From Croceicoccus mobilis (GTDB taxonomy: Bacteria > Pseudomonadota > Alphaproteobacteria > Sphingomonadales > Sphingomonadaceae): DNA of 64,000 nucleotides. Shown in pieces: positions 1 through 64,000 of the stretch. Position numbers and translations under genes: made by a program. The notes under the pieces were generated by a model. That model was not told the DNA's origin and did no database searches. It saw nothing but the letters and a program-made list of their open reading frames with translations. Position 1 is the stretch's first letter. Each line of letters starts with the position of its first letter. The stretch lies in assembly GCF_001661965.1 (NCBI RefSeq), contig NZ_LYWZ01000011.1, positions 62,001-126,000 on the forward strand. Direction: 5' to 3'.

Positions 1-99
1 GATCCACGGCACGATCGTCGCGATGATGGGGGAGGGCGCACGGTTCAGGCGCCGCTGGAACATGTCCTGCCCCGGAAGGCGGTCGCCCTTCAGCGGCAT
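1..99 (-). CDS. mreD: MreD, rod shape-determining protein (N-terminal fragment, cut by window edge)
   Basis: Only the first 33 codons lie in the window, read from ATG at 99-97 down to base 1. The peptide begins MPLKGDRLPG and continues with RRLNRAPSP and a hydrophobic IIATIVPWI run, as expected for the first membrane helix of MreD. A GGGGAA ribosome binding site lies just upstream of the ATG. MreD is the multi-spanning membrane partner of MreC and MreB in the elongation complex that guides sidewall peptidoglycan synthesis. It follows mreC by 55 nt on the same strand, the usual mreBCD order. The identification rests on position plus this short N-terminus. Confidence 0.75.
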   Translation of the reverse strand, partial: MPLKGDRLPGQDMFQRRLNRAPSPIIATIVPWI

Positions 100-154
100 G
101 ACGGTTCCCCGATGGCGTGGCTGCAATGACCGTCCGCAACGCGCAGGCCGGCGC

Positions 155-1024
155 TCACTGCTCAGGCTCCATGTCGAGCTCTGTCATCGGTTGCCAGATA
201 GGTTCGACCATGACGAAATCGGTCGCCGCCGGGTCCGATATGATCCGCGCCACCGCACCGTCGCGGGTGAGGTTCTCGACTATCGCGACAGGGACATTCG
301 GCCGGTACAGGCCGCCCGAACCGGAGGTGACGAGAAGATCGCCCTTTTCCAATGGGTTGATACCCATTTCTATCAAGCGAACGATCAGCGTGCCATCCGC
401 CTGTCCTTGTGCAAAGCCCGTGACATTGCCCTTGATCCGGCGCACCGGAACCATGCTCTGCCCATCGGTGACAAGCAGGATGCGGGCGGTGCGGCGACCG
501 GTTTCGAGAACGCGCCCCACCAGCCCGGTTGCCGAGCGCACCGGCATGCCCACGAGCACGCCATCCTTACGTCCGGCACCGATCAGGGCGAAACGACGCG
601 TGCTGGCGGGGCTTGATCCGATCAGGCGCGCGCTGGCGACAGGCCGAATGTCCTTTTCACGCAGGGAGAGGAGTTGCTTCAGCCGACGGTTCTCGTCGCT
701 GATCGCCTCCATCTCGGCCAGCTTGGCGCGGGCGAGGTGCAGTTCCTCGGCCAACTCCGCATTCTGGCTGCCCGCGGCGATATAGCCGGAGATGATGTCG
801 ATCACCGAACGCCCGGAATTGCGGGTGACGGCCGAGGCTTCCCCTGCGGGACGAACCGCATCGGTCGCGGCGCTGCGCGCAAAGGCGAAGCTGCCGGGGC
901 TGACGAAGGACGCAATCAACAGCACGACACCCAGCAAAACGCCCACGATCGCGAAGACGTAGCTGGTGAAGATCGAGATGTGCGCCCTTTTGGAAAACCC
1001 CGGACGCCGCTCGGCGGGCGCCAT
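155..1024 (-). CDS. mreC: MreC, rod shape-determining protein
   Basis: A 289 aa bitopic inner membrane protein that links MreB filaments to the periplasmic cell-wall synthesis machinery. A basic N-terminus is followed by one transmembrane helix at about residues 17-45 (YVFAIVGVLLGVVLLIASFV). A coiled-coil stretch rich in Glu, Leu and Arg follows at about residues 85-125. The rest is the MreC beta-barrel domain, with typical GLVGRV and VTSGSGG motifs. It sits 48 nt after mreB and before mreD. Length and domain order are ordinary for the family. Confidence 0.95.
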   Translation of the reverse strand: MAPAERRPGFSKRAHISIFTSYVFAIVGVLLGVVLLIASFVSPGSFAFARSAATDAVRPAGEASAVTRNSGRSVIDIISGYIAAGSQNAELAEELHLARAKLAEMEAISDENRRLKQLLSLREKDIRPVASARLIGSSPASTRRFALIGAGRKDGVLVGMPVRSATGLVGRVLETGRRTARILLVTDGQSMVPVRRIKGNVTGFAQGQADGTLIVRLIEMGINPLEKGDLLVTSGSGGLYRPNVPVAIVENLTRDGAVARIISDPAATDFVMVEPIWQPMTELDMEPEQ

Positions 1025-1072
1025 GACCTGATACTCCCTTCAGCCCATCGGGCCGTTACAATCGAGCGCCCC

Positions 1073-2269
<1,197 letters not shown>

Positions 2270-2343
2270 TTATCGCCGCTTTTCCACACCGCTTCGTGGC
2301 AACTGACCTCGAAAACCGGGCCACTCGGCGCTAGCGTTTGGAA

Positions 2344-4191
2344 ATGCCTCTTATAAGACGACTTCCCGAAGGATTGGTGAACCGCATCGCCGCTGGCGAG
2401 GTGGTGGAGCGTCCGGCCGCCGCTTTGAAGGAAATCGTTGAGAATGCAATCGATGCAGGCGCGCGCGAAATTTCGGTGGTGCTGGCGGGCGGCGGCCTCG
2501 AATCGATAGAAGTCACCGACAATGGCTGCGGCATGTCGAGCGAAGAAATGGCTTTGGCTTTGGAGCGCCATGCGACCTCAAAACTTCCAGTCGAACTGGT
2601 GGGCGAAGAAGGGGCGATCGAGCAGGTCGTCACTCTCGGCTTCCGCGGCGAGGCATTGCCTTCCATCGCCAGCGTTGCGCGGCTGACCATAGAGAGCCGC
2701 CCCGCCGATAGCGCGCAGGGGTGGAAGCGCGTCACCGATCACGGCGAGACGATTGCCGAAGGGCCCGCCGCCTTGCCGCCCGGCACGCGCATCCGGGTGG
2801 AGGACGTTTTCGCGCGCGTGCCTGCGCGACGCAAGTTCCTGCGCAGTGCGCGCAGCGAGTATATGGCCTGCCACGATGTCATGCGCCGCCTTGCCATGGC
2901 GCGCCCGGAAGTGGGCTTCCGGTTCGAGAATGACGGGCGCCGGATCTTCGCGGTGCAGCCGGAAGAGAGCCTTGAAACCCGCGTATCGCGCCTTGTCGCG
3001 CGCGAACTCGCCGATAATGCCGTGTCCATCGATTGCGCGCGCGGGCCGGTCGATGCGCCGATCCGGCTGACAGGGATCGCGGGGCTGCCGACTTACAACC
3101 GTGGCGTGGCCGATCACCAGTATCTGTTCGTCAATGGCCGCCCGGTAAAGGACCGGCTGCTGACCGGCGCGGTGCGCGGCGCCTATGCCGATATGCTGGC
3201 GCGCGATCGCCACGCGGTGCTGGCGCTGTTTCTTGAGGTTCCGCCAAGCGAGGTCGATGTAAACGTGCACCCGGCCAAGACCGAAGTGCGCTTTCGCGAT
3301 GCGGCACTGGTCCGTTCGCTGATCGTCGGCGGTCTGCGCGACGCGCTATCGGCAGGCGACCGGCGTTCGGCGCAGCAGCCGTCGGCGCAGGCGATGGCCG
3401 CGTGGCAGAGCGAGCCCGTGTCGCCGCCCAGCGCCGACAGCCTGTCGCTGGCATTGCGCGAGCAGAGGTCGATGTTCGCATCGCACCCGCCCGCCATGCC
3501 GCGCCATGACAGCCCGGCGCAGACGATGTGGCGCGATATGGAAACGGCGCTGCTCGAACCCTCCGCCCGGGCAGAGGCGGCGGAAGCTACCGCGCCAGAT
3601 GCCGAGGAATTCCCAATGGGTGCGGCGCGTGGACAAATCGCGGAAACCTATATCGTGGCCGAAGCCGCCGACGGGCTTGTCATCGTCGACCAGCATGCCG
3701 CGCATGAGCGACTGACGCTGGAGCGGCTGCGCACAGCGGGCGCGGAAAGCGGCGTGTCGCGGGCGCAGGCGCTGCTGATGCCCGAAGTCGTCGAACTGGA
3801 CGAGGCGGATGCCGAGCGCATCGAGATCGCGGCGGAAAAACTGGGCGAACTGGGTCTCGCGGTGGAACGTTTCGGACCGGATGCCGTGCTGGTGCGGTCA
3901 TTGCCTGCCGCTCTTTCTGGCGCGAATTGCCAGAAGCTGCTGCAGGACATCGCAGACGATATTGCCAAGAACGGCGAGGCATTGCTGCTGGGTGAAAAGC
4001 TCGATCTCGTCCTTGCCACCATGGCGTGCCACGGATCGGTGAGGGCAGGGCGCCGCCTCTCGGTTGCCGAGATGAACGCGCTTTTGCGTGAGATGGAGCG
4101 AACCCCGCGTTCAGGCCAGTGCAACCACGGTCGCCCGACATGGGTGAAGCTGTCGATGGGCGATGTCGAAAAGCTGTTCGGTCGCCATTAG
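2344..4191 (+). CDS. mutL: DNA mismatch repair protein MutL (endonuclease-type)
   Basis: A 615 aa GHKL ATPase that couples MutS mismatch recognition to strand incision. The N-terminal ATPase motifs are KEIVENAIDAGA (catalytic Glu about residue 30), DNGCGM and GFRGEAL. A Pro/Ala/Ser-rich linker follows at about 335-420. The C-terminal domain carries DQHAAHERLTLE, which fits the DQHA(X)2E(X)4E metal-binding endonuclease signature, plus ACHGSVRAG and CNHGRPT. MutL with this signature nicks DNA itself, consistent with a MutH-independent system. The ATG at 2344 is preferred to a TTG two codons upstream because the conserved N-terminus is MPLIRRLP. Confidence 0.97.
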   Translation: MPLIRRLPEGLVNRIAAGEVVERPAAALKEIVENAIDAGAREISVVLAGGGLESIEVTDNGCGMSSEEMALALERHATSKLPVELVGEEGAIEQVVTLGFRGEALPSIASVARLTIESRPADSAQGWKRVTDHGETIAEGPAALPPGTRIRVEDVFARVPARRKFLRSARSEYMACHDVMRRLAMARPEVGFRFENDGRRIFAVQPEESLETRVSRLVARELADNAVSIDCARGPVDAPIRLTGIAGLPTYNRGVADHQYLFVNGRPVKDRLLTGAVRGAYADMLARDRHAVLALFLEVPPSEVDVNVHPAKTEVRFRDAALVRSLIVGGLRDALSAGDRRSAQQPSAQAMAAWQSEPVSPPSADSLSLALREQRSMFASHPPAMPRHDSPAQTMWRDMETALLEPSARAEAAEATAPDAEEFPMGAARGQIAETYIVAEAADGLVIVDQHAAHERLTLERLRTAGAESGVSRAQALLMPEVVELDEADAERIEIAAEKLGELGLAVERFGPDAVLVRSLPAALSGANCQKLLQDIADDIAKNGEALLLGEKLDLVLATMACHGSVRAGRRLSVAEMNALLREMERTPRSGQCNHGRPTWVKLSMGDVEKLFGRH

Positions 4192-4242
4192 GCGTCGGCA
4201 CACTCGCATGCGATTCAAAGGGATAGAGGTCAGATTTCGCAA

Positions 4243-4746
4243 ATGGTCATGAAACTCGGATCGTTGATCACCGCCACCCTGCCGCTGCTGGCGCTTGCCG
4301 CATGTGGGGAAGAAAGCACGCCGGCCGAAGATGCCGCCGATGTCGCGCAGGTGCGCGAGATTCATGACAATCCGCCTCCGGTTCCGGTCGATCCGGAACG
4401 CATCAGCTATAACGACATAGAGAAGAACAATCTGTTCGGTGCAGGCTGCGGTTTCGCACCAGCCAATTCGCTGTCGGTCATCGCTCTGGCGCAACCGGAA
4501 AACGGCTATCTCAAGCTGAAGGGCGAGATCATCCATCTATCCCCGGACAAGGGCGGGGCCGAACTGCCGATGAGCAGCTGGCAGAATTATGCCGGAGAGA
4601 AATTCGCATTCGAATTGAAGCAATTGCCCGGCGAAGGTGAGGAAAGCGGTGTGGAATCGACCAGCTGGCCGGGCGCGCTCACCATCACCAATGCCAAGGA
4701 CCAGACAGTCTATCAGGCCGAGGGTACGCTCCAGTGCGGAGCGTGA
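4243..4746 (+). CDS. Putative lipoprotein of unknown function
   Basis: A 167 aa protein that I do not recognise as a named family. The N-terminus has a basic residue, a hydrophobic stretch (ITATLPLLAL) and a lipobox LAAC, predicting lipid attachment at about Cys23 and export to the periplasm or outer membrane. The mature part is acidic with a proline-rich stretch (DNPPPVPVDPERI) and two further cysteines (the GCGF stretch and the C-terminal QCGA) that could form a disulfide. It follows mutL by 51 nt and converges with the DUF1206 gene. An alternative start is ATG 4249. Function unknown. Confidence 0.8.
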   Translation: MVMKLGSLITATLPLLALAACGEESTPAEDAADVAQVREIHDNPPPVPVDPERISYNDIEKNNLFGAGCGFAPANSLSVIALAQPENGYLKLKGEIIHLSPDKGGAELPMSSWQNYAGEKFAFELKQLPGEGEESGVESTSWPGALTITNAKDQTVYQAEGTLQCGA

Positions 4747-4764
4747 CCCCCGGATACTGATGGA

Positions 4765-5565
4765 TCAGGCGCGGAAGGCCGGAATATTGCCCGACGCGTC
4801 GAGATCGGGGATGATCCGGTAGCGCGAGAGTACCAGGCTGAAGATGCCGAACAGCAGCAGCCCGATCGCGACCAGCGTGAACCAGATGCCCGATCCGCTA
4901 AGCGAGGCAACGGCGCTACCAAGCGATTTTACGTCGGAAGAGCTGCTGAACCAGGCCGATTTCACCAGCGAAATGCCGACGATCGCATACACCACTGCTC
5001 GGGCGGAGAAGCCTGCACCGCCCAGATAGCGCGTCATATCGGGCGCCTGACCGCTGATGCGATGCATAAAGCTGCCAGTATAGGCCTTTTTCGCCTGTGA
5101 GAATGCCGCGCCGAAAAAGCCAAGACCGACGATACCCAAAAGGATCGGGCCAAGCGGCATCGAGATCACGCCGGCGGCTGCCTCCTGTGCACCACCGCCG
5201 CTGCCGCCACCGCTGGAGGTCGTGGCGAACTTGAACGCACTGTAAGCGAGCGCAAGGTGACCGATGGCGCTACCAGCATGGCCGATACGCTTGGCGATGC
5301 CGTGCTTGTCGCTACCATTGTTTTCAATATCGAAAAAGGTCGAGCAGAAGCGGAACAGCGCATAGGCGACGAGTCCGACGACCAGCACCCAGAGGATAAC
5401 CGTTCCCGCGGGAAATTCCTCGATGGCGCGGAATACGCCATCCGTCCCTTCGCTGATCCTTCCCGCGCTGGTCAGCGCGATCAGCCCCAGCACGAAATAC
5501 AGGACGGCGCGTGAGAAGTAGCCGACCCGTACGAGCCATCGGAATTTTTCGGATTTGTCGACCAT
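4765..5565 (-). CDS. DUF1206 family integral membrane protein
   Basis: A 266 aa protein made of three internal repeats of about 70 residues, each with two predicted transmembrane helices. Each repeat opens with an RVGYFSRAVLYFVLG-type or GFSARAVVYAIVG-type motif, the DUF1206 pattern. A glycine-rich linker (TSSGGGSGGGAQ) lies after the second repeat. The biochemical role of DUF1206 is unknown. It ends 18 nt from the convergent lipoprotein gene, and its start follows ychF by 87 nt on the same strand. Confidence 0.88.
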   Translation of the reverse strand: MVDKSEKFRWLVRVGYFSRAVLYFVLGLIALTSAGRISEGTDGVFRAIEEFPAGTVILWVLVVGLVAYALFRFCSTFFDIENNGSDKHGIAKRIGHAGSAIGHLALAYSAFKFATTSSGGGSGGGAQEAAAGVISMPLGPILLGIVGLGFFGAAFSQAKKAYTGSFMHRISGQAPDMTRYLGGAGFSARAVVYAIVGISLVKSAWFSSSSDVKSLGSAVASLSGSGIWFTLVAIGLLLFGIFSLVLSRYRIIPDLDASGNIPAFRA

Positions 5566-5652
5566 TTAGGTGTCCCCTTGCATTCTGGCGGTTTGCAAGG
5601 GGGAACGGCCTACACGGCGAAAAGTGCCCGATGGCGGTCGGCTAGATGGTTA

Positions 5653-6753
5653 TCAGACGTTGAACTTGAAATGCATGACATCGCCGTCCTGCACCACATA
5701 TTCCTTGCCTTCCTGGCGCAGCTTGCCCGCTTCACGCGCCGCGCTTTCACCACCCAGAGAGACATAATCGCCGTAGGCAATCGTCTCGGCGCGGATAAAG
5801 CCCTTTTCGAAATCGGTGTGGATCTCGCCTGCCGCCTGCGGTGCCTTTGCCCCGGTGGGGAAGGTCCATGCGCGGGTTTCCTTCGGCCCTGCGGTGAAGA
5901 AGGTCTTCAGCCCAAGCAGGTCGTAACCAGCGCGGATCACGCGGGCGAGGCCGGATTCGGAAAGCCCCAGCTCTTCAAGGAATTCGGCGCGGTCGGCGGG
6001 GTCCATGGCCACGATTTCGCTTTCGATCGCGGCGGAGACGACGACAGCCTGTGCGCCCTCTGCCTTCGCCTTTTCGAAAACGGTGGCGGACAGGGCGTTG
6101 CCCTCGGCTGCGTCTTCCTCAGCGACATTGCAGACGTAAAGGACAGGCTTTGCCGTCAGCAGCTGCGCCTGTGCAAAGACGCGGGCTTCCTCGTCATCCT
6201 TGGGTTCGGTCAGGCGGGCGGGCTTGCCCTCACGCAGCAATTCCAGCGCCTGGCCCAGGACGCTGGCGATGATCTTCGATTCCTTGTCGCCGGTCTTGCC
6301 GCGCTTTTCCGCTGCCGGAACCCGCTTTTCGAGGGATTCCAGATCGCTCATCAGCAGTTCGGTTTCGACAACCTCTGCATCGGCAAGCGGATCGACCTTG
6401 TTCGAGACGTGCTGGATATCGTCATCCTCGAAACACCGCAGCACGTGCACGATGGCATCGACCTCACGGATATTGCCGAGGAACTGGTTGCCGAGGCCTT
6501 CGCCCTTGGACGCGCCCTTCACCAGACCGGCGATATCGACAAAGGCCAACTGCGTCGGGATGATCTTTTGCGATCCGGCGATCTCGGCGATCTTGTCCAG
6601 TCGTTCATCGGGAACGCCGACCTGCCCGACATTGGGCTCGATCGTGCAAAACGGGTAATTCGCCGCCTGCGCCGCCTGCGTTTCGGTCAGCGCGTTGAAA
6701 AGCGTCGACTTGCCGACATTGGGGAGGCCGACGATGCCGCAACGAAAACCCAT
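5653..6753 (-). CDS. ychF: YchF/OLA1-type P-loop ATPase, ribosome-associated
   Basis: A 366 aa Obg-related nucleotide hydrolase. The P-loop GLPNVGKSTLFNAL is at residues 8-21. The G3 region VDIAGLVKGASKGEGLGN carries the YchF hydrophobic replacement of the catalytic Gln. The C-terminal TGS/ubiquitin-like domain ends in GDVMHFKFNV, the family's characteristic C-terminus. Family members prefer ATP to GTP and are linked to ribosomes and redox stress. It lies 97 nt downstream of the rplY-pth-GNAT-VOC chain, so it may be read from that operon. Confidence 0.97.
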   Translation of the reverse strand: MGFRCGIVGLPNVGKSTLFNALTETQAAQAANYPFCTIEPNVGQVGVPDERLDKIAEIAGSQKIIPTQLAFVDIAGLVKGASKGEGLGNQFLGNIREVDAIVHVLRCFEDDDIQHVSNKVDPLADAEVVETELLMSDLESLEKRVPAAEKRGKTGDKESKIIASVLGQALELLREGKPARLTEPKDDEEARVFAQAQLLTAKPVLYVCNVAEEDAAEGNALSATVFEKAKAEGAQAVVVSAAIESEIVAMDPADRAEFLEELGLSESGLARVIRAGYDLLGLKTFFTAGPKETRAWTFPTGAKAPQAAGEIHTDFEKGFIRAETIAYGDYVSLGGESAAREAGKLRQEGKEYVVQDGDVMHFKFNV

Positions 6754-6850
6754 GGGAAACTCCAGTTAAAAACTCGTGCCGCGCCGATATAGGGGCGCGG
6801 CCCGAAAGGCCAGAGCAGAGTTCGGGAAGAAGCGGGGAAGTTCGCCTGCC

Positions 6851-6940
6851 TCAGGTGCTGACGCCAAGGAGTCTGAGCAGAATCGTCACCGCCTGGATCA
6901 ATGTGATGGTGGAAAGGGCGGCAATGAAACGCAACATCAT
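6851..6940 (-). CDS. Small predicted membrane peptide, 29 aa
   Basis: A 29-codon ORF whose ATG (6940-6938) overlaps the stop of the VOC gene in an ATGA arrangement, which favours translational coupling. The peptide opens MMLRFIAALSTITLIQAV and continues TILLRLLGVST, one hydrophobic helix with two arginines. No family is recognised. The same genomic chain carries a second coupled hydrophobic mini-ORF just upstream of the VOC gene. Evidence is limited to composition and coupling; conservation in relatives was not tested. Confidence 0.45.
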   Translation of the reverse strand: MMLRFIAALSTITLIQAVTILLRLLGVST

Positions 6941-7326
6941 TCTTTCCCTGGCGCTTCTTCGATCCGCCATGGCGGAAAGCGGCGGTTCTCACCTGCCTGG
7001 AAAAGGCAGATTTCGTTTCCGGCAGGATCGCAAAGACGCGCCTCGCGCCACAGCCAACGCTGGTCTGCCGGGCCAGAGAGAAACACAAGGCCCTTGTGTT
7101 TCAGCCTCGAAACCTCGGCATCGAGATCGTCATATTCGAAATAGATGACCGTTCCGGGCGAGGGCGCGTCAGTCACGGCATAGATCGACAATGTCTCTCC
7201 CGATGGTGTCTCGAAGCGGGCATAGCGCGGCGGCGAATCGACAATCTGGAGAAGGCCGAGCCGCGTGTAAAAATCGACCGAGGCGGCATAGTCGGTGCAG
7301 CCCACCGTGACCTGGTTAAGCCTCAT
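6937..7326 (-). CDS. VOC family (glyoxalase/bleomycin-resistance fold) protein
   Basis: A 129 aa single-module vicinal oxygen chelate protein. The opening MRLNQVTVGCTDYAASVDFY and FYTRLGL are typical of the first beta-alpha-beta unit, and the closing ARLCDPAGNEICLFQ is typical of the second. The fold supports many reactions (lyase, dioxygenase, drug binding), and the substrate cannot be read from sequence. It overlaps the preceding 38-codon ORF and the following 29-codon ORF by 4 nt each (ATGA both times), so the three are probably translated as a unit. Confidence 0.85.
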   Translation of the reverse strand: MRLNQVTVGCTDYAASVDFYTRLGLLQIVDSPPRYARFETPSGETLSIYAVTDAPSPGTVIYFEYDDLDAEVSRLKHKGLVFLSGPADQRWLWREARLCDPAGNEICLFQAGENRRFPPWRIEEAPGKE

Positions 7327-7439
7327 GCCGCTTCGCCCGTACGGCTCGCGGAAGCCAGACGCAGCCAGGGATAGAGGGGCAGCCCAAGCCCCACGGTAAA
7401 TCCCTTCGCCATCACAAGGTAGAAATTACGTAGCGCCAT
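7323..7439 (-). CDS. Small predicted membrane-associated protein, 38 aa
   Basis: A 38-codon ORF starting at ATG 7439-7437, 14 nt after the GNAT stop, with a GGGAG ribosome binding site about 8 nt upstream. Its stop overlaps the VOC start as ATGA. The peptide opens MALRNFYLVMAKGFTVGLGL, continues PLYPWLRLAS and ends RTGEAA, a short amphipathic/hydrophobic segment with a polar tail. No family is recognised. The ribosome binding site plus the ATGA junction argue that it is translated; conservation is untested. Confidence 0.5.
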   Translation of the reverse strand: MALRNFYLVMAKGFTVGLGLPLYPWLRLASASRTGEAA

Positions 7440-7453
7440 TCCGATGGCTCCCG

Positions 7454-7876
7454 TTACCCTTGATCCACATCGAGCCTGTGCGCCCAGACGGCGACCTCCT
7501 GTCTTTCCCAGCCAAGGGCCGGGTAAAACCCTTCGGCCGCATTGCCGGAACGGACCATGATCTCGACCTTTGGGCAATCCAGACCGCGCAGGAATTCCTC
7601 GCAGGCGGTGATGATCCGGCGGGCATGTCCGGCGCGTTCATGGCCGGGCGCTGTCGCAAGATAGTAGATCCAGCCGCGATGACCGTCGAACCCCGTCATG
7701 GCGGTAGAGACGATCCTGCCACCAGTCTCACAGACCAGTACACCCGATCCGGCGTATCCGACGGCGCGATCGAAGTCTGCGGCCGGGTCATTCCATGGGC
7801 GGGTGAGGGCGCAGGCCTGCCACAGGGCGATGACCGCTTCGCGATCGTCCAGCGTCGCATGCCGGATCGCGGTCAT
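7454..7876 (-). CDS. GNAT family N-acetyltransferase (YpeA-like)
   Basis: A 140 aa acetyltransferase. The first motif includes VIALWQACALTRPWNDP, close to the RPWNDP signature of YpeA-type proteins. The acetyl-CoA binding segment is YLATAPGHERAGHARRI (the Q/RxxGxG/A loop), and the C-terminal motif contains VEIMVRSGNAAEGFYPALGW. The substrate is unknown. It overlaps the pth stop by 4 nt (ATGA), so it is translationally coupled to pth. Confidence 0.88.
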   Translation of the reverse strand: MTAIRHATLDDREAVIALWQACALTRPWNDPAADFDRAVGYAGSGVLVCETGGRIVSTAMTGFDGHRGWIYYLATAPGHERAGHARRIITACEEFLRGLDCPKVEIMVRSGNAAEGFYPALGWERQEVAVWAHRLDVDQG

Positions 7877-8439
7877 TGCTGGCGTAGCGCCACGTCATTC
7901 ATGAAGCGGGCATCGTCACCTTTGGCCAGCCACTCCGCCTCTGACGCTATGGCACCCAGCATGGTGATCAGCTCGTCCTGCTCCGCCTTGCCGTAATTGC
8001 CCAGCACATGGCCCGTCACCCGGTCCTTGTGCCCCGGATGGCCGATCCCGATGCGCACGCGGCGGAAATCGGGGTCAAGGTGCTGGACGATGCTTTTAAG
8101 CCCGTTCTGCCCGGCCGTGCCGCCGCCCTGCTTTACCTTCACCTTCATCGGCGCAAGGTCGAGTTCGTCATGAAAGACAGTGAGGTCATCCATGGAAAGC
8201 TTGTAGAAGCGCATGGCTTCACCAACGGAACGGCCACTTTCATTCATGAATGTCGCCGGTTTCAGGAGGAGGATCTTCTCATTCCCGATGCGGCCTTCCG
8301 ACAGCCAGCCCTGGAATTTCTTTTGCGGGGGGGCAAAGCGGTGCACCTCGGCAATGGTGTCCACCGCCATGAAGCCAACATTGTGGCGATTGAGCGCATA
8401 TTTCGCGCCCGGATTTCCGAGACCGACCCAAAGCTGCAT
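7873..8439 (-). CDS. pth: Peptidyl-tRNA hydrolase
   Basis: A 188 aa enzyme that cleaves the ester bond of peptidyl-tRNAs released from stalled ribosomes and so recycles tRNA. The sequence shows VGLGNPGAKYALNRHNVGF with the catalytic His in RHNVGF. It also has KPATFMNESG, FHDELDL with the essential Asp, and GGGTAGQNGLKSI. The ATG at 8439 (MQLWVGLGNPG) is chosen over a TTG two codons upstream. It lies in the rplY-pth order common in bacteria and is coupled to a GNAT gene. Confidence 0.97.
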   Translation of the reverse strand: MQLWVGLGNPGAKYALNRHNVGFMAVDTIAEVHRFAPPQKKFQGWLSEGRIGNEKILLLKPATFMNESGRSVGEAMRFYKLSMDDLTVFHDELDLAPMKVKVKQGGGTAGQNGLKSIVQHLDPDFRRVRIGIGHPGHKDRVTGHVLGNYGKAEQDELITMLGAIASEAEWLAKGDDARFMNDVALRQQ

Positions 8440-8473
8440 GGGCAAAGCCGTTAGCGCCTAAATCCCCAAATGA

Positions 8474-8505
8474 AAACGCCGGCCCTGCGGACAGGACCGG
8501 CGTTT
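8474..8505 (-). terminator. Hairpin between rplY and pth, terminator-like on the minus strand
   Basis: Arms of 14 nt (AAACGCCGG...) enclose a 4 nt loop. The single imperfect pair is a C-A mismatch on the plus strand but a G-U wobble on the minus strand, so the structure is better on the minus strand. There it is followed by TTCATTT, a weak T tract. It would attenuate rather than fully stop readthrough from rplY into pth. Confidence 0.55.
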
Positions 8506-8534
8506 CATGAAATCGGCGGAAAAGCCGGAGAGGA

Positions 8535-9182
8535 TCAATCCTCGCCGTTCTGTTCCGTGGCCGGGACTTCGTCGGCATCTTCGGCGTTGGCTTCCGCGCC
8601 TTCGCTCTTCTTGAGAGCGGAGGGGGCAACCAGCGTCGCGATGGTGAAGTCGCGGTCGGTAATCGCGCTTTCGCTGCCAGCGGGCAGGGTCACGTGGCTG
8701 ATGTGGATCGAATCGCCCACATCCTTGCCGGTGACGTCGATCTCGATCTGGTCGGGGATCTTGTCCGCTTCGCAGACCAGTTCAAGATCGTGGCGAACGA
8801 TGTTCAGAACGCCGCCGCGCTTGAGGCCCGGGCTCGCTTCTTCGTTCACGAAGACGACGGGCACGTTCACATCGACCTTGGCGTCCTTGGTCAGGCGCAG
8901 GAAATCGACGTGGAGCGGACGGTCGGTCACGGGGTGGAACGCGACGTCCTTGGGAAGGGTGCGCACCTTGCTCTTGCCAACTTCGACCATGACGACCGAG
9001 TTGGAGAAGTGGCCGGTGCCGAGGAGCTTCACGAGTGCGCGCTCTTCGACGTGGATGGTGGTGGGTTCTTCCTTGCCGCCATAGATCACAGCGGGGACAC
9101 GGCCTTCACGACGCAGTGCGCGGGAGGCTCCCTTGCCTGCCTTGTCGCGCGTCTCGGCCGCCAGGGTCAGCTGATCGCTCAT
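8535..9182 (-). CDS. rplY: 50S ribosomal protein L25/general stress protein Ctc
   Basis: A 215 aa long-form L25 (TL5/Ctc type). The N-terminal 5S rRNA-binding domain includes the family motif [20 protein letters not shown] and AVIYGGKE. The C-terminal beta domain is followed by a low-complexity acidic tail ([15 protein letters not shown]). It binds 5S rRNA in the central protuberance; the long form is often associated with stress tolerance. First gene of the rplY-pth group. Confidence 0.97.
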
Positions 9183-9319
9183 TACCTTGGACCTTTATAT
9201 AGATATTGGGTTCAACAAATCCCGCGCAGCACGCCTCCAGGGATGACCATACGGTGCGGGAAGTGCGCGCGCCTACGCGCAAAGCCGGAGAAATGCAAGC
9301 GCGAGCTGCGACGCGAGCC

Positions 9320-10237
9320 TTATTCGACCCGCGTGACGCGCCAGCCTTCGCTCTCCAGCAGGGCGATCAATCCATCCTCGCCGCCAACATGGCCTGCGCC
9401 AACCGCGACAAAGGGGCGGGCGCCCGATGACAACTGCGCGGCAATGGCCGCCACCCAGCTTTCGTTGCGGCGTGTCAGCAGGCGATTGCGCAGCAGATTG
9501 CCCGGATCTCCCGCCGGGCCGAGCCCTTCGTTCATCAGGGTCGCCAGCCGCTCCGTATCGCCCGACAGCCACGCATCGCTCATTTCCTCGGCATCCTCAT
9601 CCCCCTCGGTCAGCATGGATTCGAGGAGTTCGCGCTGTTCCTTTTCAGCCAGCGTGTCGAAGAGGGAGAATTGCTGCTCGACAGTTTCGAGCCCCAGAAC
9701 CGGACCGGAGGCATATTCGCCGATAAGAACGCGGTCCACGCCATCGGCCGGATCGATGCCCGAATTGGCCTGCATCGCGCTCGATAATGTAAGCGCCGCG
9801 GCCCATGTCTCGAGATTGCGAAACTGCGCCGGATTGGCTCCGGCATTATCGATCAGCTCGTCCAGATCGTCGCGCAATTCGGGCGAAACGCGCTGTTCCA
9901 GCGGGGGCAGCCCATTGGTAAAGGCCATGCGATTGAACGTATCACGCAATTGCGCATCGTCGAGATCGGCGACCTCGACAATCAGCACCCCCGATTTCGC
10001 CAGCGCATCTTTCAGCGCATCACTCTTCCACCGACTGCGCGAGGGGAGGGCGTGGATCGTGCCGAATAGCCAGCCGGCAGGTTCGGCATCGGCATCGGCA
10101 TCGCTGCGGTCGACGCGATAGAGCGCCGGGTCCCCCTCAGGACCCGGCAACAGGTTGCAGGCGGACAGCGCCAGCGCCGCGAAAGGCGCCAGCAGCCATG
10201 CCGCCAGTTCACGTGTCGATGGGATAAAACGGCTCAG
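9320..10237 (-). CDS. TraB/GumN family lipoprotein, second copy (probable CTG start)
   Basis: TraB/GumN (TIKI-like, putative metal-dependent protease) protein. It carries the GxxH motif in LFGTIHALPSR and the C-terminal AVGAGHVGGEDG motif. The first standard start codon is TTG at 10150, but that would cut into a clear lipoprotein signal: the in-frame codons upstream read RELAAWLLAPFAALALSAC, a hydrophobic core with an LSAC lipobox. No ATG, GTG or TTG precedes that signal in frame. The best candidate is CTG at 10237-10235, which overlaps the preceding gene's TGA as CTGA. With it the protein is 305 aa. Paralogue of the upstream gene. Confidence 0.8.
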   Translation of the reverse strand: MSRFIPSTRELAAWLLAPFAALALSACNLLPGPEGDPALYRVDRSDADADAEPAGWLFGTIHALPSRSRWKSDALKDALAKSGVLIVEVADLDDAQLRDTFNRMAFTNGLPPLEQRVSPELRDDLDELIDNAGANPAQFRNLETWAAALTLSSAMQANSGIDPADGVDRVLIGEYASGPVLGLETVEQQFSLFDTLAEKEQRELLESMLTEGDEDAEEMSDAWLSGDTERLATLMNEGLGPAGDPGNLLRNRLLTRRNESWVAAIAAQLSSGARPFVAVGAGHVGGEDGLIALLESEGWRVTRVE

Positions 10238-11157
10238 TATTGCACCCGCTCGACGCTCAGACCGCGCTTGGCCAGCATGGCCTGCACGCTGTCGTCGCCC
10301 GAAAGATGGCCCGCGCCGACCGCCATGAACACGGTGCCCGGCTGCGCCATGCGGCCCACCACCCAGTCGGCCCAGTTGGCGTTACGATTGACCAGCAGCG
10401 TTTCATAAACTTCGGGAGTGGCTTCCATGCCCTCGTTGATGAGGTCCGCAGTAGCATTCACATCGCCAAGGCCCCAGGCATCTTCCATTTCGGCATACAT
10501 GGCCTCGGCCTCGTCCAGCTGATCGACAGCTTCCATCAGGAAACCGATCTGCGCCTCCTCGGTCATCGTGGAGAAGAAGCCCAGCTGTTCGGAGAAGCCT
10601 TCCAGCCCCGAGATCGGCATGTTCCGCTCTTCAGCCTGCGCCTCAAGCACCTTCTCGACACCGGCTTCACCCGAATATCCCAGCTTTTCCATCGGGGCGA
10701 GCGAGAGGATAAGGCCCGCAAACCACGGCTGCATGGGCTCCATCATCGCCACAGGCATGCCCAGTTTTTCGGCCGCCGCGGCCAGACGCGCGTTCTGCTC
10801 CGCCGACAATGCGCCCGACATGGTCGATCCGTCGGTGCGGATGCCATGGGTCATCATCTCCTGCTGCACGACGTCATCACCCGGCTCCACCATCTCGACA
10901 ACAAGCTCGTCCGAGGCGGCGAACGCCTCGCTCACCGCGTCGTCGAACCAGACGAGGTCGGGCTTGAGCAGGTGCATGGTGCCGAACATATAGATGGTGG
11001 TGTCGTCATCCGACAGTTTCCACAACGCCGGATCGGCATCACTGCGGTCCAGCACCACTTCCTCTGCCATGGCAGGCTGCGCCATGATCGGAGCGCCCAG
11101 ACCCAGAAGGGCCGCGGTGGCAGGTACGATCTGACGCAGGATTTTCTTCAGCTTCAT
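10234..11157 (-). CDS. TraB/GumN family protein, first copy
   Basis: A 307 aa exported protein. The signal peptide is about residues 1-31 (MKLKKILRQIVPATAALLGL and a cleavage region near PAMAEE). The mature part shows YMFGTMHLLKPDL with the conserved GTMH, and AVGAGHLSGDDS near the end, the two conserved histidine motifs of the TraB/GumN/TIKI family. The substrate is unknown; family members are proposed metalloproteases. The start at ATG 11157 has an AGAGG ribosome binding site; longer upstream ORF sequence has no homology-like content. Divergent from glyQ. Confidence 0.88.
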   Translation of the reverse strand: MKLKKILRQIVPATAALLGLGAPIMAQPAMAEEVVLDRSDADPALWKLSDDDTTIYMFGTMHLLKPDLVWFDDAVSEAFAASDELVVEMVEPGDDVVQQEMMTHGIRTDGSTMSGALSAEQNARLAAAAEKLGMPVAMMEPMQPWFAGLILSLAPMEKLGYSGEAGVEKVLEAQAEERNMPISGLEGFSEQLGFFSTMTEEAQIGFLMEAVDQLDEAEAMYAEMEDAWGLGDVNATADLINEGMEATPEVYETLLVNRNANWADWVVGRMAQPGTVFMAVGAGHLSGDDSVQAMLAKRGLSVERVQY

Positions 11158-11360
11158 TGCGATCCTCTCATGCAGGAAAAGATTAGATAGGCTCTTCTGT
11201 CTCCAAACTGAAGATGCGCAGCTTTTGGTAAAGAACTGGTAGGCATGAACGCCGCCGCTGAGGCCCATATCGTTTTGCCATGGGAAAAGACGCACGATCT
11301 GCCGTGATATAGGCCCTGCGCGCCATTGACGCCGTTTCGCACCTGCGCCATTGGCCCCGC

Positions 11361-12260
11361 ATGACACGCGATCCGACAAAGTCGTTTCAGGACATGATCC
11401 TCACGCTCCACGACTACTGGAGCAGCAAGGGGTGCCTGATCCTTCAGCCCTATGACATGCGCATGGGTGCGGGCACGTTTCACCCGGCAACGACCTTGCG
11501 GGCATTGGGCCCCGAACCGTGGAACGCGGCATTCGTCCAGCCGTGCCGCCGTCCGACCGATGGCCGCTATGGCGAGAACCCGAACAGGCTTCAGCACTAT
11601 TACCAGTATCAGGTCATCCTGAAGCCCAGCCCGCCCGATATTCAGGACCTTTATCTGGAAAGCCTGAAGCTGATCGGCATCGACCCGCTTCGCCACGACA
11701 TCCGCTTTGTCGAGGACGACTGGGAAAGCCCGACGCTGGGCGCATGGGGTCTTGGCTGGGAAGTGTGGTGCGACGGGATGGAGGTGACGCAGTTCACCTA
11801 TTTCCAGCAGATGGGCGGCTATGACTGCAAGCCGGTTGCAGGCGAGCTGACCTACGGCCTCGAACGCCTCGCCATGTATATCCAGGGCGTCGACAACGTC
11901 TATGACCTTGCCTTCAACCAGCAGGGCGTGAGCTATGGCGACGTATTCCTTGAGAACGAGCGCCAGATGTCGACCTGGAACTTCGAGGTCGCCGATACCG
12001 ACGCATTGTTCGACCTGTTCCGCAAAGCGGTGGCCGAATGCAAGCTGTGCCTCGACAAGGGTCTGCCGATTCCGGCCTATGAGCAAGCGATCGAGGCCAG
12101 CCATATCTTCAATCTGCTGCAGGCGCGCGGCGTGATTTCCGTGCAGGAACGCGCCAGCTACATGGGGCAGGTCCGCGATCTCGCGCGGGGATCGTGCGAG
12201 GCGCATATGGCGAAGGAAGCCGACCGCTGGGCGGCGCAATATCCGGAGTGGGCGGCATGA
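11361..12260 (+). CDS. glyQ: Glycine--tRNA ligase alpha subunit
   Basis: A 299 aa catalytic subunit of the bacterial alpha2beta2 glycyl-tRNA synthetase (class IIc). Motifs include [53 protein letters not shown] and the motif 3-like [12 protein letters not shown]. The gene overlaps glyS by 4 nt (ATGA), giving coupled synthesis of both subunits. Length and sequence are typical. Confidence 0.98.
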
Positions 12261-14401
12261 GCGATTTCCTGCTCGAACTCCTGTGCGAAGAGATCCCGGC
12301 CCGCATGCAGGCTGGCGCGCGCGCCGATCTTGAACGTTTGTTCAAGGCGGAAATGGATGCCGCTGGCGTTGTTACGAGTGACATCACCGTCTGGTCGACC
12401 CCGCGCCGCCTTGCGCTGATCGCACGCGACGTGCCGACCGAGACCGAAGCGGTTTCCGAAGAAGCGAAAGGCCCGCCCGAAGGCGCACCCGACGCTGCCA
12501 TCGACGGGTTCTGCAAGAAGAACGGCGTGACCCGCGACCAGCTTGAGCTTCGCGATGTGAAAGGCCGCAATACCTATTTCGCGGTGAAGAACGTGCCGGG
12601 CCGCGCTGTCAGCGACGTGCTGGCCGAAGCGATCCCCGCAATCATTCGCGCTTTCCCATGGCCGAAGTCGATGCGCTGGGGCGCAGCCTCGATCAGCACC
12701 GAAAGCCTGCGCTGGGTCCGCCCGCTGCAGGGTATTGTTGCGATTCTTGGCGAAGACCTCGTGTCGTGCGAAGTCGGCGGCGTGCAGTCGGGTTATGCCA
12801 CGGTCGGGCACCGGTTCCATCATTCGGGCGAAGTCACCATCGGCGGCGCACATGATTACGCTGAAAAGCTTCGCGCCTGCCATGTGATCGTCGATCACGA
12901 GGAGAGGCAGGACATCGTCCGTAGCGAGGCCCGCGCCGCTGCCGAGGCCGCCGGACTGAAGCTGGTCGATGACGAAGGGCTGGTGATCGAGAACGCAGGC
13001 CTCACCGAATGGCCGGTTCCGTTGCTGGGCCGCTTCGACGAAGACTTCCTCGCCGTGCCGCCAGAGGTGATTCAGCTGACCGCGCGCGTGAACCAGAAAT
13101 ATTTCGTGTGCGAGGATCAGGCGGGCAAGCTTGCCAATGCCTTTGTCTGCACCGCGAACATCAGCGCCGATGACCCCGCCGTGATCGTCGATGGTAACCG
13201 CAAGGTGCTGGCCGCGCGCCTTTCGGACGCACGCTTTTTCTGGGAAGTCGATCAGAAAACACCGCTGCGCCAGCACGCGCAGAAACTGTCGCGCATCACT
13301 TTCCACGAAAAGCTGGGCACGGTGGCCGAGAAGGTGCAGCGCATCGCCAAGCTGGCCGACTGGCTGGTTTTCGACGCCAAGGCACCCAATGGCGATCATA
13401 AGCTCGCCCGTCAGGCGGCCGAACTGGCGAAGGCCGATCTCGTCACCGAGATGGTCGGGGAATTCCCTGAACTACAGGGCCTTATGGGCGGATATTACGC
13501 CCGGATCGAAGGGCTGCCGACCGAGGTCGCCGATGCGATCCGCGATCATTACAAGCCTGCCGGGCAGAACGACGACGTGCCCACCGCGCCGACCACCGTC
13601 GCAGTGGCATTGGCCGACCGGCTCGACAATCTCTTCAGCTTCTTCAAGATCGGCATTCTGCCAACCGGCTCTAAGGACCCCTTCGCGCTGCGCCGGGCCG
13701 CACTGGGCTATATCCGCCTGGTACAGGCCAACGGGTTGGAACTGTCGCTCGACACCGTAGTCCGTGCGTGGGAAGGGCGCCCGAACGCGGCGCTGGCGGA
13801 AAAGGTCACCGAGTTCCTGCTCGATCGGCTTGCCGTGCAGTTACGTGATCAAGGCGTGCGCCACGATTACATCAGCGCCTCGCACGACTGGCGGGGCCAC
13901 ATCGATTTCCGCATCGACCGGGTCGAGGCGCGGGCGAGGGCGCTCGCCAGCTTCCTCGGCACCGAAGATGGCGCGAACCTCCTTGCCGGATATAAGCGCG
14001 CGGCCAACATCCTGAAGAAGGAAGGCTTCGAAGGCGCCGAGAGCCGCATTGCCCGCACGGGGGAAGAAGATCCGATGTCGCTGGTCGACGATCCCGATCT
14101 CGGCCCCATCCTTGCCGAACGCGGTCACACCTCGCCGAACTATGCCATGGAGCCTGCCGAGAAGCGGCTGGTCGAGGCGCTGGACGAGGCCGCTCCTGCC
14201 GCATCATGCGCCGTCGCGGAGGAGGATTTCGAAGCCGCCATGGCCGCGCTCGCATCGTTGCGCGGGCCGATCGACGCGTTTTTTGATGATGTCACCGTCA
14301 ATGATGACAACCCCACCAAACGGGCAGCCCGTCTTGCCCTTTTGGATCGGTTCCGCGTTGCAGTGCACAATGTTAGTGATTTCTCGCGGATCGAGAATTG
14401 A
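12257..14401 (+). CDS. glyS: Glycine--tRNA ligase beta subunit
   Basis: A 714 aa subunit that binds tRNA-Gly and contains an HD-like domain plus a C-terminal anticodon-binding (DALR-type) domain. It begins [17 protein letters not shown], the conserved N-terminus. Later motifs include [32 protein letters not shown] and [15 protein letters not shown]. The start at ATG 12257 overlaps the glyQ stop. The reading frame is open 21 codons further upstream, inside glyQ, and that part is not used. Confidence 0.98.
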
Positions 14402-14517
14402 TCTGTAGCGTTTGTTACAGGTTACAAGGTCGCATCGTAACGAAATATCGCCTATTCCAGCGTCGGATTTCGCGACGCAACAACCCTAGATAGAACACCC
14501 AGGGGGCTCGTTAAAAC

Positions 14518-17184
14518 ATGACCCAATATGTCTACACCTTCGGCGGCGGCGCCGTTTCCGACGATCCGAGGGCCAAGGACAAGAACATCACCGGCGGCAA
14601 GGGTTCCAACCTTGCTGAAATGGCCTCGATCGGGCTGCCGGTGCCTCCCGGTTTCACCATCACCACCGAAATGTGCGTGAAATATCTGGCGGAAGGTGCG
14701 AATTTCGACGACCAGCTGCGTGCCGACGTTGCCGCTGCGCTGAATCATATCGAAATGACCGTGGGCAAGAAGTTTGGCGATGCCGCCGATCCGCTGCTCG
14801 TTTCGGTCCGCTCGGGCGCGCGCGTTTCGATGCCGGGCATGATGGACACGGTCCTCAACCTCGGCCTTAACGACGAAACGGTGCAGGGTCTTGCCAGCGT
14901 TTCGGGTGATGAGCGTTTTGCTTGGGACAGCTATCGCCGCTTCATCCAGATGTATTCCGACGTCGTCCTTGGCCTCGACCACGGCCTGTTCGAAGAAGCG
15001 CTGGAGATCTGCAAGGAAGACAACGGCTTTTCCGCCGACATCGAGCTTTCGGCCGATGACTGGAAAAAGCTGGTCGCCGAATACAAGGCGATTGCAGAGC
15101 GCGAACTGGGCCGCCCGTTCCCGATGGACGTTAACGATCAGCTCTGGGGCGCGATTTCGGCAGTTTTCGGCAGCTGGGATTCCGAACGCGCCAAGGTCTA
15201 TCGCCGGTTGAACGGCATTCCCGGTGGCTGGGGCACCGCGGTCAATGTGCAGGCCATGGTCTTTGGCAACATGGGCGAGACCAGCGCCACCGGCGTTGCC
15301 TTCACCCGCGATCCCGCGACCGGCGACCGCAATTATTACGGCGAATATCTGATCAACGCGCAGGGTGAGGACGTTGTCGCCGGCATCCGCACCCCGCAGT
15401 ACCTGACCAAGGCCGCCAAGGAAGCGGCGGGCGCGAAGCTTCCCTCGATGGAAGAATCCATGCCCGAAGCCTATGGCGAACTGGCCAAGGTGTTCGACCT
15501 GCTCGAAAACCATTACCGCGAGATGCAGGACATCGAGTTCACGGTGCAGCAGGGCAAGCTCTGGATGCTTCAGACCCGCACCGGCAAGCGCACCGCGAAG
15601 GCTGCATTGAAGATGGCGGTCGACATGGTGCACGAAGGTCTTATCGACGAGGCGACCGCCGTGAAGCGCGTCGACCCGATGGCTCTGGACCAGTTGCTTC
15701 ACCCGACGCTTGATCCCGATGCGCCGCGCGACATCCTGACCGTCGGTCTGCCCGCATCACCGGGCGCGGCGTCGGGCGCGGTCGTGTTCGATGCCGATAC
15801 TGCCGAACAGCTGGCCGAACGCGGCGAGGCCGTGATTCTCGTCCGCGTGGAAACCAGCCCCGAAGACATCCACGGCATGCACGCAGCCAAGGGTATCCTG
15901 ACCGCACGCGGCGGCATGACCAGCCACGCGGCCGTTGTCGCCCGCGGCATGGGCCGTCCCTGCGTTTCGGGTGCGTCGGCCCTGTCGATCGACCGCAAGA
16001 GCAAGGTTGCCCGCATAGGTGCGAACGAGCTGAAGGAAGGCGATGTCATCACCCTCGACGGTGCGACCGGCGAAGTGATGAAGGGCGCTGTCCCGACCAT
16101 CGAGCCCGAACTGGTCGGCGATTTCGCAACGCTGATGGAGTGGGCCGACGCCAAGCGCCGCATGAAGGTGCGCACCAACGCCGAGACGCCCGCCGACTGC
16201 AAGATGGCGCGCCAGTTCGGCGCCGAAGGCATCGGCCTGTGCCGGACGGAGCACATGTTCTTTGACGCAGGCCGCATTTCCAGCGTGCGCGAGATGATCC
16301 TTGCCGAGGACGAGGCGGGTCGCCGCAAGGCGCTGGCCAAGCTGCTTCCCGAGCAGCGCATGGACTTCAAGGCGATCTTCACCGAGATGGCCGGCCTTCC
16401 GGTTACCATCCGCCTCCTCGATCCTCCGCTGCATGAATTCCTGCCGCATGCCGACGAGGAATTTGCAGAGCTGGCCGAGATCACCGGCTATGGCGTCGAC
16501 CACCTCAAACGCCGCGCGGGTGAACTGCATGAGTTCAACCCGATGCTCGGCCACCGTGGCTGCCGCCTTGGTATCACTTACCCCGAGATCTACGAGATGC
16601 AGGTCCGCGCCATTTTCGAAGCCGCTTGCGAAGTGGCCGAGGAAAGCGGCGAGGCTCCGGTTCCCGAAGTCATGATCCCGCTGGTCGGTACCAAGAAGGA
16701 ACTGGAAATCCTGCGCGCGCTCGTGGAACGCGAAGCCAAGAAGGTGTTCGAGGAAAAAGGCCGCACGCTCGAATATCTCGTCGGCACGATGATCGAGCTG
16801 CCGCGAGCCGCGTTGATGGCGGGTGAGATCGCGGAAGAAGGCGAGTTCTTCTCCTTCGGCACCAACGATCTGACGCAGACGACGCTCGGCGTTAGCCGTG
16901 ATGACGCAGCGCGTTTCCTGACCCCTTATGTCGACAAGGGCATTTACCCGCGCGATCCGTTCGTAAGCCTCGACATCGAAGGCGTGGGCCAGCTGGTCGA
17001 ACTGGCAGCCGAACGCGGCCGCAAGACCCGCCCGGACATCAAGCTCGGCATCTGCGGCGAGCATGGCGGCGATCCTGCTTCCATCGCTTTCTGTGAAAAG
17101 ACCGGCCTCGATTACGTGTCGGCGTCGCCCTACCGCGTGCCGATCGCGCGTCTGGCCGCAGCGCAGGCCGCGCTGGCCGACTGA
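14518..17184 (+). CDS. ppdK: Pyruvate, phosphate dikinase
   Basis: An 888 aa enzyme interconverting pyruvate + ATP + Pi and phosphoenolpyruvate + AMP + PPi. The N-terminal ATP-grasp domain starts YTFGGGAVSDD and has GGKGSNLAEMASIGLPVPPG. The central swivelling domain carries the phosphorylated His in GGMTSHAAVVARGMGRPC. The C-terminal PEP/pyruvate barrel shows GLCRTEHMF, GHRGCRLGI and the catalytic Cys in GICGEHGGDP. It gives reversible flow between glycolysis and gluconeogenesis. A 116 nt gap after glyS suggests its own promoter. Confidence 0.98.
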   Translation: MTQYVYTFGGGAVSDDPRAKDKNITGGKGSNLAEMASIGLPVPPGFTITTEMCVKYLAEGANFDDQLRADVAAALNHIEMTVGKKFGDAADPLLVSVRSGARVSMPGMMDTVLNLGLNDETVQGLASVSGDERFAWDSYRRFIQMYSDVVLGLDHGLFEEALEICKEDNGFSADIELSADDWKKLVAEYKAIAERELGRPFPMDVNDQLWGAISAVFGSWDSERAKVYRRLNGIPGGWGTAVNVQAMVFGNMGETSATGVAFTRDPATGDRNYYGEYLINAQGEDVVAGIRTPQYLTKAAKEAAGAKLPSMEESMPEAYGELAKVFDLLENHYREMQDIEFTVQQGKLWMLQTRTGKRTAKAALKMAVDMVHEGLIDEATAVKRVDPMALDQLLHPTLDPDAPRDILTVGLPASPGAASGAVVFDADTAEQLAERGEAVILVRVETSPEDIHGMHAAKGILTARGGMTSHAAVVARGMGRPCVSGASALSIDRKSKVARIGANELKEGDVITLDGATGEVMKGAVPTIEPELVGDFATLMEWADAKRRMKVRTNAETPADCKMARQFGAEGIGLCRTEHMFFDAGRISSVREMILAEDEAGRRKALAKLLPEQRMDFKAIFTEMAGLPVTIRLLDPPLHEFLPHADEEFAELAEITGYGVDHLKRRAGELHEFNPMLGHRGCRLGITYPEIYEMQVRAIFEAACEVAEESGEAPVPEVMIPLVGTKKELEILRALVEREAKKVFEEKGRTLEYLVGTMIELPRAALMAGEIAEEGEFFSFGTNDLTQTTLGVSRDDAARFLTPYVDKGIYPRDPFVSLDIEGVGQLVELAAERGRKTRPDIKLGICGEHGGDPASIAFCEKTGLDYVSASPYRVPIARLAAAQAALAD

Positions 17185-17197
17185 TCTGATATGGAAC

Positions 17198-17236
17198 GGA
17201 GCCCGAAGCCCCTTTAAAAGCGGGGTTTCGGGTTCC
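17198..17236 (+). terminator. Terminator-like hairpin after ppdK
   Basis: Two 15 nt arms (17198-17212 and 17222-17236) pair fully on the plus strand with two G-U wobbles; on the minus strand those become A-C mismatches. The 9 nt loop contains the TAA stop of the convergent methyltransferase gene. No U tract follows, so termination strength is uncertain. Confidence 0.5.
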
Positions 17237-17993
17237 GGCCCGTCAAGGTCACGAATTCGAACCGTTCGCGGATAATTCCGTCATCGTCACGCTGCGCTTC
17301 GAATGCGCTGCGGGCGACATCCAGACCAGAACGCGTCAGGGCAGGGCCGGGATTGGCCAGTACATTGCCCATGGCCTGCGCCCGCAGATCGCCGATGATC
17401 TGGTCGAAACTGTCAAACCCGACATCAAAGCCCCAGCCATCCACCACCGGATCGGCAAAACCCGTGCGGGTCAGCAACTGCCCGGCGGCTCGCACATCGA
17501 CCTGCGGGTGAATGCGCGGGGCAGGGCGCTCTCCGTCGCCCGCCAGCATCGCGGCGCGCAGCTTCAACAGCGACCCGGCAGCGGCAAAACTCGCGATCAT
17601 CAACCCACCCTGTTTCAACGCGTGGCGCATCAGCACCAATGCGCCCGGAAGATCGTTCACCGTATCCAGCAGGCCGAACGTGACGATCAGGTCATAGGGT
17701 CCGCCCGAGATCGGCTTTTCCTCATCGATCTGCACCTTGCCGGGCAGTGGCGCCGGATCGGCGGCCGTCACATCGCCTCCTGTTTCTTCCAGATGCCGGA
17801 TCAGTGCGCCGGTGCGATCACCGATGACAAGCGCCTTGGCGAAATCCTCGCGCAGGAAGCCGAGTCGATCGACCACATCCTCGGCCAATTCGCGGGTAAT
17901 TGTGGACACACCATCAATCCGCGCCATGCGCTGTCGTGCGGCAATCCGGCGGGAGCGTGAGAAAATGCGGGGAGGAGTAGGGGCGGAAGCCAT
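17214..17993 (-). CDS. SAM-dependent methyltransferase (BioC/NDUFAF5-like)
   Basis: A 259 aa class I methyltransferase. A basic N-terminus (RIFSRSRRIAARQRMAR) precedes the Rossmann core. Motif I is degenerate (ALVIGDRTGALIRHL), and the motif IV region is YDLIVTFGLLDTVNDLPGAL. The C-terminus has DSFDQIIGDLRAQAMGN, a pattern shared with the NDUFAF5/C20orf7-like group often annotated as BioC-like. The substrate is unknown. The start is placed at ATG 17993. Divergent from comF, an arrangement seen in other alphaproteobacteria. Confidence 0.85.
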   Translation of the reverse strand: MASAPTPPRIFSRSRRIAARQRMARIDGVSTITRELAEDVVDRLGFLREDFAKALVIGDRTGALIRHLEETGGDVTAADPAPLPGKVQIDEEKPISGGPYDLIVTFGLLDTVNDLPGALVLMRHALKQGGLMIASFAAAGSLLKLRAAMLAGDGERPAPRIHPQVDVRAAGQLLTRTGFADPVVDGWGFDVGFDSFDQIIGDLRAQAMGNVLANPGPALTRSGLDVARSAFEAQRDDDGIIRERFEFVTLTGRNPKPRF

Positions 17994-18081
17994 GGCCTGC
18001 CTGTTGCCGTGCGCGTCCGGAATGTGCAAGCGTGGCGATGTGCGAAAAAACGCATGTGTAACAGGTCGCAATTCAACACCC

Positions 18082-18855
18082 ATGATTTCGCTGCGCCAGA
18101 AATTCGCGCCGATCATCGATTTCGCCTTCCCGCCGCGCTGCCCCGCTTGCGGCGATGAAGTCGTCGGCGCCCCCGGACAGGACGATGCGCTGTGCCCGTC
18201 ATGCTGGAGCAGGCTTGAAATGCCCGGTCATCCATCCTGCCGCCTGTGCCAGCATCCGCTCGCGCCCGAAGGCAATCTCGACGACGGGCTGTGCGTGGCC
18301 TGCCGTGAGGCTGCGCCGGTCCATGACGGGATGAGCGCGGCGACCATCTATGGCGATGCATCGCGCGATGTCGTCCTGGCGTTGAAACATGCCGGGCGCT
18401 TTGCGCTGGCAGGGCCGATGGGTCGATTGATGGCTATGCGGCTGGAGGCATCCGGCGCGGTTCTGCCACCGGACCCGCTGGTCGTGCCGGTTCCGCTTCA
18501 CCGGACCCGGCTCTGGTCGCGCGGGTACAACCAGTCGGTTTTGCTTGCCCGCGGACTGGCAAAGGCACGGGGATGGAGCGTTGCGCCCGACGCGCTCCGC
18601 CGCGTGCGGCGTACCCGGGCGCTTGGCGGGCTGGATCGAAGCGAGAGACTTGAAATGCTGGCAGGGGCCATCGTCGTGCCGCACGCCCTAAGCGTGGCGG
18701 GGCGCGATATTGTGCTGGTCGATGACGTGGTGACCAGCGGCGCGACCACGGATGCATGTGTCAGGGCGTTGAAGGATGCGGGCGCGGATCGCGTGGTGGT
18801 TTCCTGCTATGCGCGGGTGCGATCGCCTTGGCGGGCGGGTGCCTTGCGGGATTGA
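18082..18855 (+). CDS. comF: ComF family phosphoribosyltransferase-like protein
   Basis: A 257 aa protein with an N-terminal zinc-finger-like region of four CxxC pairs (CPACG, CPSCW, CRLCQ, CVACR). It is followed by a type I phosphoribosyltransferase fold whose PRPP-binding loop is VLVDDVVTSGATT. The segment VVPVPLHRTRLWSRGYNQ is highly typical of ComF. In naturally competent bacteria ComF acts in DNA uptake or processing after import; its role outside competence is unsettled. The ATG at 18082 gives the standard N-terminus just before FPPRCPACG. Confidence 0.93.
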   Translation: MISLRQKFAPIIDFAFPPRCPACGDEVVGAPGQDDALCPSCWSRLEMPGHPSCRLCQHPLAPEGNLDDGLCVACREAAPVHDGMSAATIYGDASRDVVLALKHAGRFALAGPMGRLMAMRLEASGAVLPPDPLVVPVPLHRTRLWSRGYNQSVLLARGLAKARGWSVAPDALRRVRRTRALGGLDRSERLEMLAGAIVVPHALSVAGRDIVLVDDVVTSGATTDACVRALKDAGADRVVVSCYARVRSPWRAGALRD

Positions 18856-19234
18856 AGGCCCGCTAAATGAGTGCCGGATAAAAGTTGGCGCCCGGGGAGC
18901 GAAATCCCCGAGCGCCAGATTGACGTTCCGTTCGAGTGCGCATCAGAGACTTTTCGTCCCGAGCTGCTGCCCGTCTTTCCCGTCTGATAAGCCCCCCGGC
19001 TTATCATTTTCCCTGAACGTTGACCGCTTAGAGCATCCGCTTGGCGACAACGATCACCGCGGCAACGATTCTCGTGCGTTGCAAGCGGGTCCGGCTCCCT
19101 CAAGCCGTGATTGCGTTCTTGCCTGTCCGATGCAATTTGGAAAGGGTGAAACCGCGCGCGACATGGAAAATATGCAACGCTGTGGTGGAAGTGCAACAAT
19201 CGTTCGCGATGAAACTTTAAAAAGGATCCTGTTA
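18856..19234. other. 379 nt intergenic region with two hairpins, no convincing gene
   Basis: Between comF and hisI. Hairpin 1 (18887-18916) has 11 nt arms. It pairs better on the minus strand (U-G instead of C-A) and is followed there by AACTTTT, a minus-strand terminator geometry. Hairpin 2 (18986-19005) is a perfect 8 bp stem, GATAAGCC/GGCTTATC, with a CCCC loop and ATTTTC on the plus-strand side. Short ORFs on both strands have no good ribosome binding site plus plausible product. A minus-strand small RNA ending at 18880 is possible. Confidence 0.4.
18887..18916 (-). terminator. Hairpin with minus-strand terminator geometry
   Basis: Stem GGCGCTCGGGG/CCCCGGGCGCC on the minus strand with one U-G pair and an 8 nt loop, followed by AACTTTTATC. 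On the plus strand it could also act after comF, but it lacks a T tract there and has a C-A mismatch. Confidence 0.45.
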
Positions 19235-19609
19235 ATGGCCGATGGCGCCGATCGCATTGATGAAACGCTCGAGTTCCGGCCGCGCTTCGATCCCGACGGG
19301 CTGATTACTGCCATCTGCCAAAGCACCGAGGACGATACCATCCTCATGGTCGCCCATATGAATGCGCAGTCTTTGCAGATGACGCGCGATACAGGTTTTG
19401 CGCATTTCTGGTCACGCTCACGCCAGACCCTTTGGAAAAAGGGAGAAACCTCTGGTAACATGCTGCAAGTAAAGGAAATGCTGGTCGATTGCGATCAGGA
19501 CTGCCTGCTTGTGCGGGTCGAGCCGGCTGGCCCCGCCTGCCATACCGGTCGCAAATCTTGCTTCTATCGCAGGATCGGGGACGACGGTCTGACGTTGGTG
19601 AATGGTTGA
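19235..19609 (+). CDS. hisI: Phosphoribosyl-AMP cyclohydrolase
   Basis: A 124 aa monofunctional HisI, catalysing ring opening of phosphoribosyl-AMP in histidine synthesis. The zinc and magnesium binding signature DCDQDCLLVRVEP is present, along with ACHTGRKSCFYR and the substrate-binding FWSRSRQTLWKKGETSGN. There is no HisE domain. The start ATG 19235 has AAGGA 9 nt upstream. It is not near other his genes in this window. Confidence 0.96.
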   Translation: MADGADRIDETLEFRPRFDPDGLITAICQSTEDDTILMVAHMNAQSLQMTRDTGFAHFWSRSRQTLWKKGETSGNMLQVKEMLVDCDQDCLLVRVEPAGPACHTGRKSCFYRRIGDDGLTLVNG

Positions 19610-19653
19610 AGGGTGGTCTAACCCCCTTTAAATTGACAGAGATGTAAATGAGA

Positions 19654-19667
19654 CGGTCCCTAGACCG
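19654..19667. promoter_or_regulatory. Inverted repeat upstream of the acyl-CoA dehydrogenase gene
   Basis: CGGTC-CCTA-GACCG, a perfect 5+5 inverted repeat immediately before the AGGAGAGG ribosome binding site of the acyl-CoA dehydrogenase gene. A TTGACA hexamer lies at 19633-19638. It could be an operator or chance; no partner regulator is adjacent. Confidence 0.25.
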
Positions 19668-19679
19668 CAGGAGAGGACT

Positions 19680-21482
19680 ATGGCCAGTTACACCGCCCCC
19701 GTTCGCGATACGCGCTTCATCATGGAGAACGTGTTGAAGCTCGGCGATCGCGCCGGAAAACCCGGTTTCGAATCGGCCGACCCTGACATGGTCGCCGCGA
19801 TTCTGGAGGAAGCAGGAAAGTTCGCGAGCGAGATATTTGCCCCGCTCAATGCCCCTGGCGATGCGCAGGGGTGCACCCGTCACGACGATGGCAGCGTCAC
19901 CGTGCCTGACGGCTATGCCGACGCCTACCGCCAATATTGTGAAGCGGGCTGGGGGACATTGACTGCTCCCGAGGCCTATGGCGGGCAGGCTCTGCCACAT
20001 GTCCTCGGCGTTGCGGTGGAAGAATATCTGTCGTCTGCCAATATGGCGCTGGCGATGTATCCGGGGCTGACCGATGGCGCGGTTCGCGCGCTGCTCGCAC
20101 GCGGAAGCGATGAGCAGAAGGCGCTCTACCTGCCAAAGCTGATCGCGGGCGAATGGACCGGCACCATGAACCTGACCGAGCCGCATTGCGGCACGGATCT
20201 CGGGCTTTTGCGCAGCCGGGCCGAGCCGAATGACGACGGCAGCTTTGCTATCACCGGGACGAAGATCTTCATTTCCTGCGGTGAGCACGACATTGCCTCT
20301 AACATCGTCCACTTCGTCCTGGCGCGAACCCCCGATGCGCCACCGGGCACCAAGGGCATTTCCATGTTCATCGTGCCAAAGTTCCTGCCGGACGAAAATG
20401 GCGAGCCGGGCGAACGCAACAGCCTGCAATGCGGCTCAATCGAAGAAAAAATGGGCATTCACGGCAGCGGCACCTGCGTCATGAATTACGATGGGGCCAA
20501 GGGATGGCTGATCGGCGAGGAAAACAAGGGCCTTGCCGCCATGTTCATCATGATGAACGCGGCCCGCCTTTGGGTCGGGATGCAGGGTCTGGGCCAGGCC
20601 GAGGTCGCCTATCAGAATGGCGCGGCCTATGCGCTGGATCGCAGGCAGGGCAGGGCGCTTAGCGGGGCGAAAGACCCTGAGGAAGCTGCCGATCTACTGA
20701 TCGTCCATCCCGATGTCCGCCGCCTCCTGATGGATGCGCGGGCCAAGACCGAAGGTTTGCGCGCGCTCATCATCTGGATCGGGCTACAGACCGATCTCGC
20801 GCTCCACGCCGAAAGCGAGGAGGAGCGGCAGCAGGCCGATGATTTCGTCCAATTGCTGATCCCGGTGGTTAAGGCGATCGGCACCGACATCGGCTATGAT
20901 GTCGCGACCCAGATGCAGCAGGTCTGGGGCGGGCATGGCTATATCGCGGAAAACGGCATGGAACAGTTCGTGCGAGATGCCCGCATCGCCATGATCTATG
21001 AGGGCGCCAACGGCGTTCAGGCCATGGACCTTGTCGGGCGCAAGCTGCCCATGCATGGCGGGCGCGCGGTGCAGTCTTTCTTCGCAATGGTCGATAAGGA
21101 AGTCGCTCAAGCCAAGGAAACCAAATCACTTTCAGATCTGGCAGGCGCGCTTGAAAAGGCGAATGGCGAGTTGAAAGCGGCATCCATGTGGCTGATGGAA
21201 AATGCGCCGAAAAACCCGAATAACGCCGGTAGCGCCGCCTATATGTACATGCAGATCCTGGGGCTGGTCGCCATGGGGTTGATGTGGCTGCGGATGGGCG
21301 CGGCAGCGGCAAAGTCGCTGGACGGGGGTGAGGGCGATGCCGCCTTCATGCAGGCGAAACTGTTATGCGCACGGCACTTCGCCAACGGCCAGCTTCCCGA
21401 CGCAGGCGCGCTGCGCCGCAAGCTTTCGGCCGGGGCCGAAACGATCATGAAAATGCCCGCCGAAAGCTTCCTGCGGACCTGA
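19680..21482 (+). CDS. Acyl-CoA dehydrogenase (long, with C-terminal extension)
   Basis: A 600 aa FAD-dependent enzyme of the large, DmdC/AidB-like, acyl-CoA dehydrogenase type; it would introduce the trans-2 double bond of an acyl-CoA. Motifs include NMALAMYPGLTDGAVRALLA, MNLTEPHCGTDLGLLRSRAE, ITGTKIFISCGEHD and YEGANGVQAMDLVGRKL. The C-terminal region (from about residue 470) is the acyl-CoA dehydrogenase C-terminal domain and ends MKMPAESFL. The ribosome binding site is AGGAGAGG. The acyl chain preferred is unknown. Probably contributes to the fatty-acid catabolism encoded at the right end of the window. Confidence 0.93.
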   Translation: MASYTAPVRDTRFIMENVLKLGDRAGKPGFESADPDMVAAILEEAGKFASEIFAPLNAPGDAQGCTRHDDGSVTVPDGYADAYRQYCEAGWGTLTAPEAYGGQALPHVLGVAVEEYLSSANMALAMYPGLTDGAVRALLARGSDEQKALYLPKLIAGEWTGTMNLTEPHCGTDLGLLRSRAEPNDDGSFAITGTKIFISCGEHDIASNIVHFVLARTPDAPPGTKGISMFIVPKFLPDENGEPGERNSLQCGSIEEKMGIHGSGTCVMNYDGAKGWLIGEENKGLAAMFIMMNAARLWVGMQGLGQAEVAYQNGAAYALDRRQGRALSGAKDPEEAADLLIVHPDVRRLLMDARAKTEGLRALIIWIGLQTDLALHAESEEERQQADDFVQLLIPVVKAIGTDIGYDVATQMQQVWGGHGYIAENGMEQFVRDARIAMIYEGANGVQAMDLVGRKLPMHGGRAVQSFFAMVDKEVAQAKETKSLSDLAGALEKANGELKAASMWLMENAPKNPNNAGSAAYMYMQILGLVAMGLMWLRMGAAAAKSLDGGEGDAAFMQAKLLCARHFANGQLPDAGALRRKLSAGAETIMKMPAESFLRT

Positions 21483-21488
21483 GAAATA

Positions 21489-21514
21489 GCCCCGGCGGCT
21501 GGCATCGCCGGGGC
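21489..21514. terminator. Bidirectional terminator between acyl-CoA dehydrogenase and cysK
   Basis: A perfect 9 bp stem, GCCCCGGCG/CGCCGGGGC, with an 8 nt loop, followed by CTTTCGCTT on the plus strand and by TATTTC on the minus strand. It sits between two convergent genes. Confidence 0.65.
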
Positions 21515-21521
21515 CTTTCGC

Positions 21522-22439
21522 TTATTCGGGCAGGAAGTCCGGCACCGACAGGTAACGCTCACCCGTATCGTAGTTGAAGCCCAGCACACGCGTGCCTGCC
21601 GGCAATTCGGGCAACTTCTTTGCAATAGCCGCAAGGGTTGCGCCGGAACTGAGGCCGACCAGCAAACCTTCCTTGGTCGCGCATTGGCGCGCCATGTCCT
21701 TGGCCGCATCGGCATCTACCTGGATTGCGCCATCGATGGCGCGGGTGTGCAGATTGCCGGGAATGAAGCCAGCGCCAATACCCTGCAGCGGATGCGGGCC
21801 GGGCTGCCCGCCGGAGATGACGGGAGATAGCGCGGGCTCGACAGCATAGGCCTTCATCTCGGGCCAAGCCGCCTTCAACGCCTCGGCACAGCCGGTGAGA
21901 TGGCCGCCGGTGCCGACGCCGGTGATCATAACGTCGATCGGGCTGTCCGCGAAATCGGCCTCGATCTCCTTCGCCGTGGTGCGGGCGTGGATCGCGGGGT
22001 TGGCTTCATTGTCGAACTGCTGCGGCATCCACGAATTGGGTGTTGCCTCGATCAGTTCCTTGGCGCGTTCAAGCGCACCCTTCATGCCCTTTTCCTTAGG
22101 CGTCAGGTCGAAGCTAGCGCCATAGGCCAGCATCAGGCGGCGGCGTTCGATCGACATGGATTCGGGCATGACGAGGACAAGCTTGTAGCCCTTTACCGCC
22201 GCGACCATGGCAAGCCCGATGCCGGTATTGCCCGAAGTCGGCTCGATGATGGTGCCGCCCGGCTTCAGGCTGCCGTCCGCTTCCGCGGCTTCGACCATGG
22301 CCAGCGCGATGCGGTCCTTGATCGATCCGCCAGGGTTGGCGCGTTCGGACTTGATCCACACCTCATGATCCGGAAACAGGCGAGAGAGGCGGATGTGCGG
22401 CGTGTTGCCGACGGTTTCGAGTACGCTCATGGCCTTCAT
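21522..22439 (-). CDS. cysK: Cysteine synthase A (O-acetylserine sulfhydrylase)
   Basis: A 305 aa PLP enzyme making cysteine from O-acetylserine and sulfide. The PLP lysine is about K41 in [12 protein letters not shown]. The substrate loop is [13 protein letters not shown] and the phosphate-binding loop is [18 protein letters not shown] is near the C-terminus. It overlaps the MFS gene by 4 nt (ATGA at 22436-22439), so it is co-translated with the transporter. An alternative start is ATG 22430 (MSVLETVGN). Confidence 0.95.
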
Positions 22440-23752
22440 GTCTTGGCTCCTTCCTCTGCCGCGCCTTTGCTCTTTTCACGATAGGCGGGTGCGAATGTGC
22501 GGGCATTGCGGATCTCAGGGTAGATCGCGGCCCAAATCAATGTGATCAATATCGCCCCCGCGCCGCCGAATACAACCGCCCCGGTCGCGCCCAGGATCGA
22601 GGCCGCGATGCCCGATTGCAGTTCGCCCAGTTCGTTGGACGCAGAGATGGCCACACCGGAAATGGACGAGACGCGCCCACGCATTTCATCGGGCGTGTTC
22701 AGCTGCACCAGCGAATTGCGCACGAATACCGAAATCATGTCCGCCGCCCCCAGCACGAGCAGTAGCAGCAAGGACAGGGCGAAGCTGTGCGAAAAGCCGA
22801 ACAGGGCGGTAGCAAGCCCGTAGATACCGACGGCCCAGAGCATTTTGACCCCGACATTATGCTCCATGGGTTTCCACGACAGCCAAAGCGCCACGATGCC
22901 GGCCCCCGCAGCGGGCATGGCGCGCATCCAGCCCAGACCTTCGGGCCCGACCTGCAGAATATCGCGCGCGAACACCGGCAGCAGCGCCGTCACCCCGCCT
23001 AGCAACACCGCAAACAAGTCGAGCGAGATCGCACCGAAAAGAAAACGGTCGCGCCAGACAAAGGAAAGCCCGCCAAGCGCCTGCTTCCACGGATTGATGC
23101 GGCGGTCGTAATGCGGACGTCGCGGCGGCTTGATCATCAGCAGGATGCCCGCGCTCAACGCCAGCAGGACCAGCGCCACGAAATAGGGGAAGCTGGGGAA
23201 CACGGTATAAAGCAATCCGCCTGCCGCCGGACCCAGCACGCGAGCGAATTGTCCGGCGATGGAATTGGTCGCGATGGCACGCGGGATCAGCTTTGCAGGC
23301 ACGATATTGGGCGCAAGTGCGGACATTGCAGGGTTGAAGAACACCCGCGCCGTGCCATGCATTGCCGCCATCACGAACAACAGCGGCAGGCTCAGCAATT
23401 CCATGTGGGTGGCATAGGCCAGCACCGCTGCGACACCGCTGTCGACCAGAACCGACAGCGCCGCGACCTTGCGCCTGTCGAAACGATCGGATGCCACCCC
23501 CGCAAAGGGGGTCAGCAGGAAGATCGGCACGAATTGCACCGCGCCCAATATGCCCAGCTGAAAAGCGGCGGCGGCGCGGCTCATTTCATAAGCGGAGCGC
23601 GCCACGTCATAGACCTGCCAGCCCAGCACCACGACTACCGAGAGCGTAGCGATCGAGCCTGCGAAGCGCACCGCCATGAACAGGCGATAATCACCGATCT
23701 GGAGCGGGTGGGTAGGCCCCGCTCCCCCGGCTGCGCTGCGATCGTCTGTCAT
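22436..23752 (-). CDS. MFS transporter (EntS-like, MFS_3 type)
   Basis: A 438 aa major facilitator superfamily protein with about 12 predicted membrane helices. The N-terminal half has [20 protein letters not shown], the conserved loop between helices 2 and 3 (GxxxDRxxRR). The architecture resembles EntS-type exporters. The substrate cannot be inferred. It starts 28 nt after carbonic anhydrase and is coupled to cysK. The grouping could suggest a sulfur or small-acid export link, but that is speculation. Confidence 0.88.
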
Positions 23753-23780
23753 CGTGCGTCGTGAGTTTCGCTATCGTCCG

Positions 23781-24428
23781 TCAGCGGACGGGGCTGAATT
23801 TTCCGGTATTTTCGTCGAGCCAGTGAAGAAGGCCATCGGAAATCGCGAAGAACGCGCCGCGCAGGGCCAGCGTGCCCTTTTCCTCCTTCGCCTTGACGCA
23901 GGGAAAAGTGCGCAGGTTCTGGATGGAGACCTTGACCGCTGCCTGTTCCATCGCGCGCTCTGCTTCGCGCCCCTCGGTGCCGTATTCGGAGGCAACCTCG
24001 TTACGCGCATCGTCGAGCAGGTCGATCCAGTCAGCGATGAACCCGCCGCGGCCCGGTTCATTGCCATGCATCGACTGCGTAAGTGCCGCGTTGCAGCCGC
24101 CGCACATGCCGTGGCCCAGCACCAGCACTTCTTCGACCTGCAGAACCTGCACCGCGAATTCCAGTGCGGCGGAAACGCCGTGATGACCGGGATTCGTCTC
24201 GAACGGGGGGACCATGGCTGCGACATTGCGCACCACGAAGATCTCTCCCGGATCGACATCGAAGATCTGGCTGGGATCGACGCGGCTGTCAGAGCACGCG
24301 ATGACCATCACCTTGGGCGATTGCCCTTCTTTCAACTGCATCCAGCGTTCGCGCTGGGGATGCCAGCTCTTTTCACGGAAGCGGCGGTACCCTTCGGTAA
24401 GGGAGCTCTGTACGATAGAATCGGGCAT
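23781..24428 (-). CDS. Beta-class carbonic anhydrase
   Basis: A 215 aa zinc enzyme interconverting CO2 and bicarbonate. Zinc ligands are C45, H106 and C109, in CSDSR and LVLGHGMCGGC; the D47/R49 dyad is intact. The start ATG 24428 gives MPDSIVQSSLTEGYRRF, the standard beginning. The reading frame is open far upstream through lipA on the other strand, which is not coding. First gene of a carbonic anhydrase-MFS-cysK run and divergent from lipA. Confidence 0.95.
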   Translation of the reverse strand: MPDSIVQSSLTEGYRRFREKSWHPQRERWMQLKEGQSPKVMVIACSDSRVDPSQIFDVDPGEIFVVRNVAAMVPPFETNPGHHGVSAALEFAVQVLQVEEVLVLGHGMCGGCNAALTQSMHGNEPGRGGFIADWIDLLDDARNEVASEYGTEGREAERAMEQAAVKVSIQNLRTFPCVKAKEEKGTLALRGAFFAISDGLLHWLDENTGKFSPVR

Positions 24429-24575
24429 GAGGGTTCTGTGGACCTGCCTTCGCCCCCTTGCAAGAGCGGTTTGACATCGACCCATAGTCCCTGTTGCCAT
24501 CGGGGGCGTGATCAATGCGCGCAATGCAAATGACGTGCATTGCGGCTTTCGCGCTTGGTGACTATGTGGAGGGGC

Positions 24576-25562
24576 ATGAACGACATCAGCAACACGCCCG
24601 CCCGCGAACCGATCCGCCGCAAGCCGGACTGGATCCGCGTGAAAGCGCCCGTCAGCAAAGGCTATGCCGAGACGCGCAAGCTGATGCGGGACCTGAAGCT
24701 CAATACCGTTTGCGAAGAGGCCGCCTGCCCGAACATCGGGGAGTGCTGGACCAAGAAGCATGCCACCGTGATGATCCTGGGCGATGTGTGCACCCGCGCC
24801 TGCGCGTTCTGCAACGTCAAGACCGGCATGCCGCGCATGGTCGACCCGCTGGAGCCGGAACATGTCGCGACCGCCGCGGCCGAAATGGGGCTCGAGCATA
24901 TCGTCATCACCTCGGTCGACCGCGACGACCTGCCCGACGGCGGTGCCAGCCAGTTCGTGAAGGTGATCAATGCGCTTCGTACACGTGCGCCCAACACCAC
25001 GATCGAGATCCTGACCCCGGATTTCCGCGGCAAGATGAAGGATGCGCTGAAAGCCATCTGCGAAGCGCGTCCCGACGTGTTCAACCATAATCTTGAGACC
25101 GTGCCGCGCCTGTATCCGACTATCCGTCCCGGTGCCCGCTATTACGCCTCGCTCCGCCTGCTGGAGGAGGTGAAGGCGAATGATCCGACGATCTTCACCA
25201 AGTCGGGCATCATGCTGGGCCTTGGCGAACAGCGGCTTGAGATCCATCAGGTGATGGATGACATGCGCAGCGCCGACATCGATTTCCTGACCATGGGCCA
25301 GTATCTGCAGCCCACGCCCAAGCATGCAAAGGTCGAGGATTTCGTCACCCCGCAGCAGTTCAACGCATTGGGTTCGATCGCGCGGGCCAAGGGGTTTCTG
25401 CAGGTCGCATCGAGCCCGCTTACGCGCTCGAGCTATCACGCAGGCGACGATTTCGCCGAGATGAAGGCCGCGCGCGAAGCGAAGCTGGCCAAGGGCGGCG
25501 ATACGCAGAAGGTGCCGTCCAAGCGCCAGTGGAACCGCGAGGACGAGGCTCCCGCCGCCTGA
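24576..25562 (+). CDS. lipA: Lipoyl synthase
   Basis: A 328 aa radical SAM enzyme inserting two sulfurs into protein-bound octanoyl chains. The auxiliary cluster cysteines are C46, C51 and C57 ([12 protein letters not shown]). The radical SAM cluster uses C72, C76 and C79 (CTRACAFC). The C-terminal RSSYHAGD contains the conserved RSSYH motif. The start ATG 24576 is chosen because GGAGG lies 4 nt upstream. One nucleotide separates its stop from the coq10-like gene. Confidence 0.97.
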
Positions 25563-25563
25563 T

Positions 25564-26025
25564 ATGCCCAGCATTCGTGAAACGCGAGAGCTCGACTATT
25601 CAGCCGAGCAGATGTTCGATCTTGTCGCCGATGTCGCCCGCTATCCGGAGTTTTTGCCCTGGGTCGTGGCGACGCGGGTGAAATCGAACACCGAGACCGA
25701 GATGGTCGCCGACATGATGGTCGGCTTCAAGGCGCTGCGCGAACGCTTTACATCAAAGGTTCACAAGAACCGTCCCGACAGCATCGTCGTCGAATATGTC
25801 GACGGGCCGCTGTCCAAGCTGGAAAACAGCTGGCGTTTCGAACCGCTGGAAGGCGGCCGCAGCCGTATCCATTTCTGCGTGGATTTCACCTTCCGCAACC
25901 GCGTGTTCGAGGCGCTGGCTGGCCAATATCTCGACCGCGCGTTCCGGAAAATGGTCGGCGCATTCGAAGAACGCGCCGGCAAGCTTTACGGCAGCAACAA
26001 TTCCAGCGCGCATAGCGCGGCCTGA
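25564..26025 (+). CDS. COQ10/RatA-type START-domain protein (ubiquinone-binding)
   Basis: A 153 aa polyketide cyclase/START-fold protein. The N-terminus TRELDYSAEQMFDLVADVARYPEFLPWV is the hallmark of COQ10 and bacterial RatA homologues; the C-terminus has FRNRVFEALAGQYLDRAFRKM. In mitochondria and alphaproteobacteria COQ10 carries ubiquinone and supports respiration; the RatA toxin label is used for enterobacterial relatives. It starts 1 nt after lipA. Its last 40 nt overlap the end of convergent cinA. Confidence 0.92.
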   Translation: MPSIRETRELDYSAEQMFDLVADVARYPEFLPWVVATRVKSNTETEMVADMMVGFKALRERFTSKVHKNRPDSIVVEYVDGPLSKLENSWRFEPLEGGRSRIHFCVDFTFRNRVFEALAGQYLDRAFRKMVGAFEERAGKLYGSNNSSAHSAA

Positions 26026-26489
26026 CGGCGCACGTCGCCGCGACCGTTGCATTCGAATTTCTTCAGTTCCGCTTCGGGTTCCTGATCAGCGCCCTGGCTG
26101 CGCTTCGCCTTGGCGAATACGACGGTGCCCACGGGCTTTTTCTCGGTGCCGCCATCGGGTCCCGCGATACCGGTGATCGCCACGGCGACATCGGCCTCGG
26201 AATGCTTGATCGCACCTTGCGCCATCGACCATGCGACCGCGACCGAAACAGCGCCGAAGGTTTCGATCAGGTCGCTGGGAACCTCCAGCTCTTCCATCTT
26301 GGCTTCGTTGGAATAGGTCACGAAACCGCGGTCGAACACGGCGGACGATCCGGGCACCTCGGTCAGCGCCGCGCAGACGAGGCCGCCGGTGCAGCTTTCA
26401 GCCAGCGCGATTTTCGTACCGGCCTCGCGATGCGCCTCGACAACGCGGGTCGCAAGTTCGATCATCTCTTGGGGGAGGGTGCAATCCAT
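25986..26489 (-). CDS. CinA C-terminal domain protein (nicotinamide-nucleotide amidohydrolase)
   Basis: A 167 aa stand-alone CinA C-terminal domain, PncC-like, that deamidates NMN to nicotinate mononucleotide for NAD salvage. Motifs are LAESCTGGLVCAALTEVPGSS with the catalytic Ser, FVTYSNEAK, and AVAITGIAGPDGGTEKKPVGTV. The N-terminal COG1058 domain of full CinA is absent, as is common. It overlaps coq10 tail to tail by 40 nt and lies 54 nt downstream of ispDF. Confidence 0.93.
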   Translation of the reverse strand: MDCTLPQEMIELATRVVEAHREAGTKIALAESCTGGLVCAALTEVPGSSAVFDRGFVTYSNEAKMEELEVPSDLIETFGAVSVAVAWSMAQGAIKHSEADVAVAITGIAGPDGGTEKKPVGTVVFAKAKRSQGADQEPEAELKKFECNGRGDVRRQAALCALELLLP

Positions 26490-26543
26490 GGGAAATCCGA
26501 GAAATTGGGGGGAGGGGTCAGAAAGGCTCGGGCATCAAAACAA

Positions 26544-27728
26544 TCAAGCCGCAGTATCGGGGCGGTACACCAACAGCACCTGCGCCTGCGCGGCAATACC
26601 TTCGCCCCGGCCGGTAAAGCCCAGCCGTTCCGTGGTGGTCGCCTTCACTGAAATGGCGTCCGTGTCAACAGCCAGCAATTCCGCCAGCCTTTCGCGCATC
26701 GCCTGTCGGTGAGGGCCGACTTTGGGCGCTTCGCAAATAATGGTAAGATCGACATTGCCGATCGCATATTTTCTTGCCGCAGCCAGCTTCACCGCATGCG
26801 CAAGGAATATCGGAGAGGCCGCGCCCTTCCATTGTGGATCGCTGGGCGGAAAATGATCACCGATGTCACCTTCGGCGATTGCGCCGAGAATCGCATCGGT
26901 CAGGGCATGCAGCGCGACATCGGCATCACTGTGGCCCGAAAGCGCGTGGTCATGCGCGACATGCACGCCGCAAAGCCACACGCCATCGCCGGGCACGAGC
27001 CGATGCACGTCATATCCGCTGCCGCTGCGAAAGGGCAGCACCGTGGTCTCGGTCACGAAATCCTCCTGATAGGTCAGCTTGGCAAGGCGCGCATGGCCAT
27101 CGACCAGCGCCACGCCCATACCGGCGGCGCGCAGGACCTGCGCATCATCGCCAGCGGTCAATTGGCCCTGCCAGGCCTGCTGGGCTGTGTGGATCGCATC
27201 GAAGCGGAATGCCTGCGGGGTCTGGACCCGGCGCAACTGTTCACGCTCGGCAGGCGCGCCCATCAGTTCGCCATCGGTTTCGATCATGCTGTCCACGACG
27301 GGAAGAACGGGTATCGCACCCGGAGTTTCCCGAAGCGCGGCCAGCAGGCGATGCGCGACATCCGGGGGAAGGTCGGGCCGCGCGGCATCGTGGATCATCA
27401 CGCGGTCGGGGCGCGGTGTCATGGCGGCAAGCGCCTCCAGCCCCGATTGCACCGATGCCTGCCGCGTTTCGCCGCCGGTCGCGAAGACAATACCCTCCAC
27501 ATTGCCGATCGCATCGCTGGCGCGCTTTTCCTCGCCCGCCGGGATCACCACTACGATCGGGCCGTCCATCGCTTCACGAAGCGCCTTTGCGGCAAAGCCC
27601 AGAACCGTTGTGCCGCGATAGCGCGCATATTGCTTGGGCAAGCCAAGTCCGGCGCGCTTGCCGCTGCCGCCTGCAACGATGATGCCTGCGCAATCGCGCG
27701 CAATGGGAATGTCCGCTGTTTCGGCCAT
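26544..27728 (-). CDS. ispDF: Bifunctional IspD/IspF (MEP pathway)
   Basis: A 394 aa fusion. The N-terminal IspD domain (about 1-230) makes CDP-methylerythritol; it has the CTP loop [16 protein letters not shown] and [10 protein letters not shown]. The C-terminal IspF domain (about 235-394) forms the cyclodiphosphate; it has SGYDVHRL and [20 protein letters not shown], giving the zinc-binding Asp and His residues. The fusion is typical of alphaproteobacteria that lack separate ispD and ispF. Divergent from dusB. Confidence 0.97.
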
Positions 27729-27801
27729 GGACGGAGCCGCTACAGCCTTGATGCCATCTGGGCAATCGACTATGCGCCTTGCCTATATTTTAGGCAGATT
27801 G

Positions 27802-28854
27802 ATGATTAAACCGCAGACACTCCCTCCGGCTCCTGAACTGGCCCCAATCAATATCGGCAATGTCGCCGTGGCAACGCCTGTCGTTCTCGCCCCGATGACG
27901 GGCGTGACCGACCTGCCGTTCCGGCAGCTGGTGCGCCGCTATGGCAGCGGCCTCAACGTGACCGAGATGATCGCGAGCGAGGCGGCCATCCGTGAAACCC
28001 GCCAGTCGGTGCAAAAGGCCGCATGGCACGAAACGGAGAACCCCGTCTCGATGCAGCTGGTGGGCTGCGACCCGCGATCCATGGGCGAAGCGGCGAAGTT
28101 GAACGAGGATCGCGGCGCGGCAATCATCGACATCAATTTCGGCTGCCCGGTCAGGAAGGTCGTCAACGGCATGGCAGGCTCCGCGCTGATGCGCGACCTG
28201 CCGCTGGCCACCGCGCTGATGAAAGCGACGATCGAGGCAGTGGACGTGCCGGTCACGGTCAAGATGCGCATGGGCTGGGACCATGCGTCACTGAATGCTC
28301 CCGAAATGGCGCGCATCGCCGAAGATCTGGGTGCGAAGATGGTCACCGTGCACGGCCGCACGCGTAATCAGATGTATAAGGGTAGCGCCGACTGGGCTTT
28401 CATCCGCAATGTGAAGGAAGCGGTGTCGATCCCGGTCATCGCCAATGGCGACATCTGTTCGATCGAGGACGCCGCTCATGCGCTGGATCAGAGCGGCGCC
28501 GATGGCGTGATGATCGGACGCGGCGCCTATGGCCGCCCGTGGCTGCTGGGTCAGGTGATGGACTGGCTGGAAGGGCGCGACGTGCGCCCCGATCCGACGC
28601 TGCTCGAACAATTCGAGCTGGTGAACGAGCACTACCGCCTGATGCTCGATCATTACGGCACCGACACGGCGGTCAAGATGGCGCGCAAACATCTTGGCTG
28701 GTACACCAAGGGGCTGAAAGGCTCTGCCGAATTCCGCAACATGGTCAATTTCATCGACGATGCGGACAAGGTGCTGGCCTCGCTGCGTGAATTCTACATG
28801 CCGCTGATCGACGCTGCCGACAGCAGCGAAGCCGCCAAGGTTCGCGCCGCGTGA
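27802..28854 (+). CDS. dusB: tRNA-dihydrouridine synthase DusB (NifR3)
   Basis: A 350 aa FMN-dependent reductase forming dihydrouridine in tRNA. It shows [34 protein letters not shown] with the catalytic Cys, [14 protein letters not shown] and [11 protein letters not shown]. The start is ATG 27802 (MIKPQTLPP); another in-frame ATG lies at 27772. It precedes ntrB with a GTGA overlap, the classical nifR3-ntrBC arrangement of alphaproteobacteria. Confidence 0.95.
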
Positions 28855-30011
28855 CGCTGACCGGCGCGATCGGCGAGGCGGTCCGGGCATCGCCCGACGC
28901 CGCGCGCCAGATCGCCAGCCTTCCCTATGCCGTCATCATGCTGCGCCCCGGCCACCGCATTGCCGCCGTCAACGGCGCGGGCGAACAATTGCTGGGGCAG
29001 GGTGCCCGCCGCCTGATGGGCAAGGCGCTGAAATCGGTCATCGATTTCGGCGAAACGCGGCTGCTGGCGATGATGGAGGACACCGATGTCCAGATCAACG
29101 CCCGCGACATGGCTGCCCGGATCGGCAAATCGGATGCCCGCCGTCTGCATGTCATCGTATCCCCGGTCGCAGGATGGGAAGGCTGGCAGACGCTTACGCT
29201 GATCGAACCGGCAGAGGTGGAGGCCCTGGAAGAGGGCGGCGGCGATCACCAGGAGGCCGCACTGCGCGCGCCCGAGATCCTGGCGCATGAAATCAAGAAC
29301 CCGCTGGCCGGCATTCGCGGCGCCGCTCAATTGCTGGCGCGCAAGGCGAAACCTGCGGACCGGGCGCTTACCTCTCTCATCGCGGATGAGGTCGACCGGA
29401 TCGCGGCATTGATCGACCAGATGCAGTCGCTTTCCAGTCGCTCGACCCAGCCGGCGACACCTGTGAACCTGCATGGCGCGATCCGCCGCGCCCGCGCCGT
29501 TCTGGAAGCGGGCGGCCATGATGGCGTCAGGATCCGGGAAGAGTTCGACCCGTCGCTGCCAAAAGTTTTCGTCAGCGCCGATGCGTTGGCGCAGGTGCTG
29601 CTGAACCTTCTTACCAATGCTGCCGAAGCGTGTGGAGAGAGTGAGAAGCCGACAGTCACGCTACACACCCGCTTTGCCAGCGGCATTCTGCTGCGTCAGG
29701 CTGGCGACGGCGCACCGATCCGCCTGCCGATCGAGATCCGCGTGACCGATAACGGCCCCGGCGTCGATCCCGCTTTGCGCGACCATATTTTCGAACCGTT
29801 CGTTTCTTCGAAGAAGCAGGGCCAGGGCCTCGGTCTCGCGCTAGTCAGGAAGCTGGTGCGCGACATGAACGGGCGTATTACGCATGAGCGCGACGAATTG
29901 CGCGGGCTTACCCATTTTCGCCTGCGCCTGCCGATGGTGGAAACCCGGCGGCGAAGCGCGACCATAACAACGGCGGACAAAGATCCGACCGGCAGGGAGA
30001 ACAAGGCATGA
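28851..30011 (+). CDS. ntrB: Nitrogen regulation histidine kinase NtrB
   Basis: A 386 aa cytoplasmic kinase that phosphorylates NtrC under nitrogen limitation and is controlled by PII proteins. An N-terminal PAS domain spans about 20-110. The H-box [17 protein letters not shown] has H146. The C-terminal HATPase domain has [11 protein letters not shown] (N box), DNGPGVD and [15 protein letters not shown] at 28851 overlaps the dusB stop. The next gene, ntrC, overlaps by 4 nt (ATGA). Confidence 0.96.
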
Positions 30012-31456
30012 GCGCTCCGGTCCTTTTGGTCGAGGACGATATCTCGATCGCCGTGGTCATTACCACCGCGCTTGAGGACGAGGGCCTGCAAGTCGTGCGC
30101 TGCGACACTATTGCCGAGCGCGACCGGCTGCTGAATTGCGAGCATTATTCGGCGCTGATCACCGATGTCGTGCTGAAGGATGGCGACGGCATCGAAACCC
30201 TGCCTGCGGTAAAGGATCGGCAGCCGGATATTCCGGTGATCGTGGTGTCGGCGCAGAACACGCTGGATACGGCCGTCCGCGCCAGCGACACCGGGGCGTT
30301 CGAATATTTCCCGAAACCCTTCGACCTTGACGAGCTGATCCGCGCCGTGACCGCCGCCATCGCGGCGAGCGAACCGGAAATCCACCCGGCAGAGGGCGAG
30401 GAGCACACGGAACTTCCTCTCGTCGGGCGATCAAACCCGATGCAGGCGGTCTATCGCATGATCACGCGCGTGCTGCGCAACGATTTGACCGTGCTGATTC
30501 TGGGCGAATCCGGCACCGGTAAGGAGCTGGTGGCAGAAGCGATCCACAAGCTGGGCCAGCGTTCACAGGGCCCCTTCGTCGCGGTCAACACGGCGGCCAT
30601 TCCGGCGGATTTGATCGAATCCGAATTGTTCGGCCATGAAAAGGGCGCGTTCACCGGCGCGTTCGCCCGCCATATCGGCAAGTTCGAGCAGGCGAGGGGA
30701 GGCACGCTCTTCCTCGACGAGATCGGCGACATGCCCATGCAGGCGCAGACACGTCTGCTGCGCGCTCTGCAATCGGGCAGCATCCTGCGGGTCGGCGGGC
30801 GCGAGGAAGTGCCGATCGATGCGCGCATCATCGCTGCGACCAACAAGGACCTGGCTCCGCTGATCGAGGAGGGCCGTTTCCGAGAGGATCTCTATTATCG
30901 CCTGAACGTCGTCCCGATCATGCTGCCACCGCTGCGTGAGCGGGGCGAGGATATCGACGCGTTGGCCCGCCATTTTCTGGCAAAGGCATCGCGCGAAGGC
31001 CTGCCGCGCCGCGCATTGACCGACGATGCCGCGGCCCTGCTGCGTGCCCAGCCATGGCGTGGTAATGTTCGCGAACTCAGGAACTTCATCTATCGTCTTG
31101 CCCTGTTGGCGCGCGAAGACCTGATCGACCGCGCGTCAGTGCAATCCATGCTGGCAGAGGAGATCCCCACTCCGGCTCCGAGCTTGGGCAGTCCGACCCC
31201 TCCCTTCTCGGGCGCGAGCGACCTCGAAACCGCACTGGCCCGATGGCTGGCTGCCAATGCGCCCGAGCCGGGCCAGATCTATGCCAAGGCCATAGCCGCG
31301 TTTGAACGCCCGCTCCTGACCCATATGCTCGACACGACCGGCGGCAATCAGCTGCGGGCGGCGCGCATGCTGGGGATCAACCGGAACACATTGCGCAAAC
31401 GCCTCGACGAACTGGATATCGACCCGGAGCGTTTTGCCGCACGAACGCGCAGCTGA
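30008..31456 (+). CDS. ntrC: Nitrogen regulation response regulator NtrC
   Basis: A 482 aa sigma-54 activator. Receiver domain with phospho-acceptor D53 (ALITDVVLKDGDG). The AAA+ domain has Walker A GESGTGKE, the sigma-54 contacting loop GAFTGA and Walker B LFLDEIGDMP. The C-terminal Fis-type helix-turn-helix ends RAARMLGINRNTLRKRLDEL. Activates nitrogen assimilation genes. Coupled to ntrB by ATGA and followed by ntrYX after 102 nt. Confidence 0.97.
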   Translation: MSAPVLLVEDDISIAVVITTALEDEGLQVVRCDTIAERDRLLNCEHYSALITDVVLKDGDGIETLPAVKDRQPDIPVIVVSAQNTLDTAVRASDTGAFEYFPKPFDLDELIRAVTAAIAASEPEIHPAEGEEHTELPLVGRSNPMQAVYRMITRVLRNDLTVLILGESGTGKELVAEAIHKLGQRSQGPFVAVNTAAIPADLIESELFGHEKGAFTGAFARHIGKFEQARGGTLFLDEIGDMPMQAQTRLLRALQSGSILRVGGREEVPIDARIIAATNKDLAPLIEEGRFREDLYYRLNVVPIMLPPLRERGEDIDALARHFLAKASREGLPRRALTDDAAALLRAQPWRGNVRELRNFIYRLALLAREDLIDRASVQSMLAEEIPTPAPSLGSPTPPFSGASDLETALARWLAANAPEPGQIYAKAIAAFERPLLTHMLDTTGGNQLRAARMLGINRNTLRKRLDELDIDPERFAARTRS

Positions 31457-31520
31457 TCGACCGGGCCAACCGCCCGTCCGTGAAAGCGCAGCACTTATCC
31501 CACTGTTACAAAGCGGGGGC

Positions 31521-31549
31521 TTGAGTTTGCGCAACAGCAGTGTTGTATA
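31521..31549 (+). promoter_or_regulatory. Putative sigma-70-like promoter for ntrYX
   Basis: TTGAGT at 31521-31526 and TGTATA at 31544-31549 with 17 nt spacing. The -10 end is only about 9 nt before the ntrY ATG, so a transcript would be nearly leaderless. Weak match and not tested. Confidence 0.25.
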
Positions 31550-31558
31550 TCCGCAACG

Positions 31559-33820
31559 ATGACTGGCGACCCGCAGCAGACCGACGAGCAGCAGAAGCAC
31601 GCGCTCCCACAGGGAGGGCGTGACTGGCAGCGTTTGCTGCGACGGTTCAACATCATGTGGCACCGCGCCAATGGCTTCACCCTGCTGGAAATCGCGGCAG
31701 GGCTGGCGCTGGTGCTGGTGGTCATTTTCGGCTGGCTCTCGCTGGAGGATTCGAATGGCAGCGCATTGCTGCCTGTCGGCACTACCACGGCGCTGCTCGT
31801 CCTGACGCTGGTGCCGGCCATGGGCCTGATCGTGCTGATCGGTCGGCGGCTGGCATTGCGCCATTCGCGCAAGCTGACGGGAAGCACGGGCCGCATGCAT
31901 GTGCGCCTCGTCTTCTTCTTCTCTTTGCTGGCGGCGGTGCCAACACTGCTGGTCGTGGTCTTCGCGTCCTTCATGTTCCAGTCGGGCGTGGAGTTCTGGT
32001 TTTCCGAACGATCACGCGGCCTGCTGGAGGATGCCAACGATCTTGCCCGCGGCTATTATGAAGAGAATTTCCGCGACATCGGCGACAATGCGATCGCGAT
32101 GGCGGACGATATCCGCTTCTATCTCGACCGCGCGCCCATCACTTCGCCCGAATTTGCCGAGGCCTATACGCGGCAGGTCATCCTGCGCGAATTCGACAGT
32201 TCCGCCATCGTTGAGCGCGGTTCCGATGGCAATCTGCGCACCGCGGCCATCGTCGATCCGGAAAGCGATTTCACGCCCGCCACGATCGAACCCGATGTCT
32301 TCAAGCGGCTTGCCGCCGGCGAACGTTATGTCGTCAACGCCGTGGCGGAACGGACCGAGGCGGTTGCCCCGCTGGATCTCGAACGCGGCATCTATCTCTA
32401 TACCTCACGCGAAAGCGATCCGCTGGCACTGAACCAGTGGCGCCGCGCGCAAAGCGTGCTTGCCAATTACAATGCGCTGACCGGCAATGTCCGCACCCTG
32501 CAACTGCGCTTCAACATCGCGCTGCTGGTGGTGTCGCTGGCGCTGGTCGGGCTGGCAGTCTGGTTCGCGCTGCGCTTTGCCGACCGGCAGGTCGGACCGC
32601 TTGCCGAACTGGTCGACGCGGCGAAAGACGTGGGCGCGGGCAATTTCGCAAGCCGCGTGCAAGGGCGCACCGGATCGGACGAGATCGGCCTGCTCAACCG
32701 CGCCTTCAACCGCATGACCGCGCAGATCGAGCGGCAGACGGCGGCACTGTTGACGGCCAACGAACAGCTTCACGAACGCCGCGCATTTATCGAGGCGGTG
32801 CTGGATTCCGCGACCGCGGGCATCATCTCGATCGACGATCGCGGCACGGTGCAGCTGATCAACGGATCGGCGCAGATGCTGCTGGTCGGGGAAGAGGGCG
32901 AGGAGCCGATCGGCAAGACGCTGACCGATATCGCGCCCGCGCTGGCAGAGCGCGTCGCCGATGGCGCCCCCAGCGGCATTGCCCAGATCCCGCGCGGCGG
33001 CGACATGCGCACGCTGGCGGTGAAGGTCGCGCGCACGACCCACGGTCACGTGCTGACGTTTGAGGATATCACGCGCCAGTTGCTCGACCAGCGCCGTGCC
33101 GCATGGTCCGACGTCGCGCGCCGCATCGCGCATGAAATCAAGAACCCGCTGACCCCGATCCAGCTTGCGACCGAGAGGCTGAACCGCCGCTATCGCCGCC
33201 AGATCGAAACCGATGGCGAATTGTTCGACGAACTGACCGCGACAATCATCCGGCAGGTCGGCGACCTGAGGAAGATGGTAGACGAGTTTTCCTCCTTCGC
33301 CCGAATGCCCAAGCCCAGTTTCCGGCGGGAAAACATCCTCGACCTCGTGCGGCAGTCGATGTTCCTGCAGGAAGTGGGGCACCCCGAAATCGCCTATCGG
33401 TTCGAGGCGGAAGAGGGCGACACCGCGGTCGATTGCGACCGCCACCAGGTCGGTCAGGCGATGACCAATGTCCTGAAAAACGCCGCCGAGGCGATCGAGG
33501 CGAAGAAGCTGGCCGAAGGTGAGGATTATCGCGGGCACATCGCGGTGCGGCTCCGGCCCGACAAGGAAGGCGTGACCATCACCGTTACCGATAATGGAGC
33601 GGGCCTTCCAAAACAGGGCGACCGGATCGTCGAGCCATATATGACCACGCGCGAAAAGGGCACGGGCCTTGGCCTTGCCATCGTGCAAAAGATCCTGGGT
33701 GAGCATGGCGGCCATATCGGGTTCGAAGCGGCGGAAACCGGAGGCACCACCGTGCGCCTGCGTTTCGCGCGCGACCCGCTGGCCGAAGAAGCCAGCCAGG
33801 GCAAGCAGGCCGCCGAATGA
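31559..33820 (+). CDS. ntrY: NtrY-type membrane sensor histidine kinase
   Basis: A 753 aa sensor. Three N-terminal transmembrane helices lie at about 38-62, 75-100 and 117-140, then a periplasmic sensing region, then a fourth helix at about 320-345. It has a HAMP domain, a PAS domain starting near ERRAFIEAVLDSATAGI, the H-box [20 protein letters not shown] (H525), and a HATPase domain with DNGAGLP and GTGLGLAIVQK. It partners NtrX; in alphaproteobacteria the pair is linked to nitrogen metabolism, redox and envelope control. Confidence 0.95.
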   Translation: MTGDPQQTDEQQKHALPQGGRDWQRLLRRFNIMWHRANGFTLLEIAAGLALVLVVIFGWLSLEDSNGSALLPVGTTTALLVLTLVPAMGLIVLIGRRLALRHSRKLTGSTGRMHVRLVFFFSLLAAVPTLLVVVFASFMFQSGVEFWFSERSRGLLEDANDLARGYYEENFRDIGDNAIAMADDIRFYLDRAPITSPEFAEAYTRQVILREFDSSAIVERGSDGNLRTAAIVDPESDFTPATIEPDVFKRLAAGERYVVNAVAERTEAVAPLDLERGIYLYTSRESDPLALNQWRRAQSVLANYNALTGNVRTLQLRFNIALLVVSLALVGLAVWFALRFADRQVGPLAELVDAAKDVGAGNFASRVQGRTGSDEIGLLNRAFNRMTAQIERQTAALLTANEQLHERRAFIEAVLDSATAGIISIDDRGTVQLINGSAQMLLVGEEGEEPIGKTLTDIAPALAERVADGAPSGIAQIPRGGDMRTLAVKVARTTHGHVLTFEDITRQLLDQRRAAWSDVARRIAHEIKNPLTPIQLATERLNRRYRRQIETDGELFDELTATIIRQVGDLRKMVDEFSSFARMPKPSFRRENILDLVRQSMFLQEVGHPEIAYRFEAEEGDTAVDCDRHQVGQAMTNVLKNAAEAIEAKKLAEGEDYRGHIAVRLRPDKEGVTITVTDNGAGLPKQGDRIVEPYMTTREKGTGLGLAIVQKILGEHGGHIGFEAAETGGTTVRLRFARDPLAEEASQGKQAAE

Positions 33821-33860
33821 GCGCGCTTATGACAATAATGAAAAAGCAGGAAGACATCTG

Positions 33861-35243
33861 ATGGCACTCGATATCCTTATCGTCGATGATGAACGCGACA
33901 TCCGCGAACTGGTCGCCGGCGTGCTTTCGGATGAGGGGTACGAATGCCGTACCGCCGGCGACTCCAGCGCCGCGCTTGCCGCCATTGACGAGCGGCGGCC
34001 GAGCCTTGTGCTGCTTGATGTCTGGCTGCACGGATCGCCCATGGACGGGCTGGAAGTGCTGGATGCGATCAAGCAGCGTGAACCTGACCTGCCGGTCATC
34101 GTGTTTTCCGGGCACGGCAATATCGACACGGCCGTTTCCGCAGTCAGCCGCGGCGCGGTCGATTTCATCGAAAAGCCGTTCGAGGCGGAGCGACTGCTCA
34201 TCATGGTCGAACGCGCGACCGAGACCGAGCGCCTTCGCCGCGAAAACGCGCAGCTGCGTCACGACGGCGGCGCGGGGTTCGAGGAATTCAACGGCAATTC
34301 GGGCGCAATCAACGCCGTGCGCGCCACATTGAAGCGCGTTGCCAATACCGGCAGCCGCGTGCTGATCACCGGCCCGGCGGGCGCGGGCAAGGAAATGGCG
34401 GCGCGCCTGCTGCACCACTGGAGCCCGCGTTCCGAAAAGCCCTTTGTGACGGTCAACTCCGCCCGCATCACCCCGGAACGTTTCGAGCAGGAGCTTTTCG
34501 GCGAAGAGTCCGATGGTAAGCTGGTGCGCGCCGGGCTGCTTGAGATGGCCGATGGCGGCACGCTCTATCTCGACGAGGTGGCGGACATGCCCGAATCGAC
34601 GCAGGCCCGCATCCTGCGCGTGCTGACCGATCAGGCCTTTGTCCGGGTTGGCGGCAACCGGCAGATCCGCGTCGATGTGCGCGTTGCCTCGTCAAGTTCG
34701 CAGGATCTGTCGGAAGCGATTGCGGACCGGCGGTTTCGCGAAGATCTCTATTATCGCCTCAACGTCGTACCCGTCAGCGTACCGGGTCTTGCCGAAAGGC
34801 GAGGGGACATTCCCGTGCTCGCCGACCATTTTTTCGCCCGCTACGCCCGCAGCCAGGGCTATAACCCCCCTGAGATCAGCGACGAGGCCGTGGCCGTACT
34901 GCAAAGCTATGAGTGGCCCGGCAATGTCCGTCAGCTTAGGAATGTGGTCGAACGCACGCTGATTCTCGCTCCGCGCGAAAGGTTGGGCCAGATCGACGCC
35001 GACATGCTGCCGCCCGAGATCACTCAGGAGGAAAGCGGCGAATCGAGTGGCATTTCGGCCATGATGGGCATCCCCCTGCGTGAAGCACGCGAACAGTTCG
35101 AACGCGAATATCTACGCGTGCAGATCCGGCGCTTTTCGGGGAACATCTCGCGCACTGCATCCTTTATCGGGATGGAACGTTCGGCTCTGCACCGTAAGCT
35201 CAAGACGCTGGGCCTGACCGACCGAAAGGATGAACCCGCCTAA
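33861..35243 (+). CDS. ntrX: NtrX-type response regulator
   Basis: A 460 aa regulator with the sigma-54 activator layout. The receiver phospho-acceptor is D53 (LLDVWLHGSPMDG). The AAA+ domain has Walker A GPAGAGKE and Walker B LYLDEVADMP. The GAFTGA loop is missing: the equivalent stretch reads ESDGKLVRAGLLEMADG. NtrX proteins generally lack GAFTGA, so sigma-54 activation is doubtful. The C-terminal Fis-type HTH is ISRTASFIGMERSALHRKLK. The ATG at 33861 is preceded by CAGGAAG. Confidence 0.96.
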   Translation: MALDILIVDDERDIRELVAGVLSDEGYECRTAGDSSAALAAIDERRPSLVLLDVWLHGSPMDGLEVLDAIKQREPDLPVIVFSGHGNIDTAVSAVSRGAVDFIEKPFEAERLLIMVERATETERLRRENAQLRHDGGAGFEEFNGNSGAINAVRATLKRVANTGSRVLITGPAGAGKEMAARLLHHWSPRSEKPFVTVNSARITPERFEQELFGEESDGKLVRAGLLEMADGGTLYLDEVADMPESTQARILRVLTDQAFVRVGGNRQIRVDVRVASSSSQDLSEAIADRRFREDLYYRLNVVPVSVPGLAERRGDIPVLADHFFARYARSQGYNPPEISDEAVAVLQSYEWPGNVRQLRNVVERTLILAPRERLGQIDADMLPPEITQEESGESSGISAMMGIPLREAREQFEREYLRVQIRRFSGNISRTASFIGMERSALHRKLKTLGLTDRKDEPA

Positions 35244-35419
35244 GGGTTTGCGGCATATTCGATTGCGATCATCGCTTTTTTCGGGATTGCTTTGCTGCAT
35301 AGCAGCATTTAGAATTCACATTGCGTACGGGGCGAATGTACCCGCGCCCATCGGTCGGCCCCCGCCGGCCAGAACGCGGACGGGCAAAAATGCCTGCCGC
35401 CAACAAAAAACAGGAGTCC

Positions 35420-36088
35420 ATGAGAATGGCCGGCAAGACGCTTAGCATCCGCACCAAGTCGGAAACCCCCGAGACCGAGGCAGCAGATGCATCCCCCGAA
35501 GCAATCGAACCCGCTGAAACCGCGCCAGCAGATGCACCTGCGGCAAAGCCCGAAAAGCTGAAAGCTCGCCCCGTCGCCAAGAAGGCACCGGCCAAGGCAG
35601 CTGCCAAACCGGCTGGCAAGGGACAGAATCTTCAGGACATCTTCCTTAATCACCTGCGTAAGCAGAAGACGCCTGTGACCATGTTCCTGGTGAAAGGCGT
35701 AAAGCTGCAGGGCATCGTGACCTGGTTCGACAATTTCTCGATCCTGCTGCGCCGCGATGGGCAGTCGCAGCTTGTTTACAAGCATGCGATAAGCACGATC
35801 ATGCCGACGCAGCCCGTCGATGTGGAACTGTTCGAATTCGCCGAGGAAGCGCGCGGCAAGCGCATGCTTCAAGACGTGTTCCTGTCATCGGTCCGCGACG
35901 CTGGCGCTCAGGTGACGATGTTCCTGATCAACGGCGTGATGCTTCAGGGCCGGATCGCGGCCTATGACCTGTTCTGCATGCTGCTCGAACGCGAAGGCTA
36001 TGTGCAACTCGCCTACAAGCATGCTATCTCCACCGTACAGCCGATCACCCATGTCGACCTTTCGGGCGACTGGTCGGAAGACGAATAA
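35420..36088 (+). CDS. hfq: Hfq with two tandem Sm domains and a lysine/alanine-rich N-terminal tail
   Basis: A 222 aa RNA chaperone, over twice the usual Hfq length. Residues 1-68 are a disordered Ala/Pro/Glu/Lys tail, basic near its end ([16 protein letters not shown]). Sm domain 1 (about 69-130) is canonical: Q72/D73, rim R80-K81-K83, VKLQG and YKHAIS. Sm domain 2 (about 148-209) keeps Q151/D152 and YKHAIS but has lost the basic rim patch (RDAGA) and has Met in place of the distal-face Lys (VMLQG). Three chains could form a pseudo-hexamer. The ATG at 35420 has AGGAG 5 nt upstream. Tandem Hfq has, as I recall, been noted in Novosphingobium. Confidence 0.93.
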
Positions 36089-36100
36089 CGGAGAGGCCCC

Positions 36101-37447
36101 CTGGCCGACGACATTTTTGGTAATGACGACGTAGCCGGCGAGGTTACGCGCGGTGCGCGTGCCCTCGTCGTGTTGCCCGATATCCGCAAGGACAACCTGC
36201 CCGATCCGGAATCCCGGCTCGAAGAGGGAAGGGGGCTTGCGCTCGCCATCGGGATCGAGGTCGTCGAAAGCTATATCATCCCGATCCGCGACGTACGCCC
36301 CGGCACATTGTTCGGGTCGGGCCAGATCGACCGGATCCGCGCCGATTGTGAAATGGCGGAGGCAGAGCTCGTCATCGTCGATGGCGCGCTTTCCGCGATC
36401 CAGCAGCGCAATCTGGAAGACGCGCTGAAGCGAAAGGTGATCGACCGGACCGGGCTGATCCTCGAGATTTTCGGCGAACGCGCGGCAACGGCGGAAGGGC
36501 GTCTGCAGGTCGAGCTGGCGCACCTGGATTATCAGGCAGGCCGGCTCGTGCGCAGCTGGACCCACCTTGAACGGCAGCGCGGCGGCTTCGGCTTCCTCGG
36601 CGGGCCCGGCGAAACGCAGATCGAGGCTGACCGCCGCATGATCCGCGATCGCATGGCGCGCCTGCGCCGCGAACTGGAACAGGTGCGCCGCACCCGCGCC
36701 CTGCACCGCGCGCGCCGGGGAAGGGCGCCTTGGCCCGTGGTCGCTTTGGTCGGCTACACCAATGCCGGAAAATCCACGCTTTTCAACCGCATGACAGGTG
36801 CAGATGTGATGGCGGAGGATCTGCTTTTTGCCACGCTCGATCCGACCATGCGCGCCATAGGTCTGCCGGGCGTCGAAAAGGCGATCCTGTCAGACACCGT
36901 GGGTTTCATCTCCGACCTTCCGACGCAATTGGTCGCCGCTTTCCGCGCAACGCTGGAGGAAGTGACCGGCGCCGACATCATCGTCCATGTGCGCGACATG
37001 TCGAGCGCGATGGCCGACGGCCAGAAGGTGGAAGTCGAACAGATCCTGGCCGATCTCGATATCAACACGGAAGAGGAGGGTGCCCTTCGGATTCCGGTGA
37101 TCGAGGCGTGGAATAAATGGGACCAGATCGCGGACGAACGCCGCGAAGAATTGGCCGAACAGGCCGAGCGTGCCGATATTCCGGTCGTGCCGATCTCGGC
37201 GCTCACGGGCTTTGGAACCGATGCGCTGGAGCGGGCGATTTCGGCGATACTGACGCGTGATGCGCGTGTGCACGACATCATCGTTCCGACAAGCGACGGC
37301 AAGCGGATCGCATGGCTCCACGCCCATGGCGAGGTTCTGGGCGAGGAAGAGGTGAGCGATACCGAAACCGGTGAAGAGCCGCAGATTCGGATCACGGTCA
37401 GGATCGAGGACCGCGAATTCGGCCGTTTCGTCGCATTGGACGGTTAA
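36101..37447 (+). CDS. hflX: GTPase HflX (probable CTG start)
   Basis: A ribosome-associated GTPase that splits stalled 70S ribosomes. The N-terminal glycine-rich domain includes GTLFGSGQIDRIRA and GFLGGPGETQIEADRR. The G domain has VALVGYTNAGKSTLFNRM, DTVGFISDLP and a NKWD motif in WNKWDQ. The first standard start is GTG 36170 (LPDIRKDN), but this cuts off conserved EVTRGARALVV. In frame upstream, the only initiation-like codon after the hfq stop is CTG at 36101, 5 nt after a GGAGAGG ribosome binding site. That gives 448 aa beginning (M)ADDIFGNDD. Follows hfq by 12 nt, as in most proteobacteria. Confidence 0.9.
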   Translation: MADDIFGNDDVAGEVTRGARALVVLPDIRKDNLPDPESRLEEGRGLALAIGIEVVESYIIPIRDVRPGTLFGSGQIDRIRADCEMAEAELVIVDGALSAIQQRNLEDALKRKVIDRTGLILEIFGERAATAEGRLQVELAHLDYQAGRLVRSWTHLERQRGGFGFLGGPGETQIEADRRMIRDRMARLRRELEQVRRTRALHRARRGRAPWPVVALVGYTNAGKSTLFNRMTGADVMAEDLLFATLDPTMRAIGLPGVEKAILSDTVGFISDLPTQLVAAFRATLEEVTGADIIVHVRDMSSAMADGQKVEVEQILADLDINTEEEGALRIPVIEAWNKWDQIADERREELAEQAERADIPVVPISALTGFGTDALERAISAILTRDARVHDIIVPTSDGKRIAWLHAHGEVLGEEEVSDTETGEEPQIRITVRIEDREFGRFVALDG

Positions 37448-38238
37448 GGATTATGCGCCTTTTCGCTGGCCTTTACGCGGTTCCATAGCGCGTCCTGGCT
37501 TTGAAGATCGAGGGCTGCGAAATCGACCCGATCTTCCGCGGCGAATGTTTCCATTCCGGCAAAGCGCCGCTCGAATTTCCGATTTGCCGCGCGCATCGCA
37601 TCTTCGGCAGAGATGCCCTGTTTCCTGAGCCAGTTCACAGCAGCGAAGAGCATGTCGCCGGCTTCTTCGAACCTGTGCGCTTCGTCGGTGGCTTCGGCGA
37701 ATTCGTCGATCTCTTCGTGCAGCTTGTCAGCAGCGCCGCTTTCATCTGGCCAGTCAAAGCCGACACGGGCTGCGCGCTTTTGTAGTTTTTCGGCACGGAG
37801 CAAGCCCGGCAGGCCTAGCGCCACGCCATCAAGCGCGCCCGTCTGATTTTTCTCGGCACGTTCGTTAGCCTTCAGCCGCTCCCAATTGGTGCGGACGCTT
37901 TCGGCGTCGGCGTTCTCACCATTGGCAAAGATGTGCGGATGGCGACGCTCCATTTTGGCAGAGATAGCTTCGGCCACGTCGTCGAAGGCAAACAGGCCTT
38001 TTTCCTCGGCCATGCGGGCGTGAAAGACGACCTGAAGCAGAAGATCGCCGAGTTCGTCCTTCAACTCGTCCATTGCTCCGCGGGCGATGGCGTCGGCGAC
38101 CTCATGCGCTTCCTCCAACGTGTATGGCGCGATCGACGCAAAGTCCTGCGCCAGATCCCATTCGCAGCCCGACACGGGGTCGCGCAATTGCGCCATAATG
38201 GCGAGAAGCCGTTCGATGGGGGAGCGGTTCTCGATCAT
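37444..38238 (-). CDS. mazG: Nucleoside triphosphate pyrophosphohydrolase MazG
   Basis: A 264 aa protein with two MazG folds. Motifs include CEWDLAQDFASIAPYTLEEAHE and DELKDELGDLLLQVVFHARM with the ExxE/ExxD magnesium site. The second domain has GFDWPDESGAADKLHEEIDE. It hydrolyses NTPs to NMPs and PPi, cleaning the nucleotide pool or tuning alarmones. Its stop and that of hflX share the palindrome TTAA (4 nt convergent overlap). Confidence 0.95.
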   Translation of the reverse strand: MIENRSPIERLLAIMAQLRDPVSGCEWDLAQDFASIAPYTLEEAHEVADAIARGAMDELKDELGDLLLQVVFHARMAEEKGLFAFDDVAEAISAKMERRHPHIFANGENADAESVRTNWERLKANERAEKNQTGALDGVALGLPGLLRAEKLQKRAARVGFDWPDESGAADKLHEEIDEFAEATDEAHRFEEAGDMLFAAVNWLRKQGISAEDAMRAANRKFERRFAGMETFAAEDRVDFAALDLQSQDALWNRVKASEKAHNP

Positions 38239-38296
38239 GCCGGATTGCCTCGAATGAAAGAGTGATAATCAATATTATGTAAAATAAAAGCGGGCA

Positions 38297-38470
38297 TCAG
38301 GAGCCGGTCAACATTCCCATCACAAGCGTTACCGCGAGGAATATGGCGACCCACACCAACGCCATCTTGATCGTCCCTGACTGGCTGACCTTATGGCTGC
38401 GCCAGGTGCCTATCATAAGGATCAGCCAGCCCAACAGGCTTATCAACGAGACGATCGCAAGCGTGTTCAA
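38297..38470 (-). CDS. Small two-helix membrane protein, 57 aa (TTG start)
   Basis: A 57-codon ORF that begins at TTG 38470-38468 and overlaps the stop of the MBL-fold gene as TTGA, so it is likely read by translational coupling. The peptide has two hydrophobic helices, NTLAIVSLISLLGWLILMIG and KMALVWVAIFLAVTLVMGML, joined by the basic loop TWRSHKVSQSGTI. No domain is recognised. It is positioned at the end of the mltB-to-MBL operon, 58 nt before mazG. The hydrophobic/basic pattern and coupling support a real gene. Confidence 0.6.
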   Translation of the reverse strand: MNTLAIVSLISLLGWLILMIGTWRSHKVSQSGTIKMALVWVAIFLAVTLVMGMLTGS

Positions 38471-39234
38471 AAGCCAAGCTCCATGCCGTCATACCCGACC
38501 AGCACGTTGGATGGCACCTCGTCACACAAGGTGCGATAATCCATGCTCTTATCGAGATGCGTCAGAACGGCGCGCTCCGCCCGAACAGTCTTGGCGAATT
38601 CGAGCGCCATGCCCAGATGCGCATGCGTCGGATGTGGATCACGCCGCAGACAATCGACGATCAAGAGGTCGCAGCCTTGCATGAGATTGACCATATCATC
38701 GGTAATCTCACTGAAGTCCGTTGCGTATCCAATTGATTTTTTACCATTATCAAACCGGAATGCCGTGCTGAAAACGGGACCGTGCGGCATCTCGCACCAG
38801 CGCACGCCCAGCCCGCAGACCATGCGAAGCCGGTCAAGGGAATCGATGTCGACGATGGTCGAATAACCGAATTGCCCGGCGAAAACATAATCGAAACGCC
38901 GCCGCAGACGCCTCACCGTCACCTCGTTGGCATAGCCCGGTATCGGACCCGCGCGCCCGAAACGCAGTGGTCGAAGGTCGTCGATACCGTGGCAGTGATC
39001 CGCATGGTCGTGCGTCCAGAACACCGCATCGATCCTGCCGATGTCGTTCGCCAGCAACTGGCTTCTAAGATCGGGAGACGTGTCGACGAGGATGCGCTGC
39101 CCCTCGGCCGTCTCGATCGCGATGGAAACCCGACTGCGTCGATTGCGCGGTTCGTTCGGGTCGCAGGCGCCCCAGTCGTTGCCGATGCGCGGCACGCCAG
39201 TCGAAGTGCCCGAACCCAGTATCGTGACCTTCAC
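38467..39234 (-). CDS. MBL-fold metallo-hydrolase (PhnP-like phosphodiesterase)
   Basis: A 255 aa metallo-beta-lactamase-fold protein. MKVTILGSGTSTGVPRIG starts the fold. The metal ligands lie in FWTHDHADHCHGIDDLRPL, with later histidines in CEMPHGPVFST and AHLGM. The DPNEPRNRRSRVSI segment is typical of PhnP-like cyclic phosphodiesterases. The natural substrate is unknown here because no phn genes are nearby. The GTG start overlaps the tatD stop (GTGA). Confidence 0.9.
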   Translation of the reverse strand: MKVTILGSGTSTGVPRIGNDWGACDPNEPRNRRSRVSIAIETAEGQRILVDTSPDLRSQLLANDIGRIDAVFWTHDHADHCHGIDDLRPLRFGRAGPIPGYANEVTVRRLRRRFDYVFAGQFGYSTIVDIDSLDRLRMVCGLGVRWCEMPHGPVFSTAFRFDNGKKSIGYATDFSEITDDMVNLMQGCDLLIVDCLRRDPHPTHAHLGMALEFAKTVRAERAVLTHLDKSMDYRTLCDEVPSNVLVGYDGMELGF

Positions 39235-40007
39235 AGCGCCGCCTTTGAGAACAGGCGCGTGAAATTGGCCGATGTCGTTTCCGCCAATCGCTCAAGCTCC
39301 TCACCGCGCAGATCGGCTACGAATTGCGCGGTGTCAGCCACGAACGCGGGTTCGCAGGTCTTTCCGCGATGCGGGATCGGCGCGAGGAACGGCGCATCCG
39401 TCTCGACCAGCAGGCGGTCGGACGGAACGTGGCGCGCGGTTTCCTGCAGCTCCTTGGCATTCTTGAAGGTCACGATACCGGAAAGCGATATGGTGAGGCC
39501 GAGTTCCAGGACCGCCTTGCCGAAGGCATCCGATGCGGTGAAGCAATGGATCAGGGCGGGAAACTCGCCCTTCCCCTTCTCTTCGCGCAGGATCTGAAGC
39601 GTATCCTCTTCCGCATCGCGCGTATGGATGATCAGAGGAAGACCGGTTTCACGCGCCACGCCGATATGCATGCGAAACAACGCACGCTGCGCATCGCGGT
39701 CGGAATGGTCGTAATAATAATCGAGGCCGGTTTCACCGATGGCGATCACCCGGTCGTGCTCGGTCGCTTTCAACAGCTCGTCGGCGCCCAGATCGGGGTG
39801 CTGGTCAGCCTCATGCGGGTGGATGCCGACACTGGCCCAGACGTCGTCATTGCGCTCAGCCGTGGCGATGACATCGCCCCATTCACCCTGACGGGTCGAG
39901 ATGTTGAGGAAGCCGCCAATGCCGCGGTCACGCGCGGCATCGAGGATCTCGTCCTGCCGCTCGATCAACCCCTTGTAATTGAGATGGCAATGGGAATCGA
40001 TCAACAT
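39231..40007 (-). CDS. tatD: TatD family metal-dependent hydrolase (DNase)
   Basis: A 258 aa TIM-barrel hydrolase. It shows LIDSHCHLNYKG with the metal-binding HxH, WASVGIHPHEAD, AIGETGLDYYY, LPLIIHTRDAEEDT, ALIHCFTASDAF and LLVETDAPFLAP. TatD proteins are 3'-5' exonucleases or endonucleases that process damaged DNA; the exact role varies. It shares one nucleotide with the metG stop (TGATG) and is coupled to the MBL gene by GTGA. Confidence 0.95.
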   Translation of the reverse strand: MLIDSHCHLNYKGLIERQDEILDAARDRGIGGFLNISTRQGEWGDVIATAERNDDVWASVGIHPHEADQHPDLGADELLKATEHDRVIAIGETGLDYYYDHSDRDAQRALFRMHIGVARETGLPLIIHTRDAEEDTLQILREEKGKGEFPALIHCFTASDAFGKAVLELGLTISLSGIVTFKNAKELQETARHVPSDRLLVETDAPFLAPIPHRGKTCEPAFVADTAQFVADLRGEELERLAETTSANFTRLFSKAAL

Positions 40008-41572
40008 CAGGCCGCACCCTCGGTTTCGGTCAGTTCGAGGCGCGGGAAAACGCCGACCGGCTTCTCTACCTTGTAATCGCTAGCCGCGAGCGCGGCAAAC
40101 CAGTCATTGTCGGCCAAGGCGGAATAATCGCGGGCATCTGCGGCGATGCCCATCTGGTCAAGCAGCCTGTCGATCGAACCGGGCACGACTGGCCGCACCG
40201 CAATGGCAAGATCACGAACGCAGCGGAACAGCACATTCAGCACCGCCTTCATCCGATCCGGATCGGTCTTCCGCAAGGCCCAGGGCGCCATCTCGTCGAC
40301 ATAGGCGTTGCAGGCGAACACGCCGCGCATCCATGCATCGAGGCCATCACTGAAGTCGAGTTTCCCGAAATTGTCGCGCAAGCCAGCAATCGCATCCGAG
40401 ACCGCCGAAAGCAGTGCCGTGTCGGCCGCATCCTCTGGCAAACCGCTCTCAATAACTCCGTCCAGATTTTTGAAAATCATGGATAAAGTGCGCTGTGCCA
40501 GATTGCCGAAACTATTGGCCAGCTCGGCATTGGCGCGGGTGACGATGGCTTCGGCGGAATAGCTGCCATCCTGTCCGAAAGCGATTTCGCGCATCAGGAA
40601 ATAGCGCAGCGGATCAACACCGAACTGTTCCACCAGCGCCACCGGGTCAGTCACATTGCCAAGGCTTTTCGATTCCTTCTGACCACGGTTCAGCAAAAAG
40701 CCATGCCCGAAGACCTGTTTCGGCAATGCAAGCTTCGCACTCATCAGGAAGGCGGGCCAATAGATCGCGTGGAAGCGCACGATATCCTTGCCGATCAAGT
40801 GCAGATCGGCCGGCCAGAACTTGGAAAAGTCATCTGTTTCATCGGGGTAGCCAAGACCCGTGAGATAGTTGGTGAGCGCATCGACCCACACATACATCAC
40901 GTGATTATCGGCACCCGGCACCTTTACGCCCCAGTCGAAACTGGTGCGCGAAACCGACAGGTCTCGCAGTCCGCCTTCGACGAAACGCATCACCTCGTTC
41001 CGGCGGCTATCGGGCTGGATGAATTCGGGATTGTCACGATAGAGCGCGAGCAGTGGTTCGGCATATTTGGAAAGGCGGAAGAACCAGCTTTCCTCGACCG
41101 TCCATTCCACCGGCGTATCCTGCGGGGAAAGCTTCTCGCCCCCCTCGCCCGTTTTCAGCTCGCTCTCGTCGTAATAGGCTTCGTCGCGGATCGAATACCA
41201 GCCTTCGTAACGGTCGAGGTACAGGTCGCCATTGGCCTCCATCGCCTCCCAGATCGCCTGGCTGGCGGTGTGGTGGCGCGGCTCGGTCGTGCGGATGAAA
41301 TTGTCATAGCTGATATCAAGAAGATCAAACAGACTTTTGAAATGACCTGACATTTCATCGCAAAGCTCACGCGGTGAGATACCAAGGTCACGTGCCTTTT
41401 GCGCCATCTTCAAACCATGCTCGTCGGTGCCGGTCTGGAACCGCACCTCTCGCCCGGATGCGCGCTGGAAGCGGGCGATCACGTCGGCGGCGATGGTTTC
41501 ATAGGCATGACCGATATGCGGCTTGCCATTGGGATAGTGGATCGCGGTGGTGATATAAAAAGGATCGGCCAT
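40007..41572 (-). CDS. metG: Methionine--tRNA ligase (short type)
   Basis: A 521 aa class I synthetase. The HIGH motif is PNGKPHIGHAYET. The KMSKS loop is unusual, RGQKESKSLGN, with Glu in place of Met. The enzyme ends soon after the anticodon-binding helical domain and lacks the C-terminal EMAP/Trbp111-like dimerisation domain. The start ATG 41572 gives MADPFYITTAIHYPNGKPH; an upstream extension of 33 codons looks noncoding. Operon member between holB and tatD. Confidence 0.97.
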   Translation of the reverse strand: MADPFYITTAIHYPNGKPHIGHAYETIAADVIARFQRASGREVRFQTGTDEHGLKMAQKARDLGISPRELCDEMSGHFKSLFDLLDISYDNFIRTTEPRHHTASQAIWEAMEANGDLYLDRYEGWYSIRDEAYYDESELKTGEGGEKLSPQDTPVEWTVEESWFFRLSKYAEPLLALYRDNPEFIQPDSRRNEVMRFVEGGLRDLSVSRTSFDWGVKVPGADNHVMYVWVDALTNYLTGLGYPDETDDFSKFWPADLHLIGKDIVRFHAIYWPAFLMSAKLALPKQVFGHGFLLNRGQKESKSLGNVTDPVALVEQFGVDPLRYFLMREIAFGQDGSYSAEAIVTRANAELANSFGNLAQRTLSMIFKNLDGVIESGLPEDAADTALLSAVSDAIAGLRDNFGKLDFSDGLDAWMRGVFACNAYVDEMAPWALRKTDPDRMKAVLNVLFRCVRDLAIAVRPVVPGSIDRLLDQMGIAADARDYSALADNDWFAALAASDYKVEKPVGVFPRLELTETEGAA

Positions 41573-41630
41573 CAGGCCCCTGACTTTCTGATCTGGAATG
41601 GATCTGCGGGCATGGCCCGTCAGCTTTGCG

Positions 41631-42596
41631 CTAACCCTTAGGTGCCGAGGCGGCTGCCAGCAACCCGCCAATTTCGACCACGGTCAGCCCGGCATCGAAA
41701 TTGGCATACGGGATCTCCGCCCCGAGCTTTACCAACGCCCCGTGCGTGTCGATCAGTCGCGCCTGATAAGCACGCGGAGCCATGCGGGCACTTTCGGCGC
41801 AAATGTCGCGGGCCAGACGGACGCTTGCCAGCAGGCGTTCGCGGTCCGGCCTTGCACCGATGGCACTGGCCAGAGCGCCACGGCGGGTGAAATCGGGATC
41901 GCCATGACGCATGATGGCGCGCAATTCGCGGGCGATCGGGGCAAGCTCGTCCTCGACAAAGGACAATGCCGCGCCCGGAGATCCCTGCGCAGCCTCCACC
42001 GCCGCATTGCGGGTTTCGATGCCGACATCGGGTTCGCGCGCGGCCACGATTTCCTCAATCTGCATGTCGGTCAGCGTGTGGAAGCGCAGCTGGCGACAAC
42101 GGGAACGCACAGTGGGCAGCAGGCCACCGGGCCGATGCGCGACGAGCAGAAAGAAGCTGCCCTGCGGCGGTTCCTCAAGGCTTTTCAAAAGCGCGTTGAC
42201 GGCGGATTTCTCCAGATCGTCGGATGCGTCTATGATAATTGCGCGGCGCGGCCCCAGCGTCGGGCGCGTTGTCAGACGGCGCTGCATCGTTCGAATCTGG
42301 TCGACGCTTATGTTACGCTTGCGGTTGAAAGGCTTGCCTTCGTCGCGCTTCTTCTCGTCATCGCTGGTCGCGGGTGGGCGCTGGAGCAGGATGATGTCGG
42401 GATGCGACAGCGGTTCGGGCTGCGGCACGCCGGGCTCGGCCACCAGTTCGGCGGCTGCCGACAAGGCAAAGCTTGCCTTGCCCAGACCGCGCTTTCCCGC
42501 CAGCAGCCAGGCGTGATGCATCTTGCCGCTACGCATCGCGGCATGCCAGCTGTTCCACGCAGCCTCATGGCCCAAAAGCTTCGGTGTCTCGCTCAC
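41631..42596 (-). CDS. holB: DNA polymerase III subunit delta'
   Basis: A 321 aa clamp-loader subunit. The RFC-box region includes HHAWLLAGKRGLGKASFAL (a degenerate P-loop), then RRAIIIDASDDLEKSAVNAL and KSLEEPPQGSFFLLV, followed by the sensor segment VRSRCRQLRF. Delta' acts as the rigid stator in the clamp loader. GTG at 42596 overlaps the tmk stop as GTGA. The tmk-holB-metG-tatD order is widely conserved. Confidence 0.96.
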   Translation of the reverse strand: MSETPKLLGHEAAWNSWHAAMRSGKMHHAWLLAGKRGLGKASFALSAAAELVAEPGVPQPEPLSHPDIILLQRPPATSDDEKKRDEGKPFNRKRNISVDQIRTMQRRLTTRPTLGPRRAIIIDASDDLEKSAVNALLKSLEEPPQGSFFLLVAHRPGGLLPTVRSRCRQLRFHTLTDMQIEEIVAAREPDVGIETRNAAVEAAQGSPGAALSFVEDELAPIARELRAIMRHGDPDFTRRGALASAIGARPDRERLLASVRLARDICAESARMAPRAYQARLIDTHGALVKLGAEIPYANFDAGLTVVEIGGLLAAASAPKG

Positions 42597-43228
42597 GCCC
42601 CCTCCATCAACGGAGCCAGCGCGGCCATGATGCGGGCGTGCACCTCGTCGGCTGTGGCATCGCCGTCAATGCGCGCGAAGCGATCCGGGTCCTGCTTTGC
42701 CAGCAAAGCGAAACGGGCCCGCACGGCCGCGTGATATTCCTTTCCCTTCGCCCCGATCCGGTCGGCGGCATCGCCATCGCGCGCATGGGCGCGGGCGGCG
42801 GCCTCGGCCGGGTCAACCTCGATCAGGATCGTGCAGTCGGGCAGCAGGCCATCGCTGCCGATGCGGTGCAGGTCCAGGACGGCCTCGTCACCAATGCCCC
42901 CCGCCCCGCCCTGATAGGCGCGCGAGCTGTCGAGGAAGCGGTCGCAGATGACCCATTTACCCGCAGCCAGCGCCGGCCGGATCAGCGTCTCCACATGATC
43001 GGACCGCGCAGCGGCAAACAACAGCGCCTCTGCCTTCGGGTTCCAGTCAAGCGCCGTATCCAGCAACAGCGCGCGCAAAGCCTCGGCACCGGGCGTGCCG
43101 CCGGGTTCGCGGGTCGTCACGATATCCAGACCGCGCGCGGTCAACGCCTCGGCCAAGAGGCGGGACTGGGTGGATTTTCCCGCCCCCTCCCCGCCTTCGA
43201 AAGCGATGAAGCGTCCGCGTGTCGTCAT
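42593..43228 (-). CDS. tmk: Thymidylate kinase
   Basis: A 211 aa enzyme that phosphorylates dTMP to dTDP. The P-loop is FEGGEGAGKSTQSRLLAE. The DR motif is VICDRFLDSSRAYQGGAG, with Arg and Ser contacting the substrate. The lid region includes IEVDPAEAAARAHARDGDAAD. The start is ATG 43228 (MTTRGRFIAFEG). It lies 1 nt after the stop of the D-Ala-D-Ala carboxypeptidase gene. Confidence 0.96.
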   Translation of the reverse strand: MTTRGRFIAFEGGEGAGKSTQSRLLAEALTARGLDIVTTREPGGTPGAEALRALLLDTALDWNPKAEALLFAAARSDHVETLIRPALAAGKWVICDRFLDSSRAYQGGAGGIGDEAVLDLHRIGSDGLLPDCTILIEVDPAEAAARAHARDGDAADRIGAKGKEYHAAVRARFALLAKQDPDRFARIDGDATADEVHARIMAALAPLMEGA

Positions 43229-43229
43229 G

Positions 43230-44429
43230 TCAGCCGAACAGGCCCAGAAAACCGTTGCGCAGGCGCTGCCAGCCATTGGCAGCCGGCACTTCCTCCGTCG
43301 CGACCAGATCGAAACTCGCAGGTTCTTCGCCGGCGCGCTGAACGATCAACTGCCCCACGGGCTGCCCCTTGCGGATCGGGGCCATGAGCGGGCCTTCGTA
43401 ACGCATGATCACATTGGCTTCGGCTTGCTGGCCGCGGGGCACGGAAATCTTCACGCCCTGCGCCGCGGCAACGGGGACATGACGCGACGCGCCGCCCTGA
43501 ACGCGGGCCTTACCCACGGGTTGGCCGTGGCCGAAAACGTAATCGGCGTCCCACTCGTCAAAACCCCACTGGATGAACTCGCGCGCGACCTTCTTGCGCT
43601 CACGGCTCGTTTCCGCGCCGCCCAGCACCATGATGAGGCGGCGATTGCCCTGCACCGCCGAACCGACGAAGCCATAGCCCGCCTCGTTCGTGAAGCCGGT
43701 TTTCAACCCATCGGCCCCCGGCACAGCCTCAAGGATAGGGTTGTGATGCTTTTGCGTAATGTCGTTGTGGGTGAAACTCAGGATCGAGAAATAGCGGCGA
43801 TAAAGCGTCGGATGCTCGGTAATTAACGCACGGGCCAGAATGGCGAGATCGCGCGCGCTGGTATAGGTGCGCCCCTCGTCCGGCCAGCCATTGGGCGTGT
43901 TGAAATGGCTGTTCACCATGCCAAGTTTTTTCGCATTGGCATTCATCAGCGCGGTCCAGCCCTCGACACTGCCTGCAGCGCCGCTGGCCAGAATGACGCA
44001 GCCGTCATTGGCGGAGACCGTCGTGATCCCCTGCAGCAGCGTATCGACGCTGATCGTTTCCCCGGCAGAGGCGAACATGGTCGATCCCACCCCGCCCCAT
44101 TCCTTGAAAATCTGGCGCGTCACCGGCATGCGCTGATTGAGCGTGATCCGCTTTGCATCCAAAAGTTCGAACGCGGTGTACATCGTCATCAGCTTCGTCA
44201 GCGAAGCGGGGATAAAGCGGCGATCCGCATCCTTTTCGTAAAAGGGCGCGCCGCCATCGGCATCCATGATCAGCGCGATGGGAATATTGCCAAGCGGCGG
44301 GTTTTCATAAGCGGGGACCGCCTGCTCCACCTGTACCGCCGAGGTCTGCGCGAAGGGCGGCGCAGGCGTCAGCGCCAGCGCGATTGCCGCCGAAGCCGCC
44401 GCAAAACGCCGCGGTTTGCCCATCATCAT
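43230..44429 (-). CDS. D-alanyl-D-alanine carboxypeptidase (penicillin-binding protein 5/6 family)
   Basis: A 399 aa exported serine peptidase that trims the terminal D-Ala of peptidoglycan pentapeptides. The signal peptide spans about 1-28 (AAASAAIALALTPAPPFAQ). Catalytic motifs are SLTK (SxxK), SAN (SxN) in TVSANDGCV, and KTG in DGLKTGFT. The C-terminal beta-sandwich domain PBP5_C ends FLGLFG, an amphipathic membrane-anchor-like helix. Next to mltB and tmk. Gene symbol dacF or dacA cannot be decided. Confidence 0.94.
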   Translation of the reverse strand: MMMGKPRRFAAASAAIALALTPAPPFAQTSAVQVEQAVPAYENPPLGNIPIALIMDADGGAPFYEKDADRRFIPASLTKLMTMYTAFELLDAKRITLNQRMPVTRQIFKEWGGVGSTMFASAGETISVDTLLQGITTVSANDGCVILASGAAGSVEGWTALMNANAKKLGMVNSHFNTPNGWPDEGRTYTSARDLAILARALITEHPTLYRRYFSILSFTHNDITQKHHNPILEAVPGADGLKTGFTNEAGYGFVGSAVQGNRRLIMVLGGAETSRERKKVAREFIQWGFDEWDADYVFGHGQPVGKARVQGGASRHVPVAAAQGVKISVPRGQQAEANVIMRYEGPLMAPIRKGQPVGQLIVQRAGEEPASFDLVATEEVPAANGWQRLRNGFLGLFG

Positions 44430-44463
44430 ACTGCTCCTGCCTTCGCCCGGCCGATATGCCCGA

Positions 44464-45492
44464 TCAACGGATCGCGTCGGCCAGCAGCCCTACCGAAAGG
44501 GCGTAATAGTTGGAACAGTTGTAGTCCAATATCACCCGGTAATTGCTGGTGAGGAGGTATGCTGGCTGGCCCGGACCATCGGGCTCGAACAGAAATGCCA
44601 TGGCATCGTCGCCGATCGGCTTTTGCGGCACGACACCCAGCGCCTTCCACTCGCGGATCGTCTTCCACTGGCTGTGCCGTTCAAACACGCGTTCGCAGCG
44701 CGGGGCCGAAAGCTTCGTGTTATCGGCAGAGCGGTTATAGCCGCTCGGCACATAGGCGGGCACACCCCAGGGTTCGCCGCGCCGCCATCCGGCATCGACG
44801 AAATAATTGGCGATGGAGGCCAGCGTATCGGCCCGGCTGCTCCAGATATCGCGGGTGCCGTTACCGTCGCCATCGGCGGCAACACGCAGCCAAACGCTGG
44901 GCAGGAACTGCGGATTGCCGATCGCGCCGGCCCAGCTGCCGGTCAGCTGCTGGCGCGTGACGCCCTGATCCATCATCTTCAATGCAGCGATCAGCTCGCC
45001 TTCGAACAATTCGCGGCGGCGCCCTTCATAGGCCAATGTCGCCAGTGAACGGATCGTGTCAAAGCTGCCAGTATAGCTGCCATAATTGGTCTCATGCCCC
45101 CAGATGGCAATCAGGATCTGCCCTGGCACCCCATAACGCTGCTCAATCTGCGGCAGGACCGACGCGCTGGCGGCATAGGTGTTGCGCCCGCCATTGATGC
45201 GCGCGCTGTCGACATGGCGCGCGCGGTAGGGGGCAAAGGGCGGAAATGGCGTGCCGACGGGATCGGGCGCCTGCGGCCGATCAAGTTCCACCACGCGGTC
45301 GTTGATCGTCAGGCCCGACAGGCCATTCGCCACCGAGCGCGCCGAAACACCCTCGGCCCGCGCCCTGTTTCCGACCTGCTGGAGATATTCCTCAAAACCC
45401 GCCTGGGTATAGACCTGCGCGCTGGCAGGCGCGGCAGTGAAAACGGCGGTCAGGGCGGAGAAGGCAAGCGATACGCGGGCAAATCTGTTCAT
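44464..45492 (-). CDS. Lytic murein transglycosylase (MltB family)
   Basis: A 342 aa periplasmic enzyme cleaving peptidoglycan to anhydromuropeptides. The signal peptide covers about 1-26 (MNRFARVSLAFSALTAVFTA and APASA). The catalytic Glu is in IAIWGHETNYG; the substrate region GSWAGAIGNPQFLPS and the later DGDGNGTRDIWSSRADTLAS are typical of MltB. The start ATG 45492 is preferred to two upstream ATGs in frame. First gene of the operon with the carboxypeptidase, tmk, holB and metG. Confidence 0.94.
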   Translation of the reverse strand: MNRFARVSLAFSALTAVFTAAPASAQVYTQAGFEEYLQQVGNRARAEGVSARSVANGLSGLTINDRVVELDRPQAPDPVGTPFPPFAPYRARHVDSARINGGRNTYAASASVLPQIEQRYGVPGQILIAIWGHETNYGSYTGSFDTIRSLATLAYEGRRRELFEGELIAALKMMDQGVTRQQLTGSWAGAIGNPQFLPSVWLRVAADGDGNGTRDIWSSRADTLASIANYFVDAGWRRGEPWGVPAYVPSGYNRSADNTKLSAPRCERVFERHSQWKTIREWKALGVVPQKPIGDDAMAFLFEPDGPGQPAYLLTSNYRVILDYNCSNYYALSVGLLADAIR

Positions 45493-45643
45493 GAGCCAAG
45501 TCATGCCACAGCCCATGGGCCGTGGGAATCCCCGCTCATGGCTTATGCGACAAATGGTGAAGCGGATGACGACGATTTGCGTTCAAAGCTTTCGCATCAC
45601 TGATGACAAGCCATGCGAAAGCCGCTAGCGGCGCTTTTCACAA

Positions 45644-45733
45644 GGACAGGTGGCCGAGTGGTTTAAGGCAGCGGTCTTGAAAACCGCCGTGGGTTCACGC
45701 TCACCGTGGGTTCGAATCCCACCCTGTCCGCCA
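45644..45733 (+). tRNA. tRNA-Ser(UGA)
   Basis: A 90 nt class II tRNA with the 3' CCA encoded. The acceptor stem GGACAGG pairs with CCTGTCC at 45723-45729. The D arm starts TGGCCGAGTGG. The anticodon loop CTTGAAA has anticodon TGA inside the stem GCGGT/ACCGC. A long variable arm follows, and the T arm contains GGTTCGAATCC. The anticodon and long variable arm identify serine. No other tRNA is in the window. Confidence 0.97.
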
Positions 45734-45758
45734 AATCCCCGGTCAGGCCCGGCACAGT

Positions 45759-46880
45759 TCATTGTCCATAGGGCACGGCCTCCTTCACCTCCATGTCAAA
45801 GCAATGATCACCCGCGGGGTGTTCGACAAAGGCGGAGGTCTGGTAATAGCCGCCATAGGCCGCGCCTTCGGCCACCAAGTCCATCTCGGTCCGCGCCGTG
45901 CGGAACCGCGTGCACAGACGGTACGTGCGCTCACCAGTTACTTCATAGCCATAAGGCTTGCCCGTTTCCGGATCACGGGGCAGACGCACATGCTCGAACT
46001 TCGCGACCGCCTTCAGGCTATCGGGCAATTCGTCATAGGCGCGGAAATAGGTCAGGACCGCTACATCAATCTGCGCCAGTGCCGCTTCGCGCGCCGCATC
46101 GGCCTGCTTCCTGCGCTCTTCACCCGGTGGATCGAAATTGGCAAAGGCCGCGATGACCGCGGCAAGGGAAACAGCGACCAGAAATCCCAGCGAAGCCATC
46201 CGGACAAGGCGCACATGCCCGGCCCCGAAATGCTCTTCGCAGGACATTTCATAAAGATAGCGCCCCAATACCAGCGCACCGATGCCAGCCACGACCAGGA
46301 TCTTTAGAAGTACGCGCGAATCCAGCTCTCCGTTCAGCCAGTAGGAGACGAGAAAGCTGGCATCGAAAAGCAGGACGAAAGCGGTGAAATACAAGGTCAG
46401 ATAGGTCAGCTTGCGCCTGACGGCGGAAGCGCCTCCCCCGGCACTCGAGCGGCGCAGTTTCGCGATCCGGAAATCGACGAAGAGATAGGCCGGCAGAAAG
46501 ACGACCACGCTGGAAACGCCGGAGCGCAGCTTTGCCTCCACATTGCCCATCATTGAAAAATAGTTGCCCGCATAGAAGTCTGCAGGATCAGGTCGGGCGA
46601 TATTGATCAGCTGGAACAGGATCGTGCCCAGCCCCATGACCGCCACGTAGAGGCATGAAAAGGCCGTGAGATACAGGAACAGCTCTTTCGGTGTGGGGGA
46701 TATGGATGGGCGCGGCACCGCGACGGGAAGATCGCTGTCGGCAAAGGCTTCTATGGCCGATTTCACCTGGGCGGGCGGCCAGCCTGCATCCTCCAGCGCG
46801 CTTGCCGCTTTGTCACGACCGATTCCCGCCCGCGTCGCCCTCCGCAGAAAATCGGTCAGCACTGACCAAGCCATCGCCAC
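45759..46880 (-). CDS. DUF5671-like membrane protein
   Basis: A 373 aa membrane protein. The N-terminus (about 1-45) has the helical motif ALEDAGWPPAQVKSAIEAF, a SHOCT-like or short helical regulatory segment. It is followed by about five hydrophobic helices, the first in ELFLYLTAFSCLYVAVMGLG, matching the DUF5671 style. The C-terminal 120 residues are soluble (AKFEHVRLPRDPETGKPYGY and YRLCTRFRT). Function unknown. The family assignment is from memory of the pattern. Confidence 0.75.
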   Translation of the reverse strand: MAMAWSVLTDFLRRATRAGIGRDKAASALEDAGWPPAQVKSAIEAFADSDLPVAVPRPSISPTPKELFLYLTAFSCLYVAVMGLGTILFQLINIARPDPADFYAGNYFSMMGNVEAKLRSGVSSVVVFLPAYLFVDFRIAKLRRSSAGGGASAVRRKLTYLTLYFTAFVLLFDASFLVSYWLNGELDSRVLLKILVVAGIGALVLGRYLYEMSCEEHFGAGHVRLVRMASLGFLVAVSLAAVIAAFANFDPPGEERRKQADAAREAALAQIDVAVLTYFRAYDELPDSLKAVAKFEHVRLPRDPETGKPYGYEVTGERTYRLCTRFRTARTEMDLVAEGAAYGGYYQTSAFVEHPAGDHCFDMEVKEAVPYGQ

Positions 46881-47142
46881 ACTCCCCTTCCTGCCGCATC
46901 AGCCGGAAACTCGAAGAAACCCGTGGGATATGGTCGCATTCGCAGCAAACCGGCCATGGCGGTCGAACAGGATTGACGCTGCAACCACCGCGTCGAAACC
47001 CGTAAATATACGCATCTCAGCGGCGTGCCGCGTCTGCACGATACTGGGAGGTTTACCGATATGACCTGATCGCGGCTTTGGCGATGATGTCTGCCGTTCC
47101 CGATAATAATCGGATCTCTTCATTCCCCGGAAAGGCAAGATC

Positions 47143-47460
47143 ATGGCAGCGAAGAAGACCGGCACCACACCGGAGTTCATGCAGCAGGGCGTGGAATGTT
47201 TCCGCGAATATTATGGTTTTCTCGCCGACAGGCTGCGCAAGGATGCCGAATTCGGACAAGAGCTGATGAGTTGCCGCGAACCGATGGCGGCCTTCAGCCT
47301 GTGGAGCGATTTCGGCAAGGAAATCGTGAGCGACTATCAGCACGAAGCCCAGAAATTGCAGGCAATGACGGCCGAAGCGGTCGCGGCTGGCATGATGGGC
47401 GCGCAAGGCATCGTCGAAAACGGCATCGGCCTTGCCGGGAGCACATCGCCGAAGGTCTGA
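47143..47460 (+). CDS. Phasin-like small helical protein
   Basis: A 105 aa, mostly alpha-helical protein. The middle is amphipathic (EFGQELMSCREPMAAFSLWS, then FGKEIVSDYQHEAQKLQAMT), resembling phasin_2 proteins that coat polyhydroxyalkanoate granules, and it ends with a glycine-rich tail. The ribosome binding site is GGAAAGG. No PHA synthase gene is in this window, so the name is provisional; another helical coat or stress protein is possible. Confidence 0.6.
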   Translation: MAAKKTGTTPEFMQQGVECFREYYGFLADRLRKDAEFGQELMSCREPMAAFSLWSDFGKEIVSDYQHEAQKLQAMTAEAVAAGMMGAQGIVENGIGLAGSTSPKV

Positions 47461-47558
47461 CTGGGCCTGCATGGCGGTCGTCTCGCTCGGCCTTTCGGGC
47501 AAACCGCCGGCTGATGGGAAAGCTTGCGCAGGCAGGGAGCTACTGCCAGTGACCGCCC

Positions 47559-48011
47559 ATGCATATCGCCCTTTTCGAACCTGAAATCGCCGGAAATGTC
47601 GGCGCCGTCATGCGGCTGGGTGCCTGCATGGGCGCGGATGTGCATCTGATCGAGCCGCTGGGTTTCGAGTGGGATGATCGCCGTGTCCGCCGCACGGCCA
47701 TGGATTATATCGATCACGTCAGCGTCACCCGCTACCCCGGCTTCGATGCCTTCCGCAAAACCATAGGTCACCGCCGACTGCTGTTGTTCACGACGAAGGG
47801 TTCGGGGTCGGCCTATGATTTCACTTTCGCGCCCGATGACGTGCTGCTTTTCGGCAAGGAAAGCGCAGGCGTGCCAGCGGAAATCGCCAAAGCCTGCCAC
47901 GCCCGAATTCGCATTCCGATGCGCCCTGGCGTCAGGTCGATGAACCTCGCCATGTCGGCCGGGCTGGCGCTGGGTGAGGCGCTGCGGCAGACCGCCACCC
48001 TACCGGGCTGA
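47559..48011 (+). CDS. trmL: tRNA (cytidine(34)-2'-O)-methyltransferase TrmL
   Basis: A 150 aa SPOUT-class methyltransferase that 2'-O-methylates the wobble base of tRNA-Leu isoacceptors. It begins MHIALFEPEIAGNVGAVMRL. The SAM-binding trefoil knot region has LLFGKESAGVP and IPMRPGVRSMNLAMSAGLAL. Monocistronic in appearance, 98 nt after the phasin-like gene. Confidence 0.95.
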   Translation: MHIALFEPEIAGNVGAVMRLGACMGADVHLIEPLGFEWDDRRVRRTAMDYIDHVSVTRYPGFDAFRKTIGHRRLLLFTTKGSGSAYDFTFAPDDVLLFGKESAGVPAEIAKACHARIRIPMRPGVRSMNLAMSAGLALGEALRQTATLPG

Positions 48012-48162
48012 GGCTATCGACATCGGAGTCAGCAAAAGCTGGTATTGGGGGTCGGCAAGGATATCTCGCTTCATTGCGCGGCAGCGCACATTAAGTGCTG
48101 CTGCAAGAAGCCGGACCCTCTGACACCCGGCAAGCCATTCTATCCGGGACCATCTACCAACC

Positions 48163-49443
48163 ATGTCGCTTTCCTTTTTCGGCCATAATGGCCGCCGCCT
48201 GCCTTTCACCGCGCTCGCCATCACTCTGGCGGCTGCCGCCCCCACTGCAGCCAATGCAACCGATGGCTATTTCCTCAACGGAGCAGGCGCCAAGGCCAAG
48301 GGCGCGGGCGGGGTCGAGATCGCGATGCCGCAGGATGCCCTTGCCATTTCGGTCAACCCGGCGACAGCGATGGAAATCGGACACCGCCTCGACGTCGGCG
48401 TAGAGATTTTCGTCCCCGACCGCGGCGCCAGCATTTCGGGCAATGCAGCCGGGCTTGACGGTAAATATTCGGGCAATGGCGCCAATCCCTTCGTCCTTCC
48501 GGAAGCGGCCTATGTCCGTCCGCTGTCGGACCGTCTTGCCGTGGGCATCGCCATTAACGGCAATGGAGGGATGAACACCCATTACAAGACCAACCCCTTC
48601 GCCAGCTTTGGCGCCAGCGGTCCGGCGGGCGTCAACCTGCGCCAGATCATGATTTCCCCCACCGCCGCGTATAAGGTGGCACAGGGGCATTCGGTCGGCG
48701 TTTCACCGGTCATCGTTCTGCAAAGCTTCAAGATGCATGGCGCGCAGCCCTTTGCCGCCTACTCGCAGGATCCCGAAAACTTCACGAACAATGGCACGGA
48801 CTGGAGCGCTGGCGTCGGCGTTCGCGTCGGCTATCTCGGTTCGATCGGCGAAAGCGTGAAGATCGGCGCGTTTTACCAGTCGAAGATCAATGCCGGTGAT
48901 TTCGATGATTATGCCGGGCTGTTCGCCGAAAAGGGCGGGTTCGACATTCCCGCTTCCTGGGGCTTTGGCGCTTCGGTAAAGGCAAGCGACGCACTGACCG
49001 TCGGGGCCGATTACAAGCGGATCGACTATTCGGATGTCCAGTCGGTGGGCAATCCGGTCGACAGCCTTTTTCAGGGCGTCCCCTTTGGCGCCGATGGCGG
49101 CCCCGGCTTCGGCTGGCGCGACATCGACGTCTGGAAAGTGGGCGCGATCTATCGCGCCTCCCCGGCGCTGACCCTGCGCGCAGGCTACGGCCGTTCCGAC
49201 AATCCGGTGCCCCGTTCGCAGACCCTGCTCAATGTTTTTGCACCCGGCGTGGTGCGCGGCCATTACACGCTGGGCGCAACGGTAAAGATCGGTGATGGCG
49301 CCGATGTCACTGCCTATGCGATGCGCGCACCGCGTCAGACCGTGCGCGGGTCCGGATCGATCCCGGCCAGCTTTGGCGGCGGAGAGGCCGATGTATATCT
49401 TGCCGAAACCGCGGTCGGGCTGTCTTTCGGCCTGTCGCTTTAA
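48163..49443 (+). CDS. FadL/OmpP1/TodX family outer membrane transport protein, copy 1
   Basis: A 426 aa outer membrane beta-barrel. The signal peptide runs to about residue 34 (FTALAITLAAAAPTAANA), followed by TDGYFLNGAGAKAKGAGGVE, a FadL-family N-terminus that plugs the barrel. The C-terminus alternates hydrophobic residues and ends FGLSL. FadL proteins admit long-chain fatty acids or other hydrophobic substrates. A paralogue lies at 59886-61184. There is no obvious cotranscribed partner, and the substrate is unknown. Confidence 0.9.
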   Translation: MSLSFFGHNGRRLPFTALAITLAAAAPTAANATDGYFLNGAGAKAKGAGGVEIAMPQDALAISVNPATAMEIGHRLDVGVEIFVPDRGASISGNAAGLDGKYSGNGANPFVLPEAAYVRPLSDRLAVGIAINGNGGMNTHYKTNPFASFGASGPAGVNLRQIMISPTAAYKVAQGHSVGVSPVIVLQSFKMHGAQPFAAYSQDPENFTNNGTDWSAGVGVRVGYLGSIGESVKIGAFYQSKINAGDFDDYAGLFAEKGGFDIPASWGFGASVKASDALTVGADYKRIDYSDVQSVGNPVDSLFQGVPFGADGGPGFGWRDIDVWKVGAIYRASPALTLRAGYGRSDNPVPRSQTLLNVFAPGVVRGHYTLGATVKIGDGADVTAYAMRAPRQTVRGSGSIPASFGGGEADVYLAETAVGLSFGLSL

Positions 49444-49541
49444 AGCAGCGGGACTGCGATAAACCCTTGGCTTCCGGAACATTACGGATAACGCGGTCCG
49501 CATAACCGCGCTAGGCAAGTAATTACCGACCAGGAGCGACA

Positions 49542-49598
49542 ATGTCGTTTTGGACCGAAACCGAAAAGGAAAGGTCCTGGACCGAGATTGCGCGATAA
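49542..49598 (+). CDS. Candidate 18 aa leader peptide
   Basis: ATG 49542 follows AGGAG with 5 nt spacing. The peptide reads MSFWTETEKERSWTEIAR, rich in charged residues with two Trp. It ends 11 nt before a terminator-like hairpin. Layout is like an attenuator or a short peptide gene with its own sRNA terminator. No family is recognised. It does not resemble DUF1127. Confidence 0.35.
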   Translation: MSFWTETEKERSWTEIAR

Positions 49599-49609
49599 TC
49601 GGTCGATAG

Positions 49610-49683
49610 AACCTGCGGCGATCCCCAAAACATGATGCCCCGACATGGGCATCACGGGCCGGGGGAAGCCGCAGGTTTTGTCT
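49610..49683 (+). ncRNA. Nested hairpin, terminator-like or structured leader RNA
   Basis: The outer stem AACCTGCGGC (49610-49619) pairs perfectly with GCCGCAGGTT (49668-49677). Inside, TCCCC (49622-49626) pairs with GGGGA (49662-49666). The inner hairpin TGATGCCC (49633-49640) pairs perfectly with GGGCATCA (49647-49654), with loop CGACAT. The outer stem is followed by TTTTGTCTTT. No known riboswitch signature was recognised. Confidence 0.5.
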
Positions 49684-49701
49684 TTGGGCGCATTTCACGC
49701 C

Positions 49702-49777
49702 CCTCCTCCCATTACATCCGTATATTCACCAGATGCAGCCGCGCCCGCCTCCGGCCTAAATGGTCATGGGAAGGAGG
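49702..49777 (+). promoter_or_regulatory. Possible anti-Shine-Dalgarno pairing before the esterase gene
   Basis: CCTCCTCCC (49702-49710) can pair with GGGAAGGAGG (49768-49777), giving CCUCC/GGAGG and CCC/GGG blocks, and so could occlude the esterase ribosome binding site. Needs structural confirmation. Confidence 0.35.
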
Positions 49778-49783
49778 CCGATC

Positions 49784-51121
49784 ATGGGCATCGAGACAAG
49801 AACCGGAGATGCACGCGACAACAAGGCCCTGCATCATCTGCTGCACCGTGTCGCCGAACCGCTGCCCAACCCGTCAAACGCCGAAGCCTTTGGCGAATTT
49901 TTCGACCGCTTTGGCGATGCGCGCGTCGTGCTGCTGGGCGAATGCACCCATGGGACCAGCGAATTCTATCGCGCCCGCTCCGCCATCACGCGCCGCCTGA
50001 TAGAGAGGCACGGCTTTTCCATCGTCGCGGTAGAGGCCGACTGGCCCGACGCCGCTCGCATCGACGAATATGTCCGCCACCGCGCGCCGCGCCCGCGCCG
50101 CGGGGATGTGTTCGCGCGATTTCCGACATGGATGTGGCGCAATCTGGAAGTGCTGGAATTTGCCGATTGGCTGAAGGGGCACAATGCATCCCGCGCGGAA
50201 GAGGATCGAGCTTCGTTCCATGGCCTCGACGTCTATAGCCTCGACGAATCCATGCATGCGGTTATCGCCTACCTCGACAAGGCGGATCCCGCTGCCGCCG
50301 AAAGAGCGCGCAGGCGCTATGGCTGCCTCGAACCTTGGGCAGAAGAACCTGCTGCCTATGGCCATGCCGTCATGCGCGCCGGGATGGACAGCTGCGAAGA
50401 CGTGGCCGTCGCACAGCTTCGCGCCATGCTGGACGAGCGGCTTGGCCGCATGCGCGAGGATGGGGAAAGCTGGTTCGACGCCGTGCAGAATGCGCGCATC
50501 GTCGTTGCGGCAGAACGTTATTACCGCGCCATGTATCGCGGCGGTGTCGACAGCTGGAACCTGCGCGACCGGCACATGTTCGGCACGCTTGAGGCACTGC
50601 TCGCCCATCGCGGCGATCATGCACGGGCCGTTGTCTGGGCGCATAATTCGCATATCGGCAATGCTGCGGCGACCGCGATGGGCTGGCGCGGCGAATTCAA
50701 CATCGGTGAATTGTGCCACATGGCGCATGGCGACGAAGCGGTCGCCATCGGCTTTGGCACCGACCGTGGGCATGTCGCCGCCGCCAGCGATTGGGGCGGC
50801 GACATGGAAATCAAGTCGGTCCGCCCGGCCCGCCCTGATAGCTGGGAACATGCGTTCCGCCACGCAGGGCAGGCCCGCTCGCTCACCGACTGGCGCGGCC
50901 CCGCCCACCGCTACTTGGCCGAGGCGCTTCGCGGCCCCATGCTCGAACGCGCGATCGGCGTCGTCTATCGACCGGAAACCGAGCTTTTGAGCCATTATTT
51001 TGAAGCCGTGATGTGCGAGCAGTTCGATGCGTTCGTCTGGTTCGAGGAGACAACCCCCGTCTCTCCGCTGGGGAAGGAACATCCGCACGGCGCCCCCGAA
51101 ATCTGGCCATTCGGACTTTGA
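49784..51121 (+). CDS. Erythromycin esterase-like family protein
   Basis: A 445 aa member of the EreA/EreB-like (DUF/succinoglycan) hydrolase superfamily. Conserved catalytic blocks are VVLLGECTHGTSEFY, VAVEADWPDA, FHGLDVYSL, AVVWAHNSHIGNA and FGTDRGHVAA, containing the conserved Glu and His residues. Its true substrate is unlikely to be a macrolide. It is the first gene of an esterase-hydrolase-phosphoribosyltransferase operon. These domain types are fused or adjacent in other bacteria. The ATG at 49784 is preceded by AAGGAGG. It lies 3 nt before the next gene. Confidence 0.9.
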   Translation: MGIETRTGDARDNKALHHLLHRVAEPLPNPSNAEAFGEFFDRFGDARVVLLGECTHGTSEFYRARSAITRRLIERHGFSIVAVEADWPDAARIDEYVRHRAPRPRRGDVFARFPTWMWRNLEVLEFADWLKGHNASRAEEDRASFHGLDVYSLDESMHAVIAYLDKADPAAAERARRRYGCLEPWAEEPAAYGHAVMRAGMDSCEDVAVAQLRAMLDERLGRMREDGESWFDAVQNARIVVAAERYYRAMYRGGVDSWNLRDRHMFGTLEALLAHRGDHARAVVWAHNSHIGNAAATAMGWRGEFNIGELCHMAHGDEAVAIGFGTDRGHVAAASDWGGDMEIKSVRPARPDSWEHAFRHAGQARSLTDWRGPAHRYLAEALRGPMLERAIGVVYRPETELLSHYFEAVMCEQFDAFVWFEETTPVSPLGKEHPHGAPEIWPFGL

Positions 51122-51124
51122 CCC

Positions 51125-51784
51125 ATGGATGTCGCGACCCATAGCCCGCATTTCTTCCAACTCGGCCGGCGCGGCCTGCCTGCGGTGCTGCGCATGCCCG
51201 ACAGGGCGCATGGCATCGTCGTATTCGCCCATGGCAGCGGCAGCAGCCATCGCAGCCCGCGCAACAATTACGTGGCCGAGGCGCTGGGCGATGCTGGTCT
51301 TGCCACTTTGTTGTTCGACCTGCTGACCGTGGATGAAGAGCGCAATCGCGCAAATATATTCGACATCGCGCTCTTGTCATCGCGGCTGATCGAGGCAGTC
51401 CGCGAAATGCGGCTTGAACCGGCCTGCGCACATCTCCCCATCGGCCTGTTCGGCGCCAGCACTGGCGCAGGCGCGGCTCTTTATGCTGCGGGGCAGCGGC
51501 CAGAACTGTTTGGCGCCGTCGTATCGCGCGGGGGCAGGCCCGACCTGGCCGGACGCGATGCGCTGGAACATGTGCGCGCGCCCACGCAGCTTATCGTCGG
51601 CGGCGCCGACACGCAGGTTATCGCGTTGAACGAGGCGGCGGCCCGCCACCTGCGCTGCCCGCATGAACTCGTGATCGTAAAGGGGGCCGGGCACCTGTTC
51701 GAGGAGCCGGGCGCTCTGGCTGAAGTCATCGCCGAAGCGAAGCGATGGTTCCTGCTGCATCTGGCAGGGCGAAGAGAGCCATGA
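51125..51784 (+). CDS. Alpha/beta hydrolase (dienelactone hydrolase-like)
   Basis: A 219 aa serine hydrolase. It shows GIVVFAHGSGSSHRSPRNNY (the oxyanion region) and LFGASTGAGAALYAA, the GxSxG-like nucleophile elbow. The Asp is probably in LIVGGADTQVIA and the catalytic His in VKGAGHLFEEPG. The substrate is unknown. It begins 3 nt after the esterase and overlaps the phosphoribosyltransferase by 4 nt (ATGA), indicating coordinated synthesis. Confidence 0.9.
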   Translation: MDVATHSPHFFQLGRRGLPAVLRMPDRAHGIVVFAHGSGSSHRSPRNNYVAEALGDAGLATLLFDLLTVDEERNRANIFDIALLSSRLIEAVREMRLEPACAHLPIGLFGASTGAGAALYAAGQRPELFGAVVSRGGRPDLAGRDALEHVRAPTQLIVGGADTQVIALNEAAARHLRCPHELVIVKGAGHLFEEPGALAEVIAEAKRWFLLHLAGRREP

Positions 51785-52461
51785 GCGCGCAGATCCCCCT
51801 GCCCTTCCGAGACCGCCAGACGGCAGGCCGCCTGCTGGCGCATAGGTTGGAGCATCTGAGGGCTGAACATCCGATCATCCTTGCCCTGCCGCGCGGGGGC
51901 GTTCCGATCGGCTTTGAAATCGCTCGCGCGCTGGATGCGCAGCTGGAATTGCTGATGGTCCGTAAGCTGGGTGCGCCGGGCCATTCCGAATATGCGATCG
52001 GCGCAGTCGTCGATGGCGACGAGCCGCAAATGATCCTGAATGAAGAGGCGGTCAGGATCATCCGACCGGGCCGTGAATATCTGCAGGCGGAACTGGGGCG
52101 CCAACTCGTCGAGATGGAACGCCGCCGCCGCGCCTATATCGGGTCGCGGAAGATGCCGTCCCTGGCAGGCCGAACGATCATCATCGTCGACGACGGGATC
52201 GCGACCGGCTCAACCATTACCGCAGCATTGCAGGGCGCGCGACGCCGAAGTCCGGCAAGGCTGGTGCTCGCCGTCCCGGTCGCGCCCGCTGACGTCGTCC
52301 GAAGGCTGGAAAGTCTTTGCGACGAGATCGTGGTGCTGGCCACGCCCGAGCCGTTCTTTGCGGTGGGTCGGCATTACCGTCATTTCGACCAGGTTTCAGA
52401 CGATCAGGTCGTGCAATTGCTCAACGCCGCGACTCTGGACGGGCAAGGGCGCGAAAGCTGA
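51781..52461 (+). CDS. Phosphoribosyltransferase family protein
   Basis: A 226 aa type I PRTase-fold protein. LPFRDRQTAGRLLAHRL leads into LALPRGGVPIGFEIARAL and LMVRKLGAPGHSEYAIG. The PRPP loop is IIIVDDGIATGSTITAAL. The C-terminus has ATPEPFFAVGRHYRHFDQVS, the motif shared by PRTase-like proteins found with erythromycin esterase and alpha/beta hydrolase domains. The reaction is unknown. ATG 51781 overlaps the hydrolase stop. Confidence 0.92.
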   Translation: MSAQIPLPFRDRQTAGRLLAHRLEHLRAEHPIILALPRGGVPIGFEIARALDAQLELLMVRKLGAPGHSEYAIGAVVDGDEPQMILNEEAVRIIRPGREYLQAELGRQLVEMERRRRAYIGSRKMPSLAGRTIIIVDDGIATGSTITAALQGARRRSPARLVLAVPVAPADVVRRLESLCDEIVVLATPEPFFAVGRHYRHFDQVSDDQVVQLLNAATLDGQGRES

Positions 52462-52637
52462 TACCCACGGCATGGCCCGGGCGATATCATGCACCCTGTC
52501 CGCCCCGCGCATTTCAGGCCATGAGCTTGTTTCGCGAGGCACGATCCGCTGCCCCGCCATGTGCGGATATCCGGTGACCTGCCGGCAAGCCTTTCGCGAA
52601 CAAGACGTTTTCCAGCCCTCTTCCGTGATGGGCCGTG

Positions 52638-52654
52638 CGGGGCGTTTTGCCCCG
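52638..52654 (+). terminator. Small GC hairpin between the PRTase and FixL-like genes
   Basis: CGGGGC-GTTTT-GCCCCG, a perfect 6 bp stem with a 5 nt loop in the 259 nt gap between the two genes. No T tract follows. It may be a weak terminator of the esterase operon. Confidence 0.3.
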
Positions 52655-52720
52655 ATGGCAATCGTGCACGCCCGCAGGGAAAAAACGGGGCGCCCCTGCC
52701 GGGCGCGCCGATAATCGTGT

Positions 52721-54667
52721 ATGGTCACCGCGATCGTAAGCAGGTCAGGCAACAGCGGGTCAGGCATGCGTGCAGACTTGAAAGAGACCGCCCCAAGTTT
52801 CTTCCCGGAGGAGCTTGTCGGGCTGATGCTGGGGCAGGTCCCGGCGTCTTTCGCGCTGTTCGATGCCGACCTCAATTATATCCGCTGCAGCGATCGCTGG
52901 CTGATCGAGAACCAGCTGGAGGGCCGCGATCCGGCCGGCCACTCACTCTATGAAATCTGCCCCGTCGATGCAGAGGCCCTGCGCAGCTGCCACCAGGCGG
53001 TGTTGAAGGGTGAGACGGTCAGCAGCGAGCTTGAACGATGTCGTCGGCGCGATGGCCGGATCGACTGGCTGCGCTGGAGCATGGCACCATGGCATGGAAG
53101 CGACGGGCAGGTTGCGGGCATTCTCATCACCAATGAAGTGCCGACCGCCTCGCTTGAAGATCAGCTGCGCACCCATCTCCTTGACGAGGAACTGTCGCTG
53201 TTCATCGACATCGCGGACCAGTTCGCGCTCTGCATGCTGGACGACAGCGGGCATGTGACGATCTGGAACGCGGGCGCGGAGCGCATGTTCGGATGGAGCG
53301 AGGCCGAGGCGCTGGGCATGCCGCTTTCGCGAACGTTCGAGGCCGGCGAACGCGACCGGCAGGTACCGCAAAGGCAGCTAGATCTTGCGCGCAGCAATGG
53401 AACGTTTCGCGATCGCGGCTGGCGCGTGCGAAAGGACGGGTCGGTATTCCTGGCCGACATCACCATCAGCCTGATCGAGCGTGATGGAGCCCTGCCGGGC
53501 GGGTTTGGCCAGATCGTGCGCGACATCACCGTCGAGGACACGCAGTCCCGCTCGCTGGAGGCGAGTTCGGTTCTGCTGAACTCCATCCTCGAAACCGTGC
53601 CCGATGCGCTGATCGTGATCGATGAACGCGGCATCATCCTGTCATTCAGCAAGGCGGCGGAGGAATTGTTCGGCTATGGGCCGGACGAAGCCGTCGGGCA
53701 GAATGTATCGATGCTGATGCCCATGCCCGAACGCAAGGAGCACGACGGCTATCTGGCGCGCTATCGCCAGACCGGCGTGCCGCATATCATCGGCAGCCAT
53801 CGCCGCCTTATGGGGCAGCGCAAGGACGGGGCGATCTTCCCTCTCGAGCTCCGGGTGGGCGAAGCGTTTGGCGGTGGTCGCAGGCTTTTCGCGGGCTTTC
53901 TGCACGATCTCAGCACGAGCGAGGCAACCGAGGCGCGGCTGCACGAAACCCGCAGGGAGCTTGCCCAGATGGCCCGGCTTAGCGAAATGGGGACACTCGC
54001 GACGGCGATCGCGCATGACCTCAACCAGCCGCTGATGGCGATCGGCAATATCGTCCAGACGTGCGCCCAAACGATCCGCGATGGCGATGCGGCTGCGCTG
54101 GCGCACATGGCGGACGCGCTCGACGAGGCGGGCGCCGAAGCGATGCGAGCTGGCGAGATGATAAAGCGGCTGCGGCGCTTCCTGTCACGCGGAGAGCTGG
54201 AGCGCACGGAGGAGGACCCCGCCGCCATTGCGCGCGAGGCGTGCGAACTGGCCACGCGCGATGCGACATATCGCGGGATCGAGTGGTCGCTTTATCTCGA
54301 TGACAATCCCGCCCGGATATTGATCGACCGCGTCCAGATCCAGCAGGTGCTGATCAATCTCGTGCGCAATGCGATAGAAGCGATCGACCATGGCGGCCAT
54401 ATCGCAGTCGCCGTCACCCGTGATGGCCACGACATATGCTTCAGCGTCACCGATGACGGCCCAGGCATTGCGCCGGACCGGGAGGACAAGCTGTTCACGC
54501 CCTTCTCGACCACGAAACAGACCGGCATGGGGCTTGGCCTCGCCATCTGCAGGACGGTCGTGGAATCGCATGGCGGATCGATGTGGCATCAACGGGTCGC
54601 GAGCGGGGGGGCAAGCTTCCTCTTCACCATTCCAGCCCATGACGGGGAGAGCGTGGATGGCACCTGA
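52721..54667 (+). CDS. fixL: FixL-like haem PAS oxygen-sensor histidine kinase
   Basis: A 648 aa soluble kinase with three PAS domains (about 30-140, 155-275, 285-400). The third is a FixL haem PAS: LMPMPERKEHDGYLARYRQT with proximal His H341 and R347, then H355 in PHII and the distal Arg R361 (equivalent to His200, Arg206, His214 and Arg220 of Bradyrhizobium FixL). Ile218 and Gly219 equivalents are Ser359 and His360. The H-box is AIAHDLNQPLMAIG (H432), followed by a HATPase domain with DDGPGI and GMGLGLAICR. O2 binding would inhibit the kinase. An alternative start is ATG 52766. No membrane helices were seen. Confidence 0.9.
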   Translation: MVTAIVSRSGNSGSGMRADLKETAPSFFPEELVGLMLGQVPASFALFDADLNYIRCSDRWLIENQLEGRDPAGHSLYEICPVDAEALRSCHQAVLKGETVSSELERCRRRDGRIDWLRWSMAPWHGSDGQVAGILITNEVPTASLEDQLRTHLLDEELSLFIDIADQFALCMLDDSGHVTIWNAGAERMFGWSEAEALGMPLSRTFEAGERDRQVPQRQLDLARSNGTFRDRGWRVRKDGSVFLADITISLIERDGALPGGFGQIVRDITVEDTQSRSLEASSVLLNSILETVPDALIVIDERGIILSFSKAAEELFGYGPDEAVGQNVSMLMPMPERKEHDGYLARYRQTGVPHIIGSHRRLMGQRKDGAIFPLELRVGEAFGGGRRLFAGFLHDLSTSEATEARLHETRRELAQMARLSEMGTLATAIAHDLNQPLMAIGNIVQTCAQTIRDGDAAALAHMADALDEAGAEAMRAGEMIKRLRRFLSRGELERTEEDPAAIAREACELATRDATYRGIEWSLYLDDNPARILIDRVQIQQVLINLVRNAIEAIDHGGHIAVAVTRDGHDICFSVTDDGPGIAPDREDKLFTPFSTTKQTGMGLGLAICRTVVESHGGSMWHQRVASGGASFLFTIPAHDGESVDGT

Positions 54668-55340
54668 TCGGAAACTCGTCCATGTCGTCGACGACGAGGA
54701 GGCGATCCGCAGATCGCTCGATTTCCTCCTCAGCAATGCGGGATATCGCGTGCAGCGCTGGGAAAGCGCAGATGCCTTTCTGAAAGGGGCCGACCGCTTC
54801 GAGCCGGCTTGCGCAATGATCGACATGGCAATGCCCGGAATGAACGGCCTCGAACTACAGCGCGAGATGCAGCGGCTGGGCTTCAACTTCCCGGTCATCG
54901 TGCTCTCCGGACACGGCGATATTCCGGTCGCGGTGCAGGCGATGCAAGGAGGGGCCAGCGACTTCATCGAGAAGCCGGCCGACCGCAAGCAATTGCTGGC
55001 AGCGGTCGAATCCGCCTTCAGCAGGCTCTCCGATGAGGAACGGCAGCGCAATCAGGCCGATTGGGCCAAGGTGCAGATCGGCCACCTCACCGCGCGCGAA
55101 CGCGAGGTATTGGATGGTCTGGCCTGTGGCTTTCCGAACAAGACCATCGCCTTCGACCTTGGCATCAGCGCGCGCACGGTGGAGGTCTATCGCGCCAATG
55201 TCATGGCCAAGCTGAATGTCGGCAATTTCGCCGATGCCCTGCGTATCGCCTTTGCCGCGGGCCTCGGTTCAGAGCGTGGATGGCAGCGTGAGCACAATGC
55301 CGACGGCCAGTCCGCCGAACCTGCCGGCAGCAGCGACTGA
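54657..55340 (+). CDS. fixJ: FixJ-type response regulator
   Basis: A 227 aa regulator. Receiver domain with D56 in CAMIDMAMPGMNG and the conserved Lys in DFIEKPADR. The C-terminal LuxR-type HTH has HLTAREREVLDGLACG and AFDLGISARTVEVYRANVM, very close to FixJ. It overlaps the fixL stop by 11 nt and carries a GGGGAGAG ribosome binding site inside fixL. The usual target is a fixK-type gene; none lies in the window. Confidence 0.93.
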   Translation: MAPDRKLVHVVDDEEAIRRSLDFLLSNAGYRVQRWESADAFLKGADRFEPACAMIDMAMPGMNGLELQREMQRLGFNFPVIVLSGHGDIPVAVQAMQGGASDFIEKPADRKQLLAAVESAFSRLSDEERQRNQADWAKVQIGHLTAREREVLDGLACGFPNKTIAFDLGISARTVEVYRANVMAKLNVGNFADALRIAFAAGLGSERGWQREHNADGQSAEPAGSSD

Positions 55341-55357
55341 GCCGCCCCGAACGCATT

Positions 55358-55387
55358 CGCCCGCCGAAGGGGACGCTTCGGCGGGCG
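55358..55387. terminator. Terminator hairpin between fixJ and the universal stress gene
   Basis: A perfect 12 bp inverted repeat, CGCCCGCCGAAG/CTTCGGCGGGCG, with a 6 nt loop. It separates the convergent fixJ and usp genes. There is no clear T tract on either side, but strength and location suit a bidirectional stop. Confidence 0.55.
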
Positions 55388-55415
55388 AAACTTGCGCTGG
55401 ACGGGGTTGCGCAAG

Positions 55416-56216
55416 CTAATGAGCGAGGAAAAGCGGCAAGGTGCACTCTGTCAGCATGGTGCGGGTGACCCCGCCAAATATCCGTTCGGCGGCGCTGGGC
55501 ATGCCATAGGCTCCCATCACGATATATCCGGCATCGACGGCCATGGCATGGTCAATGATGATATGCGCGATCGTGCCGCGCGTCTCGCGCTCTACAAGGC
55601 TGACCGAAATGCCATGGCGCGAAAGATAGCTTGCCGCATCATGCATGGCGAAGGCACCGTCGGGGTTGTTGACCTCGATCATGCTGACTTCGCGCGCCTT
55701 TTTCAAAAGCGGAACGGCGGCACGCAATGCCGCGTTACTGGGGGCCGATCCGTCCCAAGCGATGACCACCGGTCGGGTGACATCGACGCCGCGACCTTCG
55801 GGCGGTACGGCCAGCATCGGGCGCCCGCCTTTCAGCGGCAATTGTTCGGGACGCCTGTCCTTATCCCCGTCAGGACCGCGTGAACGGGAGGACACGACAA
55901 CCATGTCGGCAAGTTCCGCATGGCTCTCGATCGCATTGGCCAGCGGCTCGTGCGATTCCTTCAGTGACCAAGGTACATCTTCGGCCGCAAGGCGGCGTTC
56001 GATTTCGGAGCGTAACCGGGTTTCGTCTTCACGAAGCTCTTCGACGAGCAAGGCTTCGGCCCCACCGCCGGTATAGTAATTTGAAACGATCATCGGCAGG
56101 GCCACCACTTCCAGGCAAGTGAGATGCCCATCGAGTGCGCGCGTCACATCAAGCGCCGCCTGCAGGCGGGCTTCTTGCCCATCATCGTCATGGACGAGGA
56201 GAAGGATGTTCTTCAT
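55416..56216 (-). CDS. Universal stress protein, tandem domains
   Basis: A 266 aa UspA-superfamily protein with two domains. The first domain starts MKNILLLVHDDD. The second begins near residue 148 (RPVVIAWDGSAPSNAALRAA) and ends in VMGAYGMPSAAERIFGGVT, the GxxGxxx..G(S/T) ATP-binding pattern. Tandem USPs often respond to hypoxia and other stress. Oriented toward fixLJ. Confidence 0.9.
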   Translation of the reverse strand: MKNILLLVHDDDGQEARLQAALDVTRALDGHLTCLEVVALPMIVSNYYTGGGAEALLVEELREDETRLRSEIERRLAAEDVPWSLKESHEPLANAIESHAELADMVVVSSRSRGPDGDKDRRPEQLPLKGGRPMLAVPPEGRGVDVTRPVVIAWDGSAPSNAALRAAVPLLKKAREVSMIEVNNPDGAFAMHDAASYLSRHGISVSLVERETRGTIAHIIIDHAMAVDAGYIVMGAYGMPSAAERIFGGVTRTMLTECTLPLFLAH

Positions 56217-56537
56217 GGCCGTTCTCTCCTGTTATCGCCGATCAGCCTAGGATGCGGCGCGATGGCCGGTATTGGGAAATGTACGGAGCTGCGTTCGGGT
56301 GGAAGAAGCGTCCTTCAATGGGCGGCCGCTTCAGCATGAAAGCATGAAGCCCCCTCGCCATGCTGTGCGGCCGCCTGTCGGGCAACCGACCGGCATGCAT
56401 CCTCTCCTCCGCATGGCCCGATGCCCGAATATAAGGACCCCGGCGCGATAACGATCAGGGCTTGCCGGCCACATTGGTGGCGTGGCGCCAATTATGACAT
56501 TGGGAATATTACGTAGGAAACCGGTGTCCGGCCCGCC
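56217..56537. other. 321 nt intergenic region between usp and the exchanger
   Basis: No gene seen. An ATTGG...CCAAT inverted repeat lies at 56473-56492. A TTACGTAG sequence, one base from the FixJ consensus GTAMGTAG, lies at 56509-56516. There is no clean FNR/FixK box (TTGAT-N4-ATCAA). Contains start-proximal promoter DNA for usp. Confidence 0.45.
56509..56516 (+). promoter_or_regulatory. Possible FixJ-box (TTACGTAG)
   Basis: Differs by one base from the FixJ-binding consensus GTAMGTAG known from Sinorhizobium. It lies 293 nt upstream of the usp start and 22 nt from the exchanger stop. The distance from usp is large for a FixJ site, and a similar motif occurs at 7425 by chance, so this is weak. 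Confidence 0.2.
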
Positions 56538-57575
56538 TCACATCGTGCGAACCGCGAAAAGATAGGCTGCCCCCGCCAGATAGACGGCAATCGCGGCCAG
56601 CGACCCCTCCCCCATCCGCAGGAACAACCGGTCGCGCCGCTCGATCAGGGCGAGGACATAGATCCCCGTCAGTGCCATCGCCAGCAATGCCGCCATCGCT
56701 TCGAAATTTCCAGCGAGAGCGAGGACCGGACCGCCGGGCGAGGCAAGGTCGATGACGAAGATGATCGCGATGTTGAACAGGTTCGACCCGAATATCTCAC
56801 CCACGGCGAGTTCATAATGCCGCTGCCGCATGGCCCCGACGATTCCGCTGAGTTCGGGAAGCGAGGTTGCGGCGGCCACGAACAGAAAGCCGACCGGCTG
56901 CTGGCCAAGACCGCTGTCGCGCGCGATGATGTCGGCCGACCAGGCAAGCAGCAGGCCGCCCAGGAGTATCACCGCCGCCAATGCTGCGATGACCGCGATC
57001 AGTTTTCGCCACGCGATCGCGGCAGGGGCGGAAGCCTCGGCCAGGTCGGGGACGACGGGGTCCACCACCAGCCACATCGGACGGCGCTCTGCCCGACTGG
57101 CAATCGCCAGCGCCCCGATGCACAGCACCAGTATTCCGCTTGACCACGGGCCGACAAAGCCCGGCCAGCCCCCCGCCCCCGCGACGATGGCCGCTGTCAC
57201 GACCACCAGCAAGAGCATGCCGAGAACCCCCTGCACCTGCACCACTGGCCGCGCCACGACCGAAGTCAGGGGCCGCTTCCCGATGATCAGGTCGGCAAAG
57301 GCGAGAAGCAGTATGTTAAAACTCGCGCTGCCAAGAATATTGTTGAGCGCGATCAGCGGCGTACCCATCGCCGACGCGCTGGTCGCGGTGGCCAGTTCGG
57401 GAAGCGACGTAATGCTTCCCAGCACCAGCAATCCTGCAAAACCATGGCCCAGGCCGGTCTTTTCGCTAAGCGCGACGACATAGCTCGGCAGCCGGGTCCC
57501 CGCGATCCAGACAAGTGCCGCCGCCCCGACAAATACGGGGACCGCGACAATCAGATCAGGAAACCCTGCCAGCAT
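56538..57575 (-). CDS. Na+/Ca2+ exchanger-family (CaCA) membrane protein
   Basis: A 345 aa membrane protein with two alpha-repeats characteristic of CaCA exchangers: VLGSITSLPELATATSASAM in the first and AAATSLPELSGIVGAM with GEIFGSNLFNIAIIF in the second. About ten hydrophobic helices are predicted. It exchanges cations across the inner membrane; Ca2+ against Na+ or H+ is likely, but specificity is not provable from sequence. Follows the usp gene on the same strand region but is transcribed separately. Confidence 0.88.
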   Translation of the reverse strand: MLAGFPDLIVAVPVFVGAAALVWIAGTRLPSYVVALSEKTGLGHGFAGLLVLGSITSLPELATATSASAMGTPLIALNNILGSASFNILLLAFADLIIGKRPLTSVVARPVVQVQGVLGMLLLVVVTAAIVAGAGGWPGFVGPWSSGILVLCIGALAIASRAERRPMWLVVDPVVPDLAEASAPAAIAWRKLIAVIAALAAVILLGGLLLAWSADIIARDSGLGQQPVGFLFVAAATSLPELSGIVGAMRQRHYELAVGEIFGSNLFNIAIIFVIDLASPGGPVLALAGNFEAMAALLAMALTGIYVLALIERRDRLFLRMGEGSLAAIAVYLAGAAYLFAVRTM

Positions 57576-57688
57576 ACGGGTCGAGACAACGCCAGATCAT
57601 CGCCATTTGCAATGGGGGGTTATACAGGGCGCGGCAGCGGCGATCTGTCCGCGCGCGGCAGAAACCCCTCCCCCGCTGGAAAGTAGGG

Positions 57689-58135
57689 TCAGGGCTGTAG
57701 CCGCGCACGCGCTTCACGCTCGATCGTGGTCAATTCCTCGATCGTCTGCTCCAGCGCCTTGCGCTGCTCCTCCAGCTCGTCCAGCCGTTCGCGAACGCGT
57801 TCGGCCAGCCGTTCCATCTGTTCCTGGTGATTGGGGTCGGCATCGTAGAGGTCGAGGAACTCCTTGATCTCCCTGATCGAAAAGCCAAGCCGCTTGCCGC
57901 GAAGGATCAGCTGCATGCGCCCGATCTCGCGCTTGGTATAGACGCGGGTGGTGCCGACCCGTTCGGGCTTGATCAGCCCTTCCTTTTCGTAAAAGCGCAG
58001 CGCGCGCAGGGTCACGCCGAGCTGGCTGGCGACTTCCTGGATACCCAGCATAGCCTTGCCATTGCCGGAAGCCTGGTCGCCTTCCCCTTCCCCGCTATCA
58101 TTGCGCGGGCTGAAACCTGTGTCTTCCATCGTCAC
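57689..58135 (-). CDS. MerR family transcriptional regulator
   Basis: A 148 aa regulator. A flexible acidic N-terminus (about 28 residues) precedes the HTH (LGIQEVASQLGVTLRALRFY, then EKEGLIKPERVG) and a MerR-type wing. A long coiled-coil dimerisation helix follows (QEQMERLAERVRERLDELEE). No cysteine effector-binding motif is seen. GTG at 58135 has GGAAG 5 nt upstream; ATG 58129 is an alternative. It lies downstream of fadD on the same strand, so it is probably the regulator of the fatty acid genes. Confidence 0.9.
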   Translation of the reverse strand: MTMEDTGFSPRNDSGEGEGDQASGNGKAMLGIQEVASQLGVTLRALRFYEKEGLIKPERVGTTRVYTKREIGRMQLILRGKRLGFSIREIKEFLDLYDADPNHQEQMERLAERVRERLDELEEQRKALEQTIEELTTIEREARARLQP

Positions 58136-58203
58136 GTCAGCTTCCGTCCGTTCCCCGCGCGCCCGATCCCTTGCGCGGCGCGATCAGACTGGCATGCAGT
58201 CCC

Positions 58204-59868
58204 CTATGAAGCGAGCCTTTTATGCTCTTCTTCGACAAGCTCTTTCTTGGATAGCTTGCCAATCATGGTCTTGGGCAGGCTCTCGCGGATCTCAAACTCT
58301 CGCGGCATCTCGATCTTGCTCAGCCGTTCCTTCAGGAAAGCCTGCAATTCCTCGACCGTCAGCGTCTCGCCTTCGCGGGGGGCGACGAAGAGCTTTGGCG
58401 ACTGGCCGCGATAAGGATCGTCGATGCCGATGGCGACCGCTTCCATTACCGCCGGATGGTGGTAGGCCGCATCCTCGATGACGCGGGGATAGACGTTATA
58501 GCCGCCGCAGAAGATAACGTCCTTTATCCGGTCAACGATGAAGAGATAGCCGTCTTCATCGAGATAGCCGATGTCGCCGGTGCGCAGCGCGCCATCGACG
58601 AAGACATCGCGGGTATCGTCAGGCCGGTTCCAGTACCCCTTCATCACCTGCGGGCCGCGCGCGCAGATTTCGCCGCGCTGGCCCTGCGGCATCAGCGTTT
58701 CAGGGTTATCGGGATCGCGGATCTCGATGATCGTGCCCGGAAAGGCCGGACCGCAGCTGTTGTCCTTTATCAGCCCGTCGATGGGGTTGCAGGTGATGAT
58801 CGGCGCGGTTTCCGAAAGGCCATAGCCTTCCACCACGCGGGCGCCGGTGTTTGCCTCGAAAGCCTCACGCACTTCCAGCGGCAGCGGCGCGCCGCCCGAT
58901 ATGCAGGCGTGGACATTGGAGAGATCGGGAATCCGCTCCTTTTCCAGCGCATTCAACGCGATATAGATCGTGGGCACGCCGAAGAACTGCGTCGGCGGCT
59001 TGCGCTTGATGGTGCCGAGCACCTGCTCCATGTCGAATTTCGGCAGGAGGACCATCTCCGCTCCGATCTCGATGGTGTAGTTGAGCACCGTCGTCAAAGC
59101 GAAGACATGGAACATGGGGAGCACGCCCAGCGTCCGCTCCTGCCTGGATCCGCAGCCGCCGGTATGGATCAGCATCTGCTCGCTGTTGGCGGCCAGATTG
59201 CCATGGGTCAGCATCGCGCCCTTGGGCACGCCGGTCGTGCCACCGGTATATTGCAGCACGGCCACGTCGTCGGGCCTGCGATCGACATGATCGGGGTAGA
59301 GCGAGCTGGCGAGCAGCTGCTTCATCCGAAGATGCAGGCCCTCTTCGCGGATCTTCGCCTTGTCGCGGCGTTTGAACAGTTCGAAACCCACGCCCTGAAG
59401 CCATGGCAGCATGTCGCGCATCGGGCACAGCACGATTTTCTCTACGCCAGAGGCGCGGGCGACATTTTCGACCTTGTCGTGAATCATGGCGAGATCGGGC
59501 ACCGCCATGAAGCGCGTGCCCGAATCCCGGATCTGATGAGTAAGCTCGCTTTCCGTATAGAGCGGGTTGAAATTGACGATGACCGCCCCTGCTTTTAGCG
59601 CCGCGAAATAGAGCACGACGAAATAGGGGCAGTTGGGGAGGCACAGGCCAAACCGGTCGCCCGGCTTCAACCCCGCATCCTGAAGCCCGCGTGCCGCGCG
59701 GGTGACGAGATCGCCGATCTGGGAATAGGTCCATGTCCTTCCCAGGAAGTCGATCGCGGTCCTTTCGGGCCAGCGCTCGACCGCCCGGTCGAGGAGGTCG
59801 GTGATGAGCCGCTCATGCACGAGCGGCCCATCGGTCAATTTCTGCGTCTCTCCCCCGCTGTGCGGCAC
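58204..59868 (-). CDS. fadD: Long-chain fatty acid--CoA ligase (AMP-forming)
   Basis: A 554 aa acyl-CoA synthetase activating fatty acids as acyl-adenylates and then CoA thioesters. The AMP-binding core is YTGGTTGVPKGAMLTHGN. The FACS signature includes GYNVYPRVIEDAAYHHPAV and RTGDIGYLDEDGYLF, and the C-terminal catalytic Lys lies in LPKTMIGKLSKKEL. GTG at 59868 follows a GGAGG site. It lies 17 nt after fadL and probably shares its mRNA. Confidence 0.95.
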   Translation of the reverse strand: MPHSGGETQKLTDGPLVHERLITDLLDRAVERWPERTAIDFLGRTWTYSQIGDLVTRAARGLQDAGLKPGDRFGLCLPNCPYFVVLYFAALKAGAVIVNFNPLYTESELTHQIRDSGTRFMAVPDLAMIHDKVENVARASGVEKIVLCPMRDMLPWLQGVGFELFKRRDKAKIREEGLHLRMKQLLASSLYPDHVDRRPDDVAVLQYTGGTTGVPKGAMLTHGNLAANSEQMLIHTGGCGSRQERTLGVLPMFHVFALTTVLNYTIEIGAEMVLLPKFDMEQVLGTIKRKPPTQFFGVPTIYIALNALEKERIPDLSNVHACISGGAPLPLEVREAFEANTGARVVEGYGLSETAPIITCNPIDGLIKDNSCGPAFPGTIIEIRDPDNPETLMPQGQRGEICARGPQVMKGYWNRPDDTRDVFVDGALRTGDIGYLDEDGYLFIVDRIKDVIFCGGYNVYPRVIEDAAYHHPAVMEAVAIGIDDPYRGQSPKLFVAPREGETLTVEELQAFLKERLSKIEMPREFEIRESLPKTMIGKLSKKELVEEEHKRLAS

Positions 59869-59885
59869 GTGACTATCCTCCCCAA

Positions 59886-61184
59886 TCAGAACTTGAAGCG
59901 ACCGCCAAGCGAGAAGACCATCGCGCTGGCATTGCGGACCTCGCCGTCGACGAGGATCGGTGTCTGCGCCCCAGTCCCGGCATAGGCTGCCGTGGTGCGG
60001 TTGATCGGAGCATCCTTGAAGGCGATATAGTTGAACGCCGCATCCACGGTGAAACCGGGCGAAACGGCGTAGCTGGTGCCTGCCGCGAAGTTCCAGCGAT
60101 TGGAATCGGGCACACGGGCGTCGCGCTCGTCATTGCGGGTCGGTGTCTGGTCATGCTGAATGCCGCCGCGGACGGTCCACTTCGGCGAAACGGCGTAATC
60201 GAAACCGCCGGCAAAGCTCCAGGTATCCCGATAGTTTTCGGGAATCGCAGCGTTGATCGGATCGCCAAGGCGGATCGCGTCGAATTCCGACCAGCCGAAA
60301 CGAACGGCCTGCGCGTTCAGCGTCAGCCGCGGGGTGACCGCGACGCGTGCACCCACGCTCGCCTGCCACGGAGTGCTGAAGGTCGCGTTGGTCTTGATCT
60401 CGCCATTCTGTGTATCGAGCGGCGCCACCAGCCCCGTCGTAGTCAGGGTACCCGACAAATCATGGTCGATCGCCGATTTGTAGGCCGCGCCCAACGTAAC
60501 CGGGCCGGAGCGATACTGCATGCCCGCCGACCATCCGATGTCCCAGCCATTGCCCTTCAGCTCCTGATGCCCGTCAGGCAGCAGCGGCGACAGGTTCGGC
60601 AGCGCGTTCGAAAGCGAAGCATCGGCATATTCGATGTTGAGCGCCGCGCCGACCGACAGTTCCGGCGTGATCATGTAGGCGACCGAAGGCTGGATGTCAT
60701 AGGTGCGCAGCTTGGTCTTGTCCGCGGTATAGCGGACCCAGCTGTCGGCATCGTAATTTGTGGTGAAGCTGTAGGGCGAGGTCACGGCTAGGCCGACCGA
60801 CAGGCGCTCGTTAATAGGCGCTGCGATCGCGCCCGAGGGGAGCACGCCGTTCTCGATCGGATCGGCGCTGCTCTGCTGGCCGCCCACCGGCGCCGGTTCC
60901 TGCGCGGGGCGCACGATCAGCGTATTGATATTCTCGATATCGCCCTTGGGCCGGATCGCGCTGATGGCGAAGTGCCCCTCGATCTCATCCAGACCGCCGA
61001 TGGCGGCGGGGTTCCACCATAGCGAAGGCGCGCCAGTATCGGCGACCTCGCCCGAAAAGGCACGACCTGCGCCGCGCACGGACTGTTCCTGCAGATAGAA
61101 ACCGCCTGCGTGGGCGGCAGTGGGAAGGCCGATGCCGGCGGCAAGGGCGGAAATTGCGACAAAGTTTTTCAGGCCGTGATGCAC
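59886..61184 (-). CDS. fadL: FadL family long-chain fatty acid outer membrane porin, copy 2
   Basis: A 432 aa outer membrane beta-barrel. The N-terminal signal peptide (HHGLKNFVAISALAAGIGLP) leads to AHAGGFYLQEQSVRGAGRAF and FSGEVADTGAPSLWWNPAAI, canonical FadL hatch-domain sequence. The C-terminus has FSLGGRFKF, a terminal aromatic residue for BAM. The GTG start at 61184 has a GGAGAG site, giving a better fit than the longer ATG frame. The gene precedes fadD on the same strand, strongly tying it to fatty acid import. Confidence 0.92.
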   Translation of the reverse strand: MHHGLKNFVAISALAAGIGLPTAAHAGGFYLQEQSVRGAGRAFSGEVADTGAPSLWWNPAAIGGLDEIEGHFAISAIRPKGDIENINTLIVRPAQEPAPVGGQQSSADPIENGVLPSGAIAAPINERLSVGLAVTSPYSFTTNYDADSWVRYTADKTKLRTYDIQPSVAYMITPELSVGAALNIEYADASLSNALPNLSPLLPDGHQELKGNGWDIGWSAGMQYRSGPVTLGAAYKSAIDHDLSGTLTTTGLVAPLDTQNGEIKTNATFSTPWQASVGARVAVTPRLTLNAQAVRFGWSEFDAIRLGDPINAAIPENYRDTWSFAGGFDYAVSPKWTVRGGIQHDQTPTRNDERDARVPDSNRWNFAAGTSYAVSPGFTVDAAFNYIAFKDAPINRTTAAYAGTGAQTPILVDGEVRNASAMVFSLGGRFKF

Positions 61185-61231
61185 TGAACTCTCTCCAAAA
61201 AATTCTGTTGTTCTTATGGGTTGAACGCTCT

Positions 61232-61636
61232 TCAGCGGATGCGGGTCCATTCCTGCGTCTTGCACAGCGGCCATACGATGCACCCCTTGAGCTTGAGGTG
61301 ATCCTTGTCCTCCAGCGTGACCGTCGCCTTGTAGGTGCCGCCGTCCTGGGCGTTATAGATCGTGCCACCCGACCAGCTGTTCTTCTTCCAGTCGAAGCCC
61401 TTGAGTATGGTGAGGTTCATGAGGCGGCGATTGCGCAGCGCCTCGTCCTTGTTGTTTTGATCCGTCAGTTGCGGGTTGCTCTTGAGCCCCTCGGAGGAGA
61501 CGAGCTTTCCGCAGATGGATTCACCGCAGCGCGTGATCTCGACAACGCCACCGCGGCTTTCGGTTTTCCAGCGCCCGATGACGTCATTGGCGCCCAGCGC
61601 GGGGCCAGCTGCCAGCAGGGCAAGCATGATGGACAT
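61232..61636 (-). CDS. DUF2147 domain exported protein
   Basis: A 134 aa protein with a signal peptide (MSIMLALLAAGPALGA) and the DUF2147 pattern: DVIGRWKTESRGGVVEITRC, ICGKLV, WSGGTIYNAQDGGTYKATV and LKGCIVWPLCKTQEWTRI. Periplasmic, with four cysteines likely in disulfides. Known DUF2147 proteins sit near fatty acid catabolism or envelope genes but have no established activity. First gene of the fadL-fadD-merR operon, 47 nt before fadL. Confidence 0.88.
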   Translation of the reverse strand: MSIMLALLAAGPALGANDVIGRWKTESRGGVVEITRCGESICGKLVSSEGLKSNPQLTDQNNKDEALRNRRLMNLTILKGFDWKKNSWSGGTIYNAQDGGTYKATVTLEDKDHLKLKGCIVWPLCKTQEWTRIR

Positions 61637-61732
61637 GAAATTCCTCTCCTTTCGCGCGCCGTCTTTTCGTGCGTCGCATGGGGGACGGTTCGGCGAAGGA
61701 AGTGCCGATTCGACCCACGCTCAAAATCAAGA

Positions 61733-61746
61733 TGACCTATAGGTTA
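61733..61746 (-). promoter_or_regulatory. Candidate MerR operator 1, promoter of DUF2147-fadL-fadD
   Basis: On the minus strand: TTGAC, then TAACCTATAGGTCA, then TCTTGATTTT. The palindrome TGACCTATAGGTTA lies between a -35-like TTGACT and a -10-like GATTTT with 17 nt spacing, the place MerR regulators bind. It lies 97 nt upstream of the DUF2147 start. Confidence 0.45.
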
Positions 61747-61867
61747 GTCAAGCGCTCATTGCGTCACCGTGGTCTCTTAATCGTTCCGGCTGCACGATCC
61801 GGCGCAAATTCAAGCGCAACCCAAGTGCGCTTCGCTCGTTGGGATAATAGAACGCTTCAACACCGCT

Positions 61868-61881
61868 TGACGTATAGGTCA
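61868..61881 (+). promoter_or_regulatory. Candidate MerR operator 2, promoter of thiolase-HAD operon
   Basis: TGACGTATAGGTCA overlaps the TTGAC hexamer of a plus-strand promoter; a poor -10 (TACCTT) follows 16 nt after it. It shares TATAGGTCAT with site 1 and sits 59 nt upstream of the thiolase start. Confidence 0.45.
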
Positions 61882-61940
61882 TTTGGAATACCTTAAGGGA
61901 AATAACTGATTCCCGAGCTGAACCGGAGAGGTCCATATTC

Positions 61941-63074
61941 ATGCGTAATGTCGTCATCGCGGGTTATGCCCGTTCACCCTTCACCCTTGCAGGCAAGGGC
62001 GCGCTTGCGCGGGTCCGACCCGATGATCTTGCTGCCCAGACCATTCGCGGCCTTGTCGATCGCACCGGCGTGAAAGCCGAAACCGTCGAGGATATCGTGA
62101 TGGGATGCGCCTTTCCCGAGGGTGAGCAGGGCTTCAACATTGCACGCCTTGTCGGCCTGCTGGCCGATCTGCCGCTTTCGGTCGGCGGCATGACCGTGAA
62201 CCGTTTCTGCGGTTCGTCGATGAGCGCGATCCATTACGCCGCAGGGCAGATTCAGCTGGGCGCGGGCGAAGCCTTCATCTGCGCCGGGATCGAGAGCATG
62301 AGCCGCGTGCCAATGACCGGCTTCAACCCGATGCCGAATCCGAAACTTGCCGAAAAGAGCGCCGCTTACATGAGCATGGGCGAGACGGCGGAAAACGTGG
62401 CGAAGCAATACGAGATCAGCCGGGAGGCGCAGGAAGCCTTCGCCGTTAAGAGCCAGGAAAAGGCCGCGGCAGCCGTGGCCGCCGGTCACTTCGATGACGA
62501 GATTATCCCAATCAAGACCAAGGACGGCGTTGTCGACAAGGACGGCACTCCTCGCCCCGGCACAACGGCGGAAACGCTGGCCGGGTTGAAGCCGGCCTTC
62601 GATGCCGCCGGGACGGTAACGGCAGGTACCGCCTCCCCCCTCACCGATGGCGCCAGCGCTGTTCTGGTGACGAGCGAGGACTACGCCAAGGAGCAAGGTC
62701 TCACCATCTATGCGCGCATCAAGTCGGTCGCGATTTCGGGCTGCGAACCTTCGGTCATGGGCCTTGGCCCGATCCAGTCGAGCCGCAAGGCCCTGGAGCG
62801 CGCCGGGATCACCGCCGACCAGCTTGACGTGGTCGAATTGAACGAGGCTTTTTCCAGCCAGTCGCTGGCATCGATCCGCGACCTTGGCCTTGATGTAGCG
62901 AAGATCAACATCGACGGCGGCGCCATCGCGATCGGCCACCCGCTTGGCGCGACCGGTGCGCGCATCGTCGGCAAGGCCGCATCGCTGCTGAGGCGCGAGG
63001 GCGGGAAATATGCTCTCGCCACTCAGTGCATCGGCGGCGGTCAGGGCATCGCCACGGTACTGGAGGCTGTGTAA
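61941..63074 (+). CDS. fadA: Acetyl-CoA acyltransferase (thiolase, FadA type)
   Basis: A 377 aa thiolase for the last step of beta-oxidation. The nucleophilic Cys is C90 in VNRFCGSSMSAIHYA. The catalytic His and Cys near the C-terminus are in AIAIGHPLGATGAR and ATQCIGGGQG. The ribosome binding site is CCGGAGAGG. It shares one base with the next gene (TAATG). The chain length preferred is unknown. Confidence 0.95.
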   Translation: MRNVVIAGYARSPFTLAGKGALARVRPDDLAAQTIRGLVDRTGVKAETVEDIVMGCAFPEGEQGFNIARLVGLLADLPLSVGGMTVNRFCGSSMSAIHYAAGQIQLGAGEAFICAGIESMSRVPMTGFNPMPNPKLAEKSAAYMSMGETAENVAKQYEISREAQEAFAVKSQEKAAAAVAAGHFDDEIIPIKTKDGVVDKDGTPRPGTTAETLAGLKPAFDAAGTVTAGTASPLTDGASAVLVTSEDYAKEQGLTIYARIKSVAISGCEPSVMGLGPIQSSRKALERAGITADQLDVVELNEAFSSQSLASIRDLGLDVAKINIDGGAIAIGHPLGATGARIVGKAASLLRREGGKYALATQCIGGGQGIATVLEAV

Positions 63075-64000
63075 TGACTGACGCAATCCAGAAAGTCTGC
63101 GTGATCGGCGCGGGCACGATGGGTGCGGGCATTGCGGCGCAGGTTGCCAATGCCGGCATCCCGGTGCTGCTGCTAGACATCCTGCCCAAGGAAGGTTCCG
63201 ACCGCGATGCAGTAGCCAAGGGCGCGGTCGCAAAAATGCTCAAGACCGACCCCGCTCCCTTCATGTCGAAGCAGGCGGCCAAGCTGGTCGAGACCGGCAA
63301 TATCGACGATCATTTGTCCCGCGTAGCCGAATGCGACTGGGTGATCGAGGCGATTGTCGAAAGGCTCGATATCAAGCAGTCGCTTTATGCGAAGCTGGAA
63401 GAGCTGAAGCGCCCCGGCACGGCGGTGTCGTCGAACACGTCCACGATCCCGCTCGAAAAGCTGGTCGAGGGCCGCAGCGAACAGTTCCGCAGCGACTTCC
63501 TCATCACGCATTTCTTCAATCCGCCGCGCTATATGCGGCTGATCGAAATCGTGCGTGGGCCGCACACCGACAGCGCCGTTGCTGACAGGGTCGAGGATTT
63601 CGTCGACCGCAAGCTCGGCAAGCGCGTCGTGCCGACCAAGGACACACCCGGCTTCATCGCCAATCGCATCGGCACATACTGGCTGGCGGTGGCGATCAAT
63701 GCGGCGATGGACCAGGGCCTGACCATCGAGGAAGCCGATCAGATCGGCGGGCGTCCGATGGGCATTCCCAAGACCGGCATTTTCGGCCTCATCGACCTTG
63801 TCGGTGTCGATTTGATGCCGCTGCTCTCGCAGAGCCTCACGCAGAATCTTCCGGAGGGCGACCCTTATTTCGACACGGTGCGCGACCTGCCGCTGATCGA
63901 CCGGATGATCGCCGAGGGCCGCACGGGCCGCAAGGCCGGGTCGGGCTTCTACGCCTTCGACAAAAAGACGCGAACGAAGCGCGGCATCGACCTCAACACC
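63074..64000 (+). CDS. 3-hydroxyacyl-CoA dehydrogenase, probably FadB-type (C-terminus beyond window)
   Basis: 309 codons of an incomplete gene. It starts MTDAIQKVCVIGAGTMGAGI, an NAD-binding Rossmann loop. It has the conserved SSNTSTIPL and HFFNPPRYM motifs of the 3-hydroxyacyl-CoA dehydrogenase active site. Length and order suggest a larger multifunctional enzyme in which the hydratase part may follow. The preceding thiolase stop overlaps its ATG by one nucleotide. Downstream continuation was not visible. Confidence 0.9.
   Translation, partial: MTDAIQKVCVIGAGTMGAGIAAQVANAGIPVLLLDILPKEGSDRDAVAKGAVAKMLKTDPAPFMSKQAAKLVETGNIDDHLSRVAECDWVIEAIVERLDIKQSLYAKLEELKRPGTAVSSNTSTIPLEKLVEGRSEQFRSDFLITHFFNPPRYMRLIEIVRGPHTDSAVADRVEDFVDRKLGKRVVPTKDTPGFIANRIGTYWLAVAINAAMDQGLTIEEADQIGGRPMGIPKTGIFGLIDLVGVDLMPLLSQSLTQNLPEGDPYFDTVRDLPLIDRMIAEGRTGRKAGSGFYAFDKKTRTKRGIDLNT

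Follow-up and report, generated by a model that had tools for sequence, protein, structure and literature searches.

The window analysed here is a 64,000-nt stretch of Croceicoccus mobilis DNA (GCF_001661965.1, contig NZ_LYWZ01000011.1, positions 62,001-126,000 of the forward strand). Toward its end, profile searches and open reading frames confirmed the genes and coordinates that had been proposed in a sequence-only reading. On the forward strand, an erythromycin-esterase-family hydrolase (EST, 49784-51121; PF05139, E 1.2e-129), whose start is preceded by GGAAGGAGG, is followed after 3 nt by a DLH-like alpha/beta hydrolase (HYD, 51125-51784; PF00561 and PF01738, with a GASTG nucleophile motif recognized by eye). 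The stop codon of the latter overlaps, in ATGA, the ATG at 51781 of a phosphoribosyltransferase (PRTase) of the TT1426 type (PRT, 51781-52461; PF00156). Downstream come a sensor kinase with three PAS domains (52721-54667, delimited by domain and NCBIfam profiles) and a response regulator (54657-55340), which starts within the end of the sensor gene. On the reverse strand lie a tandem universal stress protein gene, usp (55416-56216; PF00582 matched twice), and a CaCA exchanger (56538-57575; PF01699). The same island is present in Croceicoccus ponticola. Neither EST nor FixL occurs in the three further Croceicoccus genomes among those searched. The exchanger, which had been counted with the module, looks like a bystander, the best FixJ-type site upstream of it scoring 6.6 bits. 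One weak site (9.9 bits) lies inside the gene, at 57394.

A FixL-like sensor, a FixJ-like regulator and their predicted sites

The third PAS domain (PAS3, 53567-53956) aligns without gaps to Bradyrhizobium FixL (BjFixL), with 68 of 125 residues identical, and matches 1dp6 at E 1.8e-40, the next family, DosP, following at 2.9e-14. The four residues invoked earlier for haem binding and signalling (H341, R347, H355 and R361) are all there, but they differ in weight. In a set of 67 FixL-type PAS domains from the fetched loci (the window's own excluded, and two that are just 35% identical included), His200 is matched by His in every case, Arg206 is Arg in 51 and Arg220 is Arg in 65, whereas His214 is His in just 6 and mostly Arg, and the argument from His355 is weaker than had been implied. 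The equivalents of His200, Arg206 and Arg220 in a haem-type PAS are the features by which we recognize a FixL, and haem binding by PAS3 is predicted. The sensor scores 428.2 bits against NCBIfam NF041777, below the cut-off of 850, yet this is its best NCBIfam match; because that profile models rhizobial FixL and its cut-off is not reached, we call the protein FixL-like. The regulator combines REC and GerE domains, adjoins fixL and has the phospho-acceptor Asp and the Lys (D56, K106); it is likewise called FixJ-like, at 234.7 bits against the NF006900 cut-off of 255. The suggestion of a FixL/FixJ pair of the oxygen-sensing type is supported. Sensors with a FixL-type haem PAS occur in 85 of 199 genomes of the family.

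Blind dyad discovery on the EST promoters alone gave 4 against 3-4 in shuffled sets, although it pointed to CGTAA-NN-TTCCG. After this weak result, the motif question was settled with a larger promoter set and an EM model. The first seed had been picked with dyads from a set containing the window already known, and the EM was therefore rerun with only the S. meliloti FixJ site of the literature, TAAGTAATTTCCCTTA, as seed (PMC4999443), on 197 promoters of relatives, window excluded. The resulting motif has 102 sites and 15.3 bits, compared with 8.5-8.75 bits in five shuffled sets; it aligns with the fixK site of S. meliloti, to which the trained model gives 15.4 bits. Out of about 128,000 positions in the window, the top three lie in the island: CTTCCGGAACATTACGGATA at 49471-49490 (forward strand, 20.6 bits), and two sites upstream of usp on the reverse strand, at 56498-56517 (20.3 bits, second) and at 56270-56289 (17.1 bits, third), the latter 54 nt from the gene. 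Training without any EST or USP promoter (n=141) yields the same top three. Used untrained, the S. meliloti site puts first a position far from the island, 61892, and of the three boxes finds 56498 alone, in third place. A genome-wide pattern has 7 matches in 4.2 Mb against 1 for its reversed control; as the three window sites were known when it was composed, they match by construction, and four of the seven lie elsewhere. A weak forward-strand site near the esterase start (CATCCGTATATTCACCAGAT, 49715-49734, 8.6 bits) is tentative; by eye, C. ponticola has similar sequence at the corresponding position.

Promoters scoring at least 12 bits are found for HSP20 (12/14), CRP (5/6), USP (21/37), HOSTATT (6/11), PPSA (5/11), EST (8/19), FIXL (24/66), HLYD (1/4), AAAkin (1/7), ZnADH (2/14) and MBLexo (0/8); shuffles give 0-1.6 such promoters, and since the promoters counted also served for training, there is some circularity. 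The window's own fixL promoter has no box (best, -0.1 bits), and around the seven Crp-type genes FixJ-type sites reach 11.9 bits at most; therefore, a classical FixLJ-FixK chain is not evident. An FNR-type EM seed ended as a low-information motif of 9.7 bits. There is no FNR/FixK box near the promoter of the window's operon, and the 64 kb contain 4 one-mismatch matches, with 3.9 expected. The predicted FixJ-like boxes upstream of both usp and the esterase operon support the hypoxia-type control postulated earlier.

A structured RNA and a probable three-enzyme unit

Between the box at 49471 and the esterase lies a structured RNA (49530-49690, forward strand), consisting of a covariance-model match (49530-49676) followed by TTTTGTCTTT. 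Its fold has a z-score of -6.0, and 21 of 39 pairs are changed on both sides. The sequence-only reading had no such element. The model matches 6 of 397 genomes of the family; five copies lie in or near FixLJ islands, and one (G353) stands directly before a PRT gene. Measured to the first model base, the box begins 59 nt upstream; in G221, G181 and G276 (in the last at 12.1 bits) a box begins 57-58 nt from the RNA. No Rfam family matches the window RNA (E up to 1), and the five other copies (E up to 0.1) return only an unrelated tRNA in L239. The RNA is missing from 58 of 60 FixL regions searched, most FixLJ islands being without it, and from 49 other EST-family loci (best E 0.2); with Infernal at stricter filters, the window's own genome is the only one to match among 385 genomes of the class. 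In G165, G181 and G276 the RNA is present and EST was not found in the fetched region. A simple terminator scan of 49400-49800 found none. A small ORF of 18 codons (49542-49598) was rejected because, by eye, L155 has a premature stop codon in it and L065 lacks the ATG. Pattern searches were also abandoned: a strict pattern gave 2 matches in 199, and a looser one matched 26 of 397 genomes, only 5 with stems by eye, its reversed control matching too. The element is a candidate new RNA family, and a candidate FixJ-dependent sRNA or esterase-operon leader.

In EST, E53, H56, E84, R261 and H290 are invariant in 10 sequences and align with EreC E47, H50, E78, R261 and H289, whose roles are described in PMC7979712; these residues, with PF05139, place it in the Ere superfamily. 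It reaches at most 40 bits against EreA, EreB and EreD cut-offs of 750-800, and because 40 bits compare with 750 for EreB, it is not predicted to be a macrolide-resistance enzyme. PRT carries the PRPP loop IIIVDDGIATGST, aligned to 1wd5. EST, HYD and PRT are adjacent in 15 of 20 loci and fused into one protein in two MAGs (L221, L230), so that a single pathway, already proposed from the coupled junctions, which are real, is likely. The EST promoters of 19 relatives in the family include 8 with a FixJ-like box (0.2 expected; 6 with the EST/USP-free model) and 4 with a perfect FNR/FixK box (0.05 expected), none having both, which makes 12 of 19; where searched, these boxed promoters have no RNA. 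In the window, some 290 nt that include the RNA separate box 49471 from EST, and the box may serve the RNA alone.

The suggestion that esterase and FixL genes co-occur holds within the family, where 18 of 20 genomes with this EST clade have FixL compared with 67 of the other 179 (P 5.7e-6; 17 of 19, P 1.2e-5, minus the window's genome). Close linkage is weaker than implied: of 17 other genomes, 7 have FixL within 35 kb of EST, against an expected 0.48 (the cut was chosen once the distances were known), and EST of this clade is absent from all 60 further FixL regions drawn from 108 PAS matches. The linkage is a tendency. USP of this type is found in 28 of these 60 regions and HSP20 in 14. A second esterase clade shows no association with FixL (P 0.51), and FixLJ is found in none of the 20 loci fetched of its 24 (a 26% kinase match in L133 was not counted); a FixJ-like site of at least 15 bits occurs in 3 of the 20. 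A PRTase fusion considered for this second clade proved wrong, the fused domain being PCMT in the two proteins scanned.

A probable low-oxygen island and its relation to known systems

We regard the locus as probably a FixLJ-controlled low-oxygen island. The third PAS would bind haem, and upon release of O2 the kinase would phosphorylate FixJ at D56. FixJ-P would then bind the inverted-repeat boxes (T-N-CGTA..tTtCCg-N-AT): that at 49471 would turn on the structured RNA and probably also EST-HYD-PRT, by read-through or together with the weak site at 49715, while those at 56270 and 56498 would turn on the tandem USP. The three enzymes would form one unit acting on a phosphoribosyl- or ester-containing metabolite in micro-oxic, slow-growth stress.

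FixJ might instead control the RNA and usp only, the three enzymes being a neighbour with its own promoter and the RNA an independent sRNA that acts in trans and ends at its terminator-like stem. The box 57-59 nt before the RNA in four genomes, the three genomes with RNA in which EST was not found and the 49 EST-family loci lacking the RNA all fit this; the empty terminator scan, the G353 copy directly before PRT and the oxygen-type boxes at relatives' EST promoters that, where searched, have no RNA do not, and we think it somewhat unlikely. Rather unlikely, too, is an ordinary micro-oxic stress island in which FixLJ, USP, Hsp20 and the like travel together and the three enzymes are general-stress passengers, with nothing new. 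Similar gene sets have indeed been published (PMC2908626, PMC6515984, PMC6127331), and USP and HSP20 recur in FixL regions; but the triple fusion, the operon order, the oxygen boxes that 12 of 19 relatives have at EST and the unlisted RNA exceed such a set. That the sensor has lost its haem or senses redox or NO, the pair serving another signal, is improbable: the two extra PAS domains and the scores under the NCBIfam FixL and FixJ cut-offs would allow it, against a full ungapped haem PAS with its four residues and the FNR/FixK boxes that relatives have at this operon.

Returning to the FixLJ-controlled island, a bolder version, which we hold only tentatively, is that FixJ directly drives a new RNA family and a pathway of three enzymes (an Ere-type hydrolase, a Ser hydrolase and a TT1426-type PRTase) that makes or breaks down a phosphoribosyl metabolite in oxygen-limited dormancy; in mycobacteria, DosR would control this pathway in the form of fusions. 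The locus gives the PRTase and Ere-like dormancy proteins an environmental model that is tractable: the operon, the fusions and the oxygen boxes indicate that they act together, and a covarying RNA linked to FixLJ islands is added.

Among known enzymes, EST shares family and catalytic residues with EreB/EreC and BcR135/136, and differs in its score, 40 bits against 750 for EreB. PRT matches T. thermophilus TT1426 (1wd5) at E 1.7e-42 over nearly its full length; TT1426 was deposited as a hypothetical protein and offers no substrate to transfer. Among regulons, the M. tuberculosis DosR regulon, responding to low O2, contains USPs, Hsp20, PRTase and Ere-like proteins (PMC4410610, PMC5309233, PMC6127331). 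The resemblance of the island to it, drawn earlier from Rv2030c (PRTase and Ere) and extending to Rv0571c (PRTase), is one of gene content only, and it is not DosR-specific, FixK and other micro-oxic sets being alike too. Rv0571c also carries a DLH half, and the DosR system has haem GAF sensors and a GerE-type regulator. The Croceicoccus island differs in sensor domain, regulator family, the separation of its genes and phylum. With the FixK/FNR/Anr regulons and the Burkholderia lxa locus, such islands share USP, Hsp20, CBS, Zn-ADH, HlyD and host-attachment genes: the predicted FixK regulon holds Hsp20, HlyD, CBS and Zn-ADH (PMC2908626), the B. diazoefficiens micro-oxic set USPs, Hsp20, host attachment, HlyD and CBS (PMC6515984), and lxa six USPs and a heat shock protein (PMC6127331). 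Those sets act via Crp-type regulators, and the parts of these papers available to us name neither an Ere-hydrolase-PRTase operon nor a structured RNA. Finally, one regulon reconstruction, in the part available to us, places FixLJ in Caulobacterales and Rhizobiales, its Sphingomonadales having FnrN alone (PMC4999443); in the sphingomonad family studied here, the FixL-type haem PAS is common. With rhizobial and Caulobacter FixL-FixJ, the present pair shares the haem-type PAS and HisKA/HATPase sensor, the REC-GerE partner and the DNA motif; it differs in having three PAS domains and predicted sites at a metabolic operon, a structured RNA and usp instead of fixK or nifA.

The FixLJ island and its sensor

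The window is part of a 268-kb contig, and the whole genome measures 4.2 Mb. Every gene named in the sequence-only reading was found: an Ere-type esterase (EST, 49784-51121), an alpha/beta hydrolase (HYD, 51125-51784), a PRTase (PRT, 51781-52461), a FixL-like sensor (52721-54667) and a FixJ-like regulator (54657-55340), all on the plus strand, the last two overlapping, and, on the opposite strand, a tandem USP (55416-56216) and a CaCA exchanger (56538-57575). The coupled junctions it described are present too, EST and HYD being 3 nt apart and HYD and PRT overlapping in ATGA.

The nearest solved structures to the third PAS domain of the sensor (PAS3) are FixL haem PAS domains (8js5, E 8.8e-41; 1dp6, E 1.8e-40), and 68 of 125 residues are identical to Bradyrhizobium (Bj) FixL, without a gap. 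The residues singled out earlier, H341, R347, H355 and R361, do fall at Bj positions 200, 206, 214 and 220 in the numbering of the earlier reading. Among the FixL-type PAS domains of the fetched loci, position 200 is His in 67/67, position 220 Arg in 65/67, position 206 Arg in 51/67 and position 214 His in 6/67. Because conservation is this uneven, the case for a FixL-type PAS3 is made by the entire domain, not by the four residues; its sequence points to a FixL-type, predicted haem PAS. One fetched region (L110) carries two adjoining FixL-like sensor frames (7792-9324 and 9405-10880) in a single genome, with no FixJ match in the region.

The esterase, hydrolase and PRTase

The proposal that these three proteins serve one pathway is strengthened by two loci where PRTase, hydrolase and esterase form a single open frame, confirmed with Pfam, of 881 and 903 residues: L221, a Marinosulfonomonas MAG (4207-6852; its perfect FNR box is at -49), and L230, a Rhodobacteraceae MAG (3-2714, the frame starting at the contig end). 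Rv0571c presumably has a DLH half. PMC5309233 places it in the DosR regulon as a putative PRTase, and PMC4410610 describes M. tuberculosis Rv2030c as a PRTase joined to Ere. EST retains all of E47, H50, E78, R261 and H289 of EreC, as mapped on the printed alignment; the roles of the EreC catalytic residues are given in PMC7979712. Elsewhere (L063, 10723-11883), a PRTase fused to two CBS domains adjoins an esterase.

A FixL-type PAS at E <= 1e-20 occurs in 85 of 199 Sphingomonadaceae genomes, and 45 of the 199 hold an esterase relative: 20 of clade 1, which is that of the window, 24 of clade 2 and one with fragments only. The three genes stand together in 15/20 clade-1 loci; among the others, L046 has FixLJ adjoining the esterase, with no hydrolase and a distant PRTase, and L049 runs out at the contig edge. 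FixL is found in 18/20 clade-1 genomes versus 67/179 of the rest (P 5.7e-6), and in 17/19 once the window's genome is removed (P 1.2e-5). Clade 2 is not associated with FixL (12/24 versus 73/175, P 0.51); FixLJ occurs in none of the 20 clade-2 loci fetched (of 24), and both clade-2 proteins scanned contain a PCMT domain. With the window's genome excluded, FixL lies within 35 kb of the clade-1 EST in 7/17 genomes against 0.48 expected (P 1.8e-7, with a cut picked after the data were seen), and within 15 kb in 3/17 (P 1e-3). None of 60 further FixL regions, from 108 PAS matches, holds a clade-1-type esterase, so the link is a tendency and no rule. The suggested co-occurrence of FixL with EST is supported at the level of genomes; close linkage of the two is weaker than the earlier reading suggests.

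FixJ-like boxes

A motif search whose only seed was the published FixJ site of S. meliloti was trained on 197 regions upstream of island genes of relatives, the window being left out. It gave.aT.CGtA..tTtCCg.AT. (102 sites, 15.3 bits), while five shuffled training sets gave different motifs of 8.5-8.75 bits. The top three sites on both strands of the window are 49471, upstream of EST, and 56498 and 56270, upstream of usp; they are identical when all EST and USP promoters are dropped from training (141 regions remain). Counting against these boxes, the untrained S. meliloti site matches best at 61892 and recovers 56498 alone of the three, as third. A strict pattern, composed with these three sites already in view, found them and four others in the whole genome (seven sites; reversed control, one). 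Of those four (L128-L131), one precedes a Porin_O_P gene, and another lies next to a sigma-54-type response regulator.

The fixL promoter has no FixJ-like box (best site -0.1 bits) and the regions of the seven Crp-type genes score at most 11.9 bits, so that there is no evident FixLJ-FixK chain of the classical kind. One Crp-type gene of the genome has, as judged by eye, an FnrN-like Cys cluster (L002). In L004, a gene for subunit I of a haem-copper oxidase (COX1), of the cbb3 type by eye, adjoins a Crp-type gene that carries an FNR box.

EST promoters of 19 family relatives carry a FixJ-like site in eight cases (six with the model lacking EST and USP promoters), a perfect FNR/FixK box in four and both in none; that of L054 combines an FNR box with a site of 11.2 bits. 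Of 570 loci the best 80 were named, and 79 of these have sufficient upstream DNA. Among them, those with PRT or HYD nearby have an FNR box in 5/33 and a FixJ-like site in 6/33 (expected 0.0 and 0.8), esterases alone in 0/24 and 2/24 (0.0 and 0.45), and PCMT fusions in 2/21 and 1/21 (0.0 and 0.3); the single triple fusion having upstream DNA has an FNR box. Such PCMT (isoaspartyl methyltransferase) fusions, which join an Ere-type esterase, as the rear part, to a carboxyl methyltransferase, occur in L137 (8254-10218), in L136 (8151-10325) and in 21 of the best 80 of 570.

A candidate FixJ-linked RNA

The stretch between box 49471 and EST folds much better than shuffles (z -6.0) and has copies in C. 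ponticola (L155) and G165 (L065). A covariance model built from these three matches 6/397 family genomes, with the RNA at window 49530-49690, L242 10000-10142, L065 14849-14709 (minus strand), L075 8496-8637, L240 10128-9987 (minus strand) and L241 9963-10102. Over the six copies, 21/39 pairs show double-sided changes and 91% of cells pair, values favoured by an alignment fitted to the model; 0/500 shuffles matched both, 18/500 matched for pair types, and slid structures reached at most 4. Conserved CCCAARAY and CGGRCCRGGG bracket a hairpin of widely varying sequence. No Rfam family matched the RNA.

Five of the six copies are in or near FixLJ islands: those of the window, C. ponticola, G165 and G181 lie within them, and in G276 FixLJ is 4.2 kb off. 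The sixth, in G353, is directly upstream of a PRTase gene, and the 20 kb fetched around it contain no FixLJ; the first GTG of the longest PRTase frame falls inside the RNA match and an ATG follows it. A FixJ-like box starts 57-59 nt upstream of the first model base in the window, C. ponticola, G181 and G276 (12.1 bits in the last). In G165 the closest box, of 14.9 bits, is separated from the RNA by some 115 nt, and in G353 no box of at least 9 bits is found upstream. The covariance model finds the RNA in 2/60 FixL regions and in 0/49 other esterase-family loci (best E 0.2), and a scan of 385 genomes of the class with Infernal's stricter filters recovered the window's own alone; the RNA is thus rare, most FixLJ islands being without it. 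It is read here as a candidate FixJ-linked sRNA or leader.

We found no report in the open-licence literature of a FixJ-linked structured RNA or of the EST-HYD-PRT three-gene operon. For the Sphingomonadales that it covers, PMC4999443 reports FnrN alone. Sphingobium hydrophobicum has a plasmid-borne FixLJ, which all but one of 18 other Sphingobium genomes lack, according to PMC6783567. Published micro-oxic gene sets (PMC2908626, PMC6515984, PMC6127331 and PMC9104464) contain Hsp20, USP, CBS, Zn-ADH, HlyD or host-attachment genes.
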